Shown here piece by piece: positions 1-64,000 of a DNA stretch of 64,000 bases (the first letter of the stretch is position 1; each line of letters opens with the position of its first letter). The notes beneath the pieces were generated by a model. That model saw nothing but the letters and a program-made list of their open reading frames with translations. It was not told the origin of the DNA and searched no databases. A program made the position numbers and the translations under genes. This DNA comes from Sphingomonas sp. Root720. GTDB taxonomy: Bacteria > Pseudomonadota > Alphaproteobacteria > Sphingomonadales > Sphingomonadaceae. The stretch spans positions 101,345 through 165,344 of the forward strand of contig NZ_LMID01000013.1 of the NCBI RefSeq assembly GCF_001428605.1. The letters run 5' to 3'.

Positions 1-409
1 CATCAGCCAGTCGGACAAGGGCGGACTGGTCTTCGGCGGCGGCATCGACGGCTATAATTCCTACGCCGCGCGCGGAAATCTGCCGGTGATTGAAGATGTC
101 TGCGAGGCCGCGATGGCCCTGATGCCGATGCTCGGACGGCTGCGCATGCTGCGCAACTGGGGCGGCATCATGGACATGTCGATGGACGGATCGCCGATCA
201 TCGACCGGTCCCCGATCGACGGCCTCTATGTCAACGCCGGCTGGTGCTATGGCGGGTTCAAGGCGACGCCGGCATCCGGCCTTTGCTTCGCGCATCTGCT
301 GGCGCGGGACGAACCCCATCCCGATGCCGCCGCCTTCCGGCTGGACCGCTTCACCCGCGGTCATCTCATCGACGAAAAGGGCGCCGGCGCGCAGCCCAAT
401 CTCCATTGA
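1..409 (+). CDS. soxB: Sarcosine oxidase beta subunit, C-terminal part (5' end outside window)
   Basis: Only the last ~135 codons are present, in the frame starting at base 2; the gene runs in from the left edge. SoxB is the FAD/FMN-binding catalytic subunit of the cytoplasmic heterotetrameric sarcosine oxidase, which demethylates sarcosine to glycine. The visible part has the family's C-terminal signature: a Gly-rich segment (LVFGGGIDGY), then RNWGGIMDMSMDGSPII, then GWCYGGFKATPASG and the closing FRLDRF. The next gene is the delta subunit 57 bases downstream, the standard soxBDAG order, which strongly supports the call. Nothing in the visible part is broken. Confidence 0.93.
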   Translation, partial: ISQSDKGGLVFGGGIDGYNSYAARGNLPVIEDVCEAAMALMPMLGRLRMLRNWGGIMDMSMDGSPIIDRSPIDGLYVNAGWCYGGFKATPASGLCFAHLLARDEPHPDAAAFRLDRFTRGHLIDEKGAGAQPNLH

Positions 410-466
410 GGCCATCTCCGCCGGGGCTATCCCCTCGGCGGCGCGCCAACACAGGACGATCGATCC

Positions 467-757
467 ATGGTTATCAACTGCCCCTATTGCGGCCCGCGCA
501 GCAGCCAGGAGTTCCGCTATCGCGGTGACGCCACGCGGCAGCGGCCCGACACCACGGTCGCCACGGCCGAAGAGGTCGCCGACCATCTCTATCTGCGCGA
601 CAATCCCTGCGGGGAGCATCGCGAACACTGGTTCCACGCGATGGGCTGCCGCAGCTGGCTCGTCGTCGTGCGCGACACGCTGACCCACGCCATCGCGTCG
701 GTCGCGCCGGCCCGCACCGCCGCCGTCGCCGACAGCCGCGCGGAGACCGTCGCGTGA
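467..757 (+). CDS. soxD: Sarcosine oxidase delta subunit
   Basis: A 96-residue protein, the usual size of SoxD. It opens with MVINCPYCGPR, a zinc-binding Cys-x-x-Cys at residues 5-8, with further conserved positions around YLRDNPCGEHREHWFH (residues ~43-58). SoxD is the small structural, zinc-holding subunit of heterotetrameric sarcosine oxidase and has no known separate catalytic role. It lies between soxB and soxA and its stop overlaps the GTG start of soxA by three bases, so translation is probably coupled. Confidence 0.93.
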   Translation: MVINCPYCGPRSSQEFRYRGDATRQRPDTTVATAEEVADHLYLRDNPCGEHREHWFHAMGCRSWLVVVRDTLTHAIASVAPARTAAVADSRAETVA

Positions 758-3690
758 CCGATCGCCTCGCCACCGGCAACGCCGCGATCGACCGCTCGCG
801 ACCGATCCGCTTCTCCTTCGACGGCAAGGCGATGACGGGCTTCGCCGGCGACACCCTGGCCTCGGCCCTGCTGGCCAACGGGGTGCGGCTGGTCGGCCGG
901 TCGTTCAAATATCATCGCCCGCGCGGTATCTTCTCGGCCGGTGCCGAGGAGCCAAATGCACTGGTCGAACTCGGCCACGGCGCGCGGCGCGAGCCCAACA
1001 GCAAGGCGACGACCGTCGAACTGGTCGACGGCCTCGAAGCCTGGAGCCAGAACCGCTTCCCGTCGCTCAGGCTCGACCTGCTCAGCGTCAATTCGCTGCT
1101 CTCGCCATTCCTGAAGGCCGGCTTCTACTACAAGACCTTCATGTGGCCGGCGGCGTTCTGGGAAAAGCTGTACGAACCCGCCATCCGCCGCGCCGCCGGC
1201 CTCGGCCGCGCCGCCGGCCAACCCGATCCCGATCATTATGACAAGGGCAACGCCTTTTGCGACCTGCTCGTGATCGGCGGTGGGCCCGCGGGCATGGCGG
1301 CGGCTCTGGCCGCCGCCGACGCCGGCCAGCGCGTGCTGCTGTGCGAAAGCGACTTCCTGCTGGGCGCCAGCCTGCGCGGCAGAGATGGTGCGATCGATGG
1401 CGGCGACGCCGCCGACTGGCTCGGAACAGCCGCCCGACGGATCGCCGATCATCCCAACATCACCCTGATGCTGCGCACGACGATGTTCGCAGTCTACGAT
1501 CATAGCGTCTTCGCCGCGGTCGAGCAATCTGCCCCCGGCGATGCCGACGCGCCGCGGCAACGCGTGTGGCGGATCGTCACGGAACGCTCGATCCTGGCCA
1601 CCGGCGCGATCGAACGGCCGATGCTGTTCGACGGGAACGACCTGCCCGGTGTGATGCTCGCGGGCGCCGTCGCGACCTATGCGACGCGCTTCGGCGTCCA
1701 GGCAGGGCAGCGGATCGCCTTCGCGGTCGACAATGATGCGGGATGGGAAAGCGCCGCCGACGCCGCCCGTGCCGGCGCGCATATCGTCGCCATCATCGAT
1801 CGCCGCCCCGGCCTTTCCGCGCGCGCGGAGGAGATCGCGCCCCAGCTGAACATCGTCATCCATCTCGGCGCGACGGTGCGACGCGGCCATGGCGGACGCA
1901 GCTTGAAGGCCGTCACCATCGCCGGTGCGGATGGCAAGGCGACGCGCCTGGCCATCGACTGCCTCGCGGTGTCGGGGGGCTGGAACCCCAATATCGGCAT
2001 CGCCACCCATCTCGGCGCCAGGCCACGCTGGAACGAGGCGACAGGCCAGTTCCTCGCCGATGCCCGGCCGGAAGGCATGATCCTGTGCGGTGCGGCGGCC
2101 GGCCAGTCGTCCGCCAACGCCTGCGTCCGCCATGGCGCCGCGGCCGGGCGGAGCGTCGTCGATCGCACCAGCTTCGACGAGACCCCGGCGCCGGTGCCAG
2201 CATCGGACCGTCCCTCATCGGTGCGATCGCTGGGCGGCGGCAAGGTTTTCGTCGATCTCCAGCATGACGTGACCGAGGAGGATGTCCGCCTCGCCTTCGC
2301 CGAAGGCTATCGATCGGTCGAGCATCTCAAGCGCTACACGACGCTGGGCATGGCCACCGACCAGGGACGGACCGCCAATTTCCTGGGCCTGTCGCTGATG
2401 GCCGAGTTGACCGGCCAGTCGATCGCGGCGACCGGCACCACCACCGCCCGTCCGCCCGCCGTGCCTATCGCGATCGGCGCGCTCGCGGGCACGCATCGCG
2501 GCGGGCATTTCCGGCCGCTGCGCAAGACGGTGACCCACGACTGGGCACTCGAGCGAGGCGCGCCGATGATCGAGGCCGGCCTTTGGCGCCGCGCCCAATG
2601 GTATCCGCGCGAGGGTGAAACCGACTGGTTGACCTCGGTGAACCGCGAAGTGCTGGCGGTGCGCTCCGCCGTCGGCATCTGCGACGTCTCGACCTTGGGC
2701 AAGATCGATATCCAGGGTCCCGACGCCGGCGCCCTGCTCGACTTCGTCTACGCCAACCTCTTTTCGACCCTGGCGGTCGGTCGCGTCCGCTATGGCGCGA
2801 TGCTGCGGGAGGACGGCTTCGTGTTCGACGACGGCACCACCGCGCGGCTCGGCGACCAGCATTTCCTGATGAGCACCACCACCGCCAATGCCGAGGCGGT
2901 GATGGAACATCTCGAATGGTGCCTGCAGGTGCTCAAGCCGGCCTGGCGCGTCCAGATCGCCTCGGTCACCGAACAATGGGCGCAATTCTCGATCGCTGGC
3001 CCGAACGCCCGCCCGCTCGTCGCGGCGTTGCTGGAGCCGGACATCGCGATCGACGACGCCAGCCTGCCGCACATGTCGGTGATGCCGGTGCGGCTGCGCA
3101 GCGGCGTCGCGGGACGGCTGTTCCGCATGTCCTTCTCCGGCGAGCGCGGCTTCGAGATCGCGGTGCCCGCACGCCACGGACTGGAGACATGGCGCGCGTT
3201 GGTCGAGCTCGGTCGTCCGCTGGGCGTCGAACCCTATGGCACCGAAGCGCTGGGCGTGTTGCGGATCGAGAAAGGCCATGTCGCCGGTCCCGAACTGAAT
3301 GGCCAGACCACGGCGGCCGATATCGGTCTGGGCCGGATGGTATCGAAGAAGAAGGACTTCATCGGCCGGCTCATGGCGCTGCGTGAACCACTGGCCGATC
3401 CGATGCGCCCACGGCTGGTCGGCCTCAGGAGCAGCCGCCCCTTTTCAGCCGGCGCCCATCTGCTGCCCGCCGCCGGCCCGTTCACTGCCGCGCATGATCA
3501 GGGCCATATCACCTCGGCCGCCTATTCGCCGACGCTCCGCCAGTGGATCGGGCTCGGCCTGCTCGACAATGGCTCCAATCGGATCGGCGAGACCATCGCC
3601 GCGCATGATCCAGTCCGCAATGCCCATGGCGATGTCGAGGTCTGCTCGCCCGTCTTCGTCGATCCGGAAGGAACCCGTGTCCATGGTTGA
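754..3690 (+). CDS. soxA: Sarcosine oxidase alpha subunit
   Basis: A 978-residue protein of normal SoxA length. Domains in order: an N-terminal ferredoxin-like region (~15-105) with the conserved RSFKYHRPRGIFSAG; a Rossmann NAD/FAD domain with GGGPAGMAAALAAADAG near residue 174; a second dinucleotide fold near 300-420; and from about residue 600 a glycine-cleavage T-protein (aminomethyltransferase) domain that binds tetrahydrofolate. The C-terminal domain passes the sarcosine methyl group to folate as 5,10-methylene-THF, which explains the folate genes downstream. The start is GTG at 754, overlapping soxD. The last eight bases overlap soxG. Confidence 0.95.
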   Translation: MTDRLATGNAAIDRSRPIRFSFDGKAMTGFAGDTLASALLANGVRLVGRSFKYHRPRGIFSAGAEEPNALVELGHGARREPNSKATTVELVDGLEAWSQNRFPSLRLDLLSVNSLLSPFLKAGFYYKTFMWPAAFWEKLYEPAIRRAAGLGRAAGQPDPDHYDKGNAFCDLLVIGGGPAGMAAALAAADAGQRVLLCESDFLLGASLRGRDGAIDGGDAADWLGTAARRIADHPNITLMLRTTMFAVYDHSVFAAVEQSAPGDADAPRQRVWRIVTERSILATGAIERPMLFDGNDLPGVMLAGAVATYATRFGVQAGQRIAFAVDNDAGWESAADAARAGAHIVAIIDRRPGLSARAEEIAPQLNIVIHLGATVRRGHGGRSLKAVTIAGADGKATRLAIDCLAVSGGWNPNIGIATHLGARPRWNEATGQFLADARPEGMILCGAAAGQSSANACVRHGAAAGRSVVDRTSFDETPAPVPASDRPSSVRSLGGGKVFVDLQHDVTEEDVRLAFAEGYRSVEHLKRYTTLGMATDQGRTANFLGLSLMAELTGQSIAATGTTTARPPAVPIAIGALAGTHRGGHFRPLRKTVTHDWALERGAPMIEAGLWRRAQWYPREGETDWLTSVNREVLAVRSAVGICDVSTLGKIDIQGPDAGALLDFVYANLFSTLAVGRVRYGAMLREDGFVFDDGTTARLGDQHFLMSTTTANAEAVMEHLEWCLQVLKPAWRVQIASVTEQWAQFSIAGPNARPLVAALLEPDIAIDDASLPHMSVMPVRLRSGVAGRLFRMSFSGERGFEIAVPARHGLETWRALVELGRPLGVEPYGTEALGVLRIEKGHVAGPELNGQTTAADIGLGRMVSKKKDFIGRLMALREPLADPMRPRLVGLRSSRPFSAGAHLLPAAGPFTAAHDQGHITSAAYSPTLRQWIGLGLLDNGSNRIGETIAAHDPVRNAHGDVEVCSPVFVDPEGTRVHG

Positions 3691-4189
3691 ATCTTCACCG
3701 GGCCCGCGGCTCACCGAAACAGCGCCGGCGGCGGCGCTCGTCATGGCGCTGGGCGATCCGGCGGTGGTCGAACAATTTCTGGTCGATCGCCACGGCCTGC
3801 CCTTGCCACCGGTCGGCAAGCGTATCGAGCGGCCGGGTCGATCCATCCTGTTCGTGGCGCCGGGCAAATGGCTGGTCCTCGACCATCATGGTTCGGACGG
3901 GTTCGTTGCGTTGCTGACCGAGGGATTGCAGGGGATCGCCGCGGTCACCGACCAGAGCGATGGCCTGCGGACCTTCCGCATCTCCGGCAAGGGCGCCGCC
4001 GAACGGCTGCAGAACTGCGTCGCCGTCGACCTCCACCCCGCCCGTTTTCGGCGCGGATCGGCGATGGCCACGATGATCGGGCTGATGCGCGTCCATCTGT
4101 CCAGGATCGATGACGAGCCGACCTACGAACTGTCGGTGGCCCGCAGCCTGGCCGACAATCTGATCACCCATATCGGGACCGAAGCATGA
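3683..4189 (+). CDS. soxG: Sarcosine oxidase gamma subunit
   Basis: A 168-residue protein. The chosen ATG overlaps the end of soxA by eight bases and fits the family length; an earlier in-frame start would give an implausible Arg/Pro-rich leader. SoxG is a T-protein-like accessory subunit that packs against the alpha subunit. Features include [11 protein letters not shown], a central [16 protein letters not shown] typical of the family and [16 protein letters not shown] near the C-terminus. It completes soxBDAG and overlaps purU by four bases (ATGA), so the operon continues. Confidence 0.9.
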
Positions 4190-5052
4190 CCCAAGTCGAC
4201 TCTATCATCTTCACCCTCGCCTGCCCCGACACGCCGGGCATCGTCGCGGGCGTCAGCAACTATATCTTCGAAGGCGGCTACAACATCATCGAAGCCGGCC
4301 AGTTCACCGACAGTTCGACCGGCAAGTTTTTCATGCGGATCGAATGCGGCGCCACCGGCGAAGCGCAGGGCTTCGACGCCTTCAGCACCGGCTTCGCACC
4401 GCTGGCCGACAAATGGCATATGGACTGGAAGATGCGCCCGGCCACCCGCAAGACGCGGGTGATGCTGCTGGTGTCGAAGTTCCACCATTGCCTGTCGGAC
4501 CTGATCTATCGCTGGCGCACCGGCGAACTCGACATGGACATCGTCGGCATCGTCTCGAACCATCCGGCGGAAACCTTCGCCAGCATCGACTTGAGCGGCA
4601 TTCCCTTCCACCATCTGCCCGTCACCCGCGCGACCAGGACCGAACAAGAAGAACGGATCTTGTCCCTCGTGCAGGACAGCGGAACCGATCTGGTCGTCCT
4701 CGCCCGCTATATGCAGATCCTGTCCGACGACATGTCGGCGCGGCTGTCGGGCAAGTGCATCAACATCCACCACAGCTTCCTGCCCTCCTTCAAGGGCGCC
4801 AAGCCCTATCATCAGGCGTTCGACCGGGGCGTGAAGGTGATCGGCGCCACCGCCCATTATGTGACGAGCGACCTCGACGAAGGCCCGATCATCCACCAGG
4901 ACATCGAAGCGATCAGCCATGCGAACTCGCCCGACGACCTGATCCGGAAGGGCCGTGACATCGAACGGCTCGTGCTGTCGCGCGCGGTGCAGTTCCATCT
5001 TGAGGATCGCGTCATCCTCAACGGCACCAAGACCGTCGTCTTCGCAAAGTAA
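4186..5052 (+). CDS. purU: Formyltetrahydrofolate deformylase
   Basis: A 288-residue protein with an N-terminal ACT domain (~7-85, beginning [19 protein letters not shown]) and a C-terminal formyl-transferase fold. The catalytic region [17 protein letters not shown] (~192-208) carries the conserved Asn and His, and SDLDEGPII (~227-235) carries the conserved Asp. PurU hydrolyses 10-formyl-THF to formate and THF. Next to sarcosine oxidase and folD it releases folate from methyl-derived one-carbon units and supplies formate. It overlaps soxG by four bases and ends five bases before folD. Confidence 0.95.
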
Positions 5053-5057
5053 CAACC

Positions 5058-5921
5058 ATGGCACGACTCATCGACGGGAAGGCACGCGCCGCATCGCTGC
5101 GGCGATCGGTGGCGCGAGACGTGGAGGCCTTCGCCGATGCCGTCGGCGCGCCACCGACATTGGCCGTCGTACTGGTCGGGGACGATCCAGCCAGCCGCGT
5201 CTATGTCGGCCGCAAGCTCGCCGCCTGTCGTGAAACGGGCATCCGCTCGATCGAACATCGTCTGCCCGCGACCGCGGCGCAGGCGGATCTGCTGGCCCTG
5301 ATCGACCGGCTCAACGCCGACGACGCGGTCCACGGCATCCTCGTCCAGTTGCCTCTGCCCGCACCGCTCGATGCCGCCGCACTGCTCGACCGGATCGCAC
5401 CGGTCAAGGATGTCGACGGCTTCCATCCGGTCAATGTCGGCCGGCTGTCGACGGGGAGCGATGGTCTCGTTCCCTGCACGCCGCTCGGCTGCATGATGTT
5501 GCTGGAACAGGTGGTCGACGATTTCCGCGGTCTCAAGGCGGTAGTGATCGGCAAGTCCAACATCGTCGGCAAGCCGATGGCGCAACTGCTGCTCGAACGC
5601 GAGTGCACCGTCACCGTGACCCACATCCATACCCGCGACCTGCCCGGCATCGTGCGCGCCGCCGACATCGTCGTGGTCGCAGCGGGCAGTCCGGGGCTGG
5701 TGCGTGGCGACTGGGTCAGACCGGGCGCCGTGGTCATCGACGTCGGCATCAACCGCCGCATCGCCGAGGATGGCAGCTCCTATCTGGTTGGCGACTGCGC
5801 GACGGGAGAACTGGATCACGCGGGCGCGATCACCCCGGTGCCCGGCGGCGTCGGCCCCATGACGGTCGCCTGCCTGCTGGCAAACACCGTTCGCGCGGCC
5901 CGGAGCCAGCAGCATGTTTGA
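5058..5921 (+). CDS. folD: Methylene-THF dehydrogenase / methenyl-THF cyclohydrolase
   Basis: A 287-residue protein of normal FolD length. Signatures: [15 protein letters not shown] (~116-130), the NADP-binding region [13 protein letters not shown] (~165-177), VIDVGINR (~227-234) and the closing [13 protein letters not shown] (~262-274). It converts 5,10-methylene-THF made by SoxA to 10-formyl-THF, the substrate of PurU, so soxBDAG-folD-purU forms a full route from sarcosine methyl to formate. The 3' end overlaps the folB-like gene by eight bases. It may be a second, pathway-specific FolD copy, which the window cannot show. Confidence 0.95.
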
Positions 5922-6351
5922 GGACCGTCGCGGCCATGACCGCTCCCCTGCGCTGATCGCCCGGCAGCAGATCTCCATCGAGGATCTGGTCATCGAAGCG
6001 GACATCGGCGTCGATCCGGACGAGATCGGCCGGCGGCAGACGCTGATCGTCGACATAAGGCTGGACGTCATGCCAGTGTGGGACGACAGGCTCGACGCCA
6101 CCGCCGATTATCGATCGATCGCCGATCGCGCCGCGCGGCTGGGCCAGAGCCGCACCGGCCTGATCGAGATCTTCGCCAACCGCCTCGCCGCCGAGTGCCT
6201 GTTCGACCCGCGCGTGCTGGCGGTCGAGATCCGCGTTCGCAAGCCGCTGGCCCTGGTGAACGGCACAGCTTCCGCCTCGGTCCGACTGGTTCGCAACGGA
6301 GCTGACGGCTTCTGGGCAGCCCCGTCGCACACCGTCTTCGGCCGCGCCTGA
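5914..6351 (+). CDS. FolB-like dihydroneopterin aldolase family protein
   Basis: A 145-residue protein with the dihydroneopterin aldolase fold: it opens the domain with [29 protein letters not shown], followed by [10 protein letters not shown] and a late [11 protein letters not shown] segment. FolB acts in pterin biosynthesis. Here the gene is the last intact member of a sarcosine-oxidation and C1-folate operon, overlapping folD by eight bases. It could be a genuine aldolase keeping folate supply in step with demand, or a relative with another pterin-linked role. Family assignment is good; the exact reaction is uncertain. Confidence 0.75.
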
Positions 6352-6371
6352 TACATCCCCATGAGGTTTTC

Positions 6372-6965
6372 ATGACCGATTTCGCTCCACCCACGCCTGC
6401 ATCTGCCGCGACCATCGCGGCGATCGAGGCGCTGGAAACGCGGCTGCGCTGGCTATCGGCCTGGACGATCCACAATGCCAACCACCTGCGCGACAGCCGC
6501 GACGGCCTGAAGGTTGGTGGCCACCAGGCGAGCTGCGCGTCGATCACCGCGATCATGAGCGCGCTCTATTTCCACGCGCTGCCCCCGCAGGACAAAGGTG
6601 GCGGTGAAGCCGCGCGCCGGGCCGGTGCTGCACGCGATCCGTTATCTGCTCGGCAATCAGAGCCTCGACCAGCTGCAGCGCTTCCGCGGCCTCGGTGGCG
6701 CACAGAGCTATCCGAGCCGCACCAAGGACAAGGTCCCGGTCGACTTTTCGACCGGCTCGGTCGGCCTGGGCGTCGCATCGAGACGCTGCTCGACGCCTTC
6801 GCGCAGGCCGATGACGACAAGCCGATGATGTTCATCGCCTATACGGTGAAGGGCTATGGCCTGCCCTTCGCCGGCCACAAGGACAACCCCGCCGGGCTGA
6901 TGAACCCGACCCAGATCCACGGGCTGCGCGACAGCCTAGGCATCGCCGAGGGCAGCAAATGGGAG
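6372..6965 (+). pseudogene. Broken transketolase-like (thiamine diphosphate enzyme) gene
   Basis: Three pieces of one transketolase/E1-type protein lie in order but in different frames. Piece 1 (6372 to ~6594) has DGLKVGGHQASCASITAIMSALYF. One extra A in the run at 6594-6596 shifts the frame, and piece 2 (~6598-6778) reads VKPRAGPVLHAIRYLLGNQ, then QSYPSRTKDKVPVDFSTGSVG. At about 6778 a deletion joins this to piece 3 (~6778-6965), ending FIAYTVKGYGLPFAGHKDN and NPTQIHGLRDSLGIAEG; there the homology stops. An intact relative would be several hundred residues longer, so most of the central and C-terminal domains are missing. It follows folB by 20 bases and was probably once the operon's last gene. 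Confidence 0.8.
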
Positions 6966-7171
6966 CGCAGCCAGCACCATTTTCGGGGTCTTTTGGCCTA
7001 GCGGCTCTACGAACGCTGTTATCATGGGTTCTGAGCAAGTCTGGTATTTGCCATGCATTTGCTCCCGACAGGTCAGGAACGGGTAACCGCATGGCAGCAA
7101 ACCGCGCTTCCATAACCCCATCTGGTCGCCTGGCCGGCTGGGACTGGACTGATCAAGTCAACCGGATCGGG
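6966..7171. other. Junction DNA between the transketolase remnant and the GntR gene
   Basis: About 200 bases with lower GC than the flanks and no supported gene. It begins exactly where the transketolase homology ends, so it probably marks an old rearrangement endpoint. A short leftward open frame here reads MITAFVEPLGQKTPK but matches no family I recognise. No clear terminal inverted repeats or target duplication were found. Confidence 0.4.
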
Positions 7172-8044
7172 TCAGTTGGAGAGTTGCTCCGGATCCAGGG
7201 ACATCGAGAGCTCGAACATCGTTGGCGATGCCAGCATCTCGAAATATTCGATCAGTCGCCCGCTCTGATCGAAATGTTGACGTCGAAGCTGCAGCAGAGG
7301 GCTGCCGACGGCGACGTTAAGCAGTGGCGCCACGACCGGATCGGCCAGTTGCGCGCTCACTACCTGCTGGCCCGAATGCAGCCGGACACCGCTTCTAGCG
7401 AGCAACTTGTACAGCGACGTACTGTTCAACTCTTCGCGGGTGAACTCCTTGCCCAGTTCCTGGGGGATGAACGTGATGATGTGGAAGATCGGCACCTGCC
7501 CCATCGATCGCAGCCGGACGGCACGCTGGAACACCGCGCTGTCGTCGCAATCGAACATCGACTGCACGTGAAAAGGCGCGCGGACGTAGTCGAGTTCGAG
7601 CAGCCGGACCTCGGTCTTCCGATCGATGTCGGCGATATGTTCGATCACGCCGGTCACTGAGGCGTGAAGTTGGGTCGGTCTTATGGTCGGTGCGACGAAT
7701 GTTCCGACGCCCTGCCGACGCTCGATCAAATGCTCGGCCTCCAGCGTGGTCATCGCCGACCTCAGCGTGATGCGCGAGACCGAGAACAGCCGCGCCAGCT
7801 CGTCTTCGCTCGGAAGCATCTGCCCCGCTTCATAATACCCGTTCAATATCCGGTCGCGCATGACCAGGAATATCTGATGGTTGAGCGATGAGCCCTGCCT
7901 GCGAACGAGCCTCGGGCCAGCAACTTCGGCGTCCGTCGACGCGGCGCCTTTGCTCCGACGCGCCCGTCGATCACCAGCGCTCTGATCGCGTCCCCCTCGC
8001 ATAGTCGTCTTGACCTTCAAACTTCCAACCGATCCGGACACCAC
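7172..8044 (-). CDS. GntR family regulator with UTRA domain (HutC subfamily)
   Basis: Up to 290 residues. The winged-helix DNA-binding domain spans ~55-120 (MRDRILNGYYEAGQMLPSED, then LARLFSVSRITLRSAM and RRQGVGTFV), and a UTRA ligand-binding domain fills ~140-285. The first ~45 residues are Arg/Lys-rich and poorly conserved in appearance, so the true start may be internal. It is divergent from the leuC-led operon across 113 bases holding a good promoter, so it very likely represses that operon and senses a pathway metabolite. HutC-type proteins often bind small carboxylates or sugars; the ligand is unknown. Confidence 0.88.
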   Translation of the reverse strand: MVSGSVGSLKVKTTMRGGRDQSAGDRRARRSKGAASTDAEVAGPRLVRRQGSSLNHQIFLVMRDRILNGYYEAGQMLPSEDELARLFSVSRITLRSAMTTLEAEHLIERRQGVGTFVAPTIRPTQLHASVTGVIEHIADIDRKTEVRLLELDYVRAPFHVQSMFDCDDSAVFQRAVRLRSMGQVPIFHIITFIPQELGKEFTREELNSTSLYKLLARSGVRLHSGQQVVSAQLADPVVAPLLNVAVGSPLLQLRRQHFDQSGRLIEYFEMLASPTMFELSMSLDPEQLSN

Positions 8045-8101
8045 GACGCGCCCCTTGTGTGCTGCTTATAATGAGTGAGTCCGTCTGTCCAATTCCCCGG
8101 C

Positions 8102-8129
8102 TTGATAAGTTTAGTTGTATTGATATTAA
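8102..8129 (+). promoter_or_regulatory. Candidate promoter of the leuC-led operon
   Basis: TTGATA (8102-8107) and TATTAA (8124-8129) are separated by 16 bases, a reasonable sigma-70 pair. They lie about 30 bases before the leuC ATG, in AT-rich DNA that stands out from the GC-rich surroundings. TTGATA recurs at 8120-8125, so a regulator bound here would cover the promoter. A strong ribosome site (GGGGAG) lies at about 8148-8153. Confidence 0.4.
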
Positions 8130-8157
8130 GATGACATAACGAATCACGGGGAGCAGG

Positions 8158-9567
8158 ATGGCGCGTACGATGTTCGACAAGATCTGGGCGGAGCACAGGA
8201 TCGCCGACCTCGGCGGCGGGCTCACCCTGCTCAACGTCGACCGCCACCTGATCCATGATCTGGTCGCCGGCCCCGCTTTCGATCGGCTGGCCGCGCGCGG
8301 CCTGCCGGTTCGCAACCCCGAGCGCACTTTCGCCACCCCGGACCATGGCGTGACCAGCCAGCCCGACCGGCCCGCCCGGCTCGACAAGGTGGCGACCAAG
8401 CTGCTTGACGACATGCGCCACCACAGCCGCAAAGCAGGCGTCCAACTGTTCGATATCGGCCAGGACGGTCAGGGAATCGTTCATGTCGTCGGCCCCGAAC
8501 TGGGCCTGACCCTGCCGGGCAGCCTGATCGTCTGCGGCGATAGCCATAGCTGCACCCATGGCGGCCTGGGGGCGCTCTCCTTCGGCATCGGCACTACCGA
8601 GGTCGTGCATGTCCTTGCCACGCAGACGATCCGCCAGCGCAAACCCAAGGCGATGCGCATTACCTATACCGGCGAACCAGGTCGCGCGGTCACCGCCAAG
8701 GACATCATCCTCTTTACCATCGCCAAGCTCGGCACGAAGGCCGGAACCGGTCACGCCGTCGAATATGCCGGCCCGGCGATCGCTGCACTCGACATCGAGG
8801 AGCGGTTGACGCTGTGCAACCTGTCGATCGAGCTGGGCTCCAAGATCGGCATGATCGCGCCCGACGACCGCAGCTTCGCCTATCTCGCGGGCAAGGCCTT
8901 CGCACCGAAAGGCGCGCTGTTCGATGCGGCGGTCGCGCATTGGCGGACGCTGACGACCGACGAGGGCGCGCGCTTCCACATCGAGCATCATATCGACATC
9001 GGCGAGATTACTCCGCAGGTAAGTTGGGGCACCAGCCCCGAGGACGTCATCGCGATCGATGGTCATGTTCCCGATCCGGACATCGAAACCGATCCGGCAC
9101 GCCGACAGCGCATGATCGAGGCTCTGGACTATATGGGCTTGACCGCCGGCCAGCCGTTGGCCGGCGTACCGATCGACCGGGTGTTCATCGGCTCCTGTGC
9201 CAATGGCCGGCTGTCGGACCTGCGCGCCGCCGCGCGGATCGCCGCGCGCGGCACAGTCGCCGCGAATGTCCAGGCCTGGGTCGTCCCCGGTTCGCGCCGG
9301 GTCCAGCAAGCCGCCGAGGCCGAAGGGCTCGACCGCATATTTCGCGACGCCGGCTTCGAATGGCGCGAGCCCGGCTGCTCGCTCTGCCTATCGACCGCCA
9401 ACGAGCAACTTCTGCCGGGCGAACGATCGGTTTCCACCACCAACCGCAATTTTGTCGGCCGGCAGGGCCTGGGTGCCCGCACTCACCTCGCCAGCCCCGC
9501 GACCGCCGCAGCTTCCGCCCTCGCCGGCACAATCTGCGATGTCCGCGCTCTGGAAGGACGAGCATGA
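8158..9567 (+). CDS. LeuC-type dehydratase large subunit (3-isopropylmalate dehydratase family)
   Basis: A 469-residue aconitase-superfamily large subunit of normal LeuC length. Cluster ligands are visible: Cys347 in GSCANG and Cys407/Cys410 in PGCSLCLS, giving a [4Fe-4S] site. The substrate region VCGDSHSCTHGGLGALSFG (~123-141) is LeuC-like. With the LeuD part of the next gene it should form an isomerase that moves a hydroxyl on a malate derivative. The order regulator-leuC-leuDB-glcG-amidohydrolases suggests a catabolic paralogue rather than the leucine pathway copy, so I give no symbol. The stop overlaps the next start (ATGA). Confidence 0.88.
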   Translation: MARTMFDKIWAEHRIADLGGGLTLLNVDRHLIHDLVAGPAFDRLAARGLPVRNPERTFATPDHGVTSQPDRPARLDKVATKLLDDMRHHSRKAGVQLFDIGQDGQGIVHVVGPELGLTLPGSLIVCGDSHSCTHGGLGALSFGIGTTEVVHVLATQTIRQRKPKAMRITYTGEPGRAVTAKDIILFTIAKLGTKAGTGHAVEYAGPAIAALDIEERLTLCNLSIELGSKIGMIAPDDRSFAYLAGKAFAPKGALFDAAVAHWRTLTTDEGARFHIEHHIDIGEITPQVSWGTSPEDVIAIDGHVPDPDIETDPARRQRMIEALDYMGLTAGQPLAGVPIDRVFIGSCANGRLSDLRAAARIAARGTVAANVQAWVVPGSRRVQQAAEAEGLDRIFRDAGFEWREPGCSLCLSTANEQLLPGERSVSTTNRNFVGRQGLGARTHLASPATAAASALAGTICDVRALEGRA

Positions 9568-11315
9568 CCCCCTTCACGACCCTGACCGGCATCGCGGCCC
9601 CGCTGCCCCTGCCCAATATCGATACCGAGGTGATGATCCGGATCAGCCGGCTCATGGAGTTCGGCAAAGGCGCGCTCGGCCCCTATCTGTTCGAACCGCT
9701 GCGCTACGATGCCGATGGCGCCGAGGATCCGGACTTTACGTTGAACCGTCCAGCCTTTCGCACCAGCAGCATCGTGATCGGCGGCGATAATTTCGGTTGC
9801 GGCAGTTCTCGCGAGGCTGCGGTGTGGGCGCTTCTCGATTTCGGTATCCGTTGCATCATCGCGCCAAGCTTCGGCGACATCTTTGCGGTGAACTGCCTGC
9901 AGAACGGCCTGTTGACGATCCGCCTGCCGGCCGAGGAGGTTGCCGCCCTCGCGGCCGAGATCGCGATGGACGATCCGCAGCCCTTCACCGTCGACCTGGA
10001 GGCGCAGACGATCACGCCCCCTTCGGGCCGGAAGCTCGGCTTTCCGATCGATCCGGGGGCCCGCGCCGCCCTGCTCGATGGCCTCGACGAGATCGACCAG
10101 ACCCGCCAGCTCGACGCCGAGATCGGCGCGCATCAGCGCGCCCGCGACGCGGCGCTGCCATGGGCCAACGGCTCGCTTGGCCGGGGCGTGCCACGCGTGC
10201 TGATCATGGCCGGCGACGGCGTCGGCCCCGAGGCGATGGACGAAGTGAAGCGGGTGATCGACTGGTTCGTCTCGAACCGCGGCCTGCGCGTCGACCTGCA
10301 CGAAGAACTCTACGGCATCTCCGCTTGGAAGGCCCATGGCGCGGTCGTCCGCCCCGAGGCCTGGGCGCTGATAGACGCGGCCGACGCGATATTGTTCGGC
10401 GCCAGCGGATCGCCGGAATATGACGCCATTCCGCGCCACCACTGGCTCCCCGACAACCTGCTCAAGATGCGCAGCCGGCTCGACCTGTTCGACAATCAGC
10501 GCCCGGTCCGCGCCTTCGCGGGGCTGGAAGCGATGTCGAGCCTGCGTCCGGAGATCATCGAGGGCGCCGACATCGTCATCGTCCGCGAACTCACCGCCGG
10601 TCTCTATTTCAGCGAGCCGCGCGGTATCGAGACCCTCGACGACGGCCGCCGGCGCGGCACCAACAGCATGACCTATACCAGCGACCGGGTCGAACGGATC
10701 GGCCGCGCCGCCTTCGAACTGGCGCGACGCCGCGGTGGGCGGCTATGCTCGGTCGACAAGGCGAACGTGCTGGAGGTCAGCATGCTGTGGCGCGACGAGA
10801 TCGAGAAGCTCCACGCCGAATATCCCGATGTGGAACTGACCCACATGTATGTCGACAATTGCGCGATGCAGCTGGTGCGCAACCCGCGCCAGTTCGACGT
10901 GATCGTCACCGAGAATCTGTTCGGCGACATCCTGTCCGACTGCGCGGCGATGGTGGCCGGATCGATCGGCATGCTGCCTTCCGCCTCGATCGGCCCCAGC
11001 GACGTCACCCGCCGGCGCCAGGCGCTCTACGAACCGATCCACGGCAGCGCGCCCGACATCGCCGGGCGCGGCATCTGCAATCCGGTCGGATCGATATTGA
11101 GCTTCGGCATGTGCCTGGAACAGAGCTTCGGCCTGCCCGAGGAAGCGAAGCTGCTGGACCGGGCTGTCCAGCGCGCGATCGACGGCGGCGCCCGCACCGC
11201 CGACATCGCGGGCGGCCTGCCCGCCATCGGCACGCGCGCGATGGGTGACGCGGTGCTCCGCGCGCTCGACGTGATCCATCACGAAACCAAACCCGCGCTG
11301 GTCGCGGCAGATTGA
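9564..11315 (+). CDS. Fused LeuD-LeuB protein: dehydratase small subunit joined to isopropylmalate-dehydrogenase-like enzyme
   Basis: One uninterrupted 583-residue frame holds two proteins that are normally separate. Residues 1-~190 are LeuD, with GGDNFGCGSSREAA (~73-86) and IIAPSFGDIF. Residues ~190-208 are a charged linker. Residues ~209-583 are a full beta-decarboxylating dehydrogenase: AGDGVGPEAMDEV near the start, RELTAGLYFSEPRG, the catalytic SVDKANVLEVSMLWR (~396), VTENLFGDILSD and YEPIHGSAPDIAG. No stop, frameshift or new ribosome site separates the halves. A LeuC/LeuD isomerase could thus hand a 3-substituted malate straight to oxidative decarboxylation. The start overlaps leuC by four bases. 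Substrate unknown. Confidence 0.88.
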   Translation: MTPFTTLTGIAAPLPLPNIDTEVMIRISRLMEFGKGALGPYLFEPLRYDADGAEDPDFTLNRPAFRTSSIVIGGDNFGCGSSREAAVWALLDFGIRCIIAPSFGDIFAVNCLQNGLLTIRLPAEEVAALAAEIAMDDPQPFTVDLEAQTITPPSGRKLGFPIDPGARAALLDGLDEIDQTRQLDAEIGAHQRARDAALPWANGSLGRGVPRVLIMAGDGVGPEAMDEVKRVIDWFVSNRGLRVDLHEELYGISAWKAHGAVVRPEAWALIDAADAILFGASGSPEYDAIPRHHWLPDNLLKMRSRLDLFDNQRPVRAFAGLEAMSSLRPEIIEGADIVIVRELTAGLYFSEPRGIETLDDGRRRGTNSMTYTSDRVERIGRAAFELARRRGGRLCSVDKANVLEVSMLWRDEIEKLHAEYPDVELTHMYVDNCAMQLVRNPRQFDVIVTENLFGDILSDCAAMVAGSIGMLPSASIGPSDVTRRRQALYEPIHGSAPDIAGRGICNPVGSILSFGMCLEQSFGLPEEAKLLDRAVQRAIDGGARTADIAGGLPAIGTRAMGDAVLRALDVIHHETKPALVAAD

Positions 11316-11335
11316 ACCCCAAGGGAGAAACATCG

Positions 11336-11755
11336 ATGAACGCCGTTCTGCACCAGGCCCGCAAATTCTGTGAATCGGTCCTCGAACATGCCGAGCGCTA
11401 CAGCCTCGCCGTGTCGGTGGTGGCGGTCGACAAGGGTGGCCACCTGATCGCACTCTACCGGACCGATCGTGCCATCTTCGCATCGAGCGAGGCCGCCCGC
11501 CGCAAGGCGGTCGCCGCATCGGCGATGGCGATGCCGACGTCGGCGATGGTCGACATGTTCCGCAACGACCCGCTGGTGACGACCGCGCTCAGCGCGAGCG
11601 GCGACATGCTGGTCGTGCCGGGCGGCTTTCCCCTGATCGTCGACGGCAATTGCGTCGGTGGCTACGGCATCGCCGGCGGCCATTACAGCGAGGACGAGAT
11701 GCTCGGCGGCCGCGCGCTCGCGGCCCTTGCCGGCAGGGAGTATGAGCCGGCATGA
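11336..11755 (+). CDS. GlcG/HbpS family protein
   Basis: A 139-residue protein of the GlcG/HbpS (heme-degrading/heme-binding-like) fold. It has the usual order: SVVAVDKGGHLIALYRTDRA, an Arg/Lys-rich AARRKAVAAS helix, a middle PGGFPLIVDGNCVGGYGIAGG loop and a C-terminal helix ending near ALAALAG. The start at 11336 follows AAGGGAGAAA. Members sit in many catabolic operons (glycolate, diol and aromatic loci), usually with unproven roles. The stop overlaps the next ATG (ATGA), so it is translated with the amidohydrolase. Confidence 0.85.
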   Translation: MNAVLHQARKFCESVLEHAERYSLAVSVVAVDKGGHLIALYRTDRAIFASSEAARRKAVAASAMAMPTSAMVDMFRNDPLVTTALSASGDMLVVPGGFPLIVDGNCVGGYGIAGGHYSEDEMLGGRALAALAGREYEPA

Positions 11756-12819
11756 TCGACGACGTCTTCGTCGTCGATGCCACGGTGCATGGCGGCCATT
11801 TCCACCGGGACAACTTGCTGATCCCCCAGCTGGAGGAACTGACCAAGCTCCTCTACCACTGGGGTAACGGCCATCTGCAGCCGTTCGGCTTCGACGAATA
11901 TAAGGTCAACTACGACCAGTTCACCGAGCGCTTCGCGCTGCAGCCCGCCCTGCTGGAAAGCCTGTTGTTCGCGGAAAGCGACATCGACGTCGCCGTCTAT
12001 CAGGGCGTGCCGCTCTACGGCATGTACAAGGACGGCAGCTCGCCCCTGTGGGTCGCGGCGGAGATCGCCAAGCGCTTCCCCCACCGCATGTTCCTCTACG
12101 GCGACCTGACGCCACGGATGAGCGACCCGATCGCCCATATCGACCATCTGGTCGACGACATGAACGTCATCGGCGTGAAGATGTACCCGCTCGACATGGT
12201 CGAGGGCCGGTTGACCGAGAACCGCTTCGACGACGAGAAGCTGATGTTCCCGCTGTTCGAGCATATGCTGAAGCGCGGGCTGAAGGTCGTCGCCGTCCAC
12301 AAGGCGGTGCCGCTCGCCCCCGCGCTGGTCGATCGCTACCATGTCGACGACATGGCGCCAGCGATCGCCGCCTTCCCCGATCTGACCTTCGAGATCGTCC
12401 ATGGCGGCTTCGCCTTCGGGCAGGAGATCGCGGCGCTGCTCGATCGCTATCCGAACGTCACGGTGAACCTCGAATCGACGCCCTGCTATGCGCTCAACTT
12501 CCAGGACAAGTTCGCCGAGATGATGGCGCCGCTGCTGGCGACCGGCGCGGACCGGCTGTTCTTTTCGACCGGCGCGCCGATCATGCACCCCGATCCCTTC
12601 ATCCGGGCCTTCAAGGATTACCGCATGCCCGCCGGCTATCCGCCGCTCGACGACGCCACCAAGCGCGGCATCCTCGGCGACAATTTCGCGCGGGTGCACG
12701 GCTGGGACGTCGAGGCGCTGAAGGCCGCGTGCCGCGCCGACCAATTCGGGCTGGAGGGAAAGACCAAGACCACCCCCTGGTCCGTGATCCGCAACTCTGT
12801 CGTGGGAGAGGCCGCATGA
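11752..12819 (+). CDS. Amidohydrolase-fold protein, copy 1, with altered metal-site motifs
   Basis: A 355-residue TIM-barrel protein of the amidohydrolase-2 type (ACMSD/LigJ-related). The strand-1 motif is DATVH (~8-12), where the family normally has D-x-H-x-H, so the first His is Thr. Later histidines in VVAVHKA (~178) and FEIVHGG (~215) remain. The strand-8 Asp (usual GSD) reads FFSTGAP (~265). It may use a reduced or different metal site. It is paralogous to the gene at 13255 along its whole length and is coupled to glcG upstream and the MIP18 gene downstream by ATGA overlaps. A hydrolase, hydratase or decarboxylase role is possible; the reaction is unknown. Confidence 0.82.
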   Translation: MIDDVFVVDATVHGGHFHRDNLLIPQLEELTKLLYHWGNGHLQPFGFDEYKVNYDQFTERFALQPALLESLLFAESDIDVAVYQGVPLYGMYKDGSSPLWVAAEIAKRFPHRMFLYGDLTPRMSDPIAHIDHLVDDMNVIGVKMYPLDMVEGRLTENRFDDEKLMFPLFEHMLKRGLKVVAVHKAVPLAPALVDRYHVDDMAPAIAAFPDLTFEIVHGGFAFGQEIAALLDRYPNVTVNLESTPCYALNFQDKFAEMMAPLLATGADRLFFSTGAPIMHPDPFIRAFKDYRMPAGYPPLDDATKRGILGDNFARVHGWDVEALKAACRADQFGLEGKTKTTPWSVIRNSVVGEAA

Positions 12820-13202
12820 CCGTCACCGCCCCTGTCCTGGTCGCCGACAAGGACCTCGCCGACCGCATCGGCGAATGCCTGAACGCCATCGTCGATCCGT
12901 GCAGCATCGCCGCGGGCGCACCCGCCGGCCTGGTCGACATGGGCCTGGTCATGACGTCGGAGATCGAGCCGCGCGACGAGGGCGGCCTGCGCGCCGTCAT
13001 CGCCATCGGCATCACTCACCCCTTCTGCATGATGGCGGGCGTCTTCCTCAACGAGGTGCGCCAACGGGTCGGCGCGATCGAGGGGATCGAGGAGATCGTG
13101 GTGACCCTCGACAGCGACACCGTCTGGACCCCCGCATTGATGAGCGACGCCTATCGCGCGCGCCTCGACGCGGTCCGCTCGGCGAAGCGCATCCCGCAAT
13201 GA
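12816..13202 (+). CDS. MIP18/DUF59 family Fe-S cluster assembly-type protein
   Basis: A 128-residue single-domain protein of the MIP18 (PaaD/SufT) family: NAIVDPCSIAAGAPAGLVDMGL near residues 22-43 and the THPFCMMAG region with the conserved Cys near residue 70. Relatives help load Fe-S clusters or metals into target enzymes. It lies exactly between the two amidohydrolase-fold genes and four genes after a [4Fe-4S] LeuC, so either may be its client. The ATG overlaps the previous stop by four bases. Confidence 0.82.
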   Translation: MTVTAPVLVADKDLADRIGECLNAIVDPCSIAAGAPAGLVDMGLVMTSEIEPRDEGGLRAVIAIGITHPFCMMAGVFLNEVRQRVGAIEGIEEIVVTLDSDTVWTPALMSDAYRARLDAVRSAKRIPQ

Positions 13203-13254
13203 CACCCATGCCCGCCGCCGAACACGGGCAGGCCGGGCGGCGAGGAGAGATGAG

Positions 13255-14328
13255 ATGATCGAAGGCAATCTGGTGATCGACGCGACCGTCCACGCGTTCA
13301 ACTTCCGCGAGGACAATCTGCGGCAGCCCTTCGTCTCGGACGTGATCCGGGGGCTATACCACTGGGTCTACAACCAGCTCGGGCCGCAGGACGATCCGCG
13401 TTACCGCATCACGCTCGACCAGTTCCAGAACCTGTTCGATCATCAGCCGCGCGTGATGGAAGAGGTGGTGTTCCGCGAGAGCGACGTCGACGTCGCCGCC
13501 TATCACGGCGTTCCGATGTACGGCTTTTTCGGCGATGGCTCCTCGCCGATCAACATCGCCGAGGCGATCAAGGCGCGCTACCCGCATCGCATGCTGGTCT
13601 ATGGCGGCCTCAGCCCGTGGGAGGAGGATCCCGCCGGCAAGCTCGCCTCGCTGATCGACGACCACGCGGTCACCGGGATCAAGCTCTATCCAGCGGACAT
13701 CGTCGAGGGCGAGTTGAAGCGCATCCGCCTCGATGACGAGAAACGCATGTTCCCGCTGTTCGAAATGGCGCGAGCGAAGGGGCTGAAGGTCATCGCCATG
13801 CACAAGGCGCTGCCGCTGGGGCCGATCACGATCGACCATTATCATCTCGATGACGTCGAGGCGGCGCTGGTGGCCTTTCCCGAGATCACCTTCGAGATCG
13901 TCCATGGCGGCCTCGCCTATCTCGACGAGACGGTCCGGCTGCTCGATCGCTATCCCAACATCTCGGTCAACCTCGAGGCGGCACCCTGCTATGCGATCAA
14001 CCACAGCGACCGCTTCGCGGAAATGATGGCGCCACTGATCGGATCGGGCGCGCACGACCGCGTCTTCTTCTCGACCGGCGCCACCGGCGTTCATCCACAG
14101 CCGTTTATCGAGGCCTTCTGGCGCTATGAGATGCCGCGCGGTTTCCCGGCGCTGACGGAAGAGATCAAGATCGGGATCCTCGGCGCCAACTTCGCCCGCC
14201 AACACGGCCTCGATGTCGAGAAGCTCAAGCGCCAGTGCAAGGCCGACGACATCGGCCGCAGCAATGGCCGATCCGAGCCCTGGTCCTGGCTTCGCGCCCA
14301 GACCGCCGCCGCTCGCTCCGCCGCCTGA
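13255..14328 (+). CDS. Amidohydrolase-fold protein, copy 2, with altered metal-site motifs
   Basis: A 357-residue paralogue of the gene at 11752. Shared blocks include VIDATVHAFNFRED (~6-19), YGMY/YGFF-type DGSSP loops, GIKLYPADIVEG, IAMHKALPLGP, FEIVHGGLAYLDE and FFSTGATGVHPQPF. As in copy 1, Thr replaces the first His of the HxH motif and the strand-8 Asp is missing, so both copies share the change. A ribosome site (GAGGAGAG) lies just before the ATG. The two copies could form a heteromer or act on consecutive intermediates. It is followed seven bases later by the membrane protein gene. Confidence 0.82.
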   Translation: MIEGNLVIDATVHAFNFREDNLRQPFVSDVIRGLYHWVYNQLGPQDDPRYRITLDQFQNLFDHQPRVMEEVVFRESDVDVAAYHGVPMYGFFGDGSSPINIAEAIKARYPHRMLVYGGLSPWEEDPAGKLASLIDDHAVTGIKLYPADIVEGELKRIRLDDEKRMFPLFEMARAKGLKVIAMHKALPLGPITIDHYHLDDVEAALVAFPEITFEIVHGGLAYLDETVRLLDRYPNISVNLEAAPCYAINHSDRFAEMMAPLIGSGAHDRVFFSTGATGVHPQPFIEAFWRYEMPRGFPALTEEIKIGILGANFARQHGLDVEKLKRQCKADDIGRSNGRSEPWSWLRAQTAAARSAA

Positions 14329-14335
14329 CGAAGAC

Positions 14336-15148
14336 ATGATGCCCCCCACCTCTACGCCCCCCGCGCTCCGTTGGCTGCTGGGCAGCTATGGCATCGGCCT
14401 GACGGCGGGCGGTATCGCGCTGATCGCCGCGCCGGACTGGGCCAACCGCATGGAAGCGGGGGTAACCGGGACGTTCGTCGAGCATCTTGCCCAGTCGCGC
14501 GGTGCCGCGGTGCTCGCTCTCGGGGTGATCGCACTCGCTGCGCTGCGCAGACCTGAGCGCCACCGCCGGCTGCTGCCCGGCCTCGCCTGGTCGGCGGCCC
14601 TGCTAGGCGGCCTCTTCCTGATGGTCCAGCTATCGCCGCAGACAACACCCTGTCGCTGGATCGCAGTGCTGTTCTGCTCGCTCTGGGCGGCTGGCCTTGC
14701 CTGGCAGGCTGGCCGGTCGATGGGGGAGCAGGACGCACCCATGTCGCCACCCCGCCTCACCGAACCCGGCCATATGCTGATCCTCAGCTTCGCGCTGTGG
14801 ACAGGCATCACCGGTCTGCTGTGGCTCGTCGCGCCCGGACCGCTCGGCTCGAAGTTGGAAGCCTTGGCAGGTCCCGGCGCCGGCTATTTCGCAGCCGCGC
14901 GCGGCGCGGTCGATCTCCCGCTGGGCTGGATCGCCTGGACGGTGCGCGACCGCGTCCTCAGCGCCGCTGCCCGGCCCGCGATCATCGGCATCTTCGTTGC
15001 CAACATCATCTTGTCGATAGCGGGCCTGATAGCCCAGCTCGAAAGCATCGCCACGCCGTCACGCTGGCTGATCGAACTGCTGCATATCGGCTGGATGGCC
15101 GGTGCAGGAGCGCTTCTCTGGCAGGGCTCGAAATCCGATAATTCCTAG
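14336..15148 (+). CDS. Polytopic membrane protein with internal duplication
   Basis: A 270-residue protein with about eight predicted membrane segments in two similar halves (~10-125 and ~140-262). Each half starts with a Trp/Leu/Gly-rich helix followed by a short polar loop (APDWANRMEAG; APGPLGSKLEALAG), then R-G-A, and ends with TPCRW or TPSRW followed by a last helix. I recognise no named family. The same architecture returns in the gene at 17436, which has TPERW. It is the last gene before the TonB receptor and so belongs to the same cluster; a transport or sensing role is only inferred. Confidence 0.7.
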   Translation: MMPPTSTPPALRWLLGSYGIGLTAGGIALIAAPDWANRMEAGVTGTFVEHLAQSRGAAVLALGVIALAALRRPERHRRLLPGLAWSAALLGGLFLMVQLSPQTTPCRWIAVLFCSLWAAGLAWQAGRSMGEQDAPMSPPRLTEPGHMLILSFALWTGITGLLWLVAPGPLGSKLEALAGPGAGYFAAARGAVDLPLGWIAWTVRDRVLSAAARPAIIGIFVANIILSIAGLIAQLESIATPSRWLIELLHIGWMAGAGALLWQGSKSDNS

Positions 15149-15163
15149 AGTCTTCAGTTGATT

Positions 15164-15175
15164 GACCGATCGGTC
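15164..15175. promoter_or_regulatory. 12-base palindrome upstream of the TonB receptor gene
   Basis: GACCGATCGGTC is a perfect palindrome, 8 bases upstream of the -35 element of the candidate receptor promoter. Such sites are often operators for TetR-type or similar dimeric regulators. None is encoded beside it, so the binding protein is unknown; it does not resemble typical GntR/HutC sites. Confidence 0.35.
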
Positions 15176-15183
15176 GAGATATA

Positions 15184-15212
15184 TTGACATCATGTCGTAT
15201 TAACATCATAAC
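15184..15212 (+). promoter_or_regulatory. Candidate promoter of the TonB receptor gene
   Basis: TTGACA (15184-15189) and CATAAC (15207-15212) are 17 bases apart, the ideal sigma-70 spacing. They sit in an AT-rich island between the membrane protein gene and the receptor. A small odd palindrome, GACATCATGTC (15186-15196), overlaps the -35 and could be an operator. The receptor may thus be transcribed separately from the enzyme operon. Confidence 0.45.
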
Positions 15213-15270
15213 AACATACAATCAGTACTCCCGCAGGGGAGGCTATGACGCTGACTTTTGGGGAGGACAT

Positions 15271-17397
15271 ATGAAGCGTTTCACACAGGCTTATCTGCTC
15301 GCCACCGCTGCCGCCATGATCGTGGGCGCGCCGGCCATGGCGCAGGATCAGGCCGATAGCGGCGCGATCGCCGACATCATCGTCACCGCGAACAAGACCG
15401 GGGCTTCCTCGGTGCAGCGCACCCCGATCGCCATCTCCGCCTTCTCGGGAGACGACCTAGCCGGTTCGCACATCGTCAGCACCAAGGATCTGGGCCAGAT
15501 CGTCCCCAGCCTCGCCGTGTCGCAATTCTCGACCTATGCGCAGATCTACATCCGCGGCGTCGGCTCCAACAATTCGTTCAACGGCTCGGACCCGAGCGTG
15601 ACCGTGCATGCCGACGGCGTCTATCTCGCCCGTCCCTTCGCCCAGTTCATGAACTTCCTCGACGTCGAGCGGGTCGAGGTTCTACGCGGGCCGCAGGGGA
15701 CGCTGTACGGCCGCAACTCGGCCGGCGGCACGATCAACATCATCTCGCGCACCCCGTCCAACGATCTTAAGGCGCGTATCGCGGCCAGCGTCGGCAATTA
15801 CGGACTGGTCGACGTTGGTGGCTATGTCAGCGGCCCGATTGTCACCGACAAAGTGCAGGTCAGCCTCGCCGGCTCCTATGTCACCCATGATCCCTATCGC
15901 GAGAATATCGTCGCGTCGGGCAACAATGTCGACGACGAGGACAGCCGGGCGATGCGCGGTCAACTGCGGCTGGTGCTGAGCGACCAGATCGTCGCGACGA
16001 CGCGCGGCGACTATGCCCTGTCGAAGCAGCGCATCCCGGGCTTCTCGGTGCTCCGCACCCCCTATGATCCCGTGACCAACAGCATCCTCGGCAATTACGA
16101 CAAGGTCGCGCTCGATTTCCCGCAGTCCAGCCGCACCCGCATCTGGGGCGTGTCGGAGGACATCGAGTTCGAGCTGAACGACAGCACCACGCTCAAGTCG
16201 GTCACCGCCTATCGCGACAGCAGTTCGCGCTCCCAGCAGGACGGCGACGCGACCGACCAACCGCTGCTGACCGTCAACCTGGGCGAGCGCGCCAAGCAAT
16301 TCTCGCAGGAACTCAACCTGGTCGGCACGGCCGGCAGTTTCGATTACGTCCTCGGCCTCTTCTACTTCAACGAGAAGACCCGCACGAACAGCATTCTCGG
16401 CCAGCCGGTCCGCAATCTGCGCGCCACCTTCCAGCCCTATACCCACACCAAGGCCTATGCCGGCTATGCGCAGGGCACCTATCGCTTCAGCGACACCCTG
16501 TCGGCGGTGCTGGGTGGGCGCTATTCGGAAGAAACGAAGGACTTCACCCAGTCGATCGACCGGCGCTTCGTGTCGACCAACGTCGCACTGCCCTTCATCA
16601 CCTATGCGGCCTCGCGCAAGTTCAAGTCCTTCACCCCGAAATTCGGCCTGAACTGGACTCCGACCCAAGCGATCCTCGCTTATGCGTCGGTGACGCGCGG
16701 CTTCAAGAGCGGCGGCTTCAACTTCAACTCGGCCAGCGCCGCACAGGGCTTCGATCCCGAGACGCTGTGGAGCTATGAAGCGGGCCTGAAGACCCGGTTA
16801 CTCGACAACCGGCTGCTCGCGAACCTCAGCGCCTTCCGCTATGATTACAAGGATCTGCAGGTCAACGCCTTCATCAGCCCCGGCGTGACCGACATCGTCA
16901 ACGCCGCCTCGGCGACGGTGAAGGGCGTCGAGCTGGAACTGACCGCCAAGCCGGTCCCCGGCCTGAACCTGACGGCCAACTTCGCCTATCTCGACGCGAC
17001 ATATAAGGACTATCCGGGCGCTCCGATCGGCGGCACCGCGACGATCGACGCCAGCGGCAACCGACTCAACAACGCGCCCAAGTTCACGATGAACTTCGCC
17101 GCGCAATATGAGCATCGCATCAGCGACAATGGTTCGGCCTATGTGCGCGGCGAATATTCGCGCCGCAGCCAGACATATTTCACCGTGATCAACTCGCCGG
17201 TGATCGGGCAGGACGCCTATGGTCTGGTCAACGCCGCGATCGGCTACAAGGCCGGCGAGCGTTGGACCTTCGAGCTGTGGGGCCGCAACCTGACCAAGCG
17301 CGAATATGTCCTCAACGTCTACACCAGCGGGCCGGTCCCCTCGGGCATTCCCGGTGCGCCGCGAACCTATGGCGCGCGGCTGAGCTGGACCTACTAA
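15271..17397 (+). CDS. TonB-dependent outer membrane receptor
   Basis: A 708-residue protein. A Sec signal peptide (to about AMAQ, residue 27) is followed by a TonB-box-like DIIVTANK, a plug domain with RVEVLRGPQGTLYGRNSAGGTINI (shown in part), and a beta barrel ending in the classic aromatic C-terminus SWTY. It carries substrates across the outer membrane using TonB energy. There is no STN domain and no linked sigma/anti-sigma pair, so it is a plain importer. It closes a cluster with the LeuC/LeuDB and amidohydrolase-fold genes and most likely imports that pathway's substrate. The ATG follows a strong GGGGAGG site. Confidence 0.93.
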   Translation: MKRFTQAYLLATAAAMIVGAPAMAQDQADSGAIADIIVTANKTGASSVQRTPIAISAFSGDDLAGSHIVSTKDLGQIVPSLAVSQFSTYAQIYIRGVGSNNSFNGSDPSVTVHADGVYLARPFAQFMNFLDVERVEVLRGPQGTLYGRNSAGGTINIISRTPSNDLKARIAASVGNYGLVDVGGYVSGPIVTDKVQVSLAGSYVTHDPYRENIVASGNNVDDEDSRAMRGQLRLVLSDQIVATTRGDYALSKQRIPGFSVLRTPYDPVTNSILGNYDKVALDFPQSSRTRIWGVSEDIEFELNDSTTLKSVTAYRDSSSRSQQDGDATDQPLLTVNLGERAKQFSQELNLVGTAGSFDYVLGLFYFNEKTRTNSILGQPVRNLRATFQPYTHTKAYAGYAQGTYRFSDTLSAVLGGRYSEETKDFTQSIDRRFVSTNVALPFITYAASRKFKSFTPKFGLNWTPTQAILAYASVTRGFKSGGFNFNSASAAQGFDPETLWSYEAGLKTRLLDNRLLANLSAFRYDYKDLQVNAFISPGVTDIVNAASATVKGVELELTAKPVPGLNLTANFAYLDATYKDYPGAPIGGTATIDASGNRLNNAPKFTMNFAAQYEHRISDNGSAYVRGEYSRRSQTYFTVINSPVIGQDAYGLVNAAIGYKAGERWTFELWGRNLTKREYVLNVYTSGPVPSGIPGAPRTYGARLSWTY

Positions 17398-17435
17398 GAC
17401 GCAGGCCGACAGGGCAGGACCGAGGAGGAGCCGTC

Positions 17436-18260
17436 ATGTTCAAGCTTGCAGCAGCAGCCTTGCTGTGCGCGCTCCTCTTCACGGTCGTCGCCTGGCGACG
17501 ACGCGGCGCGCGCTGGCTGCGCTTTGCTCTGGCGAGCTTCGCCTTCTTCGCTCTGATCACCGCCACGTTCTGGATCATATCGCCCGATGGCACTGCCCGC
17601 ACCGTCGAGGCCAATGCCGGCGGCACATTGATGCTGCAGATCGTCCAGGGACGCGGCACCATCGTTCTTCCTTTTGGTCTCGCCGCTCTGGCCGCCGCCT
17701 GGTTGTGGGCAGATCAAAAGTTTGCGGCCATGCTTGGCCCGTTTGCTTATAATAGCTTGATGACCATAGAGGCGATCCGCGCGCAGTTCACCTCGCTTGC
17801 CACCCCGGAACGCTGGACTTATGTGATCCTGCACGCATTTTGGGCCGTTTGTCTTGGCATTTACTGTTCTGGACTGAGCAGGCGATTGCCGCGCCGGATA
17901 CTCGTCGCCGCCTGCGTCAGTGCGCTCCCGATATTGGTCGGCACCACCCTCTATCTCGCTCCAACGCTTCTGATCGGCGCATCGCCGATAGTCCCCTCCC
18001 CCACCTTGCTCCTTCATTCGGCCCACGCTTTTGGCGCGTCGCTGATAGGTCTGGGTTTGGTCAGCTTCTCCTATTGGTCCGGTATGGCCGATCGACTGAG
18101 TCAAAATCTTTGCCTGGCGGCGGCGGCGTTCCTGATATCTATAGCGGCTCTGGACGGCTTATGGCCGGTGACTACCATTGCCCTGGCTTGGGGGGCGCTC
18201 CATCTCCTGCCCCGGCCTGCTCTCCGCGCTCGAACACCGGCGTCGCCTCAAACTATTTAG
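17436..18260 (+). CDS. Polytopic membrane protein related to the one at 14336
   Basis: A 274-residue protein with about eight hydrophobic segments, starting 38 bases after the receptor stop behind GAGGAGGAG. It shares layout and motifs with the 14336 protein: a first helix pair, a polar loop with DGTARTVEANAGG, a long hydrophobic pair, TPERWTYVILHAFW, then four more helices. Both lack any recognised family signature. Placement on either side of the receptor suggests both serve the same substrate, for instance inner-membrane passage after TonB-dependent uptake. It marks the right end of the cluster, where debris begins. Confidence 0.65.
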   Translation: MFKLAAAALLCALLFTVVAWRRRGARWLRFALASFAFFALITATFWIISPDGTARTVEANAGGTLMLQIVQGRGTIVLPFGLAALAAAWLWADQKFAAMLGPFAYNSLMTIEAIRAQFTSLATPERWTYVILHAFWAVCLGIYCSGLSRRLPRRILVAACVSALPILVGTTLYLAPTLLIGASPIVPSPTLLLHSAHAFGASLIGLGLVSFSYWSGMADRLSQNLCLAAAAFLISIAALDGLWPVTTIALAWGALHLLPRPALRARTPASPQTI

Positions 18261-18329
18261 CGAGTCCGTCGATCACTGAAGCAAGTCGGGTTTGCCGGAG
18301 GCCCCACCTCTTGAGAAGGTGGAGCCTGT

Positions 18330-18455
18330 ACGAGCAAGACGACGACAAATTTTCGCCCGAAGTTCGCGAGCGGGCAGTGCGCATGATGATCGACCACGAA
18401 CGCGATCACTCTTCTCGCTGGGTATCACCGATCGCTGCGCGCTCTATCGGGATCA
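18330..18455 (+). pseudogene. IS3-family transposase OrfA remnant
   Basis: A short rightward stretch reads KFSPEVRERAVRMMIDHERD and then HSSRW, which matches the conserved N-terminus of OrfA transposases of the IS3 family (helix-turn-helix region). There is no own start codon, the match fades after about 40 codons and no OrfB follows. It is a decayed insertion-sequence scrap at the boundary between the leuC-type cluster and the hydrolase cluster, consistent with past rearrangement here. Confidence 0.6.
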
Positions 18456-18647
18456 GGCCGCCGCGCGTTGCAGCATTCCGAACAGATCGCGCGGGTCATC
18501 CGGGTCCGCCACCATATCGATCTGCTGAAAGAAAGTAGTGCCGCCGAGTTTACCGTGGATATACCGAAGCGCCGATCTGAACCCGTCTGCGGCCCGGGTA
18601 ATATCCGGTCCGCCGAGGCTGGGGATATGCTCTTGGGTCCGACGCAT
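18453..18647 (-). pseudogene. Unidentified gene remnant (64 codons)
   Basis: A leftward open frame of 64 codons ending in the leftmost base of this stretch looks protein-like: PSLGGPDITRAADGFRSALR, then YIHGKLGGTTFFQQID and DPRDLFGMLQRAAA. It abuts the transposase remnant, has no good ribosome site and resembles the C-terminal tail of a larger enzyme that was cut off. I do not recognise the family. It may also be a small real gene. Confidence 0.3.
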
Positions 18648-18741
18648 GACCGGTTCGCGCGAAGACCTGGCGCCCCCCCGTGAATGTCGGACGACCCGCC
18701 CGAGCAGCCGGCCTCGCCGGCCATCGCCCGGTCCGTCGAGA

Positions 18742-20619
18742 TCATTGTTGACCGGCGATAACGGGAACGATGATCGATGATGCCATTCGAGCGGAGGAAT
18801 AGATGGTCTGCGTCGCCTTCTGGAAGTCCTGCTCGCGCGCACGGGGAATATCGGGCACGAACGTCTGCGGATTGCGGTCGATGATCGGGAACCAGCTCGA
18901 CTGGACCTGCACCATGATCCGATGGCCCTTCTTGAAGACATAATCCCGGTCGCGCAGCGATATCCGCCATTCGCGCGGCCGATCGGGAGTCAGTGCGCGC
19001 GGATGGTCGTAGCCGTCGAGGAAGCGGCCGCGCTGCACCTCCATCGCCATGGGAAACTGATAGCCCCGCAGCGCCTCGTCCGGACCGTCCTCGGGGTAGA
19101 CGTCGATCAGTTTCACGACGAAGTCGGCATCGGTGCCGCTGGTGGAGGCGAAGAGGCTTGCCGCCACCTCTCCCGCCACCCTGATATCATGGTCGAGCGG
19201 CGCACTTTGGTAACTGAGCACGTCCGGCCGGTGGTCGACGAAGCGCTGGTCGCGCGTTTCCCAATGCTCCCATCCGACCGTGTCGAACGTCGAGGTGATC
19301 GGACGCTGGCGATAGGGCACGGGGTTCGCCGGATCGGAAACATATGTCCGGGTCGTCGTTCGTTCGCGGGCGGTGGGCGGATCGAAGGACAGGCTCCCGT
19401 CGCCGTGGAAATAGAGATGGGTCGGCTTCGCCTCCTTGGGCGGCCAGCTGGCATAGTTCCGCCACATATTCGACCCGGCTTCGAAAATCCGCGCGCCCCA
19501 ATCGGGCCGCTTCCCCTTGTCGTGAAGCCAGTAGGCGAAGAAGGGCGCTTCGATCTGCGACCGGAACTCGGCCGAGGTCTCATGCCCTCCGAGCGGGATT
19601 TCCCCGATCGTGGCACCTTTGGGGTCGCGGCTCCAGCTGCCATGGGTCCAGGGGCCGGCAACGATGACGTTCAGGTTGCGGGGATCCCTGCGCTCGGCGG
19701 CATGATAGAGTTGCCAAGGCCCCCAGGGATCCTCCTGATCCCAGAAGCCAGCCACGGTCAGCGTCGGCACCCGCGCGGCGGTGATGGACCGGGTCCACAC
19801 CTGGTTCTTCCAATATTCGTCATAATCGGGATGCGACAGGATGTCGGTCCAGAGCTGGAGATCCTTGTTCAGATACCGCGAGCCGTTGGAGACGGGACCG
19901 AGCTTCAAATACCAGTCGTAGGTATCGTAGTTGTCGAACTTGAATGGGGCGTTGGAGAATTTTTCCGACTGTTCGAGCACCGCATATTCGAACGCGTAGC
20001 TGAGACGCAGGGCGCCATTATGATGCAGGTCGTCGTTCATGAACTGATCGACGGGCGCAGCCTGCGAACTGACCGCCCTCAGGGCGGGATGCGGGCGGGT
20101 CAGGGCCATCCCCGCCGTCAGGCCGGAATAGGAGATGCCGTACAGCGCGGCGCGACCATTATTGTCGGGGACATGTTTGATGAGCCAGTCGATGGTGTCG
20201 TAGGAATCGGTGGCATCGTCGACGGCATTCGGGTTGGTCACGTCGATCTTCGTGGATACGTTGAACACGCCCTCCGACTTGAAGCGGCCCCGCAGGTTCT
20301 GAAAGACCCATATATATCCGTCTTTCGCGAGCTCCGCCTGCTCCATCGGGATCGTTTGCCAAGCCTGCTCGGGCACCCCATAGGGCGTCCGCTTGACGAG
20401 CATCGGAAGCTTGCGGCCCTTCAGCCAGAGCGGACGAAGCACGACGGTCTGAAGCTTCGTCCCGTCGCGCATCGGGACCATATATTCGTGATAGCTGAAA
20501 ATGGCCTCGCTCTTTACGGGCGAAGGAAGCTCGGGAGCTTCGGCCGAGCCCGATCCGCTCTGGGCGACGATCAGCAAAGCGGCGGCGCAGAGGCCGAGGG
20601 TCTTCAAGCTCCGATACAT
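18742..20619 (-). CDS. Secreted S15/CocE-NonD family hydrolase (alpha-amino-acid ester hydrolase-like)
   Basis: A 625-residue protein; the start at 20619 follows GGGGGAGAC and gives a clean Sec signal peptide (MYRSLKTLGLCAAALLIVAQ..., cleavage after about residue 27). It is an alpha/beta hydrolase of the X-Pro dipeptidyl-peptidase/CocE group: nucleophile elbow YGISYSG (~160-166), acid region GFWDQEDPWGPW (~283-294), catalytic His in GPWTHGSW (~317-324) and a C-terminal jelly roll. Relatives cleave amino-acid esters, acyl-amides or glutaryl side chains. A paralogue is at 27354. It lies 89 bases after the TonB receptor gene in the direction of transcription and probably acts in the periplasm on the imported substrate. 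Confidence 0.85.
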   Translation of the reverse strand: MYRSLKTLGLCAAALLIVAQSGSGSAEAPELPSPVKSEAIFSYHEYMVPMRDGTKLQTVVLRPLWLKGRKLPMLVKRTPYGVPEQAWQTIPMEQAELAKDGYIWVFQNLRGRFKSEGVFNVSTKIDVTNPNAVDDATDSYDTIDWLIKHVPDNNGRAALYGISYSGLTAGMALTRPHPALRAVSSQAAPVDQFMNDDLHHNGALRLSYAFEYAVLEQSEKFSNAPFKFDNYDTYDWYLKLGPVSNGSRYLNKDLQLWTDILSHPDYDEYWKNQVWTRSITAARVPTLTVAGFWDQEDPWGPWQLYHAAERRDPRNLNVIVAGPWTHGSWSRDPKGATIGEIPLGGHETSAEFRSQIEAPFFAYWLHDKGKRPDWGARIFEAGSNMWRNYASWPPKEAKPTHLYFHGDGSLSFDPPTARERTTTRTYVSDPANPVPYRQRPITSTFDTVGWEHWETRDQRFVDHRPDVLSYQSAPLDHDIRVAGEVAASLFASTSGTDADFVVKLIDVYPEDGPDEALRGYQFPMAMEVQRGRFLDGYDHPRALTPDRPREWRISLRDRDYVFKKGHRIMVQVQSSWFPIIDRNPQTFVPDIPRAREQDFQKATQTIYSSARMASSIIVPVIAGQQ

Positions 20620-20675
20620 GGACGTCTCCCCCGGGGCGAGCTTGCGAAACAAGAAAGCTAGAACCAAAGGCTGGC

Positions 20676-20700
20676 GGGAGGCGAAAAACTATCGCCTCCC
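20676..20700 (-). terminator. Hairpin after the STN-type TonB receptor gene
   Basis: GGGAGGCGA and TCGCCTCCC form a perfect nine-base stem around a seven-base loop, eight bases after the receptor stop. There is no strong T-run behind it, so it may attenuate transcription or protect the 3' end rather than stop fully. It would set the downstream hydrolase at a lower level. Confidence 0.5.
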
Positions 20701-20708
20701 GACCGGCC

Positions 20709-23138
20709 TCAGAAATCGAGACGCACGCGGACGCCATATGTCCTTGGCAGGCCCGAATATCCCGAAGCGGCGGCTTCGGCGGTCGGCCCACCCTCCTTGT
20801 TGAGGAAGTGCTCCACGTTGGTCAGATTGCTGCCGTAGAGCTGCACCGACCAGTTCTTGCTGTCGGGCCGGTACGTCACGGCGGCGTTGAACAAGGCGAA
20901 ATCGGGCTGCTCGTAAAGCGCGCCGCGACCCGACCGGAAGGTGATCTTGGTCTGGTATGTCACGCTGCCGGTCAGCTCGATCGCGGCCCCGTCGCGCAAG
21001 CCGATGTCATAGCTGCTCACGACGCTGAACTTGTGCTTGGGCGATCGTTCGAGAGGCTGGCCCTTGAGATTGACGGCACCGTCGGGATTGGTGATCGGAT
21101 CGACCGCTTCGGGAATGGCCGTCTGGAAGTCCTTATATTCGGCGTTCAGATAGGCATAGTTTCCGTAGATCGTCCAAGCCCGGATCGGCTTGATCGTCGT
21201 CTCGACCTCCACGCCGTAAAGCCGGGCCGACGCGGCATTGACGAGCCGCAGGGTCGAGAGGCTGTTGCCCACCCGGCGCTGAAGATCGCGATAGTCGGAG
21301 TAGAAGGCGGCCAGATTGAAGATAAGCGCACCATCGAGCTGCTTCGTCTTGATCCCGCCTTCGTAGTTCCACACCGTTTCCGGGGAGAAGCCCTCCTCTT
21401 CGAGCCCCAGCGATGCGAAGCCGCCGCTTTTGAATCCCTTGGTCGCCAACGTATAGAGGAGCGTGTTCTCGCTCACCTTATAGTCGATGGTGAAGCTCGG
21501 CGTGAAGGAGTTCCACGACCCTTTTCGGCGCGTGCTCGTGAAGAGATTGACGCGACCGGTACCATCGTCGAAGTCGAGCGAGTTGCTGAGTTCGCGATGC
21601 TCGTGGCTGTAGCGAGCGCCTGCGCCGATATGGAGCTGATCGGTCAGGGCATAGCCCACTTCGCCATAGGCGGCCCAGGCCCGCGAACTCGCATCGGCCG
21701 GGAAAAATGTCACCCCGCTGTCGGCCGCGTCCCTCAGATCCTGATCGGCCTTCTCGGACAGGAAATTCGCACCGAACAGATAGTCCAGCCGGCCGTGGCC
21801 AGTGCTGTTCGCATAGACCTCCTGCGTGAAGGTCTTCGATCTCTCGGCGATATAGGAATGCGACCGGAACAGGGTGGTCGCATCGTCATCGGTGAAGATC
21901 GCGGTCTTGGTGTCGCGATAAGCGGTAATGGATTTGACGGCGATGGCGTCATTGGCTGACCAGTCGATCGTCGCCGAGGCGCCGTACAAGTCGCGATTGT
22001 CGAACGTGTCGACCACGTCGCCATTTATGACAGCCTCGAACTTTCCGGCCGGCGGCAGGGCCCCCGCACCGGCGCCCCCGAGAGCCAGCAGCTGATCGAT
22101 CGGAAATCCCTGGCGCTGGCGGAAATAGTCGCCGGCCAGCGTCAGCTTCAGCGTCTCCGCAAGGTTGAACTGCAGCTTGCCGCGGAAGCTCTGGTAATCC
22201 TCGTCATTACCCTTGCCCCCGCCCGGGCCGACATTGCGGACATATCCATCCCGCTTCGAGGCCTCGGCGGACATGCGGAACAGGATCTTGTCCTCCACCA
22301 GCGGGCCGCTCAGCGCGAGCCCTCCCTGGAAATGTTCGAGATTTCCGATCTCGGCGTTGGCCGACCCTTCGAATTCCCGGGACGGCGCCTTGGTCACGAA
22401 ACTGATGACGCCGCCAGTGGCGTTGCGGCCATAGATCGTCCCCTGCGGACCGCGCAGGACCTCGACGCGCTCGACATCGGCGAACGGGATCTGATTGCTG
22501 GTCTGCCGGGAGAAATAGACGCCGTCGACATAGGTCGCGACCGACGAATCCGCCGAGATGCTGAGCAGGTCGCTCGAGATGCCGCGGATCGAATAGGTGC
22601 CGCCGAGATTGGTCGAAGCCGTCAGGCCGGGCGTGTAGGCCGCGATATCGGTGGCGTTGCGGATGACGGACCGGTCGAGGCTTTCGGTGGAGAAGGCGGA
22701 AATGGCCGCAGGCGTATCCTGAAGCCGCGTATCGCGCTTGGTGGCGGTGACGATGATCTCCCCTTCCCCGCTATATGCGTCGGGCGAAGGGGTCGTCGCG
22801 CTCGTTGGGCCGTAACCCGCCGACCTGCCGTTTCCCGCGCGACCGATCGCGAAGGCGCCCGAAGGATCGGCCTGGACTTCGTACCCGGTGCCGACGAGCA
22901 GCGCTCTCAGGGCGGCCTCGTCGGTCATCGAACCTCTCACGCCGGGGCTGTGCTTCGCCCGAACGTCCGAAATCCGGTAGAGGATCTGCTGCCTCGTCTC
23001 GCGGACATATTGCTCGAGCACCTGCTTCAGATTGCCGGCCGGGATATCGAATTCGCGCATCTGGGCCTGTGCGGGAGCACCGACGCAGACCACGCTGACG
23101 CTCGCCGCGAGAGCCGGACCGAACTTTGAAAATGCCAT
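20709..23138 (-). CDS. TonB-dependent receptor/transducer with STN domain
   Basis: A 809-residue protein; the ATG at 23138 follows GGGGGAGAC. Order: signal peptide (to AQAQ, ~26), an STN signalling domain (~27-80; FDIPAGNLKQVLEQYVRETR), a TonB box near GEIIVTATK, a plug with RVEVLRGPQGTIYGRNATGG and a barrel ending VRVRLDF. STN receptors signal substrate binding through FecR to a FecI sigma factor, and both genes lie directly upstream. The neighbouring hydrolases and dipeptidase suggest that the ligand is a peptide or acyl-amino acid rather than an iron chelate. Confidence 0.93.
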   Translation of the reverse strand: MAFSKFGPALAASVSVVCVGAPAQAQMREFDIPAGNLKQVLEQYVRETRQQILYRISDVRAKHSPGVRGSMTDEAALRALLVGTGYEVQADPSGAFAIGRAGNGRSAGYGPTSATTPSPDAYSGEGEIIVTATKRDTRLQDTPAAISAFSTESLDRSVIRNATDIAAYTPGLTASTNLGGTYSIRGISSDLLSISADSSVATYVDGVYFSRQTSNQIPFADVERVEVLRGPQGTIYGRNATGGVISFVTKAPSREFEGSANAEIGNLEHFQGGLALSGPLVEDKILFRMSAEASKRDGYVRNVGPGGGKGNDEDYQSFRGKLQFNLAETLKLTLAGDYFRQRQGFPIDQLLALGGAGAGALPPAGKFEAVINGDVVDTFDNRDLYGASATIDWSANDAIAVKSITAYRDTKTAIFTDDDATTLFRSHSYIAERSKTFTQEVYANSTGHGRLDYLFGANFLSEKADQDLRDAADSGVTFFPADASSRAWAAYGEVGYALTDQLHIGAGARYSHEHRELSNSLDFDDGTGRVNLFTSTRRKGSWNSFTPSFTIDYKVSENTLLYTLATKGFKSGGFASLGLEEEGFSPETVWNYEGGIKTKQLDGALIFNLAAFYSDYRDLQRRVGNSLSTLRLVNAASARLYGVEVETTIKPIRAWTIYGNYAYLNAEYKDFQTAIPEAVDPITNPDGAVNLKGQPLERSPKHKFSVVSSYDIGLRDGAAIELTGSVTYQTKITFRSGRGALYEQPDFALFNAAVTYRPDSKNWSVQLYGSNLTNVEHFLNKEGGPTAEAAASGYSGLPRTYGVRVRLDF

Positions 23139-23210
23139 TATTGTCTCCCCCCTTCGTGGATTGTCCACTCTGAAGGGGAAGACGAACCGATGCCGCGAAC
23201 CCGTAAAAAT

Positions 23211-24197
23211 TCAGCTGGAAATTCTTATCTCGTCCGCCGTCGCCTGAACTTCCAGACCGAAAGTGTTGTGCAAGAAGCGCGTGAACCCGTCGACGTTCGA
23301 GACGCTGAAATTGCCGCCGACCCGGATCGATGCCGCCTCGGCGTCCGATATGACCATCTTGCGCTGGTTGTAGCGGTTGAACTCGGCCACGACGTCGCCG
23401 AGCGTCGACTGCTCGAAACTGAGCATGCCGCCACGCCATGCCAGCGTATCCGCGACGAGATCCGACGCCTTGGTGGCGACATAGGTGGATGGACCCTCGA
23501 TCTTCGCGATGTTGCCCCTCGTGATCGTCGTCGACGGGACCTCCGCCCCCTCGCCTCCAGCCTCGTCGATCCGAACGCGGCCTTCCACCACCGATACCGT
23601 GATATTGCCGCCATCGCGCCGGACGGAGAATTTCGTGCCCAGGACGGTGATGGTGCGCAGCCCCGCATGCACCGTGAACGGGACCTTGTCCGAGTGTCTG
23701 ACCTCGAAATAGGCCTCGCCCCGATCGAGCCATACCTCGCGCCGCTCGGCGGTGACGGCCGCGCGCAAAAGCGTCGCGGTATTCAGTTCGATCCTGCTGC
23801 CGTCGTCGAGCGGCACGATCTTGCGGCCTCCGACCCGTGTTTCGATGCGCTGCTGGGCAAACGACCCTCCCGCCCCGCCGGGATAGCGATCGTGCAGGGC
23901 GTGGAATCCGACGAACGCGAACATCATCGCGATCGAAGCCGCGATCGCGAAAGCCGTCCATGGCGGCGCGCCCGTTCGCGTCGTGCCCCGGGGATCCGCG
24001 AAGGCGGTATCGCCGACGGCAACGATGCGGTCGGCCTGCTGCCACCAATAGCTCAGGCGCCAATAGGCCATCTTGTTCGCGACCCTCTCGGCGAGCCAGT
24101 CGTCGAGATGCTGCTGATCGGCCTCGCGCCAGCCGGGTTCCTGCCGAAGGCAGAGCCAGTGCGCGGCCTCCTCCTCTGTCTTACGTTGGTCGGTCAT
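23211..24197 (-). CDS. fecR: FecR-type anti-sigma factor
   Basis: A 328-residue membrane-bound regulator. The cytoplasmic N-terminal domain (~1-85; EEAAHWLCLRQEPGWREADQ and WRLSYWWQQADR) holds the sigma factor, one membrane helix lies at ~92-112, and the periplasmic FecR domain (~125-225; DDGSRIELNTATLLR, GEAYFEVRH) is followed by an STN-like C-terminal part. It overlaps fecI by four bases (ATGA) and is followed by the STN receptor gene. It should pass the receptor's ligand signal to FecI. The symbol names the family, not iron dicitrate specificity. Confidence 0.92.
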   Translation of the reverse strand: MTDQRKTEEEAAHWLCLRQEPGWREADQQHLDDWLAERVANKMAYWRLSYWWQQADRIVAVGDTAFADPRGTTRTGAPPWTAFAIAASIAMMFAFVGFHALHDRYPGGAGGSFAQQRIETRVGGRKIVPLDDGSRIELNTATLLRAAVTAERREVWLDRGEAYFEVRHSDKVPFTVHAGLRTITVLGTKFSVRRDGGNITVSVVEGRVRIDEAGGEGAEVPSTTITRGNIAKIEGPSTYVATKASDLVADTLAWRGGMLSFEQSTLGDVVAEFNRYNQRKMVISDAEAASIRVGGNFSVSNVDGFTRFLHNTFGLEVQATADEIRISS

Positions 24198-24766
24198 CCC
24201 TGACGCCTCCGGAGCAATCTGGATACCGCCGGCAATCGGCTCGCCTTACTATCATCTCCCGAGAGAAAATCCACGATCGCGCGTATACCCGATTGCGTCT
24301 CCTTTTCGACGGTGGACAGGCTGACCCCCAGGCATTCCGCCACCTCCCTGGTGGACAGCCCCTCGACCTTGCGGAGGCGGACGACCTCCCTGCAGCGGGG
24401 CGGCAACCGGCTTACGGCATCGAGCGTCCGGCGCAGTTCGTCGCGAGCGTTCAGCTGTCTTTCGGTGGCGAAAATATCCACGTCGTTGCTCGCGTCCTCC
24501 AGATCGGCGAAGATTTCCACGGACACGATGCGGGCCCGCCTTGCCCGGTCGATCAGGAAGTTGCGCGCGACGGTGATAAGATATCCTTGGGGATTTCGCG
24601 GCATTTCCGCGCGGGCGGCGACGAACACGCGCTCGTAGATCTCCTGCCGCACATCGGCAAGGTCGGTCCCGGCCGGCGAGTTGCGACGGATGAAAGCCAT
24701 CAGCATTCTTTCGAGAGGAAATATCTCCCGGTCAAACCATGCGTGAAGGGTCTTGTCGTCGTTCAT
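24194..24766 (-). CDS. fecI: ECF sigma factor, FecI type
   Basis: A 190-residue extracytoplasmic-function sigma factor. Region 2 is seen in LADVRQEIYERVF and GYLITVARNFLIDRARR (~60-77) and region 4 in LDAVSRLPPRCREVVRLRKV through GLSTREVAECLGVSLSTVEK (~115-155). It is the first gene of the fecI-fecR-receptor series and probably drives the receptor and perhaps the hydrolase genes when ligand binds. The target promoter was not identified in the window. Confidence 0.93.
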   Translation of the reverse strand: MNDDKTLHAWFDREIFPLERMLMAFIRRNSPAGTDLADVRQEIYERVFVAARAEMPRNPQGYLITVARNFLIDRARRARIVSVEIFADLEDASNDVDIFATERQLNARDELRRTLDAVSRLPPRCREVVRLRKVEGLSTREVAECLGVSLSTVEKETQSGIRAIVDFLSGDDSKASRLPAVSRLLRRRQG

Positions 24767-24858
24767 GGGCCTGCATGCCGCCTTGCGGTCCTAGGTAAGA
24801 CACGTCGTTCGCCAGGAAGCCGGCGACGCATCCGTCCGGCGATCGTCGAGCCGGTCGG

Positions 24859-24878
24859 GGCAGGAAGCACTTCCTGCC
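24859..24878 (-). terminator. Hairpin between the transporter and fecI genes
   Basis: GGCAGGAA and TTCCTGCC form a perfect eight-base stem with a four-base loop, 54 bases after the transporter stop. It lacks a T-run, so termination is uncertain. Its place suggests a boundary between the dipeptidase-transporter unit and the fecI unit. The remaining ~165 bases between the two genes show nothing else clear. Confidence 0.35.
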
Positions 24879-24931
24879 GGCATCATCGCGGCTGCGGAGA
24901 ATTGTCTGTCGCATCGACGGCCCATGCGCGC

Positions 24932-26062
24932 TCAGCCCGAGCGGACGAGCCGCAGGACACCGATCGTCAGGACGGGCAGCACGTAGACCGCGAGCAGCGC
25001 ATAGGCGAGAAAGCGGTAACCGCTGCCGATCAGCGTCACCAAGCCGAAATGGTTCGCCACGAAAATGCAGCCGATCAGCAGCCCGAGCGCGATCAGCGCG
25101 CGAGCGCGAGCCGACAGATCGACGCCGTGCCGCTTTCGCCACACCGCCGAGATGCGCTCGTTGATCGCGTGGACGGAGCCGGTGCCGCTTTCGAGCAGGG
25201 CGGAGAAGATCATAAGCTGAAACAGCAGGTGGAACAGCGGCAGGCGAAGCTGCTGGAGCATGAAGTCGGACGGAAGCGTCTCCTGCGCGATGCCGGGGTA
25301 GAAGGCGATCATGCAGGTGAAGAACAGCAAGGCCGGCAGCATGGCGAGCGGCCCCGCGACCAGCCCGGCAACGATCGCGTCGCGGCGGCTGCCCATGTGC
25401 CGCACCACCGGCAGGATCACGACTGCGCCGACGATGTTGTAGCCGGCATAGGCCAGTCCGCCGGCCGCCCACCCGTCGCCGCTGGCAGGCAACGCGAAAT
25501 TGGCCGCGATGCGGTCGCCGAAGCGGCCCAGCGCCAGGATCACGAACAGCGCGTAGACGGCGTAGAGCAGGAAGGAGACATATTTGAAGAGCCGCTCGAC
25601 CGATTTGTTGCCGAAGGTGGCGAAGCCCGCCATCGCCGCCGCCAGGCACAAGGTCCCCGCGATGCGAGGCCAGCCGAACACGGCCTCGCCGATCGCCCCG
25701 GCAGCTGCGCCGAACACCGACAGGATCAGGATGACGAACAGGACATAGGCAATCTCGAACAATATCCAGCCGGGCCCCAGCAGCCTTTCGAAAAAGGTGC
25801 GATAGTCATAAGCCTGCACCGAACGTGCGAAGGCGAAGGTGACCGCGCACACCAGGCTCCAGACCAGCATCGCCAGCAGCATCCCGGCTACGCCCCCCCA
25901 CGGTCCGCTCGGCAGGAAGAATTCGGCCAGTTCTCGACCGGTGGCGTAGCCGCCGCCGATCACCACCGCCTTGAAGGCGAAGCCCGGCAGCAGGAAGCGC
26001 TGGAACCAGCTGGATTCCTCACGGTCTCCGCTCCCACCGTTGACGCCGGATTCCATCGTCAC
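24932..26062 (-). CDS. YkvI-like inner membrane transporter
   Basis: A 376-residue protein with about ten to eleven membrane helices. The N-terminal region GFAFKAVVIGGGYATGRELAEFF (~27-49, shown in part) is typical of the YkvI group in the APC-type amino-acid transporter superfamily, which keeps a Gly-rich first helix. It overlaps the dipeptidase stop by four bases, so the two are co-translated. The natural reading is that it imports amino acids or dipeptides made in the periplasm, or a larger conjugate for the dipeptidase. Substrate unproven. Confidence 0.78.
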   Translation of the reverse strand: MTMESGVNGGSGDREESSWFQRFLLPGFAFKAVVIGGGYATGRELAEFFLPSGPWGGVAGMLLAMLVWSLVCAVTFAFARSVQAYDYRTFFERLLGPGWILFEIAYVLFVILILSVFGAAAGAIGEAVFGWPRIAGTLCLAAAMAGFATFGNKSVERLFKYVSFLLYAVYALFVILALGRFGDRIAANFALPASGDGWAAGGLAYAGYNIVGAVVILPVVRHMGSRRDAIVAGLVAGPLAMLPALLFFTCMIAFYPGIAQETLPSDFMLQQLRLPLFHLLFQLMIFSALLESGTGSVHAINERISAVWRKRHGVDLSARARALIALGLLIGCIFVANHFGLVTLIGSGYRFLAYALLAVYVLPVLTIGVLRLVRSG

Positions 26063-27201
26063 TTCCAGGTCTGCGACAGCAGGCGGAAGAAATTGCCGCC
26101 GAGGATCGCGACGATATGCTCGTCGGAATAGCTCCGGCGGATCTGTTCCTCGGTCAGGTCGAACATCTTGCGCGGATGATCGAAGCCGTCGGTGTCGATC
26201 TTCCCGCGGAAGGCGTAGCTCGCCTTGTAGCCGGCCTTCAGCTTCTCGTAATCCTCCTTCGGCATGTCGTCATAGCCGTTGAGATCGGCGTCGGATCCGA
26301 TCCCGACATGCTCGACGCCAACCAGCCGCGCGACATGGTCGATATGGTCCACGATCTGCGGAACGGCGGTCGGCTCCTTCGCACTGACGAAGTTGCGCAC
26401 CCCGGTGATCCCCATTACGCCGCCCTTCGCCGCCAGCGCCTTGATCGCCTCGTCCGATTTGCAACGCGGATGATCGACCAGCGCGCGACAATTGGCGTGG
26501 GTGATCGCGATCGGCACCGACGAGAGCGCGATGCCGTCGAGCGTCGTGCGATCTCCGCAATGCGATACGTCCACGAGCATGCCGACCCCATTCATCGCCC
26601 CGATGATCGACACGCCGAAGTCGGTGACGCCGCCATCGACCCGCTCGGTCGATCCCGATCCGAGCAGGTTCTGGGCATTATAGGTGAGCTGCGAGCAGCG
26701 CTGACCGAGCTGGTAGAAGGTCTTCACGTCGTCGGTGTTTCTGAAGTGCTCGGAGTTCTGGACGCCCAGAATGACGGCGCAGCGCCGCTCCTTCTTGGCG
26801 CGCCGGAGATCGTCGGCCCTGTCGACGAGCAGGAAAACATCGTCGTTGCGCGCGGCGAACCCGGCGGATTCGCCGATCCAGGTCAGCACGTCCTCGCGCG
26901 CCGTCGGCCCCATGAAACCCATCGACTGGTGAAAGCCGGTGATTCCGCTGTCGCGGAACTCGGCTGCCGTCTTGGCGTCCATCCTTCCCTGATAGGCTTG
27001 CGGTCGGCCATCGATCTTCAGCACCGCCAGCATGTCGATCACCAGCGCGCGCTCCATCAGGTCCACGGCACGCCGCGAATAGCGATGCGGCGAGGCCGCA
27101 TGGAGCGCGAAATAGCCCCGATTGATCATTGGAAAGCCGAGCGCGGCGGCGCTCGCGGCGGCCCCCTGCAAAAGCGTGCGACGGGAAAGCTGGGTCATCA
27201 T
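26059..27201 (-). CDS. M19 (renal-type) membrane dipeptidase, Tat-exported
   Basis: A 380-residue protein; the start at 27201 lies six bases after GAGGAGC. A twin-arginine signal (SRRTLLQGAAASAAALG) precedes the M19 barrel. Retained metal or substrate positions by eye are His in LVDVSHCG (~195), His in AITHANCRALVDHPR (~218) and Asp in HVGIGSDADLNG (~290). The usual first motif D-G-H-x-D is replaced by IDMLAVLKID, and the bridging Glu region reads GVQNSEH. This divergence seems typical of a subfamily rather than decay. M19 enzymes cut dipeptides, often with a C-terminal D-residue, and some open beta-lactams. The D-amino-acid dehydrogenase nearby fits that. Confidence 0.85.
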   Translation of the reverse strand: MMTQLSRRTLLQGAAASAAALGFPMINRGYFALHAASPHRYSRRAVDLMERALVIDMLAVLKIDGRPQAYQGRMDAKTAAEFRDSGITGFHQSMGFMGPTAREDVLTWIGESAGFAARNDDVFLLVDRADDLRRAKKERRCAVILGVQNSEHFRNTDDVKTFYQLGQRCSQLTYNAQNLLGSGSTERVDGGVTDFGVSIIGAMNGVGMLVDVSHCGDRTTLDGIALSSVPIAITHANCRALVDHPRCKSDEAIKALAAKGGVMGITGVRNFVSAKEPTAVPQIVDHIDHVARLVGVEHVGIGSDADLNGYDDMPKEDYEKLKAGYKASYAFRGKIDTDGFDHPRKMFDLTEEQIRRSYSDEHIVAILGGNFFRLLSQTWK

Positions 27202-27353
27202 CTTGCTCCTCGGGCCAGCGGGAAGCATGAACTCCGGTCCTCGCGGGGGACGTGGAGCCCAGGCTCTCGGATCACATGCGCATCAACGCGCCCACGCGCG
27301 CGGAAAGCCCCCTCGGCCTCCGTCCGCGACGAAACCATGTTTTGCGGCAGCGC

Positions 27354-29282
27354 TCATCGACGCGCCGTCTCCACGCTCACCGCGATCGCCGAAGGCCGGT
27401 CCGGATCATGGTAGACGGCGTGAGTCTGCGCCGTGAAATCGCCGGGCTTCGCCTCGAGGATGTTGGGCACGAAGGTCTGCGGGTTGCGGTCGATCAGCGG
27501 GAACCAGCTGCTCTGGATCTGTACCGCGATGCGATGCCCCTTGCGAAACAGATGCGCGGCGGCGTGGAGGTCGATGTCATAATCAAGCACCGCCCCCGGC
27601 GTGATCGCCTCTGGCTGCGACAGGCTTTTGCGGAATCGACCGCGGAACACGTCGTTGGCGATCATCATCTGCCGCCCGCGCAGCGCTTCCGGAACCGTTT
27701 CGTCGGAAGGGTAGACGTCGATCAGCTTGACCACCCAGTCGGCATCGCTGCCCGTGGTGCTCGCGAACAGACGGGCGGCGATTTCGCCGACGATGGCGAC
27801 ATCCTCCTCCAGGGGATCGGTTTGCCAGAACAGGACGTCCTTGCGCTTCGCAAAAGGCACCTGGTCGTCGGCCAACCATTCGGGCCATGTCGACTTTTCC
27901 GCCAGGAAGGGCTGGATCGGTCGCTCGCGATAGGGAACCGGGTCGGCCGGATCGGACAGGAAGCTGTCGGGCCGGCTCTCCGTCGGCGCCGGCCGCTCGA
28001 AGGACAACTTGCCATTGGCATGGAGATAGAGGTTGCGTTTCGCGACGCCGTCTCGCGGGGGCCATTGGCGGTAGCGCTTCCAGCTGTTGCCGCCCGTCTG
28101 GAACACCAGCGCCTCGGGCTGGTCGAGCTTGCCCTCGCCCTTCAGCCAATGTCGGAACCAGCGGGTCTCGACGTCCGAGCGGAAATAGGTCGCGGTAGGC
28201 GAGCCGAGATCGAACGGGCCGTAGTGACTGCCGTCGCCCCGTGCCCAGCCGCCATGGTACCAGGGGCCGATGACGATGAAGTTGCGCCCGTGGCGGTCCC
28301 CCTTTTCCTGATTGCGGTAGATCTCGAGCGGTCCGTAGAAATCCTCCTGGTCCCACCAGCCTGCGACGATCAGGTTCGGCACCTTGACCGTCTTCGGCAT
28401 CCGCACCGAGGTTTCCTGCTCGCGCCAGAAGGCGTCATAGTTGGGATGGCGGACGAAGTTCTGCCACGTGGGCAGTGGCCGGCCGATATGGACCCGATCG
28501 AGCTTCGCCAACTCGCCCTGCTCGAGGAACCAGCCATAGATGTCGTCCTTGCCGAAATCGAAAGGCTTCAGCGTGCGGCCGTCGGTTTCCAGCGCGGCGG
28601 AATATTCCCACGCATAGTCGAGCCGGAAGGCCCCGTTGTGGTGGAAATCGTCGCCGATGAACATCGATTCGGGCGATGCCTGCACCGACACCGCCTTCAA
28701 CGACGGATGCGGCTTGATCACGGCCATCGCCGACGTCCAGCCGCCATAGGAAATGCCGAAGATACCGACCTTGCCGTTGTTGTCGGCCAGGTTCTTGGTC
28801 AGCCATTCGATGCTGTCATAGGTGTCGGTGGACTCGTCGATCCCGGCGGCCCCGGTCACCATGGGGCGGAGCATCACGAACTCGCCTTCCGATCCGAAGC
28901 GCCCGCGGATGTCCTGGAACACGAAGATGAAGCCTTCCTGCGAAAGCTCCCTATATTCGCCGACGAAGGATTTCTTCAGCCGCTCCAGCTCGAAGCCATA
29001 GGGCGATCGCTGCATCAGGATCGGCAGTACCCCCTTGGCATCGACCGGCCGCCACACCTGGGCATGGAGGCGGACGCCGTCGCGCATCGGGATCATCACG
29101 TCTTCGCCGACATAATCGCCGATACGGGTGCCCGGCGGCAACGCCGTCGCCTCGCTCCCGTCGACTGCCACAGCGGCAATGGCGGCCTTGGGAGCGGCGA
29201 CCACCGGCGCGGGCGGCCACACCAGAGCCATGGCCAACGCCAGTCCCAGAGAGAGCGAATTGGTTTTCGCCGTCGCGTACAT
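27354..29282 (-). CDS. Secreted S15/CocE-NonD family hydrolase, second copy
   Basis: A 642-residue paralogue of the hydrolase at 18742. It has a signal peptide (to VVAAPKA, ~31), nucleophile elbow FGISYGG (~180), acid region GWWDQEDFYGPL (~305), catalytic His in GPWYHGGW (~340), and the jelly-roll C-terminus with SSWFPLIDRNPQTFVPN, nearly identical to copy 1. The start follows a strong GGGAGGTGA. It is the first structural gene after the HTH-cupin regulator and lies 152 bases before the dipeptidase. Likely an amino-acid ester, peptide or acyl-amide hydrolase; differences in the loops suggest a different substrate from copy 1. Confidence 0.85.
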   Translation of the reverse strand: MYATAKTNSLSLGLALAMALVWPPAPVVAAPKAAIAAVAVDGSEATALPPGTRIGDYVGEDVMIPMRDGVRLHAQVWRPVDAKGVLPILMQRSPYGFELERLKKSFVGEYRELSQEGFIFVFQDIRGRFGSEGEFVMLRPMVTGAAGIDESTDTYDSIEWLTKNLADNNGKVGIFGISYGGWTSAMAVIKPHPSLKAVSVQASPESMFIGDDFHHNGAFRLDYAWEYSAALETDGRTLKPFDFGKDDIYGWFLEQGELAKLDRVHIGRPLPTWQNFVRHPNYDAFWREQETSVRMPKTVKVPNLIVAGWWDQEDFYGPLEIYRNQEKGDRHGRNFIVIGPWYHGGWARGDGSHYGPFDLGSPTATYFRSDVETRWFRHWLKGEGKLDQPEALVFQTGGNSWKRYRQWPPRDGVAKRNLYLHANGKLSFERPAPTESRPDSFLSDPADPVPYRERPIQPFLAEKSTWPEWLADDQVPFAKRKDVLFWQTDPLEEDVAIVGEIAARLFASTTGSDADWVVKLIDVYPSDETVPEALRGRQMMIANDVFRGRFRKSLSQPEAITPGAVLDYDIDLHAAAHLFRKGHRIAVQIQSSWFPLIDRNPQTFVPNILEAKPGDFTAQTHAVYHDPDRPSAIAVSVETARR

Positions 29283-29454
29283 GGATCACCTCCCGACCTT
29301 GCCCGCTTGCATATCGACATTTCTCCAGACTGCAAAGAATGTTTTCTTATGGGAGAAATATTCACTATTAAGAAACATCGCCGAAGCCGCATCGGCGCCA
29401 CTTCGGGCGCGCGGCGCTTCAGTGTCGAATAAAACCCCGAATATGATGCCTGGT

Positions 29455-29466
29455 GTCACGCGTGAC
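29455..29466. promoter_or_regulatory. 12-base palindrome upstream of the second hydrolase gene
   Basis: GTCACGCGTGAC is a perfect palindrome in the 250-base gap between the regulator stop and the hydrolase start. The same gap holds ATGTTTTCTTA (about 29339) facing TTAAGAAACAT (about 29370), an imperfect inverted repeat that would overlap a promoter. Either could be the operator for the adjacent HTH-cupin regulator; the second resembles the sequence before that regulator's own start. Confidence 0.3.
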
Positions 29467-29532
29467 GGGCCCCTCGCCCGTTATGCGAGGTCCCGGACGG
29501 CCCCCGGGGGAGGCGCGGCGGCCGGCCGGGCG

Positions 29533-30168
29533 CTAGATCGACGCGCGATCGGCTTCGGCTAGGCCGACGAGGGTCTTCTCCAGATCGGGATCGTCACCCG
29601 CGCAGACGGCCAGCACCACCGCCCTGTCGCATTCGTGCAGCACATAGGCGTGGCGCATCTGGCTGTCGATGTAGATGCCTTTGCCCTGCCGGATCACGGT
29701 CGGCGCGTAAAACTCCAGGTGGACCTGGATGGCGCCCTCCAGCACATAGATGAATTCCTCGCCTGGATGGCTCACCTGTTCCCCGAATTGCTCGAGGGTG
29801 CGAGCCTTGATCTCGCTGATGATCGGGACCATCCGCTTGCGGGTCAGATCCGAACAGAGATAGTCATATCGATAGTTCTGCGTCTCGATCCGCACGGAGT
29901 TGCCGGCGTCCATCAAACTGCGACGCGCCGTCACCGGCTTCGCGCTGCGCTCTGCCTCATCGGACTGGCTGAAGAAATCGGCCATCGACATGCCTAGCCG
30001 CTGCGCCACCTTCTGGATCTTGTCGTAACTGAGCGACAGTTTGTCGCTCTCGACCTTTCCCAGCGTGGACAGCGGAATCCCGACGACCTCGCTCATTTGC
30101 TTGAGCGTCCAGTCGTGCCGGCGCCGGATCGCGACCACCAGGCTACCGAGCGTCTTTCCCTCTCTCAT
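29533..30168 (-). CDS. XRE-type HTH regulator with C-terminal cupin
   Basis: A 211-residue protein. The N-terminal helix-turn-helix (~8-62) reads LKQMSEVVGIPLSTLGKVES, and a cupin sensor domain (~115-185) has HPGEEFIYVLEGAIQVHLE and a closing HAYVLHECDRAVVL. This domain pair is common among regulators of amino-acid and polyamine catabolism. It sits between the leftward hydrolase-dipeptidase genes and the divergent FAD dehydrogenase, so it probably controls both. There is no ribosome site before the ATG; a GATAAT box ends about ten bases before it, so the mRNA may be leaderless. Confidence 0.88.
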   Translation of the reverse strand: MREGKTLGSLVVAIRRRHDWTLKQMSEVVGIPLSTLGKVESDKLSLSYDKIQKVAQRLGMSMADFFSQSDEAERSAKPVTARRSLMDAGNSVRIETQNYRYDYLCSDLTRKRMVPIISEIKARTLEQFGEQVSHPGEEFIYVLEGAIQVHLEFYAPTVIRQGKGIYIDSQMRHAYVLHECDRAVVLAVCAGDDPDLEKTLVGLAEADRASI

Positions 30169-30558
30169 TCAGAAAAACATTATCCCCTTCCTCGAGCCGG
30201 CCACCGCCCCGGGCCGCCCAGGTCCGGCGGTGACTGCCTTCGCATAACGCTAATTCAACAGAACCGACCTGACCAGAGAATTCACCCATGACCGCGAACC
30301 TGATACGGGGGATTGCCGCTTTCGACCCCAGCGATCCCGCCTACGCTGACGCGCCGAAGGTTTACGGTTGGCGGCGATGGCGCGCCTCCCCGGCGCGACG
30401 AGCGGCGATTAGGGAGCACATCCAGGCGGATTAGAATATAATCCTATATAGAGATAATTTTTCTAATTGGATAATTCACTACGATCGCCTAAGCTCGATG
30501 ACAGGCTTACGGCCCGACGGCCGGTCCCCCGGGGAAAGATTAGGAGCCCCAACGACTT
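30169..30558. other. 390-base divergent control region between HTH-cupin regulator and FAD dehydrogenase
   Basis: No firm gene. The left edge carries the putative leaderless promoter of the regulator (GATAAT near 30179-30184, read leftward) and an AATGTTTTTCT motif. A 48-codon rightward frame (30288-30434; MTANLIRGIAAFDPSDPAYA at its start) has plausible codon use but no ribosome site, so I leave it uncalled. From 30435 to 30480 the DNA is strongly AT-rich with TATAAT at 30437-30442, the likely promoter area of the FAD dehydrogenase. Confidence 0.4.
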
Positions 30559-31683
30559 ATGGACAGCGACTTCATTGTGATCGGTGCCGGAATCGCAGGC
30601 GCCTCGGTAGCAGCTCTGCTGGCGGCCGAGGCGAGAGTGATCCTGCTCGAACGCGAGGATCATCCGGGCTTCCACTCGACGGGCCGCTCGGCCGCGCTTT
30701 TTTCCGAGATTTATGGGAACGAGACCGTTCGGGCGCTGTCGCGCGCCAGCCGACCCTTTTTCCTCGATCCGCCTCAGGACTTCAGCGAGACCGATCTGGT
30801 GCGACAGCGGGGAAGCCTGTTTCTCGCCTCCGCCGCGCAGCTCGAGCAACTCGATGCTTTCGCCGCCCTGCCCGACATCGCGCCGGTGACACGGCGGCTT
30901 TCGGGCGAGCAACTGACCGAGCTGTGCCCGCAGATCCGGGCCGACTTCGTGGTGGCGGGTGTGCTCGAACCCCAGTCGATGGACATCGAGGTTCATGAGC
31001 TGCACCAGGGCTATCTGCGCCTGTTCAGGCGACGCGGCGGCACGCTGATTACCGAGGCTCCGGTGGACGCCATGGTGCGGGAGGACGGCGGCTGGCGCGT
31101 CGCCGCCGGATCCCGCCGCCTGCGCGCACCCGTCGTCATCAACGCGGCGGGCGCCTGGGCGGACGCCGTGGCTGCGTTGGCGGGCGTGGCGCCGATCGGA
31201 CTGCAGCCCTATCGCCGCACCGCCGTTCTCGTCGATCCGCCGCAAGGCGCTGCGACCGACAAGTGGCCGATGATGATCGACATCGACGAGGAATTCTACG
31301 TGAAGCCCGATGCGGGGTTGCTGCTCGTCTCCCCGGCCGACGAGACGCCGAGCGACCCGTGCGACGCCCAGCCCGATGAGCTGGACATCGCCACCGCCAT
31401 CTATCGCGCCGAGGAGGCGCTGAAACTGGACGTCCGACGCACCAAGCGAAGCTGGGCGGGACTGCGCAGTTTCGTCGCCGACCGGACCCCTGTCGTCGGC
31501 TTCGATCCTGAGGCCGAGGGCTTCTTCTGGCTGGCCGGCCAGGGCGGGTACGGAATTCAGACCGCGCCCGCGCTGGCGCGCGCCGCCGCCGCGCTCGCCC
31601 AGCACGGCGATCTTCCGCCCGACCTTCTCGCCCAGGGCGTACGACAGGCGGATCTCGCACCGGATCGGTTGCGGCGGAACTGA
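30559..31683 (+). CDS. FAD-dependent D-amino-acid dehydrogenase-like oxidoreductase (DAO family)
   Basis: A 374-residue DAO-family flavoprotein. The FAD-binding Rossmann motif is VIGAGIAGASVAALLA (~7-22), the second FAD region is VVINAAGAWADAVA (~192-205), and the C-terminal GLRSFVADRTPVVG and GQGGYGIQTAPALA (~330-345) resemble D-arginine/D-amino-acid dehydrogenases rather than glycine oxidase. It would deaminate an amino acid to the oxo-acid, passing electrons to the quinone pool or oxygen. It is divergent from the HTH-cupin regulator and the hydrolase/dipeptidase genes, so it probably consumes the amino acid they release. Confidence 0.83.
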   Translation: MDSDFIVIGAGIAGASVAALLAAEARVILLEREDHPGFHSTGRSAALFSEIYGNETVRALSRASRPFFLDPPQDFSETDLVRQRGSLFLASAAQLEQLDAFAALPDIAPVTRRLSGEQLTELCPQIRADFVVAGVLEPQSMDIEVHELHQGYLRLFRRRGGTLITEAPVDAMVREDGGWRVAAGSRRLRAPVVINAAGAWADAVAALAGVAPIGLQPYRRTAVLVDPPQGAATDKWPMMIDIDEEFYVKPDAGLLLVSPADETPSDPCDAQPDELDIATAIYRAEEALKLDVRRTKRSWAGLRSFVADRTPVVGFDPEAEGFFWLAGQGGYGIQTAPALARAAAALAQHGDLPPDLLAQGVRQADLAPDRLRRN

Positions 31684-31723
31684 GCCGGGGGAGGGCGTGA
31701 TGCTGAAGGGAGGAGGGCTGAAG

Positions 31724-32593
31724 ATGACGTCGGACGAACGATCGACTGGAGAGGTGGCGACCTTCCTGGCGCTGACCGTGGCGCTCAGCACGCTGTTCTA
31801 CGCGCCGATCATCGCGACGGGGAATGTGGCTGGCGGGAATATGCTGTATGTCGGCGGCCTGATGTGGTCGCCGGGCACGGCGGCTATCCTGACGATGCTG
31901 ATCTACCGGAGGAATTTTGCCACGCTCGGCTGGAACTGGGGCGGCTGGCAGTGGAATCTGCGCGCCTATCTCATTCCGCTCGGCTATGCGGCGGCGGCCT
32001 ATGCGGCGATCTGGCTCACCGGCCTGGGCAGCTTCGCGCCATCCGCCAACGTCGCCAGGATCGCGGAGATGCTGGGCTGGCCGGGCGCGTCGGCCGCGAT
32101 GGTCATCCTCGCCTATGTCGCGCTGGCGGCGACCGCCGGCCTGATCCGCGGTGTCGCCTTTGCCTTGGGCGAGGAGATCGGCTGGCGCGGCTTCCTCGCC
32201 CCGCGGCTGATCTCCCGCTTCGGCTTCGTCGGCGGCACCGTGATCGTCGCGCTGATCTGGGCGTCCTGGCATTTTCCGCTGTTGCTGTTCGCCGATTACA
32301 ACGGCGGAACCCCCTGGTGGTACGGCCTGAGCTTCTTCACCCTCCTCGTATTGGGGAGCAGCTTCGTGCTGAGCTGGATCAGGCTGCGTTCGAACAGCGT
32401 CTGGCCGTGCGCGATGCTGCACGCGAGCCATAACCTCTTCATCCAGTCGGTGTTCAACCCGCTGACCGGGCCGACCGGCGGGGCGACCGCCTATGCGATT
32501 GGCGAGTTCGGCTTCGCCGTCGCCATCACGCTCGGCATCGTTGCGGTCTATTGCATCTCGCACCGTCCCGAGGGGCCGGACCGTCCAGCGTAA
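31724..32593 (+). CDS. CPBP family intramembrane metalloprotease
   Basis: A 289-residue protein with about eight membrane segments. The CPBP (Rce1-like) motifs are present: GEEIGWRGFLAPRL (EExxxR, ~156-169), WASWHFPLLLF (FxxxH-type His, ~190) and MLHASHNLFIQS (~238-249). I prefer the ATG at 31724 because AGGAGG sits seven bases before it; an upstream ATG at 31700 is possible. Bacterial relatives act in protein processing or immunity to bacteriocins; no partner is visible here. It follows the FAD dehydrogenase by 40 bases and may ride on that transcript. Confidence 0.82.
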   Translation: MTSDERSTGEVATFLALTVALSTLFYAPIIATGNVAGGNMLYVGGLMWSPGTAAILTMLIYRRNFATLGWNWGGWQWNLRAYLIPLGYAAAAYAAIWLTGLGSFAPSANVARIAEMLGWPGASAAMVILAYVALAATAGLIRGVAFALGEEIGWRGFLAPRLISRFGFVGGTVIVALIWASWHFPLLLFADYNGGTPWWYGLSFFTLLVLGSSFVLSWIRLRSNSVWPCAMLHASHNLFIQSVFNPLTGPTGGATAYAIGEFGFAVAITLGIVAVYCISHRPEGPDRPA

Positions 32594-32759
32594 GCCAGGC
32601 GGCCGCGCCGAACTCGTCCTGAAGCCGTTTGCCGAGATCGACGTGGGGCCATGTTGCTCAAAGCCTGTCAGCGCCGATACAGAAAGTGCCGATTGCTGCG
32701 ACCGACCAGTTCGCGGTAGACGACGTCCGCACCATGGACAAATAGCAGGCAGATGCCAG

Positions 32760-33509
32760 ATGGCCACGACCAACCAACAGCCCCTCGACGAAGCTGCGCT
32801 TCGCCGCCAGCTCACCGATTTCTATCACCTCGTCGTGCATCTCGGCTGGTCGGAGATCATCTTCAACCATATCTCGGTGCGCGTCCCGGGCCCCGAGCAC
32901 CATTATCTGATGAACCCGTTCGGCCTGCTCTACGAGGAGATCACGCCCGAGAACCTGATCAAGGTCGGGATCGACGGCAAGCTGGTCGAGCCCTCACCCT
33001 ATCCCGGCAACCCCGCCGGCTTCGCGCTCCATGGCGTCATCCACGAAAACCGTCCGGACGTCGCTTGCGTCGCGCACACCCACACCAATCCGGTGTCCGC
33101 GGTGGCGGTCAAGCGCGAGGGGATCAGCCACGACAATTTCTATGGCGCACAGTTGTTCGGCCGGGTCGCCTATCATGATTTCGAGGGGATCACCCTCTAT
33201 GACGACGAGCGCGACCGTATGCTGCAGAGCCTCGGCGACAAGCATGTGCTGGTGCTTCGCAACCATGGCATCGCCGTCGCCGAGCGGTCGATCCCAGCGA
33301 CCTTCACCTTGTTGTGGACGGTGCAGCGCGCGGCCGAGATACAATGCATGGCGGGCCAGGCCGGCGGCGCCGATACCCCCCTATCCGACGAGGTGCGGCA
33401 GCGCTGCGCGGACGATGCGCTGCGGCTCGCGACCTCGGGCAGCTTTTCGGACATGGTGTTCAACGCGTCGGTGCGCCGGATGCGCGCACAGCAAGCCCGA
33501 TCAGCCTGA
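32760..33509 (+). CDS. Class II aldolase/adducin family protein
   Basis: A 249-residue protein with the class II aldolase fold. Zinc-binding His residues are visible in ACVAHTHTNPVSAV (~100-113) and LRNHGIAVAE (~163-172), and the N-terminal block LGWSEIIFNHISVRVPG is typical of the adducin-head-like branch, whose natural substrates are mostly unknown. It has no sugar operon around it. Its stop converges on and overlaps the sulfite dehydrogenase cytochrome gene by nine bases. The 166 bases before it show no clear promoter. Confidence 0.85.
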   Translation: MATTNQQPLDEAALRRQLTDFYHLVVHLGWSEIIFNHISVRVPGPEHHYLMNPFGLLYEEITPENLIKVGIDGKLVEPSPYPGNPAGFALHGVIHENRPDVACVAHTHTNPVSAVAVKREGISHDNFYGAQLFGRVAYHDFEGITLYDDERDRMLQSLGDKHVLVLRNHGIAVAERSIPATFTLLWTVQRAAEIQCMAGQAGGADTPLSDEVRQRCADDALRLATSGSFSDMVFNASVRRMRAQQARSA

Positions 33510-33860
33510 AGACAGTCGCGCCAGATAATCGATGATCGCGGGAACGTCCTCGTCGGCGACGGGGGCGTGGTAGACCTCGCGCATCTTGCGCACGATCCCG
33601 GCCCACTGGTCGCGCGTGAGCTTCGGCTGGACCTGCACCATGCTCGCCGAATGGCAGGACGCGCAGTTGGCGTTCATCACCTCCGCTCCCGGCCCGTCGG
33701 GATAGGCCTGCTCGTCATAGGGAAGCTCGACCGAAGTCGACCTGAGCGTGAAGCCCTGCCCGCTGACGGCGGCCCGCGGCGCCGCGTCCGATCCGGCCGG
33801 AACCGCTATCGCTGCGCCGAGGAGGCAGAGCCCGGCGGCCAGGACAATCCGGTCATGCAT
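33501..33860 (-). CDS. Periplasmic c-type cytochrome, sulfite dehydrogenase SorB-like subunit
   Basis: A 119-residue protein with a signal peptide (to about SDAAPRA, residue 29) and a single heme c motif CASCH (~66-70), followed by Met residues that could give the sixth ligand. It overlaps the molybdenum subunit gene by eight bases. In SorAB enzymes the cytochrome subunit takes electrons from the molybdenum centre and hands them to the respiratory chain. The size fits SorB. Confidence 0.85.
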   Translation of the reverse strand: MHDRIVLAAGLCLLGAAIAVPAGSDAAPRAAVSGQGFTLRSTSVELPYDEQAYPDGPGAEVMNANCASCHSASMVQVQPKLTRDQWAGIVRKMREVYHAPVADEDVPAIIDYLARLSSG

Positions 33861-35088
33861 CGGACCGCACCTCGATCGTCACCGCCTCCACATTGCTGCG
33901 CATGAAGCCGCCGGGATTCCAGATCGGCTTCATCGGCTGCACCTCTCCCGCGTCGTTGGTACAGCGCACCAGCAGGGTCATCGCACCGGGGCCCGCCGGC
34001 GTCACCTCCATATCCCAGCGCCGGAAGCCGTACTTTCCGCGATCGGGGCCTAGCGCGGCGGACTGCCAGCTTCGTCCGCCGTCGGCCGACAGCTCGACCT
34101 TCGCGACACCCGTGTCACCGCCGAGTGCGATCCCGCCGACCGGAATGGCGGGGCGGAGGGGAACCACCTGCCCTTCGCGCAGGCCGGTGATGAATGACCG
34201 GGGCGTCATCCGGCCGATCGGCACCGTCGGGAAATCCCTGGCACCCGGCGCGACATCGGCGCCCGGGGTCGCGGGAATCCTGTAGGCCTTCGCCATCCAG
34301 TAGCGGTCGTCGGGTGCGGCCAGAACCTCGATATCCGACAGCATCTTGACCCAGTAGGTCGAATACCAGCCGGGCACGACCAGACGGAGCGGAAAGCCGT
34401 TGAGCAGCGGCAGTTGTTCCCCGTTCATGCCGAAGGCGATCATCACCTCGTCGCTGCGGGCATGGTCGATGGCGAGCGCCTTTTCGAAGCGCGGCGCGCC
34501 CTCCACGGTCGCTCCGTCGAGCCCGGCGAAACGGACCGCGGCCGCGCCGGGCAGCACGCCCGCCTGGTCGAGCACGTCGCGCAGACGCACGCCCAGCCAG
34601 CGGGCGTTGCCCATCGCGCCGTGCGCCCATTGCGCGCCGGGAACGCGCGGTTCGAACAGGCCCCGCGAATTGCCCGAGCACTGGTTCACCGCCGCCAGCT
34701 CGATCCGCGGCATGCGCAGGATCTGGGTCAGCCCGATCGACAGCGGCGTGCGCACGCACCCATGGACGGTCAGGCGAAAGCTCCCGACATCGACCGCGCT
34801 GGGCATGTCCGCCCAGTGCCAACGCACGAAGAAGCGGTCGTTGGGCGTGAAGACATCGCCGTCGAACACCTCCATCGGCGTTTCGAGCAGCGGCGGATGA
34901 ACGCGCTGCACGATCATCTCGCCCTTGCCGGGGAAGCCCGCCGCCAGCCGACGGCTGGACGGACCGCCGGGCAGGCGCAGGTCGACCAGCCCCTGCGCGC
35001 CTGCGGGGACCGCCAGCGCCGCCGCCGCCCCTGCCAGCAATTGCCGGCGGCCGAGGGGCGCTTTGATCATCGTGTCGAACAGGTCCAT
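33853..35088 (-). CDS. Sulfite oxidase-family molybdopterin enzyme, SorA-like
   Basis: A 411-residue protein with a twin-arginine signal (LGRRQLLAGAAAALAVPAGA) and the sulfite-oxidase fold. The molybdenum ligand Cys is in NQCSGNSRGLF (~136-146), followed by GAMGNARWLGVRLRDVL, and a C-terminal dimerisation domain ends near IWNPGGFMRSNVEAV. It oxidises sulfite to sulfate in the periplasm and passes electrons to the adjacent cytochrome. A YeiH-type exporter gene and a YeiE-like regulator lie directly upstream, suggesting a sulfite-handling unit. Confidence 0.87.
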   Translation of the reverse strand: MDLFDTMIKAPLGRRQLLAGAAAALAVPAGAQGLVDLRLPGGPSSRRLAAGFPGKGEMIVQRVHPPLLETPMEVFDGDVFTPNDRFFVRWHWADMPSAVDVGSFRLTVHGCVRTPLSIGLTQILRMPRIELAAVNQCSGNSRGLFEPRVPGAQWAHGAMGNARWLGVRLRDVLDQAGVLPGAAAVRFAGLDGATVEGAPRFEKALAIDHARSDEVMIAFGMNGEQLPLLNGFPLRLVVPGWYSTYWVKMLSDIEVLAAPDDRYWMAKAYRIPATPGADVAPGARDFPTVPIGRMTPRSFITGLREGQVVPLRPAIPVGGIALGGDTGVAKVELSADGGRSWQSAALGPDRGKYGFRRWDMEVTPAGPGAMTLLVRCTNDAGEVQPMKPIWNPGGFMRSNVEAVTIEVRSDA

Positions 35089-35116
35089 GCAGCTTCCTTT
35101 CCAAGCCGTTCGTCGC

Positions 35117-36169
35117 TCAGCCGTTCCAGGCCAGGCCGGTCGCCCACAGGACGACCAGCGCGATCATCCCCAGCAGGCACAGCGAAAGCGTCACCACCGC
35201 CGTCACGCGCGGACCCGCCGCCCCTACGCTGCGTAGGTCGACGCCAAGCCCCAGCGCCGCCATCGCGACGATCGTGAGGAACCCGGCGACATGGTCCGCC
35301 GCGCCGACCAGCCCGGCGGGCAACAGACCGGCCGACCGTAGCCCCGCCAGCAACAGGAAGACGATGATGAACCACGGCACGATCGATGCAAAGCGCCGAC
35401 GGTCGAACCGCGCCCCGCGATCGGCAAGCGGACCGCGCGGGGCGAAGAGCGACAGCAGCAGCAGAACCGGCCCCAGCATCAGCACGCGGGTCAGCTTCAC
35501 CAATGTGCCGACCTGCACCGCGACGCCACCCATGGGGCCGGCTGCGGCCAGCACCTGCGGCACGGCGTAGACGGTCAGCCCGGCCAGCGCTCCGCCCGCG
35601 GCCGGCGAGAGCCGCAACACACTCGCGACGACCGGAAGCAACAGCACGACGACGACGCCGAGTACCGCGGTGAAGGCCACCGCCGTCGCAACGTCCTCGC
35701 CATCGGCATCGATCACCGGCGCCACCGCCGCGATTGCCGAATTGCCGCAGATCGCGTTGCCGCAGGCCACGAGAGTTGCCATCTTGGACGGCAGGCCGAA
35801 GGCTCGCCCGATCAGGAAGGTCAGGCCGATCGCGCTGGCGACCGTCGCGACGATGCCGCCGAGCAATCCTAAACCCGCAGCCATCACAGCGCCGAAGCTG
35901 ATCGTCGCCCCGATCAGCGCGACGGCGACCTCGAGCACGGTCCTCGCCGACCAGTCGATGCCTGGCGCAAAGGAGGCCGGCAGCGCGCGGACCGTGCGCA
36001 GGATCGTGCCCAGCAGGATCGCCAGAACAAGCGGCTCAAGCCAGGCACGCCCGGCGGCGGCGGCCTCGACCCTCCCCAGCAGGAGCGCCACCATGGCGAC
36101 GCCGACGCTGAGGGCAAGACCCGGCAGCAGCCGGCCGACATGCGTGGTTGAAAGCCCATCTATCATCAT
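35117..36169 (-). CDS. YeiH/UPF0324 family putative sulfate exporter
   Basis: A 350-residue membrane protein with about ten helices. Family signatures are LIGATISFGAVMAAGLGLLG and the strongly conserved VACGNAICGNSAIAAVAPVI (~168-187). The start is one of two adjacent ATGs (36169 or 36166), just inside the shared control region with the LysR gene. The family is annotated as sulfate exporters on limited evidence; placement 28 bases before sulfite dehydrogenase supports a role in removing sulfate or sulfite. Confidence 0.87.
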   Translation of the reverse strand: MMIDGLSTTHVGRLLPGLALSVGVAMVALLLGRVEAAAAGRAWLEPLVLAILLGTILRTVRALPASFAPGIDWSARTVLEVAVALIGATISFGAVMAAGLGLLGGIVATVASAIGLTFLIGRAFGLPSKMATLVACGNAICGNSAIAAVAPVIDADGEDVATAVAFTAVLGVVVVLLLPVVASVLRLSPAAGGALAGLTVYAVPQVLAAAGPMGGVAVQVGTLVKLTRVLMLGPVLLLLSLFAPRGPLADRGARFDRRRFASIVPWFIIVFLLLAGLRSAGLLPAGLVGAADHVAGFLTIVAMAALGLGVDLRSVGAAGPRVTAVVTLSLCLLGMIALVVLWATGLAWNG

Positions 36170-36241
36170 CGATAGATCGGCTTGGGATATCCAAAAATCC
36201 AATCGATTGATTAGAAGAAAACGATAGACTAAATCTATCGA
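36158..36241. promoter_or_regulatory. Divergent operator region for the YeiE-like LysR regulator
   Basis: Two inverted repeats share one core. CGATAGA (36222-36228) and TCTATCG (36234-36240) form a perfect pair around five bases, ending just before the regulator ATG. ATCTATC (36158-36164) and GATAGAT (36171-36177) form a second pair over the exporter start. Two sites about 64 bases apart with the core CTATCG/CGATAG are what LysR-type repressor/activators usually occupy. Confidence 0.6.
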
Positions 36242-37129
36242 ATGACCCTCGATCAGCTTCGCATTTTCGTCGCCGTCGCCGAGGGCTCGAACATGACCCG
36301 CGCGGCATCGACCCTTCATCTGTCGCAGCCTGCGGTCAGCGCCGCGATCGCGAACCTGGAGGGGCGCCACGGCAGCCGGCTGTTCGACCGGATCGGGCGC
36401 GGCTTGGAACTGACCAGCGCCGGCCGGCTGTTCCTGCCCGAGGCCAAGGCGGTGCTGGCCCGCGCAGAGGAGGCCCGGCGCGTTCTGGACGACCTTTCTG
36501 GGCCGGTCCGGGGGGAGGTTCGCGTCGCCGCCAGCCAGACAGTCGCGACATACTGGCTTCCGCGCTATCTCGCGCGCTTTGCCGTCGCCTGGCCCGGCAT
36601 CACCCTGTCGATGGTCGACGGCAATACCGCCCAGGCCGCGTCGGCGGTGCTGGCGGGGGACGCCGACCTGGCGGTGGTGGAGGGGCGTACGAACCACCCC
36701 GTGCTCGACGGGCGGACGGTGGGGCATGACCGCCTCGGCCTCTATGCGGCGATGGACCACCGATTGGGCGGCCGCTCCATCGGACGGAGCGAGATGCTGG
36801 AGGCGATCTGGGTGATGCGCGAGCCGGGGTCGGGCACGCGCGACCATTTCGCGACGGTGCTGCCCGACTATGCGTTGACGATCGGCGATCTCGACATCCG
36901 GCTGGAACTGCCGTCGAACGGCGCGGTGCTCGCCGCCGTCGAAGGCGGCGAGCTGATCGCGCCGATTTCCGATGTGGCCGCCACGCCGCGCCGCAAGGCC
37001 GGGCTCATCCAGCGGCTCGATTGCACCTTGCCCGAACGCAATTTCAGCCTGCTCGTCCACCGCGAACGGCATCAGAGCCGCGCGGTCCGCACCTTCCTGG
37101 ATTTCCTGGAGGCGGATGTCGAGCGCTGA
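36242..37129 (+). CDS. LysR family regulator, YeiE-like
   Basis: A 295-residue LysR protein. The winged helix-turn-helix is at ~1-62 (LRIFVAVAEGSNMTRAASTL, then LSQPAVSAAIANLE) and the co-inducer domain at ~90-290. It is divergent from the YeiH-type exporter, as YeiE is in enterobacteria, and the CysB-like branch of LysR often senses sulfur compounds; YeiE has been linked to sulfite response (from memory). It likely controls the exporter and sulfite dehydrogenase genes. Confidence 0.86.
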   Translation: MTLDQLRIFVAVAEGSNMTRAASTLHLSQPAVSAAIANLEGRHGSRLFDRIGRGLELTSAGRLFLPEAKAVLARAEEARRVLDDLSGPVRGEVRVAASQTVATYWLPRYLARFAVAWPGITLSMVDGNTAQAASAVLAGDADLAVVEGRTNHPVLDGRTVGHDRLGLYAAMDHRLGGRSIGRSEMLEAIWVMREPGSGTRDHFATVLPDYALTIGDLDIRLELPSNGAVLAAVEGGELIAPISDVAATPRRKAGLIQRLDCTLPERNFSLLVHRERHQSRAVRTFLDFLEADVER

Positions 37130-37249
37130 GCCGGCCGGCGATCGCAACGGCATCGATGGCGGCGAGGCGGCGGCGTCCAGGACCCGGCCGTCCATGACCC
37201 CGAAGGGGATAAGGGCTCTTCCCGCCGAATGTCCCGCCGGAGGCGCCGG

Positions 37250-38017
37250 TCAGCGCGGCCGCTTCTCGAGGAAGAGGTAATCGGGACTGAAATCGGCGAG
37301 GGCGTTCAGCCCGGCCGGATCGGCGATGGTGACATGACCGCCGCGAAACGTGACCAGGCGACGCTCACGCAATTCGCGCAGCACCCGGTTCACATGGACC
37401 GAGGTGAGGCCGAGGCAATTGGCGAGATCGTTCTGCGTCAACGCCAGGGGGTAACCCGTCGCATCGGCAAGCCCCACGACCTCCAGGCGAACCTGCAGTT
37501 CGCACAGCAGGTGGGCCAGTCGCGCCGCGGCGTCGCGGCGGCCGAGCGACACCGTCCAGGCGCGGTGGATGGCGGCGTCCAAATTGGTCGAAAACCACAA
37601 TAGCCGCCCGAGGTGCGGGAACTGTTCGATCGCCGTCACGATGGCGGAGTGTTTCGTCCAGGCGATCCTGCAGTCGGTGAGCGCAAGGATGCCGTGGTCG
37701 AGCCGCTTGAGTGTGAAGCTGTGCAGGTCGGCGAAATCGCCGGGGACGTGCAACTCGCTGATGTGCTGCTGGCCATCCCGCATGTTCTTCACCCGCCCGA
37801 GAAGGCCGTCGACCAGGAGGCCCGACCGGTCCAACGGCTCGTTCTCCTCGATGACCATCCTGCGCGCCGGGTAGACTTGCGGCGGCTCTACGATGGAGCG
37901 GAGGGCAGCTTCCTCGGCCGCGCTGACATCGTCGCGCTGCCGCAGCTTCATCAGCAGCTTGTCGACCCAGGGCGTTGCCCCGGTCTGGCTGGGTCCGTCA
38001 GCGATAGCGATCACCAT
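37250..38017 (-). CDS. Crp/Fnr family regulator
   Basis: A 255-residue protein from the ATG at 38017. An N-terminal cyclic-nucleotide-binding beta roll (~40-140) holds PGDFADLHSFTLKRLDHGI, and a C-terminal winged helix (~165-235) has LALTQNDLANCLGLTSVHVN. There is no N-terminal Cys cluster, so it is not an FNR oxygen sensor; the family in alphaproteobacteria often answers to stress or light. It closely resembles the regulator at 38471. It overlaps the small DUF6894 gene by 20 bases. Confidence 0.85.
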   Translation of the reverse strand: MVIAIADGPSQTGATPWVDKLLMKLRQRDDVSAAEEAALRSIVEPPQVYPARRMVIEENEPLDRSGLLVDGLLGRVKNMRDGQQHISELHVPGDFADLHSFTLKRLDHGILALTDCRIAWTKHSAIVTAIEQFPHLGRLLWFSTNLDAAIHRAWTVSLGRRDAAARLAHLLCELQVRLEVVGLADATGYPLALTQNDLANCLGLTSVHVNRVLRELRERRLVTFRGGHVTIADPAGLNALADFSPDYLFLEKRPR

Positions 38018-38252
38018 AGCGCACCTGGACCGCAGTGTCGAACGGCACCTCGAACAGGAGTTGCCCTTGCTGGTCGGTAACACGGATCATGCCATCGAAA
38101 TCCAGAAGCCCCCGCCCGAGTTCCTCCCGCAGGATCGATCTGATCCCCGACAGCGCCCTGTCATAGGCCATGTCGAGGTCCGCGAGGTCCACGCCTTCCT
38201 CGTCGCGGGTTTCACCCGTGCCGTTGAAGACGTGAAAATAGAAATGGGGCAT
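37998..38252 (-). CDS. DUF6894-type small protein
   Basis: An 84-residue protein opening MPHFYFHVFNGTGETRDEEG with Asp/Glu-rich helices, the recognisable pattern of DUF6894 proteins common in sphingomonads and rhizobia. The function is unknown. It is encoded just upstream of, and overlapping, a Crp-type regulator; such pairs recur in alphaproteobacteria. Confidence 0.75.
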   Translation of the reverse strand: MPHFYFHVFNGTGETRDEEGVDLADLDMAYDRALSGIRSILREELGRGLLDFDGMIRVTDQQGQLLFEVPFDTAVQVRYGDRYR

Positions 38253-38470
38253 GCTCTACCCGCGCCTTCCCGGTAGCCGCGGCGGCGACGAGGCTGTCCG
38301 CGGGCAGTGATGAATTTCGTCGAAACCCTTGGATTACAAGGAAGTTGCAAATCCTTCCGCAAAACTAACCTAGGGCAATCTCATTCCCGACGTTCCGGAT
38401 TAGGAGGGTCGCCATCGATCATGCGGGGCCGGTCGGATGGCCGCCGGCTTTGGGGGTGACGATACAGGGA

Positions 38471-39187
38471 ATGATTACGGACAAGTTCCTCAAGGGACGC
38501 CGGGGCATGACGCTTGAACCCGCAGAGCGCACCGCGATCGAGAAGGCCATTAGCGAGATCAAGTCACTCCCGCCCCGCACGGTGATGATCGAGGCGGGCG
38601 AGGCCCTGCGGCACAGCGCCTTCATCATCGATGGGCTGATGTGCCGCACCATCACCGATCGCGACGGCCTGCGCCAGTTCGTCGGCCTGCACCTGCCGGG
38701 CGACTTCGTCGACCTGCACAGCTACGCCCTCACCTATCTCGAACATGACATCGCCTCGGTGACGCAGACACAGGTGGCGATCGTCCCGCACGATCGGATG
38801 CACGCCCTGGTCGCGGATACCACGCTCGCCCGCAAGCTGTGGTTCTCGACCCTGCTCGACGCCGCCATGCACCGCGCCTGGCTGTTCCGGCTCGGCCGCC
38901 TCGATGCGATGGGCCGGGTCGCGCATTTCCTGTGCGAGACCAACGCCCGGTTACGCGCGGTAGGCCTCAGCGACGGACGGCGCTTCGCGCTGGACCTGAC
39001 CCAGAACGACTTCGCCGAAATCTGCGGGGTGACGAGTATCCACATGAACCGCATCCTGCGCCAATTGCGCGAAGAGGGGCTGTGCGTCGTGCGATCGTCC
39101 CAGGTCGAGATACTCCGTCCCGACTGGTTGGCAGCGCGCGGCCAGTTCGATTCCGCCTATCTCTATCTGGATCCCGGAGCGGTCTGA
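38471..39187 (+). CDS. Crp/Fnr family regulator, second copy
   Basis: 238 residues from the ATG at 38471; TTG or GTG starts slightly upstream cannot be excluded. It has the beta-roll domain with LHLPGDFVDLHSYALTYLEH (compare the first copy) and a winged helix with LDLTQNDFAEICGVTSIHMN (~185-205). The two regulators are divergent across about 220 bases that also hold the DUF6894 gene start. No cysteine cluster is seen. They probably arose by duplication and may bind overlapping sites. Confidence 0.83.
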   Translation: MITDKFLKGRRGMTLEPAERTAIEKAISEIKSLPPRTVMIEAGEALRHSAFIIDGLMCRTITDRDGLRQFVGLHLPGDFVDLHSYALTYLEHDIASVTQTQVAIVPHDRMHALVADTTLARKLWFSTLLDAAMHRAWLFRLGRLDAMGRVAHFLCETNARLRAVGLSDGRRFALDLTQNDFAEICGVTSIHMNRILRQLREEGLCVVRSSQVEILRPDWLAARGQFDSAYLYLDPGAV

Positions 39188-39319
39188 AACATTGCCGACG
39201 ACGACATCGGCCTGCCAGTACTAATCTGCATCATATCGGTTCGTTCCCGAAATGGGCTAGCCTCGCACGGTTGCACGTGGGGCTTGCCGTTACGGCAGCT
39301 CGCAGCCGTCTGGAGTTCC

Positions 39320-39583
39320 ATGTCCCTGATACTCGGCACGCGTCTCGACGGAAGCAGCCGTCCCGGCTTCCATGCATGGCTCGACGGGGAGACCGCCATC
39401 GTCGAACTCGATAGCGGCGCGATGTTGAAGCTTGCCGAACGTGCAACCGACGCCAAGCTGAGCAACATCCTCGAGGAAAAGAGGGAAAGGATCAGCGAAG
39501 CGGCGATGCGCCTGGCGCGTGAAGGCTTTGCCGCGCGCGGCGGCAGGGGGATCGAGATCCTCGTCACCGCGCTCGATCTTTGA
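39320..39583 (+). CDS. Small hypothetical protein
   Basis: An 87-residue protein with a mixed beta start (MSLILGTRLDGSSRPGFHAW) and a charged helical C-terminal half (LSNILEEKRERISEAAMRLA). I do not recognise the family. Codon use matches the neighbours. It lies 130 bases after the Crp-type regulator. Confidence 0.5.
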   Translation: MSLILGTRLDGSSRPGFHAWLDGETAIVELDSGAMLKLAERATDAKLSNILEEKRERISEAAMRLAREGFAARGGRGIEILVTALDL

Positions 39584-39696
39584 AGGCACTGTCCCGCCCA
39601 TAGGCGCCGCCTATGCAATGCCTCGCGGCATTTCGATTTTTCAATGACGGCCGCGTGGGATACATCGCCCCTGCTGATCGAGAGGGAGGATGCGCA

Positions 39697-40149
39697 ATGG
39701 CCGGGCGGTGGTTTGACGAATGGCAGGTCGGCGACAGCCTGCAGCACGAGATTCGCCGCACGGTGACCGAAACCGACAACCTGCTTTTCTCGACGATGAC
39801 GCATAATCCGCAGCCGTTGCACATCGACCTGGAGGCGGCGAAGGCGAGCGAGTTCGGCCAGATCCTCGTCAACGGCACCTTCACCTTCGCGCTGATGGTC
39901 GGCCTTTCGGTCGGCGACACCACGCTCGGCACGCTCGTCGCCAACCTCGGCTACGACAAGCTGGTAATGCCCAAGCCGGTATTCATCGGCGATACGATGC
40001 ACGCTGAATCCGAGGTGGTCGAGCTGCGCCAATCCCGCTCGCGGCCCGACGCGGGGATCGTCACCTTCCGCCACAGACTGATCAACCAGCGCGACGAAGT
40101 GGTCTGCGAATGCCTGCGCTCGGCACTGCTGCGCAGCAAGCCCGCCTGA
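39697..40149 (+). CDS. MaoC-family (R)-specific dehydratase
   Basis: A 150-residue hot-dog-fold protein. Catalytic Asp/His region: [19 protein letters not shown] (~33-51), then [21 protein letters not shown] (~54-74, shown in part). The start at 39697 follows GAGGGAGGA; an earlier in-frame start would add an odd leader. MaoC proteins hydrate enoyl-CoA or related thioesters. It stands alone, so the pathway is unknown. Confidence 0.83.
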
Positions 40150-40308
40150 CGCTATCACGGCGGGTCGGCAGTGCCGTCTTTCAAGGGTTTCGATGGACGC
40201 TGAGCCCCATCGCGCGCGCCGGCCGCTATCAGCAGGGTTGCAATGCGGCGCTTTATCCTCTCTCAGCAGGAGCAGCTAATCGATCACGGCTCGGAGTTGG
40301 TATTCATT

Positions 40309-40533
40309 ATGGCGTTTCAGATTAAGAGGAAGGGGCCCGGCAAAGCCGACCTCCTGACCGAAGATAAGTATGAAGATGCGATTCACACCGCGCATCGGCT
40401 CATTCAGGAGCGCGTCCCGAAGACGCGGACGACGGTGACGAACCTCAAGACCGGCGAGACCCTCAGCCAGGACGATATCGAGGAGGCGGCGCTGTCCGTC
40501 GGCGCGCCCAAGCGTCGGTCCGCCAACGGCTGA
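40309..40533 (+). CDS. Small hypothetical protein
   Basis: A 74-residue charged protein (MAFQIKRKGPGKADLLTEDK at the start, then KTRTTVTNLKTGETLSQDD). An in-frame ATG at 40243 would add 22 residues. No family recognised. Helical, soluble, rich in Lys, Asp and Thr. Confidence 0.5.
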   Translation: MAFQIKRKGPGKADLLTEDKYEDAIHTAHRLIQERVPKTRTTVTNLKTGETLSQDDIEEAALSVGAPKRRSANG

Positions 40534-40835
40534 CGCCGTGGATGTGATCGCCGCCGCCACCGCATCCTTGCCGGCGGCATGACGTCTTCACCGACGCGTG
40601 GCTACGGGTTTCGGCCGCGACAACAATGACATGCGCCGGCGACCCGCGGACCCGATGCCGGGGGTCCGCCGGTGCCGGCTTCACATTCTGCAGAAATTGT
40701 CCTATATATGCGGAGCTGACGTCGCATTCGACGGATTTTGGCCGCTCTGGTCGCCTTATCCCCTTGTAGCCTCGAAAAGCCGGCACGCGCCGCTCGTGGC
40801 GCATGTCCGTTACGCATGGGATAAGGAACACCCAT
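40534..40835. other. 302-base region upstream of the cold-shock gene
   Basis: No gene is supported. A strong inverted repeat (GCGGACCC facing GGGTCCGC, about 40638-40662) lies in the first half and could end the upstream transcript or fold in the leader. From ~40690 the DNA becomes AT-richer and should hold the cold-shock promoter and the long 5' untranslated leader usual for such genes. Confidence 0.35.
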
Positions 40836-41042
40836 ATGATCACTGGAACCGTCAAATTCTTCAACGCCGACAAGGGCTATGGCTTCATCGCTCCTGAAGG
40901 CGGCGGCGGCGACGCCTTTGTGCATATCTCGGCCGTGGAACGGGCGGGGATGCACACGCTCGATAAGGATCAGCGCGTCTCCTATGAACTCGAGACCGAT
41001 AATCGCGGCAAGACCTCGGCGGTCAACCTGCAGGCGGCTTGA
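40836..41042 (+). CDS. Cold-shock domain protein
   Basis: A 68-residue single cold-shock domain: TGTVKFFNADKGYGFIAPEG carries RNP-1 and DAFVHISAVERAG carries RNP-2, with the five-strand OB-fold length. It binds single-stranded RNA and DNA as an RNA chaperone. An AAGGAA site precedes the ATG, and a textbook terminator follows the stop. Confidence 0.95.
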   Translation: MITGTVKFFNADKGYGFIAPEGGGGDAFVHISAVERAGMHTLDKDQRVSYELETDNRGKTSAVNLQAA

Positions 41043-41051
41043 GGGTCGGAT

Positions 41052-41078
41052 GGGCGGGCATAGACAATATGCCCGCCC
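41052..41078 (+). terminator. Intrinsic terminator of the cold-shock gene
   Basis: GGGCGGGCATA and TATGCCCGCCC form a perfect eleven-base stem around GACAA, followed by a TTT tract, nine bases after the cold-shock stop codon. Confidence 0.85.
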
Positions 41079-41179
41079 TTTCGCCATTCGGAACCCCGTC
41101 GCGCTGGCGCAATGTGGGCCGGTCCTCGCCTGGCCTGCGGAAAAGCCCGCGGCCACGAACGCATATTCAAGGAAATTCC

Positions 41180-41389
41180 ATGTCCAGAGTACCCGTGAAA
41201 CCGTTCTTGATCACCAAGGACGAGAATGGTGAGTTTCGTCTGACGGTGCGCAGGACCTGGTACAATTCGCAAAATTACCCGCTGGTCGATTCCAAGCTGC
41301 AGGACGAAGTCTTCAAGTCGATGAATGCCGCCCGGGCCTTCGCCCGCGAGCATTTCGGCGCTGAAGCGGGCCAGTACGCGCGCGCCTGA
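41180..41389 (+). CDS. Small hypothetical protein
   Basis: A 69-residue basic protein (VKPFLITKDENGEFRLTVRR, then WYNSQNYPLVDSKLQDEVFK). An AAGGAA site precedes the ATG. Aromatic and basic content resembles small proteins beside cold-shock genes in sphingomonads, but I cannot name the family. Confidence 0.55.
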   Translation: MSRVPVKPFLITKDENGEFRLTVRRTWYNSQNYPLVDSKLQDEVFKSMNAARAFAREHFGAEAGQYARA

Positions 41390-41484
41390 AGCGACGCGCG
41401 CTGGCCGGCGACCGGGCGGCGGACGATGGATCATGGTCGCGGTAGCTGTTGCGCCTGCGGTCGCGAGGACGCAAAGGTCGGGGA

Positions 41485-42315
41485 ATGAGCACTGACCCGA
41501 CCTCGAATCCGACGCCCAACCGCCGCATCGCGCTGTTGATCGATGCCGACAATGTGTCGCACGCAAAAATCGCTGCGATCCTTGCGGAGCTGTCGAGATA
41601 CGGCACCGCGAACATCCGTCGAGCCTATGGCGACTGGGCAAGTGCGGGACTGAAGGGCTGGAAGGACAAGCTTCACGCCTTTGCCATCCGGCCCATCCAG
41701 CAGTTCAGCTATTCGACCGGCAAGAACGCCACCGACATCGCGCTCGTCATCGATGCGATGGAGTTGCTCTACACCCAGGACCTCGATGCCTTCTGCATAG
41801 CGTCCAGCGATGCGGACTTCACGCCCCTCGTGATGCAGCTCAAGGCCAATGGGCACGACGTCTACGGCTTCGGCGAGCGCAAGACACCCGAGCCCTTCGT
41901 GAACGCCTGCACCACCTTTCTCTACCTCGACAGCCTTGTCGACGCGGAAGCGCAGCCGCCCGCGGCCAGCCGGCGGCGGCCGGCGAACGAGCCGCGCAAG
42001 GCCGAAGTGACCGAGGAGCCCAAGCCGGAGCCAACCGCCAACACGAAGCGATCGCTCGCGCAGGACGCGCGTCTGGTCATCGCTCTTCGCGGCGGCGTCG
42101 AGGCGGCGGAACGCGAGGACGGCTGGGCATTGCTGTCCACCGCCGGCAGCGCTGCCAAGCGGCAGGCGCCGATCGACCCGCGCAACTACGGGGTCAAGAA
42201 CTTCCCCGCGCTCTTCGAAGCGATAGGGCTGTTCGAGATCGTGAAGGGCGAGAATGGCCTGCCCTATGTGGCCGACAAGCGGAACAAGGACCGCACCCCG
42301 CGGCCGACCATGTAA
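41485..42315 (+). CDS. NYN-domain ribonuclease-like protein with OST-HTH (LOTUS) domain
   Basis: A 276-residue protein. The N-terminal NYN/LabA domain (~10-155) keeps the PIN-like acidic residues: IALLIDADNVS (~15-25), ATDIALVIDAMELL (~84-97) and IASSDADFTPL (~107-117). A Pro/Glu-rich linker (~160-195) leads to an OST-HTH (LOTUS) domain (~200-270). The pair suggests an RNA- or DNA-guided nuclease or RNA-binding regulator. It is followed by a bidirectional hairpin. The cold-shock gene is just upstream. Confidence 0.85.
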   Translation: MSTDPTSNPTPNRRIALLIDADNVSHAKIAAILAELSRYGTANIRRAYGDWASAGLKGWKDKLHAFAIRPIQQFSYSTGKNATDIALVIDAMELLYTQDLDAFCIASSDADFTPLVMQLKANGHDVYGFGERKTPEPFVNACTTFLYLDSLVDAEAQPPAASRRRPANEPRKAEVTEEPKPEPTANTKRSLAQDARLVIALRGGVEAAEREDGWALLSTAGSAAKRQAPIDPRNYGVKNFPALFEAIGLFEIVKGENGLPYVADKRNKDRTPRPTM

Positions 42316-42337
42316 GAAACCACGATCGGCCAAAGAA

Positions 42338-42365
42338 AAGGCCCCGGCCGATCGACCGGGGCCTT
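42338..42365 (-). terminator. Intrinsic terminator between convergent genes
   Basis: AAGGCCCCGG and CCGGGGCCTT form a perfect ten-base stem around eight bases. Read leftward it is followed by TTTTCTTT, so it ends the CoA-transferase operon; it may also serve the NYN gene from the other side. Confidence 0.85.
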
Positions 42366-42388
42366 CGCCACGCAGCTCTGAAGCCGGT

Positions 42389-43042
42389 TCAGCTCACATA
42401 ATGCGCGGTCGTCTTGGCCGCGATCTCCTCGGCGGTGACGCCAGGAGCGATCTCGATCAGCTTGAACGGCGCGTTGTGATCGGGGCGCTGGAACACCGCC
42501 AGGTCGGTCACGATCATGTCGACGACGTTCTTGCCGGTCAGCGGCAGGGTGCAGGCCGGGATGAACTTGGGACTGCCGTCCTTGGCGTTGTGCTCCATGA
42601 CGACGATGATCTTCTTGACGCCGGCGACGAGGTCCATCGCGCCGCCCATGCCCTTGATCATCTTGCCGGGGATCATCCAGTTGGCGATGTCGCCGCCTTC
42701 CGACACTTCCATCGCGCCGAGCACGGTCAGGTCGATATGTCCGCCGCGGATCATCGCGAAGCTGTCGGCCGAGGAGAAATAGCTCGACGAGGGCAACTGG
42801 CTGATCGTCTGCTTGCCGGCGTTGATCAGGTCGGGATCGACTTCGTCGTCATAGGGGAACGGGCCGATGCCGAGCATGCCGTTCTCCGACTGCAGGGTGA
42901 CGGTCATCCCGGCGGGGATGTTGTTCGCGACGAGGGTCGGGATACCGATGCCGAGGTTGACGTAGAAGCCGTCCTGCAGCTCCTTGGCGGCGCGCGCCGC
43001 CATCTGGTTGCGATCCCAGCCCTTGCTTTCCTGGGCCATCAT
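42389..43042 (-). CDS. scoB: 3-oxoacid CoA-transferase subunit B
   Basis: A 217-residue protein with the class I CoA-transferase beta-subunit signature: catalytic Glu in [11 protein letters not shown] (~53-63), [14 protein letters not shown] near the start and [18 protein letters not shown] (~131-148). It transfers CoA between succinyl-CoA and a 3-oxoacid such as acetoacetate. It overlaps subunit A by four bases and is followed by a strong terminator. The acceptor acid is not set by the sequence alone. Confidence 0.92.
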
Positions 43043-43746
43043 GCGGTCTCCCTCGCGCGCGTGGTGCGGAACTCGATCTTCTTGTCGTAAGGCGCGCCCA
43101 GAAAGAGGCGCTTCACGTAGATGCTCGGCAGGTGGACGTGGTCGGGGTCTATGCTGCCGACCGGCACGATCTCCTCGACCTCGGCCACGCAGACCTTGCC
43201 CGAGGTCGCCGCCGGATGGTTGAAGTTGCGCGCGGTCTTGTTGAAGATCAGGTTACCGCTCTCGTCGGCCTTCCAGCCCTTGACGATCGCCAGGTCCGAG
43301 CGGATGCCGCGCTCGAGCACATAGGTCTCGCCGTCGAAATCCTTGGTTTCCTTGCCCTCGGCGACCAGCGTGCCGACGCCGGTCTTGGTGTAGAATCCCG
43401 GGATGCCGGCGCCGCCGGCGCGCAGCCGTTCGGCCAGCGTGCCCTGCGGGCAGAACTCGACCTCGAGCTCGCCCGCCAGATATTGCCGCTCGAACTCCTT
43501 GTTCTCGCCGACATAGGAGCTGATCATCTTGCGGATCTGGCGGGTGCGCAACAGCTTGCCCAGCCCCTCGCCGTCGATGCCGGCATTGTTGGAGGCGACC
43601 GTCAGGTCCTTCACGCCCGATGCGACGATCGCGTCGATCAGCCGTTCCGGGATACCGCATAGGCCGAAGCCACCCGCGGAGATCGTCATTCCGTCGAACA
43701 GTAGTCCATCGAGCGCCGCTGCGGCGTCCGGGTAAATCTTGGTCAT
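43039..43746 (-). CDS. scoA: 3-oxoacid CoA-transferase subunit A
   Basis: A 235-residue subunit with the glycine-rich oxyanion loop [16 protein letters not shown] (~25-40), [16 protein letters not shown] and [21 protein letters not shown] (~177-197, shown in part). It forms the two-chain enzyme with scoB. A divergent LysR gene begins 88 bases away, so the pair is probably LysR-controlled. Confidence 0.92.
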
Positions 43747-43833
43747 GGAAGGCTCCTCCCTCGCAAGGGGGCTAGAGGACCGAAATCATAAAATCCAATT
43801 GTAGTTTTCTTGGGTTATTCATAACCAACTTAT

Positions 43834-44742
43834 ATGAGACGGATTTCACTCTACCATCTCGAAACGCTGTTGTGGATCAGCCGCCTCGGCACGTTCGGCG
43901 CGGCGGCGGAACGGCTCAACACCACCCAGCCGGCGGTGTCGGCGCGTATCCGCGAACTGGAGAACCAGATCGGCTTCCGCCTGTTCGAGCGCGCCGGCCG
44001 CAACATGGCGCTGACCGTGCGCGGGCGCGAATTCGTGCGCGAATGCGAGCCGCTCTGGACGTCGATCGAGCGCACCTTCCTGCAATCGGGCCGGTTCGAG
44101 GGCGCATCGGGCATCGTCCGCATCGGCGCTGGGGAGATCGCGGCGGCGACCTGCCTGCCGCCGTTTTTCACCGGGCTGAAGACGGACATGCCGCGCGTGA
44201 CCTTCGAGGTCGAGATCGACCTGTCGCATGGCCTGCTCCAGAAACTGCTCGGCGCCAATTGCGACCTGATCTTCCTGGCCGGCCCGGTCGTCAGCCCCAA
44301 TATCGAGACCGCGCCGATCGGCTCGGTCGACCTGGTGTGGATCGCGAGCCCGACGCTGGACAAGGCGCAGGGCCTGGACGGCCCCTCCCCCGCCCTCTGG
44401 CTGCTCCACCGTCATTCGCCGATTCACGGCGTCGCGCGAGCGAGCCTCGAGGCAGCCGGGCACGGCGATGCGACGATCAACAGCTGCAACAATGTCCGCT
44501 CGCTGATCGACATCGTGCTGGCGGGGGGCGGAATCAGCTTCGTGCCGGAGATCATGGTGCGCGACCATCTTCGGCGCGGCACCCTGGTCCGCCTGCGGCC
44601 CGAACTCGACCGCTCGATCCTCTTCCAGGCGGCGATCCGGGCGCAGGAACGCGATCCGCTGATCCGCGACATCTTCGGGCGCACGGCGGCGCTTCAGATC
44701 GCGGGCACCTCGGCACCCGTGGCGGGAACGTGCTCGCGATAA
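43834..44742 (+). CDS. LysR family regulator
   Basis: A 302-residue LysR protein. The helix-turn-helix (~1-62) reads LETLLWISRLGTFGAAAERL then LNTTQPAVSARIRELENQIG, and a periplasmic-binding-protein-like effector domain spans ~92-290. It is divergent from scoA across an AT-rich 88-base gap, its likely target. The 3' end overlaps the end of the convergent cobA gene by 49 bases. Confidence 0.88.
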   Translation: MRRISLYHLETLLWISRLGTFGAAAERLNTTQPAVSARIRELENQIGFRLFERAGRNMALTVRGREFVRECEPLWTSIERTFLQSGRFEGASGIVRIGAGEIAAATCLPPFFTGLKTDMPRVTFEVEIDLSHGLLQKLLGANCDLIFLAGPVVSPNIETAPIGSVDLVWIASPTLDKAQGLDGPSPALWLLHRHSPIHGVARASLEAAGHGDATINSCNNVRSLIDIVLAGGGISFVPEIMVRDHLRRGTLVRLRPELDRSILFQAAIRAQERDPLIRDIFGRTAALQIAGTSAPVAGTCSR

Positions 44743-45479
44743 TCGTCGCCGACGGCCTCGCCGATCAGCAGCAGCGCGGGATCATTGGCACCGATCGTCT
44801 CGACCAGGAAGGACAGCGACGACAGGCGGCCCCGGATAATCCGCTCGTCGGGGCAGGAGACGTTCGCCAGCACCATCACCGGGGTCGCCGGATCGCGCCC
44901 CGCGCCGATCAGCCGGCGCGCGATCTCGGGTGCAGCGGCGCGCCCCATATAGACGGCGAGCGTGCCGTCGCGCCCCGCCAGCGCCGTCCAGTCGAGGTCG
45001 AGCGCCTCCCCCGCCCGTGCATGCGCGGTGACGAAGGTGAGGCTGCGCGCCAGCCCCCGCAGGGTGAGCGAGATGCGCGCGGCCGCCGCCGCCGCGCTCG
45101 CCGCCGTGATACCCGGGCAGATATCGACGCGAATGCCATGCTCCGCGAGATGGCCGACCTCCTCCATCGAGCGGCCGAAGATCGACGGATCGCCGCCCTT
45201 GAGCCGCACCACCCGGCGCCCGGCAAGGGCGGCCGCGAGCAGCAGGTCGTTGATCGTCTCCTGCGCCTTCGAATGCCGGCCCGAGCGCTTGCCGACGCTG
45301 ACCCGCTCGACATGGCCAGGGATGAGCGCCAGCACCCCCGCCCCCACCAGCGCATCGTGGAAGACGATGTCGGCGGCGGCGAGCAGCCGCTCGGCCTTGC
45401 GGGTCAGCAGATCGGGATCGCCGGGCCCGGCGCCGACCAGCCAGACGCTGCCCGGGGCGATCGTCTCATTCGGCGGCAT
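44694..45479 (-). CDS. cobA: Uroporphyrinogen-III C-methyltransferase (siroheme branch)
   Basis: A 261-residue SUMT: VWLVGAGPGDPDLLTRKAER (~12-31), the signature RVVRLKGGDPSIFGR (~84-98), and CPGITAASAAAAAARISLTLRG (shown in part). It makes precorrin-2 for siroheme, the cofactor of NirB. It is the last gene of the nitrate operon; its start overlaps the nasA stop by 14 bases and its end overlaps the LysR gene. Confidence 0.92.
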   Translation of the reverse strand: MPPNETIAPGSVWLVGAGPGDPDLLTRKAERLLAAADIVFHDALVGAGVLALIPGHVERVSVGKRSGRHSKAQETINDLLLAAALAGRRVVRLKGGDPSIFGRSMEEVGHLAEHGIRVDICPGITAASAAAAAARISLTLRGLARSLTFVTAHARAGEALDLDWTALAGRDGTLAVYMGRAAAPEIARRLIGAGRDPATPVMVLANVSCPDERIIRGRLSSLSFLVETIGANDPALLLIGEAVGDDYREHVPATGAEVPAI

Positions 45480-48093
45480 GGATCTTCTCCCTGGAACAGG
45501 CCGCATCGGCGAGGAGCCTGGCAAGCGCGGGCCGACAGGACCCGCAATTGGTGCCGGCGCCCAGCGCCTGGCCGATCGCCGCGACATCGACCAGCTGGCG
45601 CTCGGCGATCGCCGCGACGATCGTTTTCATCCCGACATCGAAGCAGGAACAGACGATCGCCCCGCGATCGAGCGCCACCCCCGGCGCGCGCCCGGCGAGG
45701 AGGGTCGGTGCAACCTGGGGCGCTTCGAGCTGAGCGATCAGCCAGTCGCGCGAAGGAAGTTCCCCCGTGCGAGTCAGGAACAGCACCGCCGCGAGCCGAT
45801 CGTCGCGGATCACCGCGATCCGCCGGGTCCCGCGCGCCGGGTCGACCGCCTCGATCCGGTCGCCGGCGGGCAGGAAGGCGTCGATGGTCTTATCCTCGCC
45901 GATCCCGGCAAGCTCGTAGAGCGACCCGCCGGTGACGGTGATGCGGGTCGCCCAGAGGCAATCGGGCAGCCCGCCGATACCGGCTTCCCCGCGCAGGATC
46001 AGGAAGGCGCGCCATTCGATCGCGACCTTTTCGAGCCGCGCAGGCGTCGACTTGAAGCCCGGCTGGCCCGAATGCGGATCGGTCAGCGGGCGCGGCAGCA
46101 GGCCGGCACGGCCGCCGGTCGACTGGCGATCGGTCCAGTGGATCGGGGCGAAGACCTCGCCGCGTCGCTGCGCCTCGCTGGTTGCCACGCGGAACAGGCT
46201 CTCGCCCTGCGGGGTCGCGACGCGGGCGATGTCGCCATCGTCGAGGCCGAGCCGCTCGGCGTCATAAGGATTGATCTCGACCAGCGGCTCCTCGCGGTGG
46301 CGGGCAAGCTTCGGCGACAGGCCGGTGCGGGTCATCGTATGCCACTGGTCCCGATAGCGGCCGGTATTGAGCGTCAGTGGCCAGCCCCGAAGCGGCTCGG
46401 CGATCACCGCCTGCACCACCGAGACGAGCCGCGCCTTCCCGTCCGGCGTCGGGAAACGGCCATCGGCGAAGGGCCGCTCAAGCCAGCGCCACGGCTCCAT
46501 CCCGGCATAGGCCGGGTTGCCGATCGCGGCATGGCGGGCGATGTCGAACAGCCGCGTGCCCCGGTTCTCATAGGCCGAAAGCCGGGCATGTTCGCGATAG
46601 ATGTCGGCCGGCCGTTCATAGTTGAAGGCGCTGGCCCAGCCCATCCGCCGGGCGACCTCCGCCATGATCCACCAGTCGGGCCTCGCCTCGCCCGGGAGCG
46701 GCAGCATCGGCCGCTGGCGGCTGATCCGCCGCTCGCTGTTGGTGACGGTGCCGTCCTTCTCTCCCCAGGCCGCGGCGGGCAGGCGGACATGGGCGAAGCG
46801 CGCGCTGTCGGTATCGGCGACGACATCGGAAACCACCACGAAGGGGCAGGCCGCAAGCGCCTCGCGAACCCGCCCGGCATCAGGCATGCTCACCGCGGGG
46901 TTGGTCGCCATGATCCAGATCGCCTTGATCCGCCCTTCCCCGACCGCGCGGAACATGTCGACCGCCTTCAGGCCGGGCCGGTTCGCCATGCGCGGCGCCG
47001 ACCAGAAGCGGCCGACCCGCGCGACGGTGTCGGGCGCGAAATCCATGTGCGCGGCCAGCGTCGAGGCGAGACCGCCGACCTCGCGCCCGCCCATCGCATT
47101 GGGCTGGCCGGTGATCGAGAAGGGCGCGGCACCCGGCTTGCCGATCCGGCCGGTGGCGAGGTGGACGTTGACGATCGCGTTGACCTGGTCGGTGCCCCGC
47201 AGCGCCTGGTTGATGCCTTGGCTGAACAGGGTGAGGGTGCGGGGATTGGCCGCGAACAGATCGTAGAAGCGCAGCAGTTGCTCCGGCGCGACGTCGCAGG
47301 TCTTCGCCACCGACCAGAGATCGCTGCCCTGTCCGATCATGTCCCAGAAGCCCTGCGGCACCGAGACGCTGGCGTCGAGAAAGGCCTCGTCGACCAGCCC
47401 GGCGCGCAGGCAGTGGAACAGCAGGCCGTTCATCAGCGCGACGTCGCTGCCGGGGCGTATCGGCAGGTGCAGGTCGGCATCCTCGCAGGTCTCGGTCCGG
47501 CGCGGGTCGATCACCACCAGCCTGGCGCCGCGCGCCGCGCGGGTCGCCTGGATGCGCTGATAGACGATCGGATGGCACCAGGCCGTGTTCGACCCGACCA
47601 GCACGAACAGGTCGGCCTCGTCGAGATCGTCATAGCTGGCGGAGACGATATCCTCGCCAAACGCCCGGACATGGCCGGCGACCGCGCTCGACATGCACAG
47701 CCTCGAATTGGTGTCGATGTTGGCCGAGCCGATGAAGCCCTTCATCAGTTTGTTGGCGACATAATAATCCTCGGTCAGAAGCTGGCCCGAGACGTAGAAG
47801 GCGACGCTGTCGGGCCCATGCCGCGCGATCGTCTCCTGGAAGCGCCGGGCGACGAGGTCGAGCGCCTTGTCCCACCCCGCCCGCTTCTCGCCGATCATCG
47901 GATGGAGCAGCCGCCCCGACAGGCCGACCGTCTCGCCGAGCTGGGTGCCCTTCGAGCAGAGCCGGCCGCGATTGGCGGGGTGATCGGGATCGCCCGCGAT
48001 CGCGACGGTGCGATCGCCGGTCCGCGCCGCCAGCACGCCGCAGCCGACGCCGCAATAGGGGCAGGTCGTTCGGACCGGCACCGCCTCGGTCAT
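45466..48093 (-). CDS. nasA: Assimilatory nitrate reductase catalytic subunit with C-terminal BFD domain
   Basis: An 875-residue molybdopterin enzyme. The N-terminal [4Fe-4S] site is CPYCGVGCGV (~11-20) plus the later GRLCSKGTQLGE (Cys ~46); the body carries the bis-MGD signatures (SNIDTNSRLCMSSA shape, GSNTAWCHP, SQGINQALRGTDQ). The C-terminus holds a BFD-type [2Fe-2S] segment (IVCSCFDVG, then GTNCGSCRPAL, ~788-835), typical of NasA forms taking electrons from NAD(P)H partners or ferredoxin. It reduces nitrate to nitrite in the cytoplasm. It starts 13 bases after nirD. Confidence 0.95.
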   Translation of the reverse strand: MTEAVPVRTTCPYCGVGCGVLAARTGDRTVAIAGDPDHPANRGRLCSKGTQLGETVGLSGRLLHPMIGEKRAGWDKALDLVARRFQETIARHGPDSVAFYVSGQLLTEDYYVANKLMKGFIGSANIDTNSRLCMSSAVAGHVRAFGEDIVSASYDDLDEADLFVLVGSNTAWCHPIVYQRIQATRAARGARLVVIDPRRTETCEDADLHLPIRPGSDVALMNGLLFHCLRAGLVDEAFLDASVSVPQGFWDMIGQGSDLWSVAKTCDVAPEQLLRFYDLFAANPRTLTLFSQGINQALRGTDQVNAIVNVHLATGRIGKPGAAPFSITGQPNAMGGREVGGLASTLAAHMDFAPDTVARVGRFWSAPRMANRPGLKAVDMFRAVGEGRIKAIWIMATNPAVSMPDAGRVREALAACPFVVVSDVVADTDSARFAHVRLPAAAWGEKDGTVTNSERRISRQRPMLPLPGEARPDWWIMAEVARRMGWASAFNYERPADIYREHARLSAYENRGTRLFDIARHAAIGNPAYAGMEPWRWLERPFADGRFPTPDGKARLVSVVQAVIAEPLRGWPLTLNTGRYRDQWHTMTRTGLSPKLARHREEPLVEINPYDAERLGLDDGDIARVATPQGESLFRVATSEAQRRGEVFAPIHWTDRQSTGGRAGLLPRPLTDPHSGQPGFKSTPARLEKVAIEWRAFLILRGEAGIGGLPDCLWATRITVTGGSLYELAGIGEDKTIDAFLPAGDRIEAVDPARGTRRIAVIRDDRLAAVLFLTRTGELPSRDWLIAQLEAPQVAPTLLAGRAPGVALDRGAIVCSCFDVGMKTIVAAIAERQLVDVAAIGQALGAGTNCGSCRPALARLLADAACSREKIHAAE

Positions 48094-48106
48094 GCCGCCG
48101 CGCCGA

Positions 48107-48460
48107 TCATGCCGCGGCCAGCGTCGTCAGCATCGCGATGCGCGAGATCAGCACCCGGCCTGCGTCGACCCGCACCGGGATGGTGGGCACGCAGCCCTCG
48201 TCCTCGCCGAGCGCCTCGCCGGTCGCCAGCGAGATGCGCCAGTTGTGCAGCGGGCAGGCCACGGCGTCGCCATGGACGATGCCCTGGCTGAGCGGTCCCT
48301 GCTTGTGCGGGCAGCGGTTGACCAGCGCATAGACCTTGCCGCCACTGGTGTGGAATATCGCGATCTCCTCGCCCCCTGCCCCCATCTTGATCGTGCGCGC
48401 GCCGCGCAGCGGGATCTCGCCGAGCGCGCCGACATCGATCCAGTCTCCGGTCATCATCAT
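48107..48460 (-). CDS. nirD: Nitrite reductase small subunit
   Basis: A 117-residue Rieske-type protein: CPHKQGPLSQG (~52-62) and CPLHNWRISLATG (~71-83) hold the two Cys and two His pairs. It partners NirB in NADH-dependent nitrite reduction to ammonia. The start is one of three tandem ATGs, two bases after the nirB stop; GGAGTG lies just before. Confidence 0.93.
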   Translation of the reverse strand: MMMTGDWIDVGALGEIPLRGARTIKMGAGGEEIAIFHTSGGKVYALVNRCPHKQGPLSQGIVHGDAVACPLHNWRISLATGEALGEDEGCVPTIPVRVDAGRVLISRIAMLTTLAAA

Positions 48461-48462
48461 GG

Positions 48463-50973
48463 TCACTCCGCAGCCAGCAGTTGGACGGGGCGGAACTCGC
48501 CCAGATGCGCATGCTGCTCGCGATCGGCGCCGCCGGCGCGCGCGGCCCAGGGATCGTCCTGCGAGAAGCTCTGCGAGAAGAGGAAGCGCGCGGTCAGCGC
48601 CTCGCGGCCGACCTCGTCGTCGACGATCCGGCGGCGGACATAGTCGATGCCGACCCGCTCTATCCACGGCGCGGTACGTTCCAGATACCAGGCATCCTCG
48701 CGGTAGAGCTGGATGAAGGCCGCACAGTGATCGAGCGCCTGCTGTTCGGTCGAAACCTTGCAGAGGAAATCGGTCGCGCGGACCTTGATGCCGCCATTGC
48801 CGCCGACATGCAGTTCATAACCCGAGTCCACGCAGACGATGCCGAAGTCCTTGATCGTCGCCTCGGCGCAATTGCGCGGGCAGCCCGACACCGCGATCTT
48901 GAACTTGTGCGGCATCCACGAGCCCCAGCTCATCTTCTCCGCCTGGACGCCGAGCCCGGTCGAGTCCTGGGTGCCGAAGCGGCACCATTCGGAACCGACG
49001 CAGGTCTTCACCGTGCGCAGCGCCTTCCCGTAGGCATGGCCCGACACCATCCCGGCGGCGTTGAGATCGGCCCAGACCGCGGGCAGGTCCTCCTTCCTTA
49101 TCCCGAAGATGTCGAGCCGCTGGCCGCCGGTCACCTTGACCATCGGCGCGTTGTACTTCTCCACCACGTCGGCGATCGCGCGCAGCTCGCGCGGGTTGGT
49201 CAGCCCGCCCCACATGCGCGGCACCACCGAATAGGTGCCGTCCTTCTGGATGTTGGCGTGGAGGCGTTCGTTGACGAAGCGGCTCTGCTGGTCGTCGACA
49301 TAGGCGCCGGGCCAGGCGCAGAGCAGGTAATAGTTGAGCGCCGGGCGACAGGAGGAGCAGCCGTCGGGGGTCGTCCAGTGCAGCTTCTGCATCACCTCGG
49401 GGATCGAGCGCAGCTCCTGCGCGACGATCTCCCGGCGGACGTCGTCATGGGTGAAGCTGCTGCACTTGCAGATCGTCTTCGGTCCGGCTTCCACCGCGTC
49501 GCCCAGCGCGAGCGCGAGAAGCTTCTCGACGAGGCCGGTGCAGGACCCGCAGCTCGCCGACGCCTTGCAGGTCGCCCGCACCGCATCGAGGCTGCACGCC
49601 CCCGCCTGGATCGAGGCGACCACCTTGCCCTTGCTGACGCCGTTGCAGCCGCAGATCTCGGCATCGTCCGAGAGCGCCGCAACGGCCGCCTTAGGGTCCG
49701 CCTGCCCCCCTCCCTGGGCGAAGGCCTGTCCGAAGATGATGACGTCGCGGATCGGGGCGACATCCTCGCCCTTCCTCAGCAGGTCGAAATACCAGCCGCC
49801 GTCGGCGGTATCGCCATAGAGCACCGCGCCGACCACCCGGTCCTCGCGCAGTACCACCCGCTTGTAGACCCCGCGCGCCGCATCGCGCAGGACGATGTCC
49901 TCGGCACCGTCGCCGCCGGCGAAATCGCCCGCCGAGAAGACGTCGATCCCGGAGACCTTGAGTTTGGTCGAAGTGACCGAGCCGCGATAGCCGGTCGGCT
50001 GCGCGACGAGCCCGTCGGCCAGCGCGCGGCACATCTCCCACAGTGGCGCGACGAGGCCGTAGACCTGCCCGTCATGTTCGATGCATTCGCCGACCGCGAG
50101 GATTGCCGGATCGCTGGTCACCATATGGTCGTCGACCTGGACGCCGCGCCCGACCGCCAGCCCTGCCGCGCGCGCCAGCGCGGTCGAGGGGCGGATGCCG
50201 ACCGCCATCACCACGAGGCTGGCGGGAATGGTCCGGCCGTCCTTCAGCTTCACGCCCTCGACCCTGCCGTCGCCCACGATCTCGGCGGTGTCGGCGCCGG
50301 TCAGGATGGTCTGGCCGCGCGCCTCCAATTCGGTCTTCAGCAGCCAGCCGGCGGCCTCGTCGAGCTGCCGTTCCATCAGGGTCGGCATCAGGTGGATCAC
50401 CGTCACCTTCATCCCGCGCAGGGTCAGGCCGTGCGCGGCTTCGAGGCCGAGCAGGCCGCCGCCGATCACCACCGCGTCGCCGCCCTTGCCGGCCGCGGCC
50501 AGCATCGCGTCGACATCCTTCATGTCGCGGAAGCTGACAACGCCGGGGAGATCCCTGCCAGGCACCGGGATGATGAAGGGATCGGAACCGGTCGCGATCA
50601 GCAGCCGGTCATAGCCGACCGTCCGGCCGCTTTCGGACGTCACCGTCCGGGCCGCACGGTCGATTGCCGCCACCGGGTCCCCGGCGACCAGCTCGATACC
50701 GTTGTCGGCATACCAGGCGGCATCGTTGATCACGATCTCGGCGAAGCTCTTTTCGCCCGCGAGCAGCGGCGAGAGCATGATGCGGTTGTAGTTCACATGT
50801 GGCTCGGCGCCGAAGATGGTGATGCGGAACCGGCCCGGGTCCCGCGCCAGTATCTCCTCGACCGCGCGGCAACCCGCCATCCCGTTGCCGATGACGACGA
50901 GGCGCTGCACATCGCCTCGCCTCGGGCCATCGTCGCGTTCGTCGGGGCCGATGCCCGTGCCTTGGAAATCCAT
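48463..50973 (-). CDS. nirB: NAD(P)H nitrite reductase large subunit
   Basis: An 836-residue protein. An N-terminal FAD/NAD domain has VVIGNGMAGCRAVEEIL (~26-42) and a second GGGLLGLEAAHGLTL (~165); a BFD-like [2Fe-2S] region has ICGCNGVSKGKV (~423); and a C-terminal siroheme/[4Fe-4S] reductase carries GSEWCRFGTQDSTGLG and the cluster loop SGCPRNCAEA (~665-720). It makes ammonia from nitrite. The ATG at 50973 is preceded by a leader with two hairpins and a terminator, so NasT control is expected. Confidence 0.95.
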   Translation of the reverse strand: MDFQGTGIGPDERDDGPRRGDVQRLVVIGNGMAGCRAVEEILARDPGRFRITIFGAEPHVNYNRIMLSPLLAGEKSFAEIVINDAAWYADNGIELVAGDPVAAIDRAARTVTSESGRTVGYDRLLIATGSDPFIIPVPGRDLPGVVSFRDMKDVDAMLAAAGKGGDAVVIGGGLLGLEAAHGLTLRGMKVTVIHLMPTLMERQLDEAAGWLLKTELEARGQTILTGADTAEIVGDGRVEGVKLKDGRTIPASLVVMAVGIRPSTALARAAGLAVGRGVQVDDHMVTSDPAILAVGECIEHDGQVYGLVAPLWEMCRALADGLVAQPTGYRGSVTSTKLKVSGIDVFSAGDFAGGDGAEDIVLRDAARGVYKRVVLREDRVVGAVLYGDTADGGWYFDLLRKGEDVAPIRDVIIFGQAFAQGGGQADPKAAVAALSDDAEICGCNGVSKGKVVASIQAGACSLDAVRATCKASASCGSCTGLVEKLLALALGDAVEAGPKTICKCSSFTHDDVRREIVAQELRSIPEVMQKLHWTTPDGCSSCRPALNYYLLCAWPGAYVDDQQSRFVNERLHANIQKDGTYSVVPRMWGGLTNPRELRAIADVVEKYNAPMVKVTGGQRLDIFGIRKEDLPAVWADLNAAGMVSGHAYGKALRTVKTCVGSEWCRFGTQDSTGLGVQAEKMSWGSWMPHKFKIAVSGCPRNCAEATIKDFGIVCVDSGYELHVGGNGGIKVRATDFLCKVSTEQQALDHCAAFIQLYREDAWYLERTAPWIERVGIDYVRRRIVDDEVGREALTARFLFSQSFSQDDPWAARAGGADREQHAHLGEFRPVQLLAAE

Positions 50974-51150
50974 CTTCAAGCTCCAGAAACTAAAAAGGCC
51001 GCCATGCGGACGCTGGAAATCCAGCGCCTGCATGGCGGCCTTGCCATCATCGTGAACCGGCGATCCGCCGGGGCGATGTGCCCGCGGCATCCGACCCTGG
51101 ATGCCGTGGACGATGTTCGATCGGACGACCTTGCCCGTTCGAAAGCGAGG
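50974..51150 (-). promoter_or_regulatory. NasT (ANTAR) antitermination leader of the nirB operon
   Basis: Read leftward, the leader has hairpin P1 (51143-51116; stem CGGGC/GTCCG extended by outer TCGA pairs, hexaloop AAGGTC), hairpin P2 (51106-51085; stem CGGCATCC/GGATGCCG, hexaloop AGGGTC) and a strong intrinsic terminator (51042-50995). Both hexaloops have A at position 1 and G at position 4, the rule reported for ANTAR-protein targets. NasT, encoded at 55114, is the expected reader: when bound it would block the terminator and let nirBD-nasA-cobA be made. Confidence 0.8.
50990..51042 (-). terminator. Attenuator hairpin before nirB
   Basis: Read leftward, AAGGCCGCCATGC pairs perfectly with GCATGGCGGCCTT (13 bases), enclosing a second stem CGCTGG/CCAGCG around ATTT, and is followed by TTTTTAG. 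It ends 16-17 bases before the nirB ATG, with a ribosome site between, so it can only be a conditional terminator. Confidence 0.85.
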
Positions 51151-51201
51151 ATGGCGCGAATCGCGCCGCCGCTCAAGTGGTTATTTTGCACTGCGGCATA
51201 G

Positions 51202-52407
51202 TCAGAAGGTCCAGTCCGCCTGCAGCCAGAATTTGTCGGTGTCGGCGGCGAAGCGCTTCGCCCGGTAATCGGCATAGCGAGCGCCGATGGTGGTGCGGCC
51301 GAGCTTCGCCGTGACCATCAGATCGAACTCGTCGCCATAATGGATATCGAGCCGATCGCTGTCGAAGCGGTGCCACGCCGCCTGGACCGACAGCAGGTCG
51401 AGCCCCGCCACCTTCTTCCAGCCATAGCCCGCCCCGGCATGGAGATCGCGGACGCCATTGGGCGGCGTGGTCAGGAATTTGTCGGCCCAGCCCTGGAATT
51501 TGAAGCCGGTCGCCAGTGGCGTCTGGAAACTGGTCAGCGCCGCGCCGTGGCTGGCGCCGAGTATCTCATAGCCGAGGTCGAGCTTGAGCGCGGCGATGTC
51601 GAGGGTCGCGTCGGCCAGATAATAGTCGGCGCGATAGTCGTTGGGATTGCGATGCCAGTCGCTCTGCCGGGCATAGCCCAGCTGGTAGGTCAGCTTGACC
51701 GTACGACCGAGCGGACGGCTCCCCGCGAGGCGCGCGCCATAGGTCTGGCTCGACAGCGCGAAGCCCTGCACCGCCGCCTCGTCCTGGTCGACGAGATAGG
51801 CGAAGCCGCTCAGCGTGCCGACCGGCGTGGCATAGCCAACGCTTGCAAAGACATTGTCGCCCGACACCGCCTGCTGTTTCGCGCCCCGCCCGTCGATCCC
51901 CCAGATGCTGCGCACCGACCAGGCATAGCTGACATCGACCTTCAGCCGGGGACGTGCGCTCCATTCGATCCGCAGCGCATCGAAGGTCTGGCCATTGTCG
52001 CGGAAGCCCACCGCGCCGACAAAACGCTCGTCGTCGATCGCGATGCGCTGGCGCCCGGCCGTGACCGCCAGGGCTTTGGTCTTGTAGCGAAGCTGCGCGC
52101 GGTACAGGCCGATCGACTGCGGATCGGCCACCAGCGGCCGGGTTGCGGCGCCGTGCAGCCCGTCGAAATAGGCATCGACCGCCGCCAGCGTGCCCTGACC
52201 CTCGACCAGCGCCGACCATGGCCCGCTGCCGGCCTGCAAGCCGCCACGCAGGCGCAGGGTCAGGGCGTCGGCCGTGTCGGCCAGGCCGTCCTGGTCGACA
52301 TGTTCGTGACGGATACGGGCATCGACCAGCGGCGTGAGGACGATGTCTCCGGCACAGGCCGGCCCTGCGGCGGCCAGCACGGCCGCCGTCGCTATGGTGT
52401 TCTTCAT
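51202..52407 (-). CDS. Outer membrane porin, alginate-export-domain type
   Basis: A 401-residue protein. The start at 52407 gives a clean signal peptide (MKNTIATAAVLAAAGPACAG). The mature part is a beta barrel with many alternating aromatic strands (RIRHEHVDQDG, YRAQLRYKTKALAV, GRQRIAIDDERFVGA) and ends in DWTF. It belongs to the AlgE-like alginate_export group. Its place between narK and nirB suggests passive nitrate or nitrite entry through the outer membrane. It lies 53 bases after narK and belongs to the same transcript. Confidence 0.82.
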   Translation of the reverse strand: MKNTIATAAVLAAAGPACAGDIVLTPLVDARIRHEHVDQDGLADTADALTLRLRGGLQAGSGPWSALVEGQGTLAAVDAYFDGLHGAATRPLVADPQSIGLYRAQLRYKTKALAVTAGRQRIAIDDERFVGAVGFRDNGQTFDALRIEWSARPRLKVDVSYAWSVRSIWGIDGRGAKQQAVSGDNVFASVGYATPVGTLSGFAYLVDQDEAAVQGFALSSQTYGARLAGSRPLGRTVKLTYQLGYARQSDWHRNPNDYRADYYLADATLDIAALKLDLGYEILGASHGAALTSFQTPLATGFKFQGWADKFLTTPPNGVRDLHAGAGYGWKKVAGLDLLSVQAAWHRFDSDRLDIHYGDEFDLMVTAKLGRTTIGARYADYRAKRFAADTDKFWLQADWTF

Positions 52408-52460
52408 GGAAAACCCCTTCGGATGCGGGCGCCGCCTCCCTGACGGCGCCCGATCGCCTG

Positions 52461-53705
52461 TCAGATACGGACGCCGTTCCGGGCGGCGGCCCAATCGCTG
52501 CGCCAGCGCCGCTTGACTCGGGCAAGCACCGTGAAGGCGAGCAGCGACAGCCCGGCAAAGATCAGGAAGCCGGGCTGATAGCTGCCGCTGAGCTGCCGGG
52601 CGAAGCCGAGCGACGAGGAGAGGTAGAAGCCCCCGACGCCCCCCGCCATGCCGACCAGGCCCGTCATTACCCCGATCTCGGCCTGGAAGCGCTGCGGCAC
52701 GAGCTGGAACACCGCGCCGTTGCCGGTGCCGAGTGCGAGCATCGCGACGACGAAGGTGGCGAGCGCCGCGCCGACGCTATGCGCGGCGCTGACGCCGGCG
52801 AGCGCCGCCGCCGCGACGAGATAGACGATCGACAGCGCCTTCACCCCGCCGATCCGATCGGCCAGTGCGCCGCCGAGCGGGCGGACCAGCGATCCGGCGA
52901 AGACGCAGGCCGCGGTGCAATAGCCGGCCGTCACGCTGGTCAGCCCGAACTGGTCGGTGAAGTAGATCGGCAACGACGCCGCCAGCCCGACGAAACCGCC
53001 AAAGGTGACGCTGTAGAACAGCATGAGCCACCACGCGTCGGCGGTCCTGAGCGGCTCGAGATAGGCGGCGAGCTTCTTCGGCGCGGGCGTGCCCGGCGCA
53101 TCCTTCGCCATCAGCATATAGGCGATGAAGACGATGGTCAGCGGAATGCAGGCGAGGCCCAGCACCGCATTCCAGCCGAACAGCTTCGCCAGACCCGGCG
53201 CGAACAGCGCCGCCAGCACCGTGCCGGAATTGCCCATGCCGGCCAGCCCCATCGCCTTGCCCTGATGCCGGGGCGGATACCAGCGGCTCGCGAGCGGCAG
53301 CGCGATCGCGAAACTGGCGCCCGCAAAGCCGAGCACGACGCCCAGCGCCAGCGTGCCAGCGAAGCTGGTGACGCCCGCCATCCAGGCCGTGAACAGGCCG
53401 GCTATGACGATGACCTGGCTGATAGCGCCCGAGCGTTTCGGGCCTATCCGATCGACCAGCAGACCATTGACCACCCGCAGGATCGCTCCGGCGAGGGTCG
53501 GTGTCGCGACCATCAGCCCCTTTTGCGCGGGGGTCAGGGCGAGCGACGCTGCGATGTCGGGACCAAGCGGGCCGAGCAGCACCCAGACCATGAAGGCCAG
53601 GTCGAAATAGAGGAACGCCGCGATCAGCGTCGGCTTGTGCCCGGCGCTCCAGAATGTGTCGCCCTTGGCCGGGCTGCCCTGATCTTCCCAATATGCCGTA
53701 GCCAT
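52461..53705 (-). CDS. narK: Nitrate/nitrite transporter, MFS (NarK/NasA type)
   Basis: A 414-residue MFS protein with twelve helices. The nitrate-porter motif is seen as GLAGMGNSGTVLAALFAPG (~152-170) and its second half as MTGLVGMAGGVGGFYLSS (~345-362), with the Arg-rich RVVNGLLVDRIGPKRSG loop (~77-93). It brings nitrate into the cytoplasm for NasA. A leader with an attenuator lies directly before the start. Confidence 0.92.
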   Translation of the reverse strand: MATAYWEDQGSPAKGDTFWSAGHKPTLIAAFLYFDLAFMVWVLLGPLGPDIAASLALTPAQKGLMVATPTLAGAILRVVNGLLVDRIGPKRSGAISQVIVIAGLFTAWMAGVTSFAGTLALGVVLGFAGASFAIALPLASRWYPPRHQGKAMGLAGMGNSGTVLAALFAPGLAKLFGWNAVLGLACIPLTIVFIAYMLMAKDAPGTPAPKKLAAYLEPLRTADAWWLMLFYSVTFGGFVGLAASLPIYFTDQFGLTSVTAGYCTAACVFAGSLVRPLGGALADRIGGVKALSIVYLVAAAALAGVSAAHSVGAALATFVVAMLALGTGNGAVFQLVPQRFQAEIGVMTGLVGMAGGVGGFYLSSSLGFARQLSGSYQPGFLIFAGLSLLAFTVLARVKRRWRSDWAAARNGVRI

Positions 53706-53899
53706 CCGCTACCCCCGTCAGCTTGTGGAAAAACGAAAAAAGCCGCCTCCGGTAACCCCATGACGGGGACCGGACAGCGGCTTTGCTGATATTTGCCGGA
53801 AGCCTGTCCCGTCGTTGGGAACGGCTTCCTCTGGGCGCGCATCATCGCGCGACTCGCTAACACTCCGCTATCGGGCGTCTCTTCGCAAGTGCAAAAAAC
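53706..53899 (-). promoter_or_regulatory. Second NasT-type antitermination leader, before narK
   Basis: Read leftward from the nasS stop: hairpin P1 (53851-53836; five-base GC stem, six-base loop GATGAT or ATGATG depending on pairing, each missing one of the consensus bases), hairpin P2 (53829-53798; GGAAGCC/GGCTTCC with an inner TCCC/GGGA stem and hexaloop AACGAC, which has A1 and G4), then an intrinsic terminator (53784-53735) with a long T-run. The order matches the nirB leader, so NasT should also control narK and the porin. Confidence 0.72.
53735..53784 (-). terminator. Attenuator hairpin before narK
   Basis: AAAGCCGC pairs with GCGGCTTT, enclosing CCGGT/ACCGG and CCCC/GGGG pairs, and is followed on the leftward strand by TTTTTTCG. 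It lies 30 bases before the narK ATG and is therefore conditional. Confidence 0.8.
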
Positions 53900-55117
53900 T
53901 TACCGGGCGAGGTCGGCCAGATAGGTCTCCATATTCTGGGGATCGAACACCCGCCCGTCGAAGAAGCGGTCGGGGCCGAGGGTCAGGGTTACGCCGTGCG
54001 TGCCGACCCCGGTCGGAATGTCGATTGCGCCTTCGACCTTCATGCTGGCGCCGGGCATCGGCAACCCACTGGTCGCCAGCGCGCGTCGATAAACGTCGGA
54101 GCGGAAAACGTCGGCGGCGCGGCGCTCGTCCGCCTCACTCGCGGCGATCATCCCCCAGCGCACGAACTGCGAATAGATCCACAGCGCCTGGCTCCGCCAT
54201 GGGAAGTTCGCTGCCTCGCGGGCGAAGATCAGGAAATCGCCGATCTCTACGCGCGGCGTGTCACGGCGCAACGCCATCCGACCGTCGAGCGCGGGCAGGA
54301 TCAGCGATCCAGGCCGACCGACATAGGCGGACGCCTCCAGCAAGCCGGCGAGTTCGGCATGATGGGCGGGATCGTCGCACCAGGCGGCGGCCCGCGCGAC
54401 CGCGAGGACCAACCGGTCGACGGTGCCGGCGTTCGCCTCCATCCAGTCGGTGCGCAACGCCAGCACCTTCTCCACGCCGCGCTGCCAGATGCGCGAACCG
54501 ACCGCGACGATCTCCCCCAGCCCGGCGTCGACCGCGACGCTGCCCCACGGCTCCCCCGCGGTGAAGCCGTCGATCTCGCCCGACCGCATCGCCTCGACCA
54601 TCAGCGAGGGCGGCAGCACGCGCAGCGCCAGGTCGCGGTCGGGATCGACTCCGGCGAAGCCGAGCCAGTAGCGCAGCATCAGCGCGTGGCTCGAATAGCG
54701 ATGGACCACGCCGATCACCGGCTTGCGCCGGTGCAGCCCGATCGCGGTGGCGAAGTCATATGCGGTGCCGACCGGATCGGCGATCCGCTTGGCCGGATCG
54801 GGATCCAGCGCGGCGGCGAACTCGTTCGACATCGCCAGGGCGCTGCCGTTGAGGTTGAGCTTGAGCGGTGCAGACAACGCCGCCGGATGTTGGCTGAGGC
54901 CCAGGGTCACCGCGATCGCGAGCGGCGCCAGCATGTGCGCCGCCTGCACCTGCCCATAGACGAGCATGTCGCGCAGGGTAGCCCAGGAGGTGGCCTTGTG
55001 CAGCGCGAGGTCGATGCCGGCCTCCGCCGCGAAACCCTTCTCGCGCGCGGCGATCAGCGGCGCGCTGTCGGTCAGCGGCAGGAAGGCGACGGCGACCGGC
55101 GCCAGGGACGAGGTCAT
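53900..55117 (-). CDS. nasS: Nitrate sensor protein NasS
   Basis: A 405-residue protein of the NrtA/NasS nitrate-binding family, without a signal peptide, which marks it as the cytoplasmic sensor NasS rather than an ABC transporter lipoprotein. Family blocks include PLTDSAPLIAAREKGFAAEA (~14-33), LNGSALAMSNEFAAAL, VVHRYSSHALMLRYWL and GEPWGSVAVDAGLGEIV. NasS binds NasT in the absence of nitrate and lets go when nitrate binds. It overlaps nasT by four bases (ATGA). Confidence 0.9.
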   Translation of the reverse strand: MTSSLAPVAVAFLPLTDSAPLIAAREKGFAAEAGIDLALHKATSWATLRDMLVYGQVQAAHMLAPLAIAVTLGLSQHPAALSAPLKLNLNGSALAMSNEFAAALDPDPAKRIADPVGTAYDFATAIGLHRRKPVIGVVHRYSSHALMLRYWLGFAGVDPDRDLALRVLPPSLMVEAMRSGEIDGFTAGEPWGSVAVDAGLGEIVAVGSRIWQRGVEKVLALRTDWMEANAGTVDRLVLAVARAAAWCDDPAHHAELAGLLEASAYVGRPGSLILPALDGRMALRRDTPRVEIGDFLIFAREAANFPWRSQALWIYSQFVRWGMIAASEADERRAADVFRSDVYRRALATSGLPMPGASMKVEGAIDIPTGVGTHGVTLTLGPDRFFDGRVFDPQNMETYLADLAR

Positions 55118-55728
55118 TCCATTCCTCCCAGCAGGCTATGTGCCGTGATCAGCGCGTCGGCGACCTCGACGATGCGGCGGCCCTGGTTCATCGCCGTCGT
55201 GCGCAGCAGCGCATAGGCATCGGGCTCGGCCAAGTTGCGGCTTTTCATCAGCAGCGCCTTCGCGCGGTCGATCGTCTTGCGGTCGGCCAGTGCGGTGCGC
55301 GCCTCGTCGAGTTCGGTCTGCATCCTGGCGAAGGCGTTGAAGCGCCGGATCGCCAGCTCCAGGATGGGCTTCACCCGGTCCTTGCGCAGCCCGTCGACGA
55401 CATAGGCGGAAACGCCGGCATCGATCGCCGCGCCGATCATCTGGTCGTCGGACTGGTCGACGAACATCGCGATCGGCCGGGCCAGCGCGCGGCTGACCAC
55501 CAGCATCTCCTCCAGCGTGTCGCGACTCGGATTGCCGAGGTCCATGAGCACGACGTCGGGCGCCATCCGCTCGATCTTGGCAACGAAGGCGCCATGCGGC
55601 GGGACGACGTGGATATCGTCATATCCGGCCTCCCGCAGCCCCTCCTCCAGGACCGTGGCGCGCAACCCGCTGTCGTCAACGATGACAATCCGCAACCGCC
55701 GCCCCCCGATGTGGATCGCGTGAGACAT
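55114..55728 (-). CDS. nasT: ANTAR antiterminator NasT
   Basis: A 204-residue protein. A receiver-like domain (~10-125; LRIVIVDDSGLRATVLEEGL, DVVLMDLGNPSRDTLEEML) is followed by a coiled linker and the ANTAR RNA-binding domain (~135-190; LADRKTIDRAKALLM, LAEPDAYALLRTTAM). It binds double-hexaloop leader RNAs and prevents termination. Two such leaders lie downstream in the same locus. It is the first gene of the nas locus, divergent from the class II aldolase gene. Confidence 0.93.
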   Translation of the reverse strand: MSHAIHIGGRRLRIVIVDDSGLRATVLEEGLREAGYDDIHVVPPHGAFVAKIERMAPDVVLMDLGNPSRDTLEEMLVVSRALARPIAMFVDQSDDQMIGAAIDAGVSAYVVDGLRKDRVKPILELAIRRFNAFARMQTELDEARTALADRKTIDRAKALLMKSRNLAEPDAYALLRTTAMNQGRRIVEVADALITAHSLLGGME

Positions 55729-55873
55729 CTCCTATGATCAGCCTCCTTTCGCATTGCAACATGGCGATCGCATAGCGTCGGACCGATCGCCGGCGCATGT
55801 CGGATTTCGCTCGATATCCGCGAACGCTTCCATTAAATGCCTTTTAGGCAACTAGATGTCCACGGAGATTGCG

Positions 55874-56680
55874 ATGACGATCGGCTATGAAGGGCTGCAG
55901 GAAGACAATGCCACGGTGATCGAACGCACCTTCGGCGACATGGAGCGGAAGATCGCCGCAGGGGATTTCTCCCTCAAGGAGAAGATCGCGCTCGCCTGCC
56001 GCTTCCTCGCCGACGAGGGCCATGCCATGTCGCTCGCCGGGCAGATCAGCGTGCGCAACGACGACGGCAGCTTTTGGACGACGGGCTTCGCGCAGGGCTT
56101 CGCCGACACGACCGCGGACAACCTCGTCCGGGTCAATGCCAATCTGGACGTGCTCGAAGGCGACGGCATGGCCAATCCCGGCGCACGCTTCCACAGCTGG
56201 ATCTACGCCGCGCGTCCCGACCTGCGCGCGATCGTCCACACCCACCCGCCTCATGCCTCGGCGATCGCGATGGCGGGCGAGCGGCTGATCATCAGCCATA
56301 TGGACATGGCGATGCTCCACGACGAGATCGCCTATCTCGACCGCTGGCCCGGGGTTCCGCTCGCGAATGAGGAGGGCGAGATCATCTCGACCGCGCTGGG
56401 CGGGAAGAATGCCATCCTCCTCGTCAATCACGGCGTGCTCGGCGCGGGTGCGACGCTGGAGGAGGCGACCTTCTTCCTGGCCTCGATCGAACATGCCGCA
56501 CGGATGCAGTTGCTGTGCCGGGGTGCCGGCTACCAGCCGATCGCGGTGGACGACGTTCTCGCCGCCGATGCGAAGGCCTTCATGACCAAGCCCAAGTTCA
56601 TCCAGGCGACTTTCGACTATTGGTGCCGCCAGACGCTGCGCCGCTACCCCGAGGTGCTGGAAAGCTCGCGGCGCGGTTGA
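55874..56680 (+). CDS. Class II aldolase/adducin family protein
   Basis: A 268-residue protein from the ATG at 55874, which has GGAG six bases before it; an ATG at 55856 would add six residues but lacks such a site. Zinc His residues are in IVHTHPPHASAIAM (~118-131) and LVNHGVLGAG (~183-192), with a conserved N-terminal Glu/Lys-rich helix and SLAGQISVRNDDGSFW. Likely a retro-aldolase or decarboxylase-like enzyme in a small catabolic set with the following TonB receptor, ligase, cupin and SDRs. Substrate unknown. Confidence 0.85.
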   Translation: MTIGYEGLQEDNATVIERTFGDMERKIAAGDFSLKEKIALACRFLADEGHAMSLAGQISVRNDDGSFWTTGFAQGFADTTADNLVRVNANLDVLEGDGMANPGARFHSWIYAARPDLRAIVHTHPPHASAIAMAGERLIISHMDMAMLHDEIAYLDRWPGVPLANEEGEIISTALGGKNAILLVNHGVLGAGATLEEATFFLASIEHAARMQLLCRGAGYQPIAVDDVLAADAKAFMTKPKFIQATFDYWCRQTLRRYPEVLESSRRG

Positions 56681-56777
56681 GCCGCATAACCCTCCGCATT
56701 CCGGCGGAGGCCCACAGCTGTCCGGGATTTGACGAAACCCCGTACAGCATTGGGCTTTCGCCGGGGCGATGAAGAAA

Positions 56778-56805
56778 GGGCGCCGACGCTCTCACGTCGG
56801 CGCCC
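56778..56805 (-). terminator. Intrinsic terminator after the TonB receptor gene
   Basis: GGGCGCCGACG and CGTCGGCGCCC form a perfect eleven-base stem around six bases; read leftward it is followed by TTTCTTC. It lies 13 bases after the receptor stop. The convergent aldolase gene ends about 100 bases away. Confidence 0.85.
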
Positions 56806-56817
56806 CAGGGGATAGCG

Positions 56818-59028
56818 TCAGAAGCTGTAGCGCGCCTGTACGCCGAACCAGCGTGGGGCGGCATAGGTGCCGTAGGAACCGCCCAGCGGCGGAGCCGAGA
56901 CATCGAAGGCGAAGGTCTTGCGCGCCTTGTCGAACAGGTTGTTGACGAACCCGGCCAGTTCGAACCCGCTATCGGCCAGCTTCAGCGACAGCCGGGCGTT
57001 GGCGAGCCAGCTGCCCTTGATCAGGGTCGCCTGCGCATTGGTGAGTTGGGCGTAGAAGTCGTCGGTGTAGATCGCGTTCATCGTCCCGCTGAGCTGGCCG
57101 AAGCCGAGGTCGAAGCGCTTCGTCGCCGCCAGGTTGATCGTATAGTCGGGCGACTGCGGCGCCTTGCGGTCGACCAGCCGGGTGCCGATCGGGATGCCTT
57201 TCACATTGGTGTGGAGCAGCGCCAGGCCGGCATCGAACTGGAACCCCATGCCGGGACGCGCCGACAGTTCGAAATCGGCGCCGTAGATCTTCGCGCTGGT
57301 GTTGAAGAGCGTGAAGTTGAAGCCGCGCTGGTCGAACGCCTGATAGTCCGAATAATCATAATAATAGGTGGCGCCATTGATGCGCAGGCGGCGGTCGAGG
57401 AATTCGAACTTGCCGCCGACCTCATAGGCCATCAGGTCCTCGCCCTTGAAGCGGAAGCCGCTGAGGGGCGCCTGCCCGACGAACCCGGCATTATAGTTGA
57501 ACGCCTTGTAGCCGCGATTGACGCTGGCATAGACCAGCGCGTCCTCGTTCAGGCGATAGTCGAGCGAGAGGCGGCCGGAGAAGCCGGTTTCGCCATGCTT
57601 GTCGGTGGTGACTCCGGCGGCGGCGAGCGTCCCCGGCGCGATGAACGCCGGGCAAAGCGGGCCGGTGCAGACCTCCGAGTAGTAATAGTCCTTTTCGTCG
57701 CGGGTGACGCGGAGGCCGGCGGTCAGCTTGAGCCGCTCGGTCAGGTCATATTCGATCTGCCCGAAGCCCGAATAGGACTTGGTATCGACGCTGTAGTCGG
57801 CGCGCGGATAGGTGCCGAAGGCCGGCAGGTTGAAGCCCTGGAAATAGTCGCCCTTGATGTTGAGATAATAGAGGCCGGCCGTCCAGCGGAACGCGCCCTC
57901 ATCCTCGATCAGGCGCACTTCCTGGGTGAAATGCTTGGCCTTCGCATCCTGCTGGAAGATGCCGATGTCGACCGGCGAGAAATCATTGTCGGCCGCATAT
58001 TCGCTGTCGAGGCTCTGGTAGCTGGTGACCGTCGCCAGCGAAATGCCGCCGCCCAGGTCGAGGTTGATCTTGCCGCCGACGCTCCAGGTTTCGCGGGTGA
58101 AGCGGCCGGGGAAGTTGAACGAACCGGTATAGGGATCGCCGTCCGCGTCGACATAGCCGAAGCCGGTGGGCGAGCCGGGCGGCAGCAGCACGCCGAGGCC
58201 GTCGGCGTCCTGCGTCGCGCCGGCGATCATCGCGCCGCCGGTCGCCACTGGCCGGATCTTGTACCAGTCGGCGAACAGGTTGACGGTCAGCCGGTCGTTC
58301 GGCTCGATCTTCAGCTGGCCGCGCGCGGCGAGCGTGTCGTTGGCGAGGATGTCGGGGCCGATGGCGTTCTTGACATAGCCGTCGGCCTTGTTCTTGAGCA
58401 CCGCGATGCGCGCCGAGACGCCTTCCGCGAGCGGGCCGCCCACGGCCGCCTCGACCCGGAGCTGGTCATAGCTGCCATAGGTCGCGTCGACATAGCCGTT
58501 GAGCTCGTCGGTCGGCTGGTTGGTGACGACGTGGATCAGGCCGCCGGTGGCATTGCGGCCGAACAGCGTGCCCTGCGGCCCCTTCAGCACCTCGACCCGG
58601 CTGACGTCGAACAGCTCCTGCACGCTGGTGGCGTTGGAAGGCTGGTAGACCTCGTCGATATAATAAGCGTTGGCGGGCTCGATATGGCCGGCGAAGTCGT
58701 TCTGCGACACGCCGCGGATCGAGATGAGGCCGGCGACCGGCGGTCCGCCCGGCGCGGTGAACTGCAGGCCCGGCGTCATCGCCGCCAGGTCGGTCGAGTT
58801 GCGCAGGCCCAGTTCCATCAGCCGGTCGCCCCCCAGCGCCGTCACCGCGATGCCGATATCCTGCACATTGGCGGCGCGGCGGGTGGCCGTCACCACGATA
58901 TCGTCGACGGCATCGACCGACGACGGCGAGCCGCTCTCCTGCGCGAGAGCCGGCACGGACAGGCCCGCGGCCGCCAGCGCGATTCCGCACGCAGCCGAAC
59001 GGAACGTGCCGATGCTGTTTCTGAACAC
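56818..59028 (-). CDS. TonB-dependent outer membrane receptor
   Basis: A 736-residue protein from a GTG at 59028, chosen because GGGGAGAGG precedes it and a signal peptide (to ALAQ, ~30) follows at once; an earlier ATG would add 24 residues of unlikely leader. It has a TonB box DDIVVTATRR, a plug with RVEVLKGPQGTLFGRNATGG and a barrel ending in the aromatic QARYSF. No STN domain. The divergent LuxR gene lies 236 bases away and may control it. Confidence 0.92.
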   Translation of the reverse strand: MFRNSIGTFRSAACGIALAAAGLSVPALAQESGSPSSVDAVDDIVVTATRRAANVQDIGIAVTALGGDRLMELGLRNSTDLAAMTPGLQFTAPGGPPVAGLISIRGVSQNDFAGHIEPANAYYIDEVYQPSNATSVQELFDVSRVEVLKGPQGTLFGRNATGGLIHVVTNQPTDELNGYVDATYGSYDQLRVEAAVGGPLAEGVSARIAVLKNKADGYVKNAIGPDILANDTLAARGQLKIEPNDRLTVNLFADWYKIRPVATGGAMIAGATQDADGLGVLLPPGSPTGFGYVDADGDPYTGSFNFPGRFTRETWSVGGKINLDLGGGISLATVTSYQSLDSEYAADNDFSPVDIGIFQQDAKAKHFTQEVRLIEDEGAFRWTAGLYYLNIKGDYFQGFNLPAFGTYPRADYSVDTKSYSGFGQIEYDLTERLKLTAGLRVTRDEKDYYYSEVCTGPLCPAFIAPGTLAAAGVTTDKHGETGFSGRLSLDYRLNEDALVYASVNRGYKAFNYNAGFVGQAPLSGFRFKGEDLMAYEVGGKFEFLDRRLRINGATYYYDYSDYQAFDQRGFNFTLFNTSAKIYGADFELSARPGMGFQFDAGLALLHTNVKGIPIGTRLVDRKAPQSPDYTINLAATKRFDLGFGQLSGTMNAIYTDDFYAQLTNAQATLIKGSWLANARLSLKLADSGFELAGFVNNLFDKARKTFAFDVSAPPLGGSYGTYAAPRWFGVQARYSF

Positions 59029-59264
59029 TCTTGCCTCTCCCCGATGGGCCGGGCCACGACAACAGGCCCGGCGTCTTATTGCAACACAGCCTATCTGCAT
59101 TGGGGCGGGTGCGCTGCCTATGACGGGAAATACTCAGCCCCGCTCGGGCAATTGCATGGACGGAAGGTCCGCGGAGGCATAGAATGGGCCCATTATCGAA
59201 GGGCGGTCCGACGACGAGGGTTGCGCCAGACGACCCGGCCAGGGGAGGACGAGTGGAGACAGCC

Positions 59265-60359
59265 ATGTGGAAGCAGAGTTTCAGCTCCGATCCGTCGGCC
59301 AGCCTCTATGAGAAGATCCTGTCCTGCGAGGGGATCGGCAGCATCAACGGCAACATCCTCGAGCCACTGGTCGAGGCGCTCGACGCGACCAGCGCTGTCT
59401 TCATTCAGATGTTCGCCTCGCCGCTCGGTGACCGGCATTTCGGCGCCAACAGCTATGTCGGCCACAAGCCGGCATCGGTCAGCGTCTACCTCGACGAGTT
59501 CCATAAGCTCGATCCGGTGATGCAACCCGCGATAGATTGGCTCGAAGACCCGAAGCGGCCGCTGCCCAACATGCTGACCGGGTCGTTCAAGCGTAACCTC
59601 GAGCAGAACAGCTATTATGGGAACAGCTTCCTGCTGCCCTTCGACATCGGCCATGTCGTCGCCTTCGTCATGCCGATGAACACCGCCTTCGAAACCCAGC
59701 TCGCCTGCGTCGGCTTCCACCGCCGCCCCGAGGATCCCGCCTTCCATCCCGACCAGATCGCCTGGTTCCAGCGGCTCGGCCCCGCGCTCCGTTCGGTGCT
59801 CTACGTGCTGGCCGCGCAGGAGGCGATCGCGCTGTCGGAGACGATCGCGATGGCGGCAAAGGAAGCGGGCACCGACTTCGGCTTCCTGATCCTCGACGAG
59901 GATCTCGTCATCCGCAACGGCAATGCCCGCGGCATGGAGGATATCGGCATCGGCAGCGCCGGCCGGCAAGGCTCCTCATTGCTCGGCGAGATCAAGCAGA
60001 AGCTGCTGGGGTGCGACCGGAGCGGGGGCGGCACCATCACCTTCCAATACGACACCCCCAAGCCGATCGAGGTCGAGATCCGCAATTTCGATTCGGCCGA
60101 CGGGCGGCCGTTCCACCTCGTCGTCACCAGCGGGTCGGGCAAGCGCCACGCGATCGACGATGCCTGCCGCAAATTCGGACTGACCGACCGCGAGGCGGAA
60201 GTCGTGTCGCGGATCGCAGCGGGCAAGTGCAACGCCTCGCTCAGCCGGGAACTGGGCATCTCGCTGCGCACCGGCGAGAACCACCTGCGCTCGATCTACC
60301 GCAAGGTCGGCGTCGGCAGCCGCACCCAGCTGCTCTCGCGCCTGCTCCAGATCCACTGA
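59265..60359 (+). CDS. LuxR family regulator
   Basis: A 364-residue protein; the ATG at 59265 is preceded by GGAG, though a GTG at 59253 with AGGGGAGG is possible. An N-terminal ~230-residue region has the mixed helical/beta pattern of a sensor domain with no name I can give. The C-terminal LuxR helix-turn-helix (~300-360) reads GLTDREAEVVSRIAAGKCNA, then LGISLRTGENHLRSIYRKVG. It is divergent from the TonB receptor gene and convergent with the ligase, so it probably regulates this catabolic set. Confidence 0.85.
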   Translation: MWKQSFSSDPSASLYEKILSCEGIGSINGNILEPLVEALDATSAVFIQMFASPLGDRHFGANSYVGHKPASVSVYLDEFHKLDPVMQPAIDWLEDPKRPLPNMLTGSFKRNLEQNSYYGNSFLLPFDIGHVVAFVMPMNTAFETQLACVGFHRRPEDPAFHPDQIAWFQRLGPALRSVLYVLAAQEAIALSETIAMAAKEAGTDFGFLILDEDLVIRNGNARGMEDIGIGSAGRQGSSLLGEIKQKLLGCDRSGGGTITFQYDTPKPIEVEIRNFDSADGRPFHLVVTSGSGKRHAIDDACRKFGLTDREAEVVSRIAAGKCNASLSRELGISLRTGENHLRSIYRKVGVGSRTQLLSRLLQIH

Positions 60360-60371
60360 CCGCCGGCGCCG

Positions 60372-62000
<1,629 letters not shown>

Positions 62001-62017
62001 TTCAGGTCCCTCTTCAA

Positions 62018-62110
62018 CGTCATTCCCGCGGAAGCGGGAATCCATGACGGCGGCATGTCCAGTCAGGAAGCGCTCCGTTTCCGTGAATTCTCGCTTTCGC
62101 GGGAATGACG
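62018..62110. repeat. Pair of REP-like palindromic repeats
   Basis: GTCATTCCCGCGGAAGCGGG near 62020-62040 and CGCTTTCGCGGGAATGAC near 62092-62110 are inverted copies of the widespread alphaproteobacterial REP-like element (core ATTCCCGC...GCGGGAAT). The first overlaps the extended 5' end of the ligase frame, another reason to start that gene at 62000. The pair could fold into a hairpin. Confidence 0.65.
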
Positions 62111-62132
62111 AAGTGAGGGCATTGGTTCACGC

Positions 62133-62612
62133 TCACCAGTCGGCGGGCTTGTCGATATGGTCCGCCGCCCCGCCGGCCTCCGCCATCTCGTACATCAGCT
62201 TGCCGTCGACGATCGCGGCGACGCTGCCGTCGGCATGATAGCCGACGAGTGGCCCGTTGACCGTGGCGAACATCACCATGCCGTCGGGATCGGTGTCGGG
62301 GATATGGTTGATCCCGCCCGCCTCGCGCACATACCAGCCCGCCCGGCCGCGATCCTCGCCATAGCCGAAGCCGCCTTCGAGCAATATGCCTTCGACCCCG
62401 CCGATATGGCCATGGACCGGTGCTTCGTTGCTGGGACCGACCTTCAGCAGCAGGGTGAAGCCGCCGGTCAGCGGATTGACGTTGAGCAGCTTGAACCAGG
62501 TTTCCGGCATGACCCAGTCGAGCCAGGGCAACTGGCCGACATCATAAAAGGCCGGGCGATGCAATTTGGTCTGGGCGATATCGGGGCTGTCGCCCTTGGT
62601 GAGCAGCACCAT
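62133..62612 (-). CDS. Cupin-domain protein, ChrR/acetophenone-dioxygenase-like
   Basis: A 159-residue cupin; the start at 62612 follows TAGGAGAC. Metal-binding His/Glu are in EAPVHGHIGGVEGILLEGG (~74-92, Glu near 86), with a second His in GINHIPDTDPDG (~109-120). It resembles the 2,4'-dihydroxyacetophenone dioxygenase/ChrR-cupin group. It may oxygenate or bind a ketone-type intermediate; function not proven. It is encoded next to the ligase and divergent from the SDRs. Confidence 0.75.
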   Translation of the reverse strand: MVLLTKGDSPDIAQTKLHRPAFYDVGQLPWLDWVMPETWFKLLNVNPLTGGFTLLLKVGPSNEAPVHGHIGGVEGILLEGGFGYGEDRGRAGWYVREAGGINHIPDTDPDGMVMFATVNGPLVGYHADGSVAAIVDGKLMYEMAEAGGAADHIDKPADW

Positions 62613-62799
62613 GGTCACGTCTCCTAACAACTCTTGTCGGGCCACAGTGCGTCACATCCCTCAGGCCGGGAAATGACGGGGAATACCTACGCTCCTTCCC
62701 GCCGCCGATGTTCGGCCCCCTAAGTGGTTCCCGCTATTTTCCCTTCCCCACCCGCTGCCTAGCCTCCTCGCAGATCAGGAAGAACGAGAGGAAGCGGGC

Positions 62800-63585
62800 G
62801 TGCGCCTGAAGGACAAGGTTGCGATCGTCACCGGCGCGGCGTCGGGTATCGGCAGGGCGACGGCACTGACGTTCGCCCGCGAGGGCGCCAGGGTGGTCGT
62901 GGCCGACCTCAACGAGGACGGCGCGTCGGCCACCGCCGCGACGATCGGCGACGCCGCCTTCGCCCTGCGCCTCGATGTCGCGGACGAGGCCGGCTGGGCC
63001 GAAGCCACCCGCCGGACGGCCGACCGCTTCGGCCGGCTCGACATCCTCGCCAATGTCGCGGGAATCGGCTTTCCGGGCACGATCCTCGACCTGACGATGG
63101 ACCAGTGGAACAGGATGATCGCCGTCAACCTGACCGGCGTCATGCTCGGCTGCCAGGCGGCGATCCGTACGATCGCCGCCACCGGGGGCAGCGGCGCGAT
63201 CGTCAACGTTTCCTCGCTGGCCGGGCTGATCGGCATATCCGACGTCGCCGGCTATTGCGGGTCGAAGGGCGGCGTCACCACGCTCAGCAAGTCGGTCGCG
63301 CTGTACTGCGCCGAACAGGGCCTGCCGATCCGTTGCGTGTCGGTCCATCCGACCTATGTCGACAGCGAGATGCTCGATCCCGTCGCCGACGCGGTCGGCG
63401 GTCGGCAGGCGATGCTCGAGGCCATGGCCCGCCTGGTGCCGATCGGCCGCATCGCCACACCCCAGGATATCGCCAATGCCATCCTCTTCGCGGCTTCGGA
63501 CGAAGCTGCGATGATGAGCGGCCATGCGCTGGTCATCGACGGGGCCCAACTGGCGGGTCCCAGCAGCGCGCACACGAAAGGTTGA
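62800..63585 (+). CDS. Short-chain dehydrogenase/reductase (SDR)
   Basis: A 261-residue classical SDR from a GTG start preceded by AGAGGAAG. NAD(P)-binding TGAASGIGRA (~10-19), NVAG at ~85, catalytic Ser in VNVSSLAGL (~139) and YCGSK (~152-156). An acidic residue after strand 2 (VVVADLNED) favours NAD. Two bases before the next SDR gene, so the two are co-transcribed. Confidence 0.92.
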   Translation: MRLKDKVAIVTGAASGIGRATALTFAREGARVVVADLNEDGASATAATIGDAAFALRLDVADEAGWAEATRRTADRFGRLDILANVAGIGFPGTILDLTMDQWNRMIAVNLTGVMLGCQAAIRTIAATGGSGAIVNVSSLAGLIGISDVAGYCGSKGGVTTLSKSVALYCAEQGLPIRCVSVHPTYVDSEMLDPVADAVGGRQAMLEAMARLVPIGRIATPQDIANAILFAASDEAAMMSGHALVIDGAQLAGPSSAHTKG

Positions 63586-63587
63586 TC

Positions 63588-64000
63588 ATGAGCGGACGGG
63601 TTTCGGGCAAGGTCGTCATCGTCACCGGCGCCGCCGCCGGCCTCGGCGCGGCGATCGCACGGCGGCTGGGCGAGGAGGGCGCGACCGTCGTCCGCACCGA
63701 CATCGCCGACGGGCAGGACGTCGTCGGCCAGGATGTGACCGACGAGACGCAATGGCGGGACCTGATCGCCGATGTCGTCAAGACGCACGGGCGGCTCGAC
63801 GGCCTCGTCAACAATGCCGGCATCGCCGACGGCAAGGGGCCGCCCGATCCCGAAGGCGCGCTGGCCGAGGACTGGCGCCGGATCTACGCGGTCAATGTCG
63901 AGGGGGTGTTCCTCGGTTGCAAATATGCGGTGCCGGCCATCGCCGCGGCGGGCGGCGGCGCGATCGTCAACATGTCGTCGATCGGCGCGCTGGTACCGAC
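63588..64000 (+). CDS. Short-chain dehydrogenase/reductase, N-terminal part (3' end outside window)
   Basis: The first ~137 codons of a second classical SDR: TGAAAGLGAAIARRLGEEG (~13-31), Asp in VVRTDIADGQD favouring NAD, NNAGIADG (~84-91) and VNMSSIGALVP at the edge. The ATG is two bases after the previous stop. The catalytic Tyr-Lys part lies beyond the window. Together with the preceding SDR it likely oxidises successive hydroxyl groups of the substrate imported by the TonB receptor. Confidence 0.88.
   Translation, partial: MSGRVSGKVVIVTGAAAGLGAAIARRLGEEGATVVRTDIADGQDVVGQDVTDETQWRDLIADVVKTHGRLDGLVNNAGIADGKGPPDPEGALAEDWRRIYAVNVEGVFLGCKYAVPAIAAAGGGAIVNMSSIGALVP

Follow-up and report, generated by a model that had tools for sequence, protein, structure and literature searches.

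The ten genes described here form what we take, with moderate confidence, to be a substrate-induced catabolic locus of Sphingomonas sp. Root720. A TonB-dependent receptor and two membrane proteins (TM1 and TM2) would serve uptake, after which GlcG, AmiA, a MIP18-like protein, and AmiB may act early in the breakdown of an aromatic or plant-derived branched carboxylate. AmiA and AmiB would act as non-canonical amidohydrolase-fold enzymes whose metal or cofactor depends on the MIP18 variant, and the product would be, or would yield, a 2-substituted malate. Judging from family chemistry and retained catalytic residues, LeuC/LeuD would shift the hydroxyl to give the 3-substituted malate, which LeuB (fused to LeuD) would oxidize and decarboxylate to a 2-oxo acid and CO2. 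Two related Sphingomonas-type bacteria share this set, whose genes are apparently co-regulated. An earlier sequence-only reading knew of no described pathway with these genes, and we likewise found none in the accessible portions of the open-license literature.

Gene content and layout

The window, i.e., the whole 64,000-nucleotide stretch of DNA that was analyzed, holds the ten genes at positions 7172–18260 (Table 1). Open reading frames and a Pfam/NCBIfam check place every gene named by the sequence-only reading where, and on the strand on which, it had been put. The shared strand from leuC onward holds as well, but "mostly" overlapping by four bases was generous, as such overlaps occur at three of the eight junctions (LeuC/LeuDB, GlcG/AmiA, and AmiA/MIP18) and the rest are gaps of 20, 52, 10, 122, and 38 bp. 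A GlcG start at the alternative TTG would raise the overlaps to four of eight. The cluster had also been described as ended by the receptor, whereas its final gene is TM2. TM1 and TM2 do resemble each other (30–36% identity in local BLAST pieces), and neither matches a Pfam or NCBIfam family at E 0.001. Both Ami proteins belong to Amidohydro_2 as proposed, passing the Pfam profile with 62.9 (AmiA) and 47.9 bits (AmiB) against 26.4; NCBIfam gives no match for either at E 0.001. According to the Pfam/NCBIfam assignments, the set contains no leuA, no ring-cleavage or oxygenase gene, and no diiron monooxygenase genes.

Table 1. Genes and operator-like sites of the locus, in window positions
Feature	Position	Strand	Evidence
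GntR/UTRA regulator, divergent from leuC	7172..8044	-	Pfam UTRA 1.7e-26, GntR 3.9e-19; start uncertain
Operator-like sites (two facing half-sites) upstream of leuC	8112..8137	.	Motif search
LeuC-type [4Fe-4S] isomerase large subunit	8158..9567	+	Pfam Aconitase 5e-149; leuC models
Fused LeuD-LeuB, 583 aa	9564..11315	+	Pfam Aconitase_C and Iso_dh in a single ORF
GlcG/HbpS-like protein, alternative TTG start 11312	11336..11755	+	Pfam HbpS-like 1.5e-25
AmiA, amidohydrolase-fold, metal site remodeled	11752..12819	+	Amidohydro_2 5.3e-17
MIP18-like protein, DPCS motif	12816..13202	+	NCBIfam TIGR03406 6.6e-13, below cut-off
AmiB, AmiA paralogue (53%)	13255..14328	+	Amidohydro_2 2e-12
TM1, membrane protein, alternative start 14333	14339..15148	+	Hydropathy peaks; similarity to TM2
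Operator-like half-site upstream of receptor	15192..15206	+	Pattern match
TonB-dependent receptor	15271..17397	+	TonB_dep_Rec_b-barrel 7.2e-53, Plug 2.3e-16
TM2, TM1-like, last gene conserved in Root710	17436..18260	+	Comparison with Root710 and TM1

Conservation and regulation

Sphingomonas sp. Root710 carries all ten genes in identical order, with a LeuD-LeuB fusion that is also 583 aa long. Its regulator is 82% identical (dN/dS 0.11) and its receptor 86%. Since the order is kept, dN/dS between the two strains stays below 0.36 for every gene (0.11–0.35), and the flanks differ, the cluster is more than a chance assembly. A set confined to this one strain would have spoken against a pathway; the Root710 copy removes that objection, though conservation is narrow. 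The complete set was found in two species among the genomes surveyed, AmiA and AmiB occur together in 2 of 60 genomes, and they are adjacent in 2 of 397 family genomes (own genome included in both counts).

The 122-bp gap before the receptor holds an operator-like motif found in the leuC leader. This 15-bp half-site precedes both genes and occurs nowhere else in the window at up to four mismatches. Probing the window with nothing but the Root710 leuC half-site gives only three hits within that limit, at 15192 (one mismatch), 8123 (two), and 8112 (four). The Root710 counterpart of the sites upstream of leuC is an imperfect 30-bp palindrome. Two of 524 122-bp slices come within two mismatches of the half-site, while the remaining 522 have at least five; shuffling the receptor gap 5000 times never brought a match within one mismatch, and the receptor half-site is the only exact pattern match in the 5.59-Mb genome. 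The shared half-site suggests that both halves of the cluster are probably one regulon, and the motif within the receptor gap that they are probably two transcription units, both under the GntR/UTRA regulator. The earlier proposal of one catabolic locus under one regulator thus gains support from a putative operator.

LeuC, LeuD, and LeuB

LeuC requires a [4Fe-4S] cluster, and the window protein keeps the cysteines of its GSCAN and PGCSLC motifs. Catalytic residues are kept in LeuC, LeuD, and LeuB, and all three pass the curated leucine equivalog cut-offs (TIGR00170, leuC, 589.1 versus 560.25 bits; TIGR00171, leuD, 166.4 versus 116.25; TIGR00169, leuB, 386.9 versus 353.2). These scores and residues fit the view that LeuC and LeuDB are an extra isopropylmalate isomerase and dehydrogenase for leucine (or leucine-like) biosynthesis, standing beside unrelated catabolic genes. 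We consider this decidedly improbable, as canonical-looking leuCD and leuB are present elsewhere in the genome, leuA is missing from the set, the leuC leader shares its operator-like motif with the receptor, and both the loops and the LeuC and LeuD trees point elsewhere. The LeuD loop reads RISRLM and the LeuB loop WLPDNLL, whereas the 19 leuCDB sets of the class that were compared have [YFWH]L[KT]T and PExxLL. Both altered loops argue for a malate substituent other than isopropyl. Substrate preference is reportedly set by a recognition region of the small subunit (PMC7308503).

In the trees, all rooted at the midpoint only, the window LeuC falls into a 10-row group (100/99) set against 21 rows. 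Groups of eight rows contain the window proteins (LeuC, 98/93; LeuD, 99/96), with the RIxR loop, in place of [YF]LKT, in all eight rows. LeuB groups with M. aquaticum (97/96), and the next fork (87/75) brings in the canonical-looking LeuB of the strain itself. Taken by itself, LeuB thus fails to set the cluster apart from leucine genes, a point for the leucine explanation. Some LeuC/LeuD relatives stand beside isocitrate lyase/PEP mutase family genes, another beside a CoA transferase and an HMG-CoA-lyase-family gene in an aromatic-looking cluster, and a further one with leuB beside pcaB-named and SMP-30 genes (all by annotation). "Catabolic" LeuCDB enzymes are not one group, since other catabolic-looking operons (Paraburkholderia, Caballeronia NK8, and Variovorax) fall on the canonical side of the trees with the loop LQKP. 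Taken together, the altered loop and the position of LeuC and LeuD among catabolic-looking plasmid copies support the isomerization and oxidative decarboxylation steps first put forward in the sequence-only reading, and the trees, loops, and canonical-looking copies elsewhere favor a substrate other than isopropylmalate. The open-license literature, as far as its text was accessible, yielded no characterized member of the LeuCD group to which the window enzymes belong. The automatic label of leucine biosynthesis conceals these LeuCD enzymes, an apparently catabolic group that can be recognized by its loop.

The same enzymes could also belong to a homologation module building a side-chain-extended amino acid or another secreted product that the receptor would retrieve; HphABCD, reportedly a homophenylalanine route, would be the analogue. 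Streptomyces NBC_00161 has leuC and a single open frame with LeuD and LeuB in a cluster that holds adenylation-domain, chlorinating-enzyme, and 2-isopropylmalate synthase genes. However, the Streptomyces LeuC and LeuD lie outside the window groups, and the ten genes include no synthase, aminotransferase, NRPS gene, or recognizable exporter (TM1 and TM2 being unassigned in role), which makes this explanation highly improbable.

AmiA, AmiB, and the MIP18 partner

In Amidohydro_2 proteins, metal is bound by an HxH motif after strand 1 and an Asp after strand 8. Among 91 aligned family members, none of the 89 with a residue at position 11 has His there, and none of the 90 with one at position 274 has Asp (one protein has Asp one position earlier). 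Two canonical ligands are therefore missing, and a new invariant Glu and His are gained. The conserved residues of the AmiA type (H13, K143, Y145, H183, K184, H217, E241, and H279) are suggestive of an active site. The loss of two ligands speaks against ordinary amidohydrolase chemistry. The earlier suggestion that the pair makes a substituted malate by cleavage or hydration gains no support on this account, and also because, among 93 loci searched, a LeuC relative lies near the Ami-MIP18 pair only in L032 and L055, which are both copies of the locus in Root710.

Proteins of the MIP18 family take part in assembling Fe-S clusters. The window protein matches 1uwd by profile (E 2.4e-19), has no Pfam match, and is SufT/PaaD-like by NCBIfam only, below the curated cut-offs (48.8 versus 202.6 and 42.5 versus 143.4 bits). 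In place of the DPE motif it has DPC with an insertion; PCS and C71 are present in 26 of 26 rows, and C71 is also invariant in a 21-row alignment. An Ami gene is paired with a variant MIP18 gene in 77 of 80 loci and in 11 of 11 family genomes. By record titles, the module extends over Proteobacteria, Actinobacteria, Myxococcota, Bacillus, Chloroflexi, and haloarchaea. Its neighbors are diverse (SDR 12, P450 5, AMP-binding 5, and HbpS 4 of 117) and indicate no single substrate class. Our searches of the open-license literature gave no function for it, and the automatic label "amidohydrolase" hides this widespread two-gene module.

Possible but unlikely, in our view, is that AmiA/B and MIP18 are not pathway enzymes but a maturation pair loading iron or Fe-S into a partner (LeuC here, oxygenases elsewhere). 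The Fe-S role of the MIP18 family, the cluster need of LeuC, and the lost metal ligands agree with this, as do related pairs located after diiron monooxygenase genes and before GroEL in Aminobacter and, in R. aetherivorans, ahead of ADH and GroEL (PMC9213486, legend). On the other hand, LeuC is so rarely a neighbor, and the conserved residues resemble an active site. In a Mim cluster the amidohydrolase-like protein makes up 3.2% of the proteome, near the monooxygenase small subunit with 3.8%, but this abundance does not decide the matter, since a maturation protein of the GroEL type reaches 4.0% (all from PMC7176365).

Within the catabolic reading, a more speculative and rather unlikely idea is that the AmiA type represents a new, iron-dependent enzyme class built on the amidohydrolase barrel, served by MIP18 and here feeding a LeuCDB-type substituted-malate pathway. 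Since HxH has lost its first His, the last Asp is gone, and invariant Glu241 and His279 have been gained, a set of three His plus Glu could hold non-heme iron, which the near-constant MIP18 partner, with two conserved cysteines, might supply or serve in redox. Should the remodeled site indeed hold iron, a very common fold would have a kind of chemistry new to it.

The likely substrate

An aromatic or plant-derived branched carboxylate is favored as the substrate. The nearest solved chain to GlcG is NahX (9jth, E 4.8e-14), which we take to have a role in naphthalene metabolism. At two loci (L058 and L014), Ami-MIP18 has protocatechuate 4,5-cleavage (lig) genes within 9 kb. The window strain's genome has 17 ring-hydroxylating oxygenase alpha matches (16 over cut-off) and six LigB-family matches. 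In Root710, a benA-like oxygenase (below the model cut-off) adjoins the cluster; it is absent next to the window cluster.

As a special case of the catabolic reading, the substrate would be a protocatechuate-type ring-cleavage product, and a lactone would be opened to a tricarboxylic 2-substituted malate, from which LeuCD/LeuB would form a 4-oxalocrotonate-like 2-oxo acid for the meta pathway. An extra carboxylate could be held by the two Arg of the RIxR loop, and several neighborhoods are suggestive: the lig genes near Ami-MIP18 at the two loci just named, the LeuCD of US6-1, which lies less than 4 kb from a gene annotated as protocatechuate 4,5-dioxygenase beta, and the pcaB-named and SMP-30 lactonase-family genes that accompany leuCDB in M. 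aquaticum. Nonetheless, the pcaB name is an automatic label, and by Pfam/NCBIfam the window set has no dioxygenase, cycloisomerase, or canonical lactonase, so we regard this special case as improbable.

Comparison with known systems

Operons of Prm/Mim soluble diiron monooxygenases hold an amidohydrolase and an iron-sulfur-assembly gene as an adjoining pair of the same two families (also in the PMC9213486 legend). In the three examples compared, HxH, the last Asp, and the MIP18 DPE are kept, whereas the window pair has lost them; those pairs also sit with GroEL and, in Aminobacter, with monooxygenase genes, unlike the window set. LigI/LigJ-type enzymes of protocatechuate 4,5-cleavage share the Pfam family Amidohydro_2 with AmiA/B, which differ in having neither a curated match nor an intact metal site. 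Besides its Ami protein, locus L058 encodes a relative of 4-sulfomuconolactone hydrolase (below cut-off) and a further protein that is LigJ-like by eye, with no NCBIfam match. For GlcG, the nearest solved relatives are NahX and EfgA/HbpS of the GlcG family.

The plasmid LeuCD operons of Methylobacterium currus, Caballeronia Lep1P3, Paraburkholderia 22B1P, and Azospirillum, together with the M. aquaticum leuCDB, belong to the same LeuC group as the window, have GntR genes nearby, and, except for Azospirillum, carry an RI[ED]R loop. Unlike the window locus, they carry transporter genes of the ABC or MFS type and, in most cases, a lyase-family gene, and the annotation of the stretches viewed lists no GlcG-Ami-MIP18 or receptor. 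In M. currus, exbB/exbD/tonB-type genes lie some 7 kb away. Finally, the LeuC, LeuD, and LeuB of leucine biosynthesis resemble the window enzymes in fold, Fe-S cysteines, decarboxylase catalytic residues, and curated scores over cut-off; the window set differs from them by its loops, the LeuC/LeuD grouping, the LeuD-LeuB fusion, and the motif shared with a receptor gene.

Gene content and regulation

In the 5.59-Mb sphingomonad genome from which the window comes, a GntR/UTRA regulator gene diverges from nine same-strand genes, namely LeuC, a fused LeuD-LeuB, GlcG, AmiA, MIP18, AmiB, TM1, a TonB-dependent receptor and TM2, in that order. The sequence-only reading had located this gene set correctly, as the genes are found there and their order is kept in Sphingomonas sp. 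Root710. Four-base overlaps occur at three of the eight junctions (four if GlcG starts at 11312), and the receptor gene has a separate 122-bp leader. Judged from sequence, the cluster most likely serves to take up and break down a branched carboxylate that is aromatic or plant-derived. The imported compound would be converted to a substituted malate, the proposed intermediate, to be handled by LeuCD and then by LeuB.

An imperfect 30-bp palindrome lies in the leuC leader of Root710, and its half-site alone served as the probe for a window scan. Allowing up to four mismatches, three matches were obtained in the whole window, all in the leuC or receptor leader (see the table). Among 524 slices of 122 bp, two had at most two mismatches and the other 522 at least five, and none of 5000 shuffled receptor leaders came within one mismatch. 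The Root710 receptor leader differs from the probe at three positions, and an unrelated site in a copy of the Root710 locus at four. A consensus of all sites, which is partly circular, has six matches in the genome at two mismatches or fewer, the one in the receptor leader being the sole exact one. The leuC and receptor leaders are probably under one regulon, with the GntR protein as putative binder of the predicted sites.

Table. Coordinates of features in the window and in related loci
Location	Position (strand)	Feature
Window	754-6351 (+)	Sarcosine oxidase alpha and gamma, then purU, folD-like (by eye), folB; a one-carbon operon, upstream of the cluster
Window	6372-7001 (+)	ORF beside the regulator, without family match; both ends weakly like pyruvate dehydrogenase E1
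Window	7172-18260	Ten-gene cluster
Window	8112	Half-site, leuC leader, 4 mismatches
Window	8123	Half-site, leuC leader, 2 mismatches
Window	15192	Half-site, receptor leader, 1 mismatch
Window	45466-53705 (-)	Molybdopterin oxidoreductase and NarK-like transporter
L032 (Root710)	1517	Unrelated half-site, 4 mismatches
L035 (own genome, C11)	8964-12090	Another leuB-leuC-leuD set
L038 (own genome, C1)	6997-9901	LeuCD paralogue, PEP-mutase/PrpB-family gene (under the prpB cut-off), hydantoinase-like genes (by eye)
L060	2213-3202	Second Ami paralogue, Glu274
L061	3763-5050	Second Ami paralogue, Glu274; small NifU-domain protein next
L062	6488-7917	Second Ami paralogue, Glu274; small NifU-domain protein next
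L132	9001-11256	Alpha/beta hydrolase-like gene (by eye) between Ami and MIP18, the sole case found

Conservation and borders

AmiA has matches at E <=0.001 in 10 of 60 genomes (own genome counted), and AmiA and AmiB stand next to each other in just two of them, the own genome and a second one of the same genus, Root710. The latter keeps all ten genes in the same order, with protein identities of 58-93% and dN/dS of 0.11-0.35. Among 397 family genomes, an AmiA relative at E 1e-20 is present in 11, one of which has two separate single loci, and again the own genome and Root710 alone combine AmiA with AmiB in a single set. The idea that the complete cluster is a widespread pathway is rejected, since it was found in two species only.

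Upstream, the window has sarcosine oxidase, PurU and FolB genes and Root710 an MFS-like gene (by eye); downstream, Root710 has a benA-like oxygenase gene (677.5 bits against a cut-off of 780.95), its beta subunit and an SDR-like gene. Since these flanks differ, the borders of the cluster are set. The ORF next to the regulator matches 3lpl with a whole-sequence E of 0.0026, no single stretch being significant, and is perhaps a decayed 2-oxo-acid dehydrogenase remnant. Further along, the molybdopterin oxidoreductase scores under every model cut-off, with formate dehydrogenase and nitrate reductase as top models; its region may be a nitrate assimilation cluster.

The LeuC and LeuD-LeuB proteins

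LeuC retains the Fe-S cysteines and LeuB the decarboxylase residues. In the specificity loops, LeuD reads RISRLM versus [YFWH]L[KT]T in the 19 leuCDB sets of the class compared, and LeuB has WLPDNLL replacing PExxLL. According to PMC7308503, the small-subunit recognition region determines substrate preference, and the RISRLM loop would correspond to this region.

In midpoint-rooted trees built after removal of partial rows (as was the LeuB tree), LeuC falls in a 10-row group (support 100/99) and LeuD in an 8-row group (99/96), together with plasmid copies of Methylobacterium, Caballeronia Lep1P3, Paraburkholderia 22B1P, Tistrella and Novosphingobium US6-1. An isocitrate lyase/PEP mutase-family gene (by annotation) adjoins some of the grouped LeuCD copies, also in Azospirillum; another copy lies with a CoA transferase and an HMG-CoA-lyase-family gene within an aromatic-looking cluster, and a further one has leuB with pcaB-named and SMP-30 genes nearby. 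The Tistrella record carries no annotation. A point against the catabolic reading is that further leuCDB operons accompanied by transporter genes have the loop LQKP and group on the canonical side of the trees.

It also speaks against this reading that all three proteins exceed the leucine equivalog cut-offs. Canonical-looking leuCD and leuB are present elsewhere in the own genome. That the cluster holds spare leucine genes is rejected by the loops, the LeuC and LeuD trees and these canonical-looking copies. The LeuB tree is neutral: it joins the window protein with that of M. aquaticum (97/96), and the canonical-looking LeuB of the own genome adjoins this pair (87/75). On the basis of the loops and the LeuC and LeuD trees, the isomerization and oxidative decarboxylation proposed earlier for LeuCDB are probably right.

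A claim that the LeuD-LeuB fusion is unique had to be toned down, as the fusion also occurs in Root710 and in a Streptomyces locus, where one open frame spans both though the annotation names LeuB alone. Among 385 class genomes it has 37 matches at E 1e-150, only that of the own genome lacking an internal stop. As to further sets in the own genome, L038 is a catabolic-looking second LeuCD locus, of the same kind as the grouped copies. The LeuC of L035 is 76% identical to the canonical-looking one, and genes resembling P450 and AMP-binding ones surround it.

The Ami-MIP18 module

The more unusual part of the cluster is the Ami-MIP18 module. Among the best 80 of 129 Ami relatives from the contig search, a MIP18 gene starts at most 200 bp past the Ami gene in 76; Root710 (L055), with MIP18 between AmiA and AmiB, brings the paired ones to 77. 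Two of the others lie at a contig edge, and one, L132, has an intervening hydrolase gene. The pairing also holds in 9/9 further loci. The 91 Ami proteins compared represent few clusters, as 89 loci collapse into 38 groups at 70% identity and L034, one of the nine, is on the same contig as L083. The Ami of L128, titled Comamonas sp. KCTC 72670, shares a group of at least 70% identity with Myxococcota proteins, perhaps by mislabeling or transfer.

MIP18 matches at E 1e-10 are present in 389 of the 397 family genomes, and we take these general matches to be the housekeeping form. One of the twelve high-scoring matches (at least 80.9 bits, the next being 75.5) lies at each of the twelve Ami loci, which are spread over the 11 genomes with an AmiA relative. 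The partner carries PCS and C71 in all 26 rows compared; outside this set, the Ser of PCS is Met in L045 and L046 and Ala in L132.

The Ami metal site is remodeled. No protein among the 91 has a His at position 11 or an Asp at position 274, columns in which 89 and 90 of them, respectively, have a residue; in L064 an Asp occurs at 273. The residues H13, K143, Y145, H183, K184, H217, E241 and H279 are invariant wherever aligned. No alignment column shows Cys in a majority of the 91. That AmiA belongs to the LigI/LigJ type or to another curated amidohydrolase group is rejected, as the protein lacks an NCBIfam match and has lost ligands; the uncharacterized BB4693 is its sole solved relative in a profile search at E 1e-6. 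The amidohydrolase-fold pair named by the sequence-only reading is indeed there, but the chemistry assigned to it, cleavage or hydration, came too quickly given the remodeled site.

L058 has LigB and LigK genes above curated cut-offs within 9 kb of Ami-MIP18, L014 has genes annotated ligK and 4-oxalomesaconate tautomerase nearby, and the surroundings of L057 look similar by eye. GlcG immediately precedes Ami in L056, L057, L058 and L075; no GlcG matches were found in plasmids. A tally of 117 neighbors, without a random-locus control, gives 12 SDR proteins, six ABC permeases of one family, five P450, five AMP-binding and four HbpS-like proteins. It covers 117 of the 134 nearest-neighbor proteins, drawn from 32 loci out of 38 representatives; the 17 left out comprise transposases, calls that were doubtful, short, distant or at a contig edge, one Ami and one ordinary gene.

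Comparison with known systems

In the open-licence literature we recognized no published account of an Ami-MIP18 module or a LeuCD-based catabolic route. A related pair is found in soluble diiron monooxygenase operons (Prm/Mim): a figure legend of PMC9213486 labels such operons with 'amidohydrolase' and 'iron-sulfur cluster assembly protein', and the Mim amidohydrolase-like protein makes up 3.2% of the proteome according to PMC7176365. That legend and the proteome passages give no function. In L061 and L062, another amidohydrolase-fold gene adjoins an Fe-S carrier gene. Compared with Ami, the three Prm/Mim-type amidohydrolases have His11, Asp274 and Ala241, whereas the three L060-L062 paralogues have Val/Ala11, Glu274 and Ser/Ala241, those of L061 and L062 lying beside a NifU-domain gene. 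As to the partners, the three Prm-type MIP18 proteins have DPE, where the cluster-type partner has DPC with an insertion.
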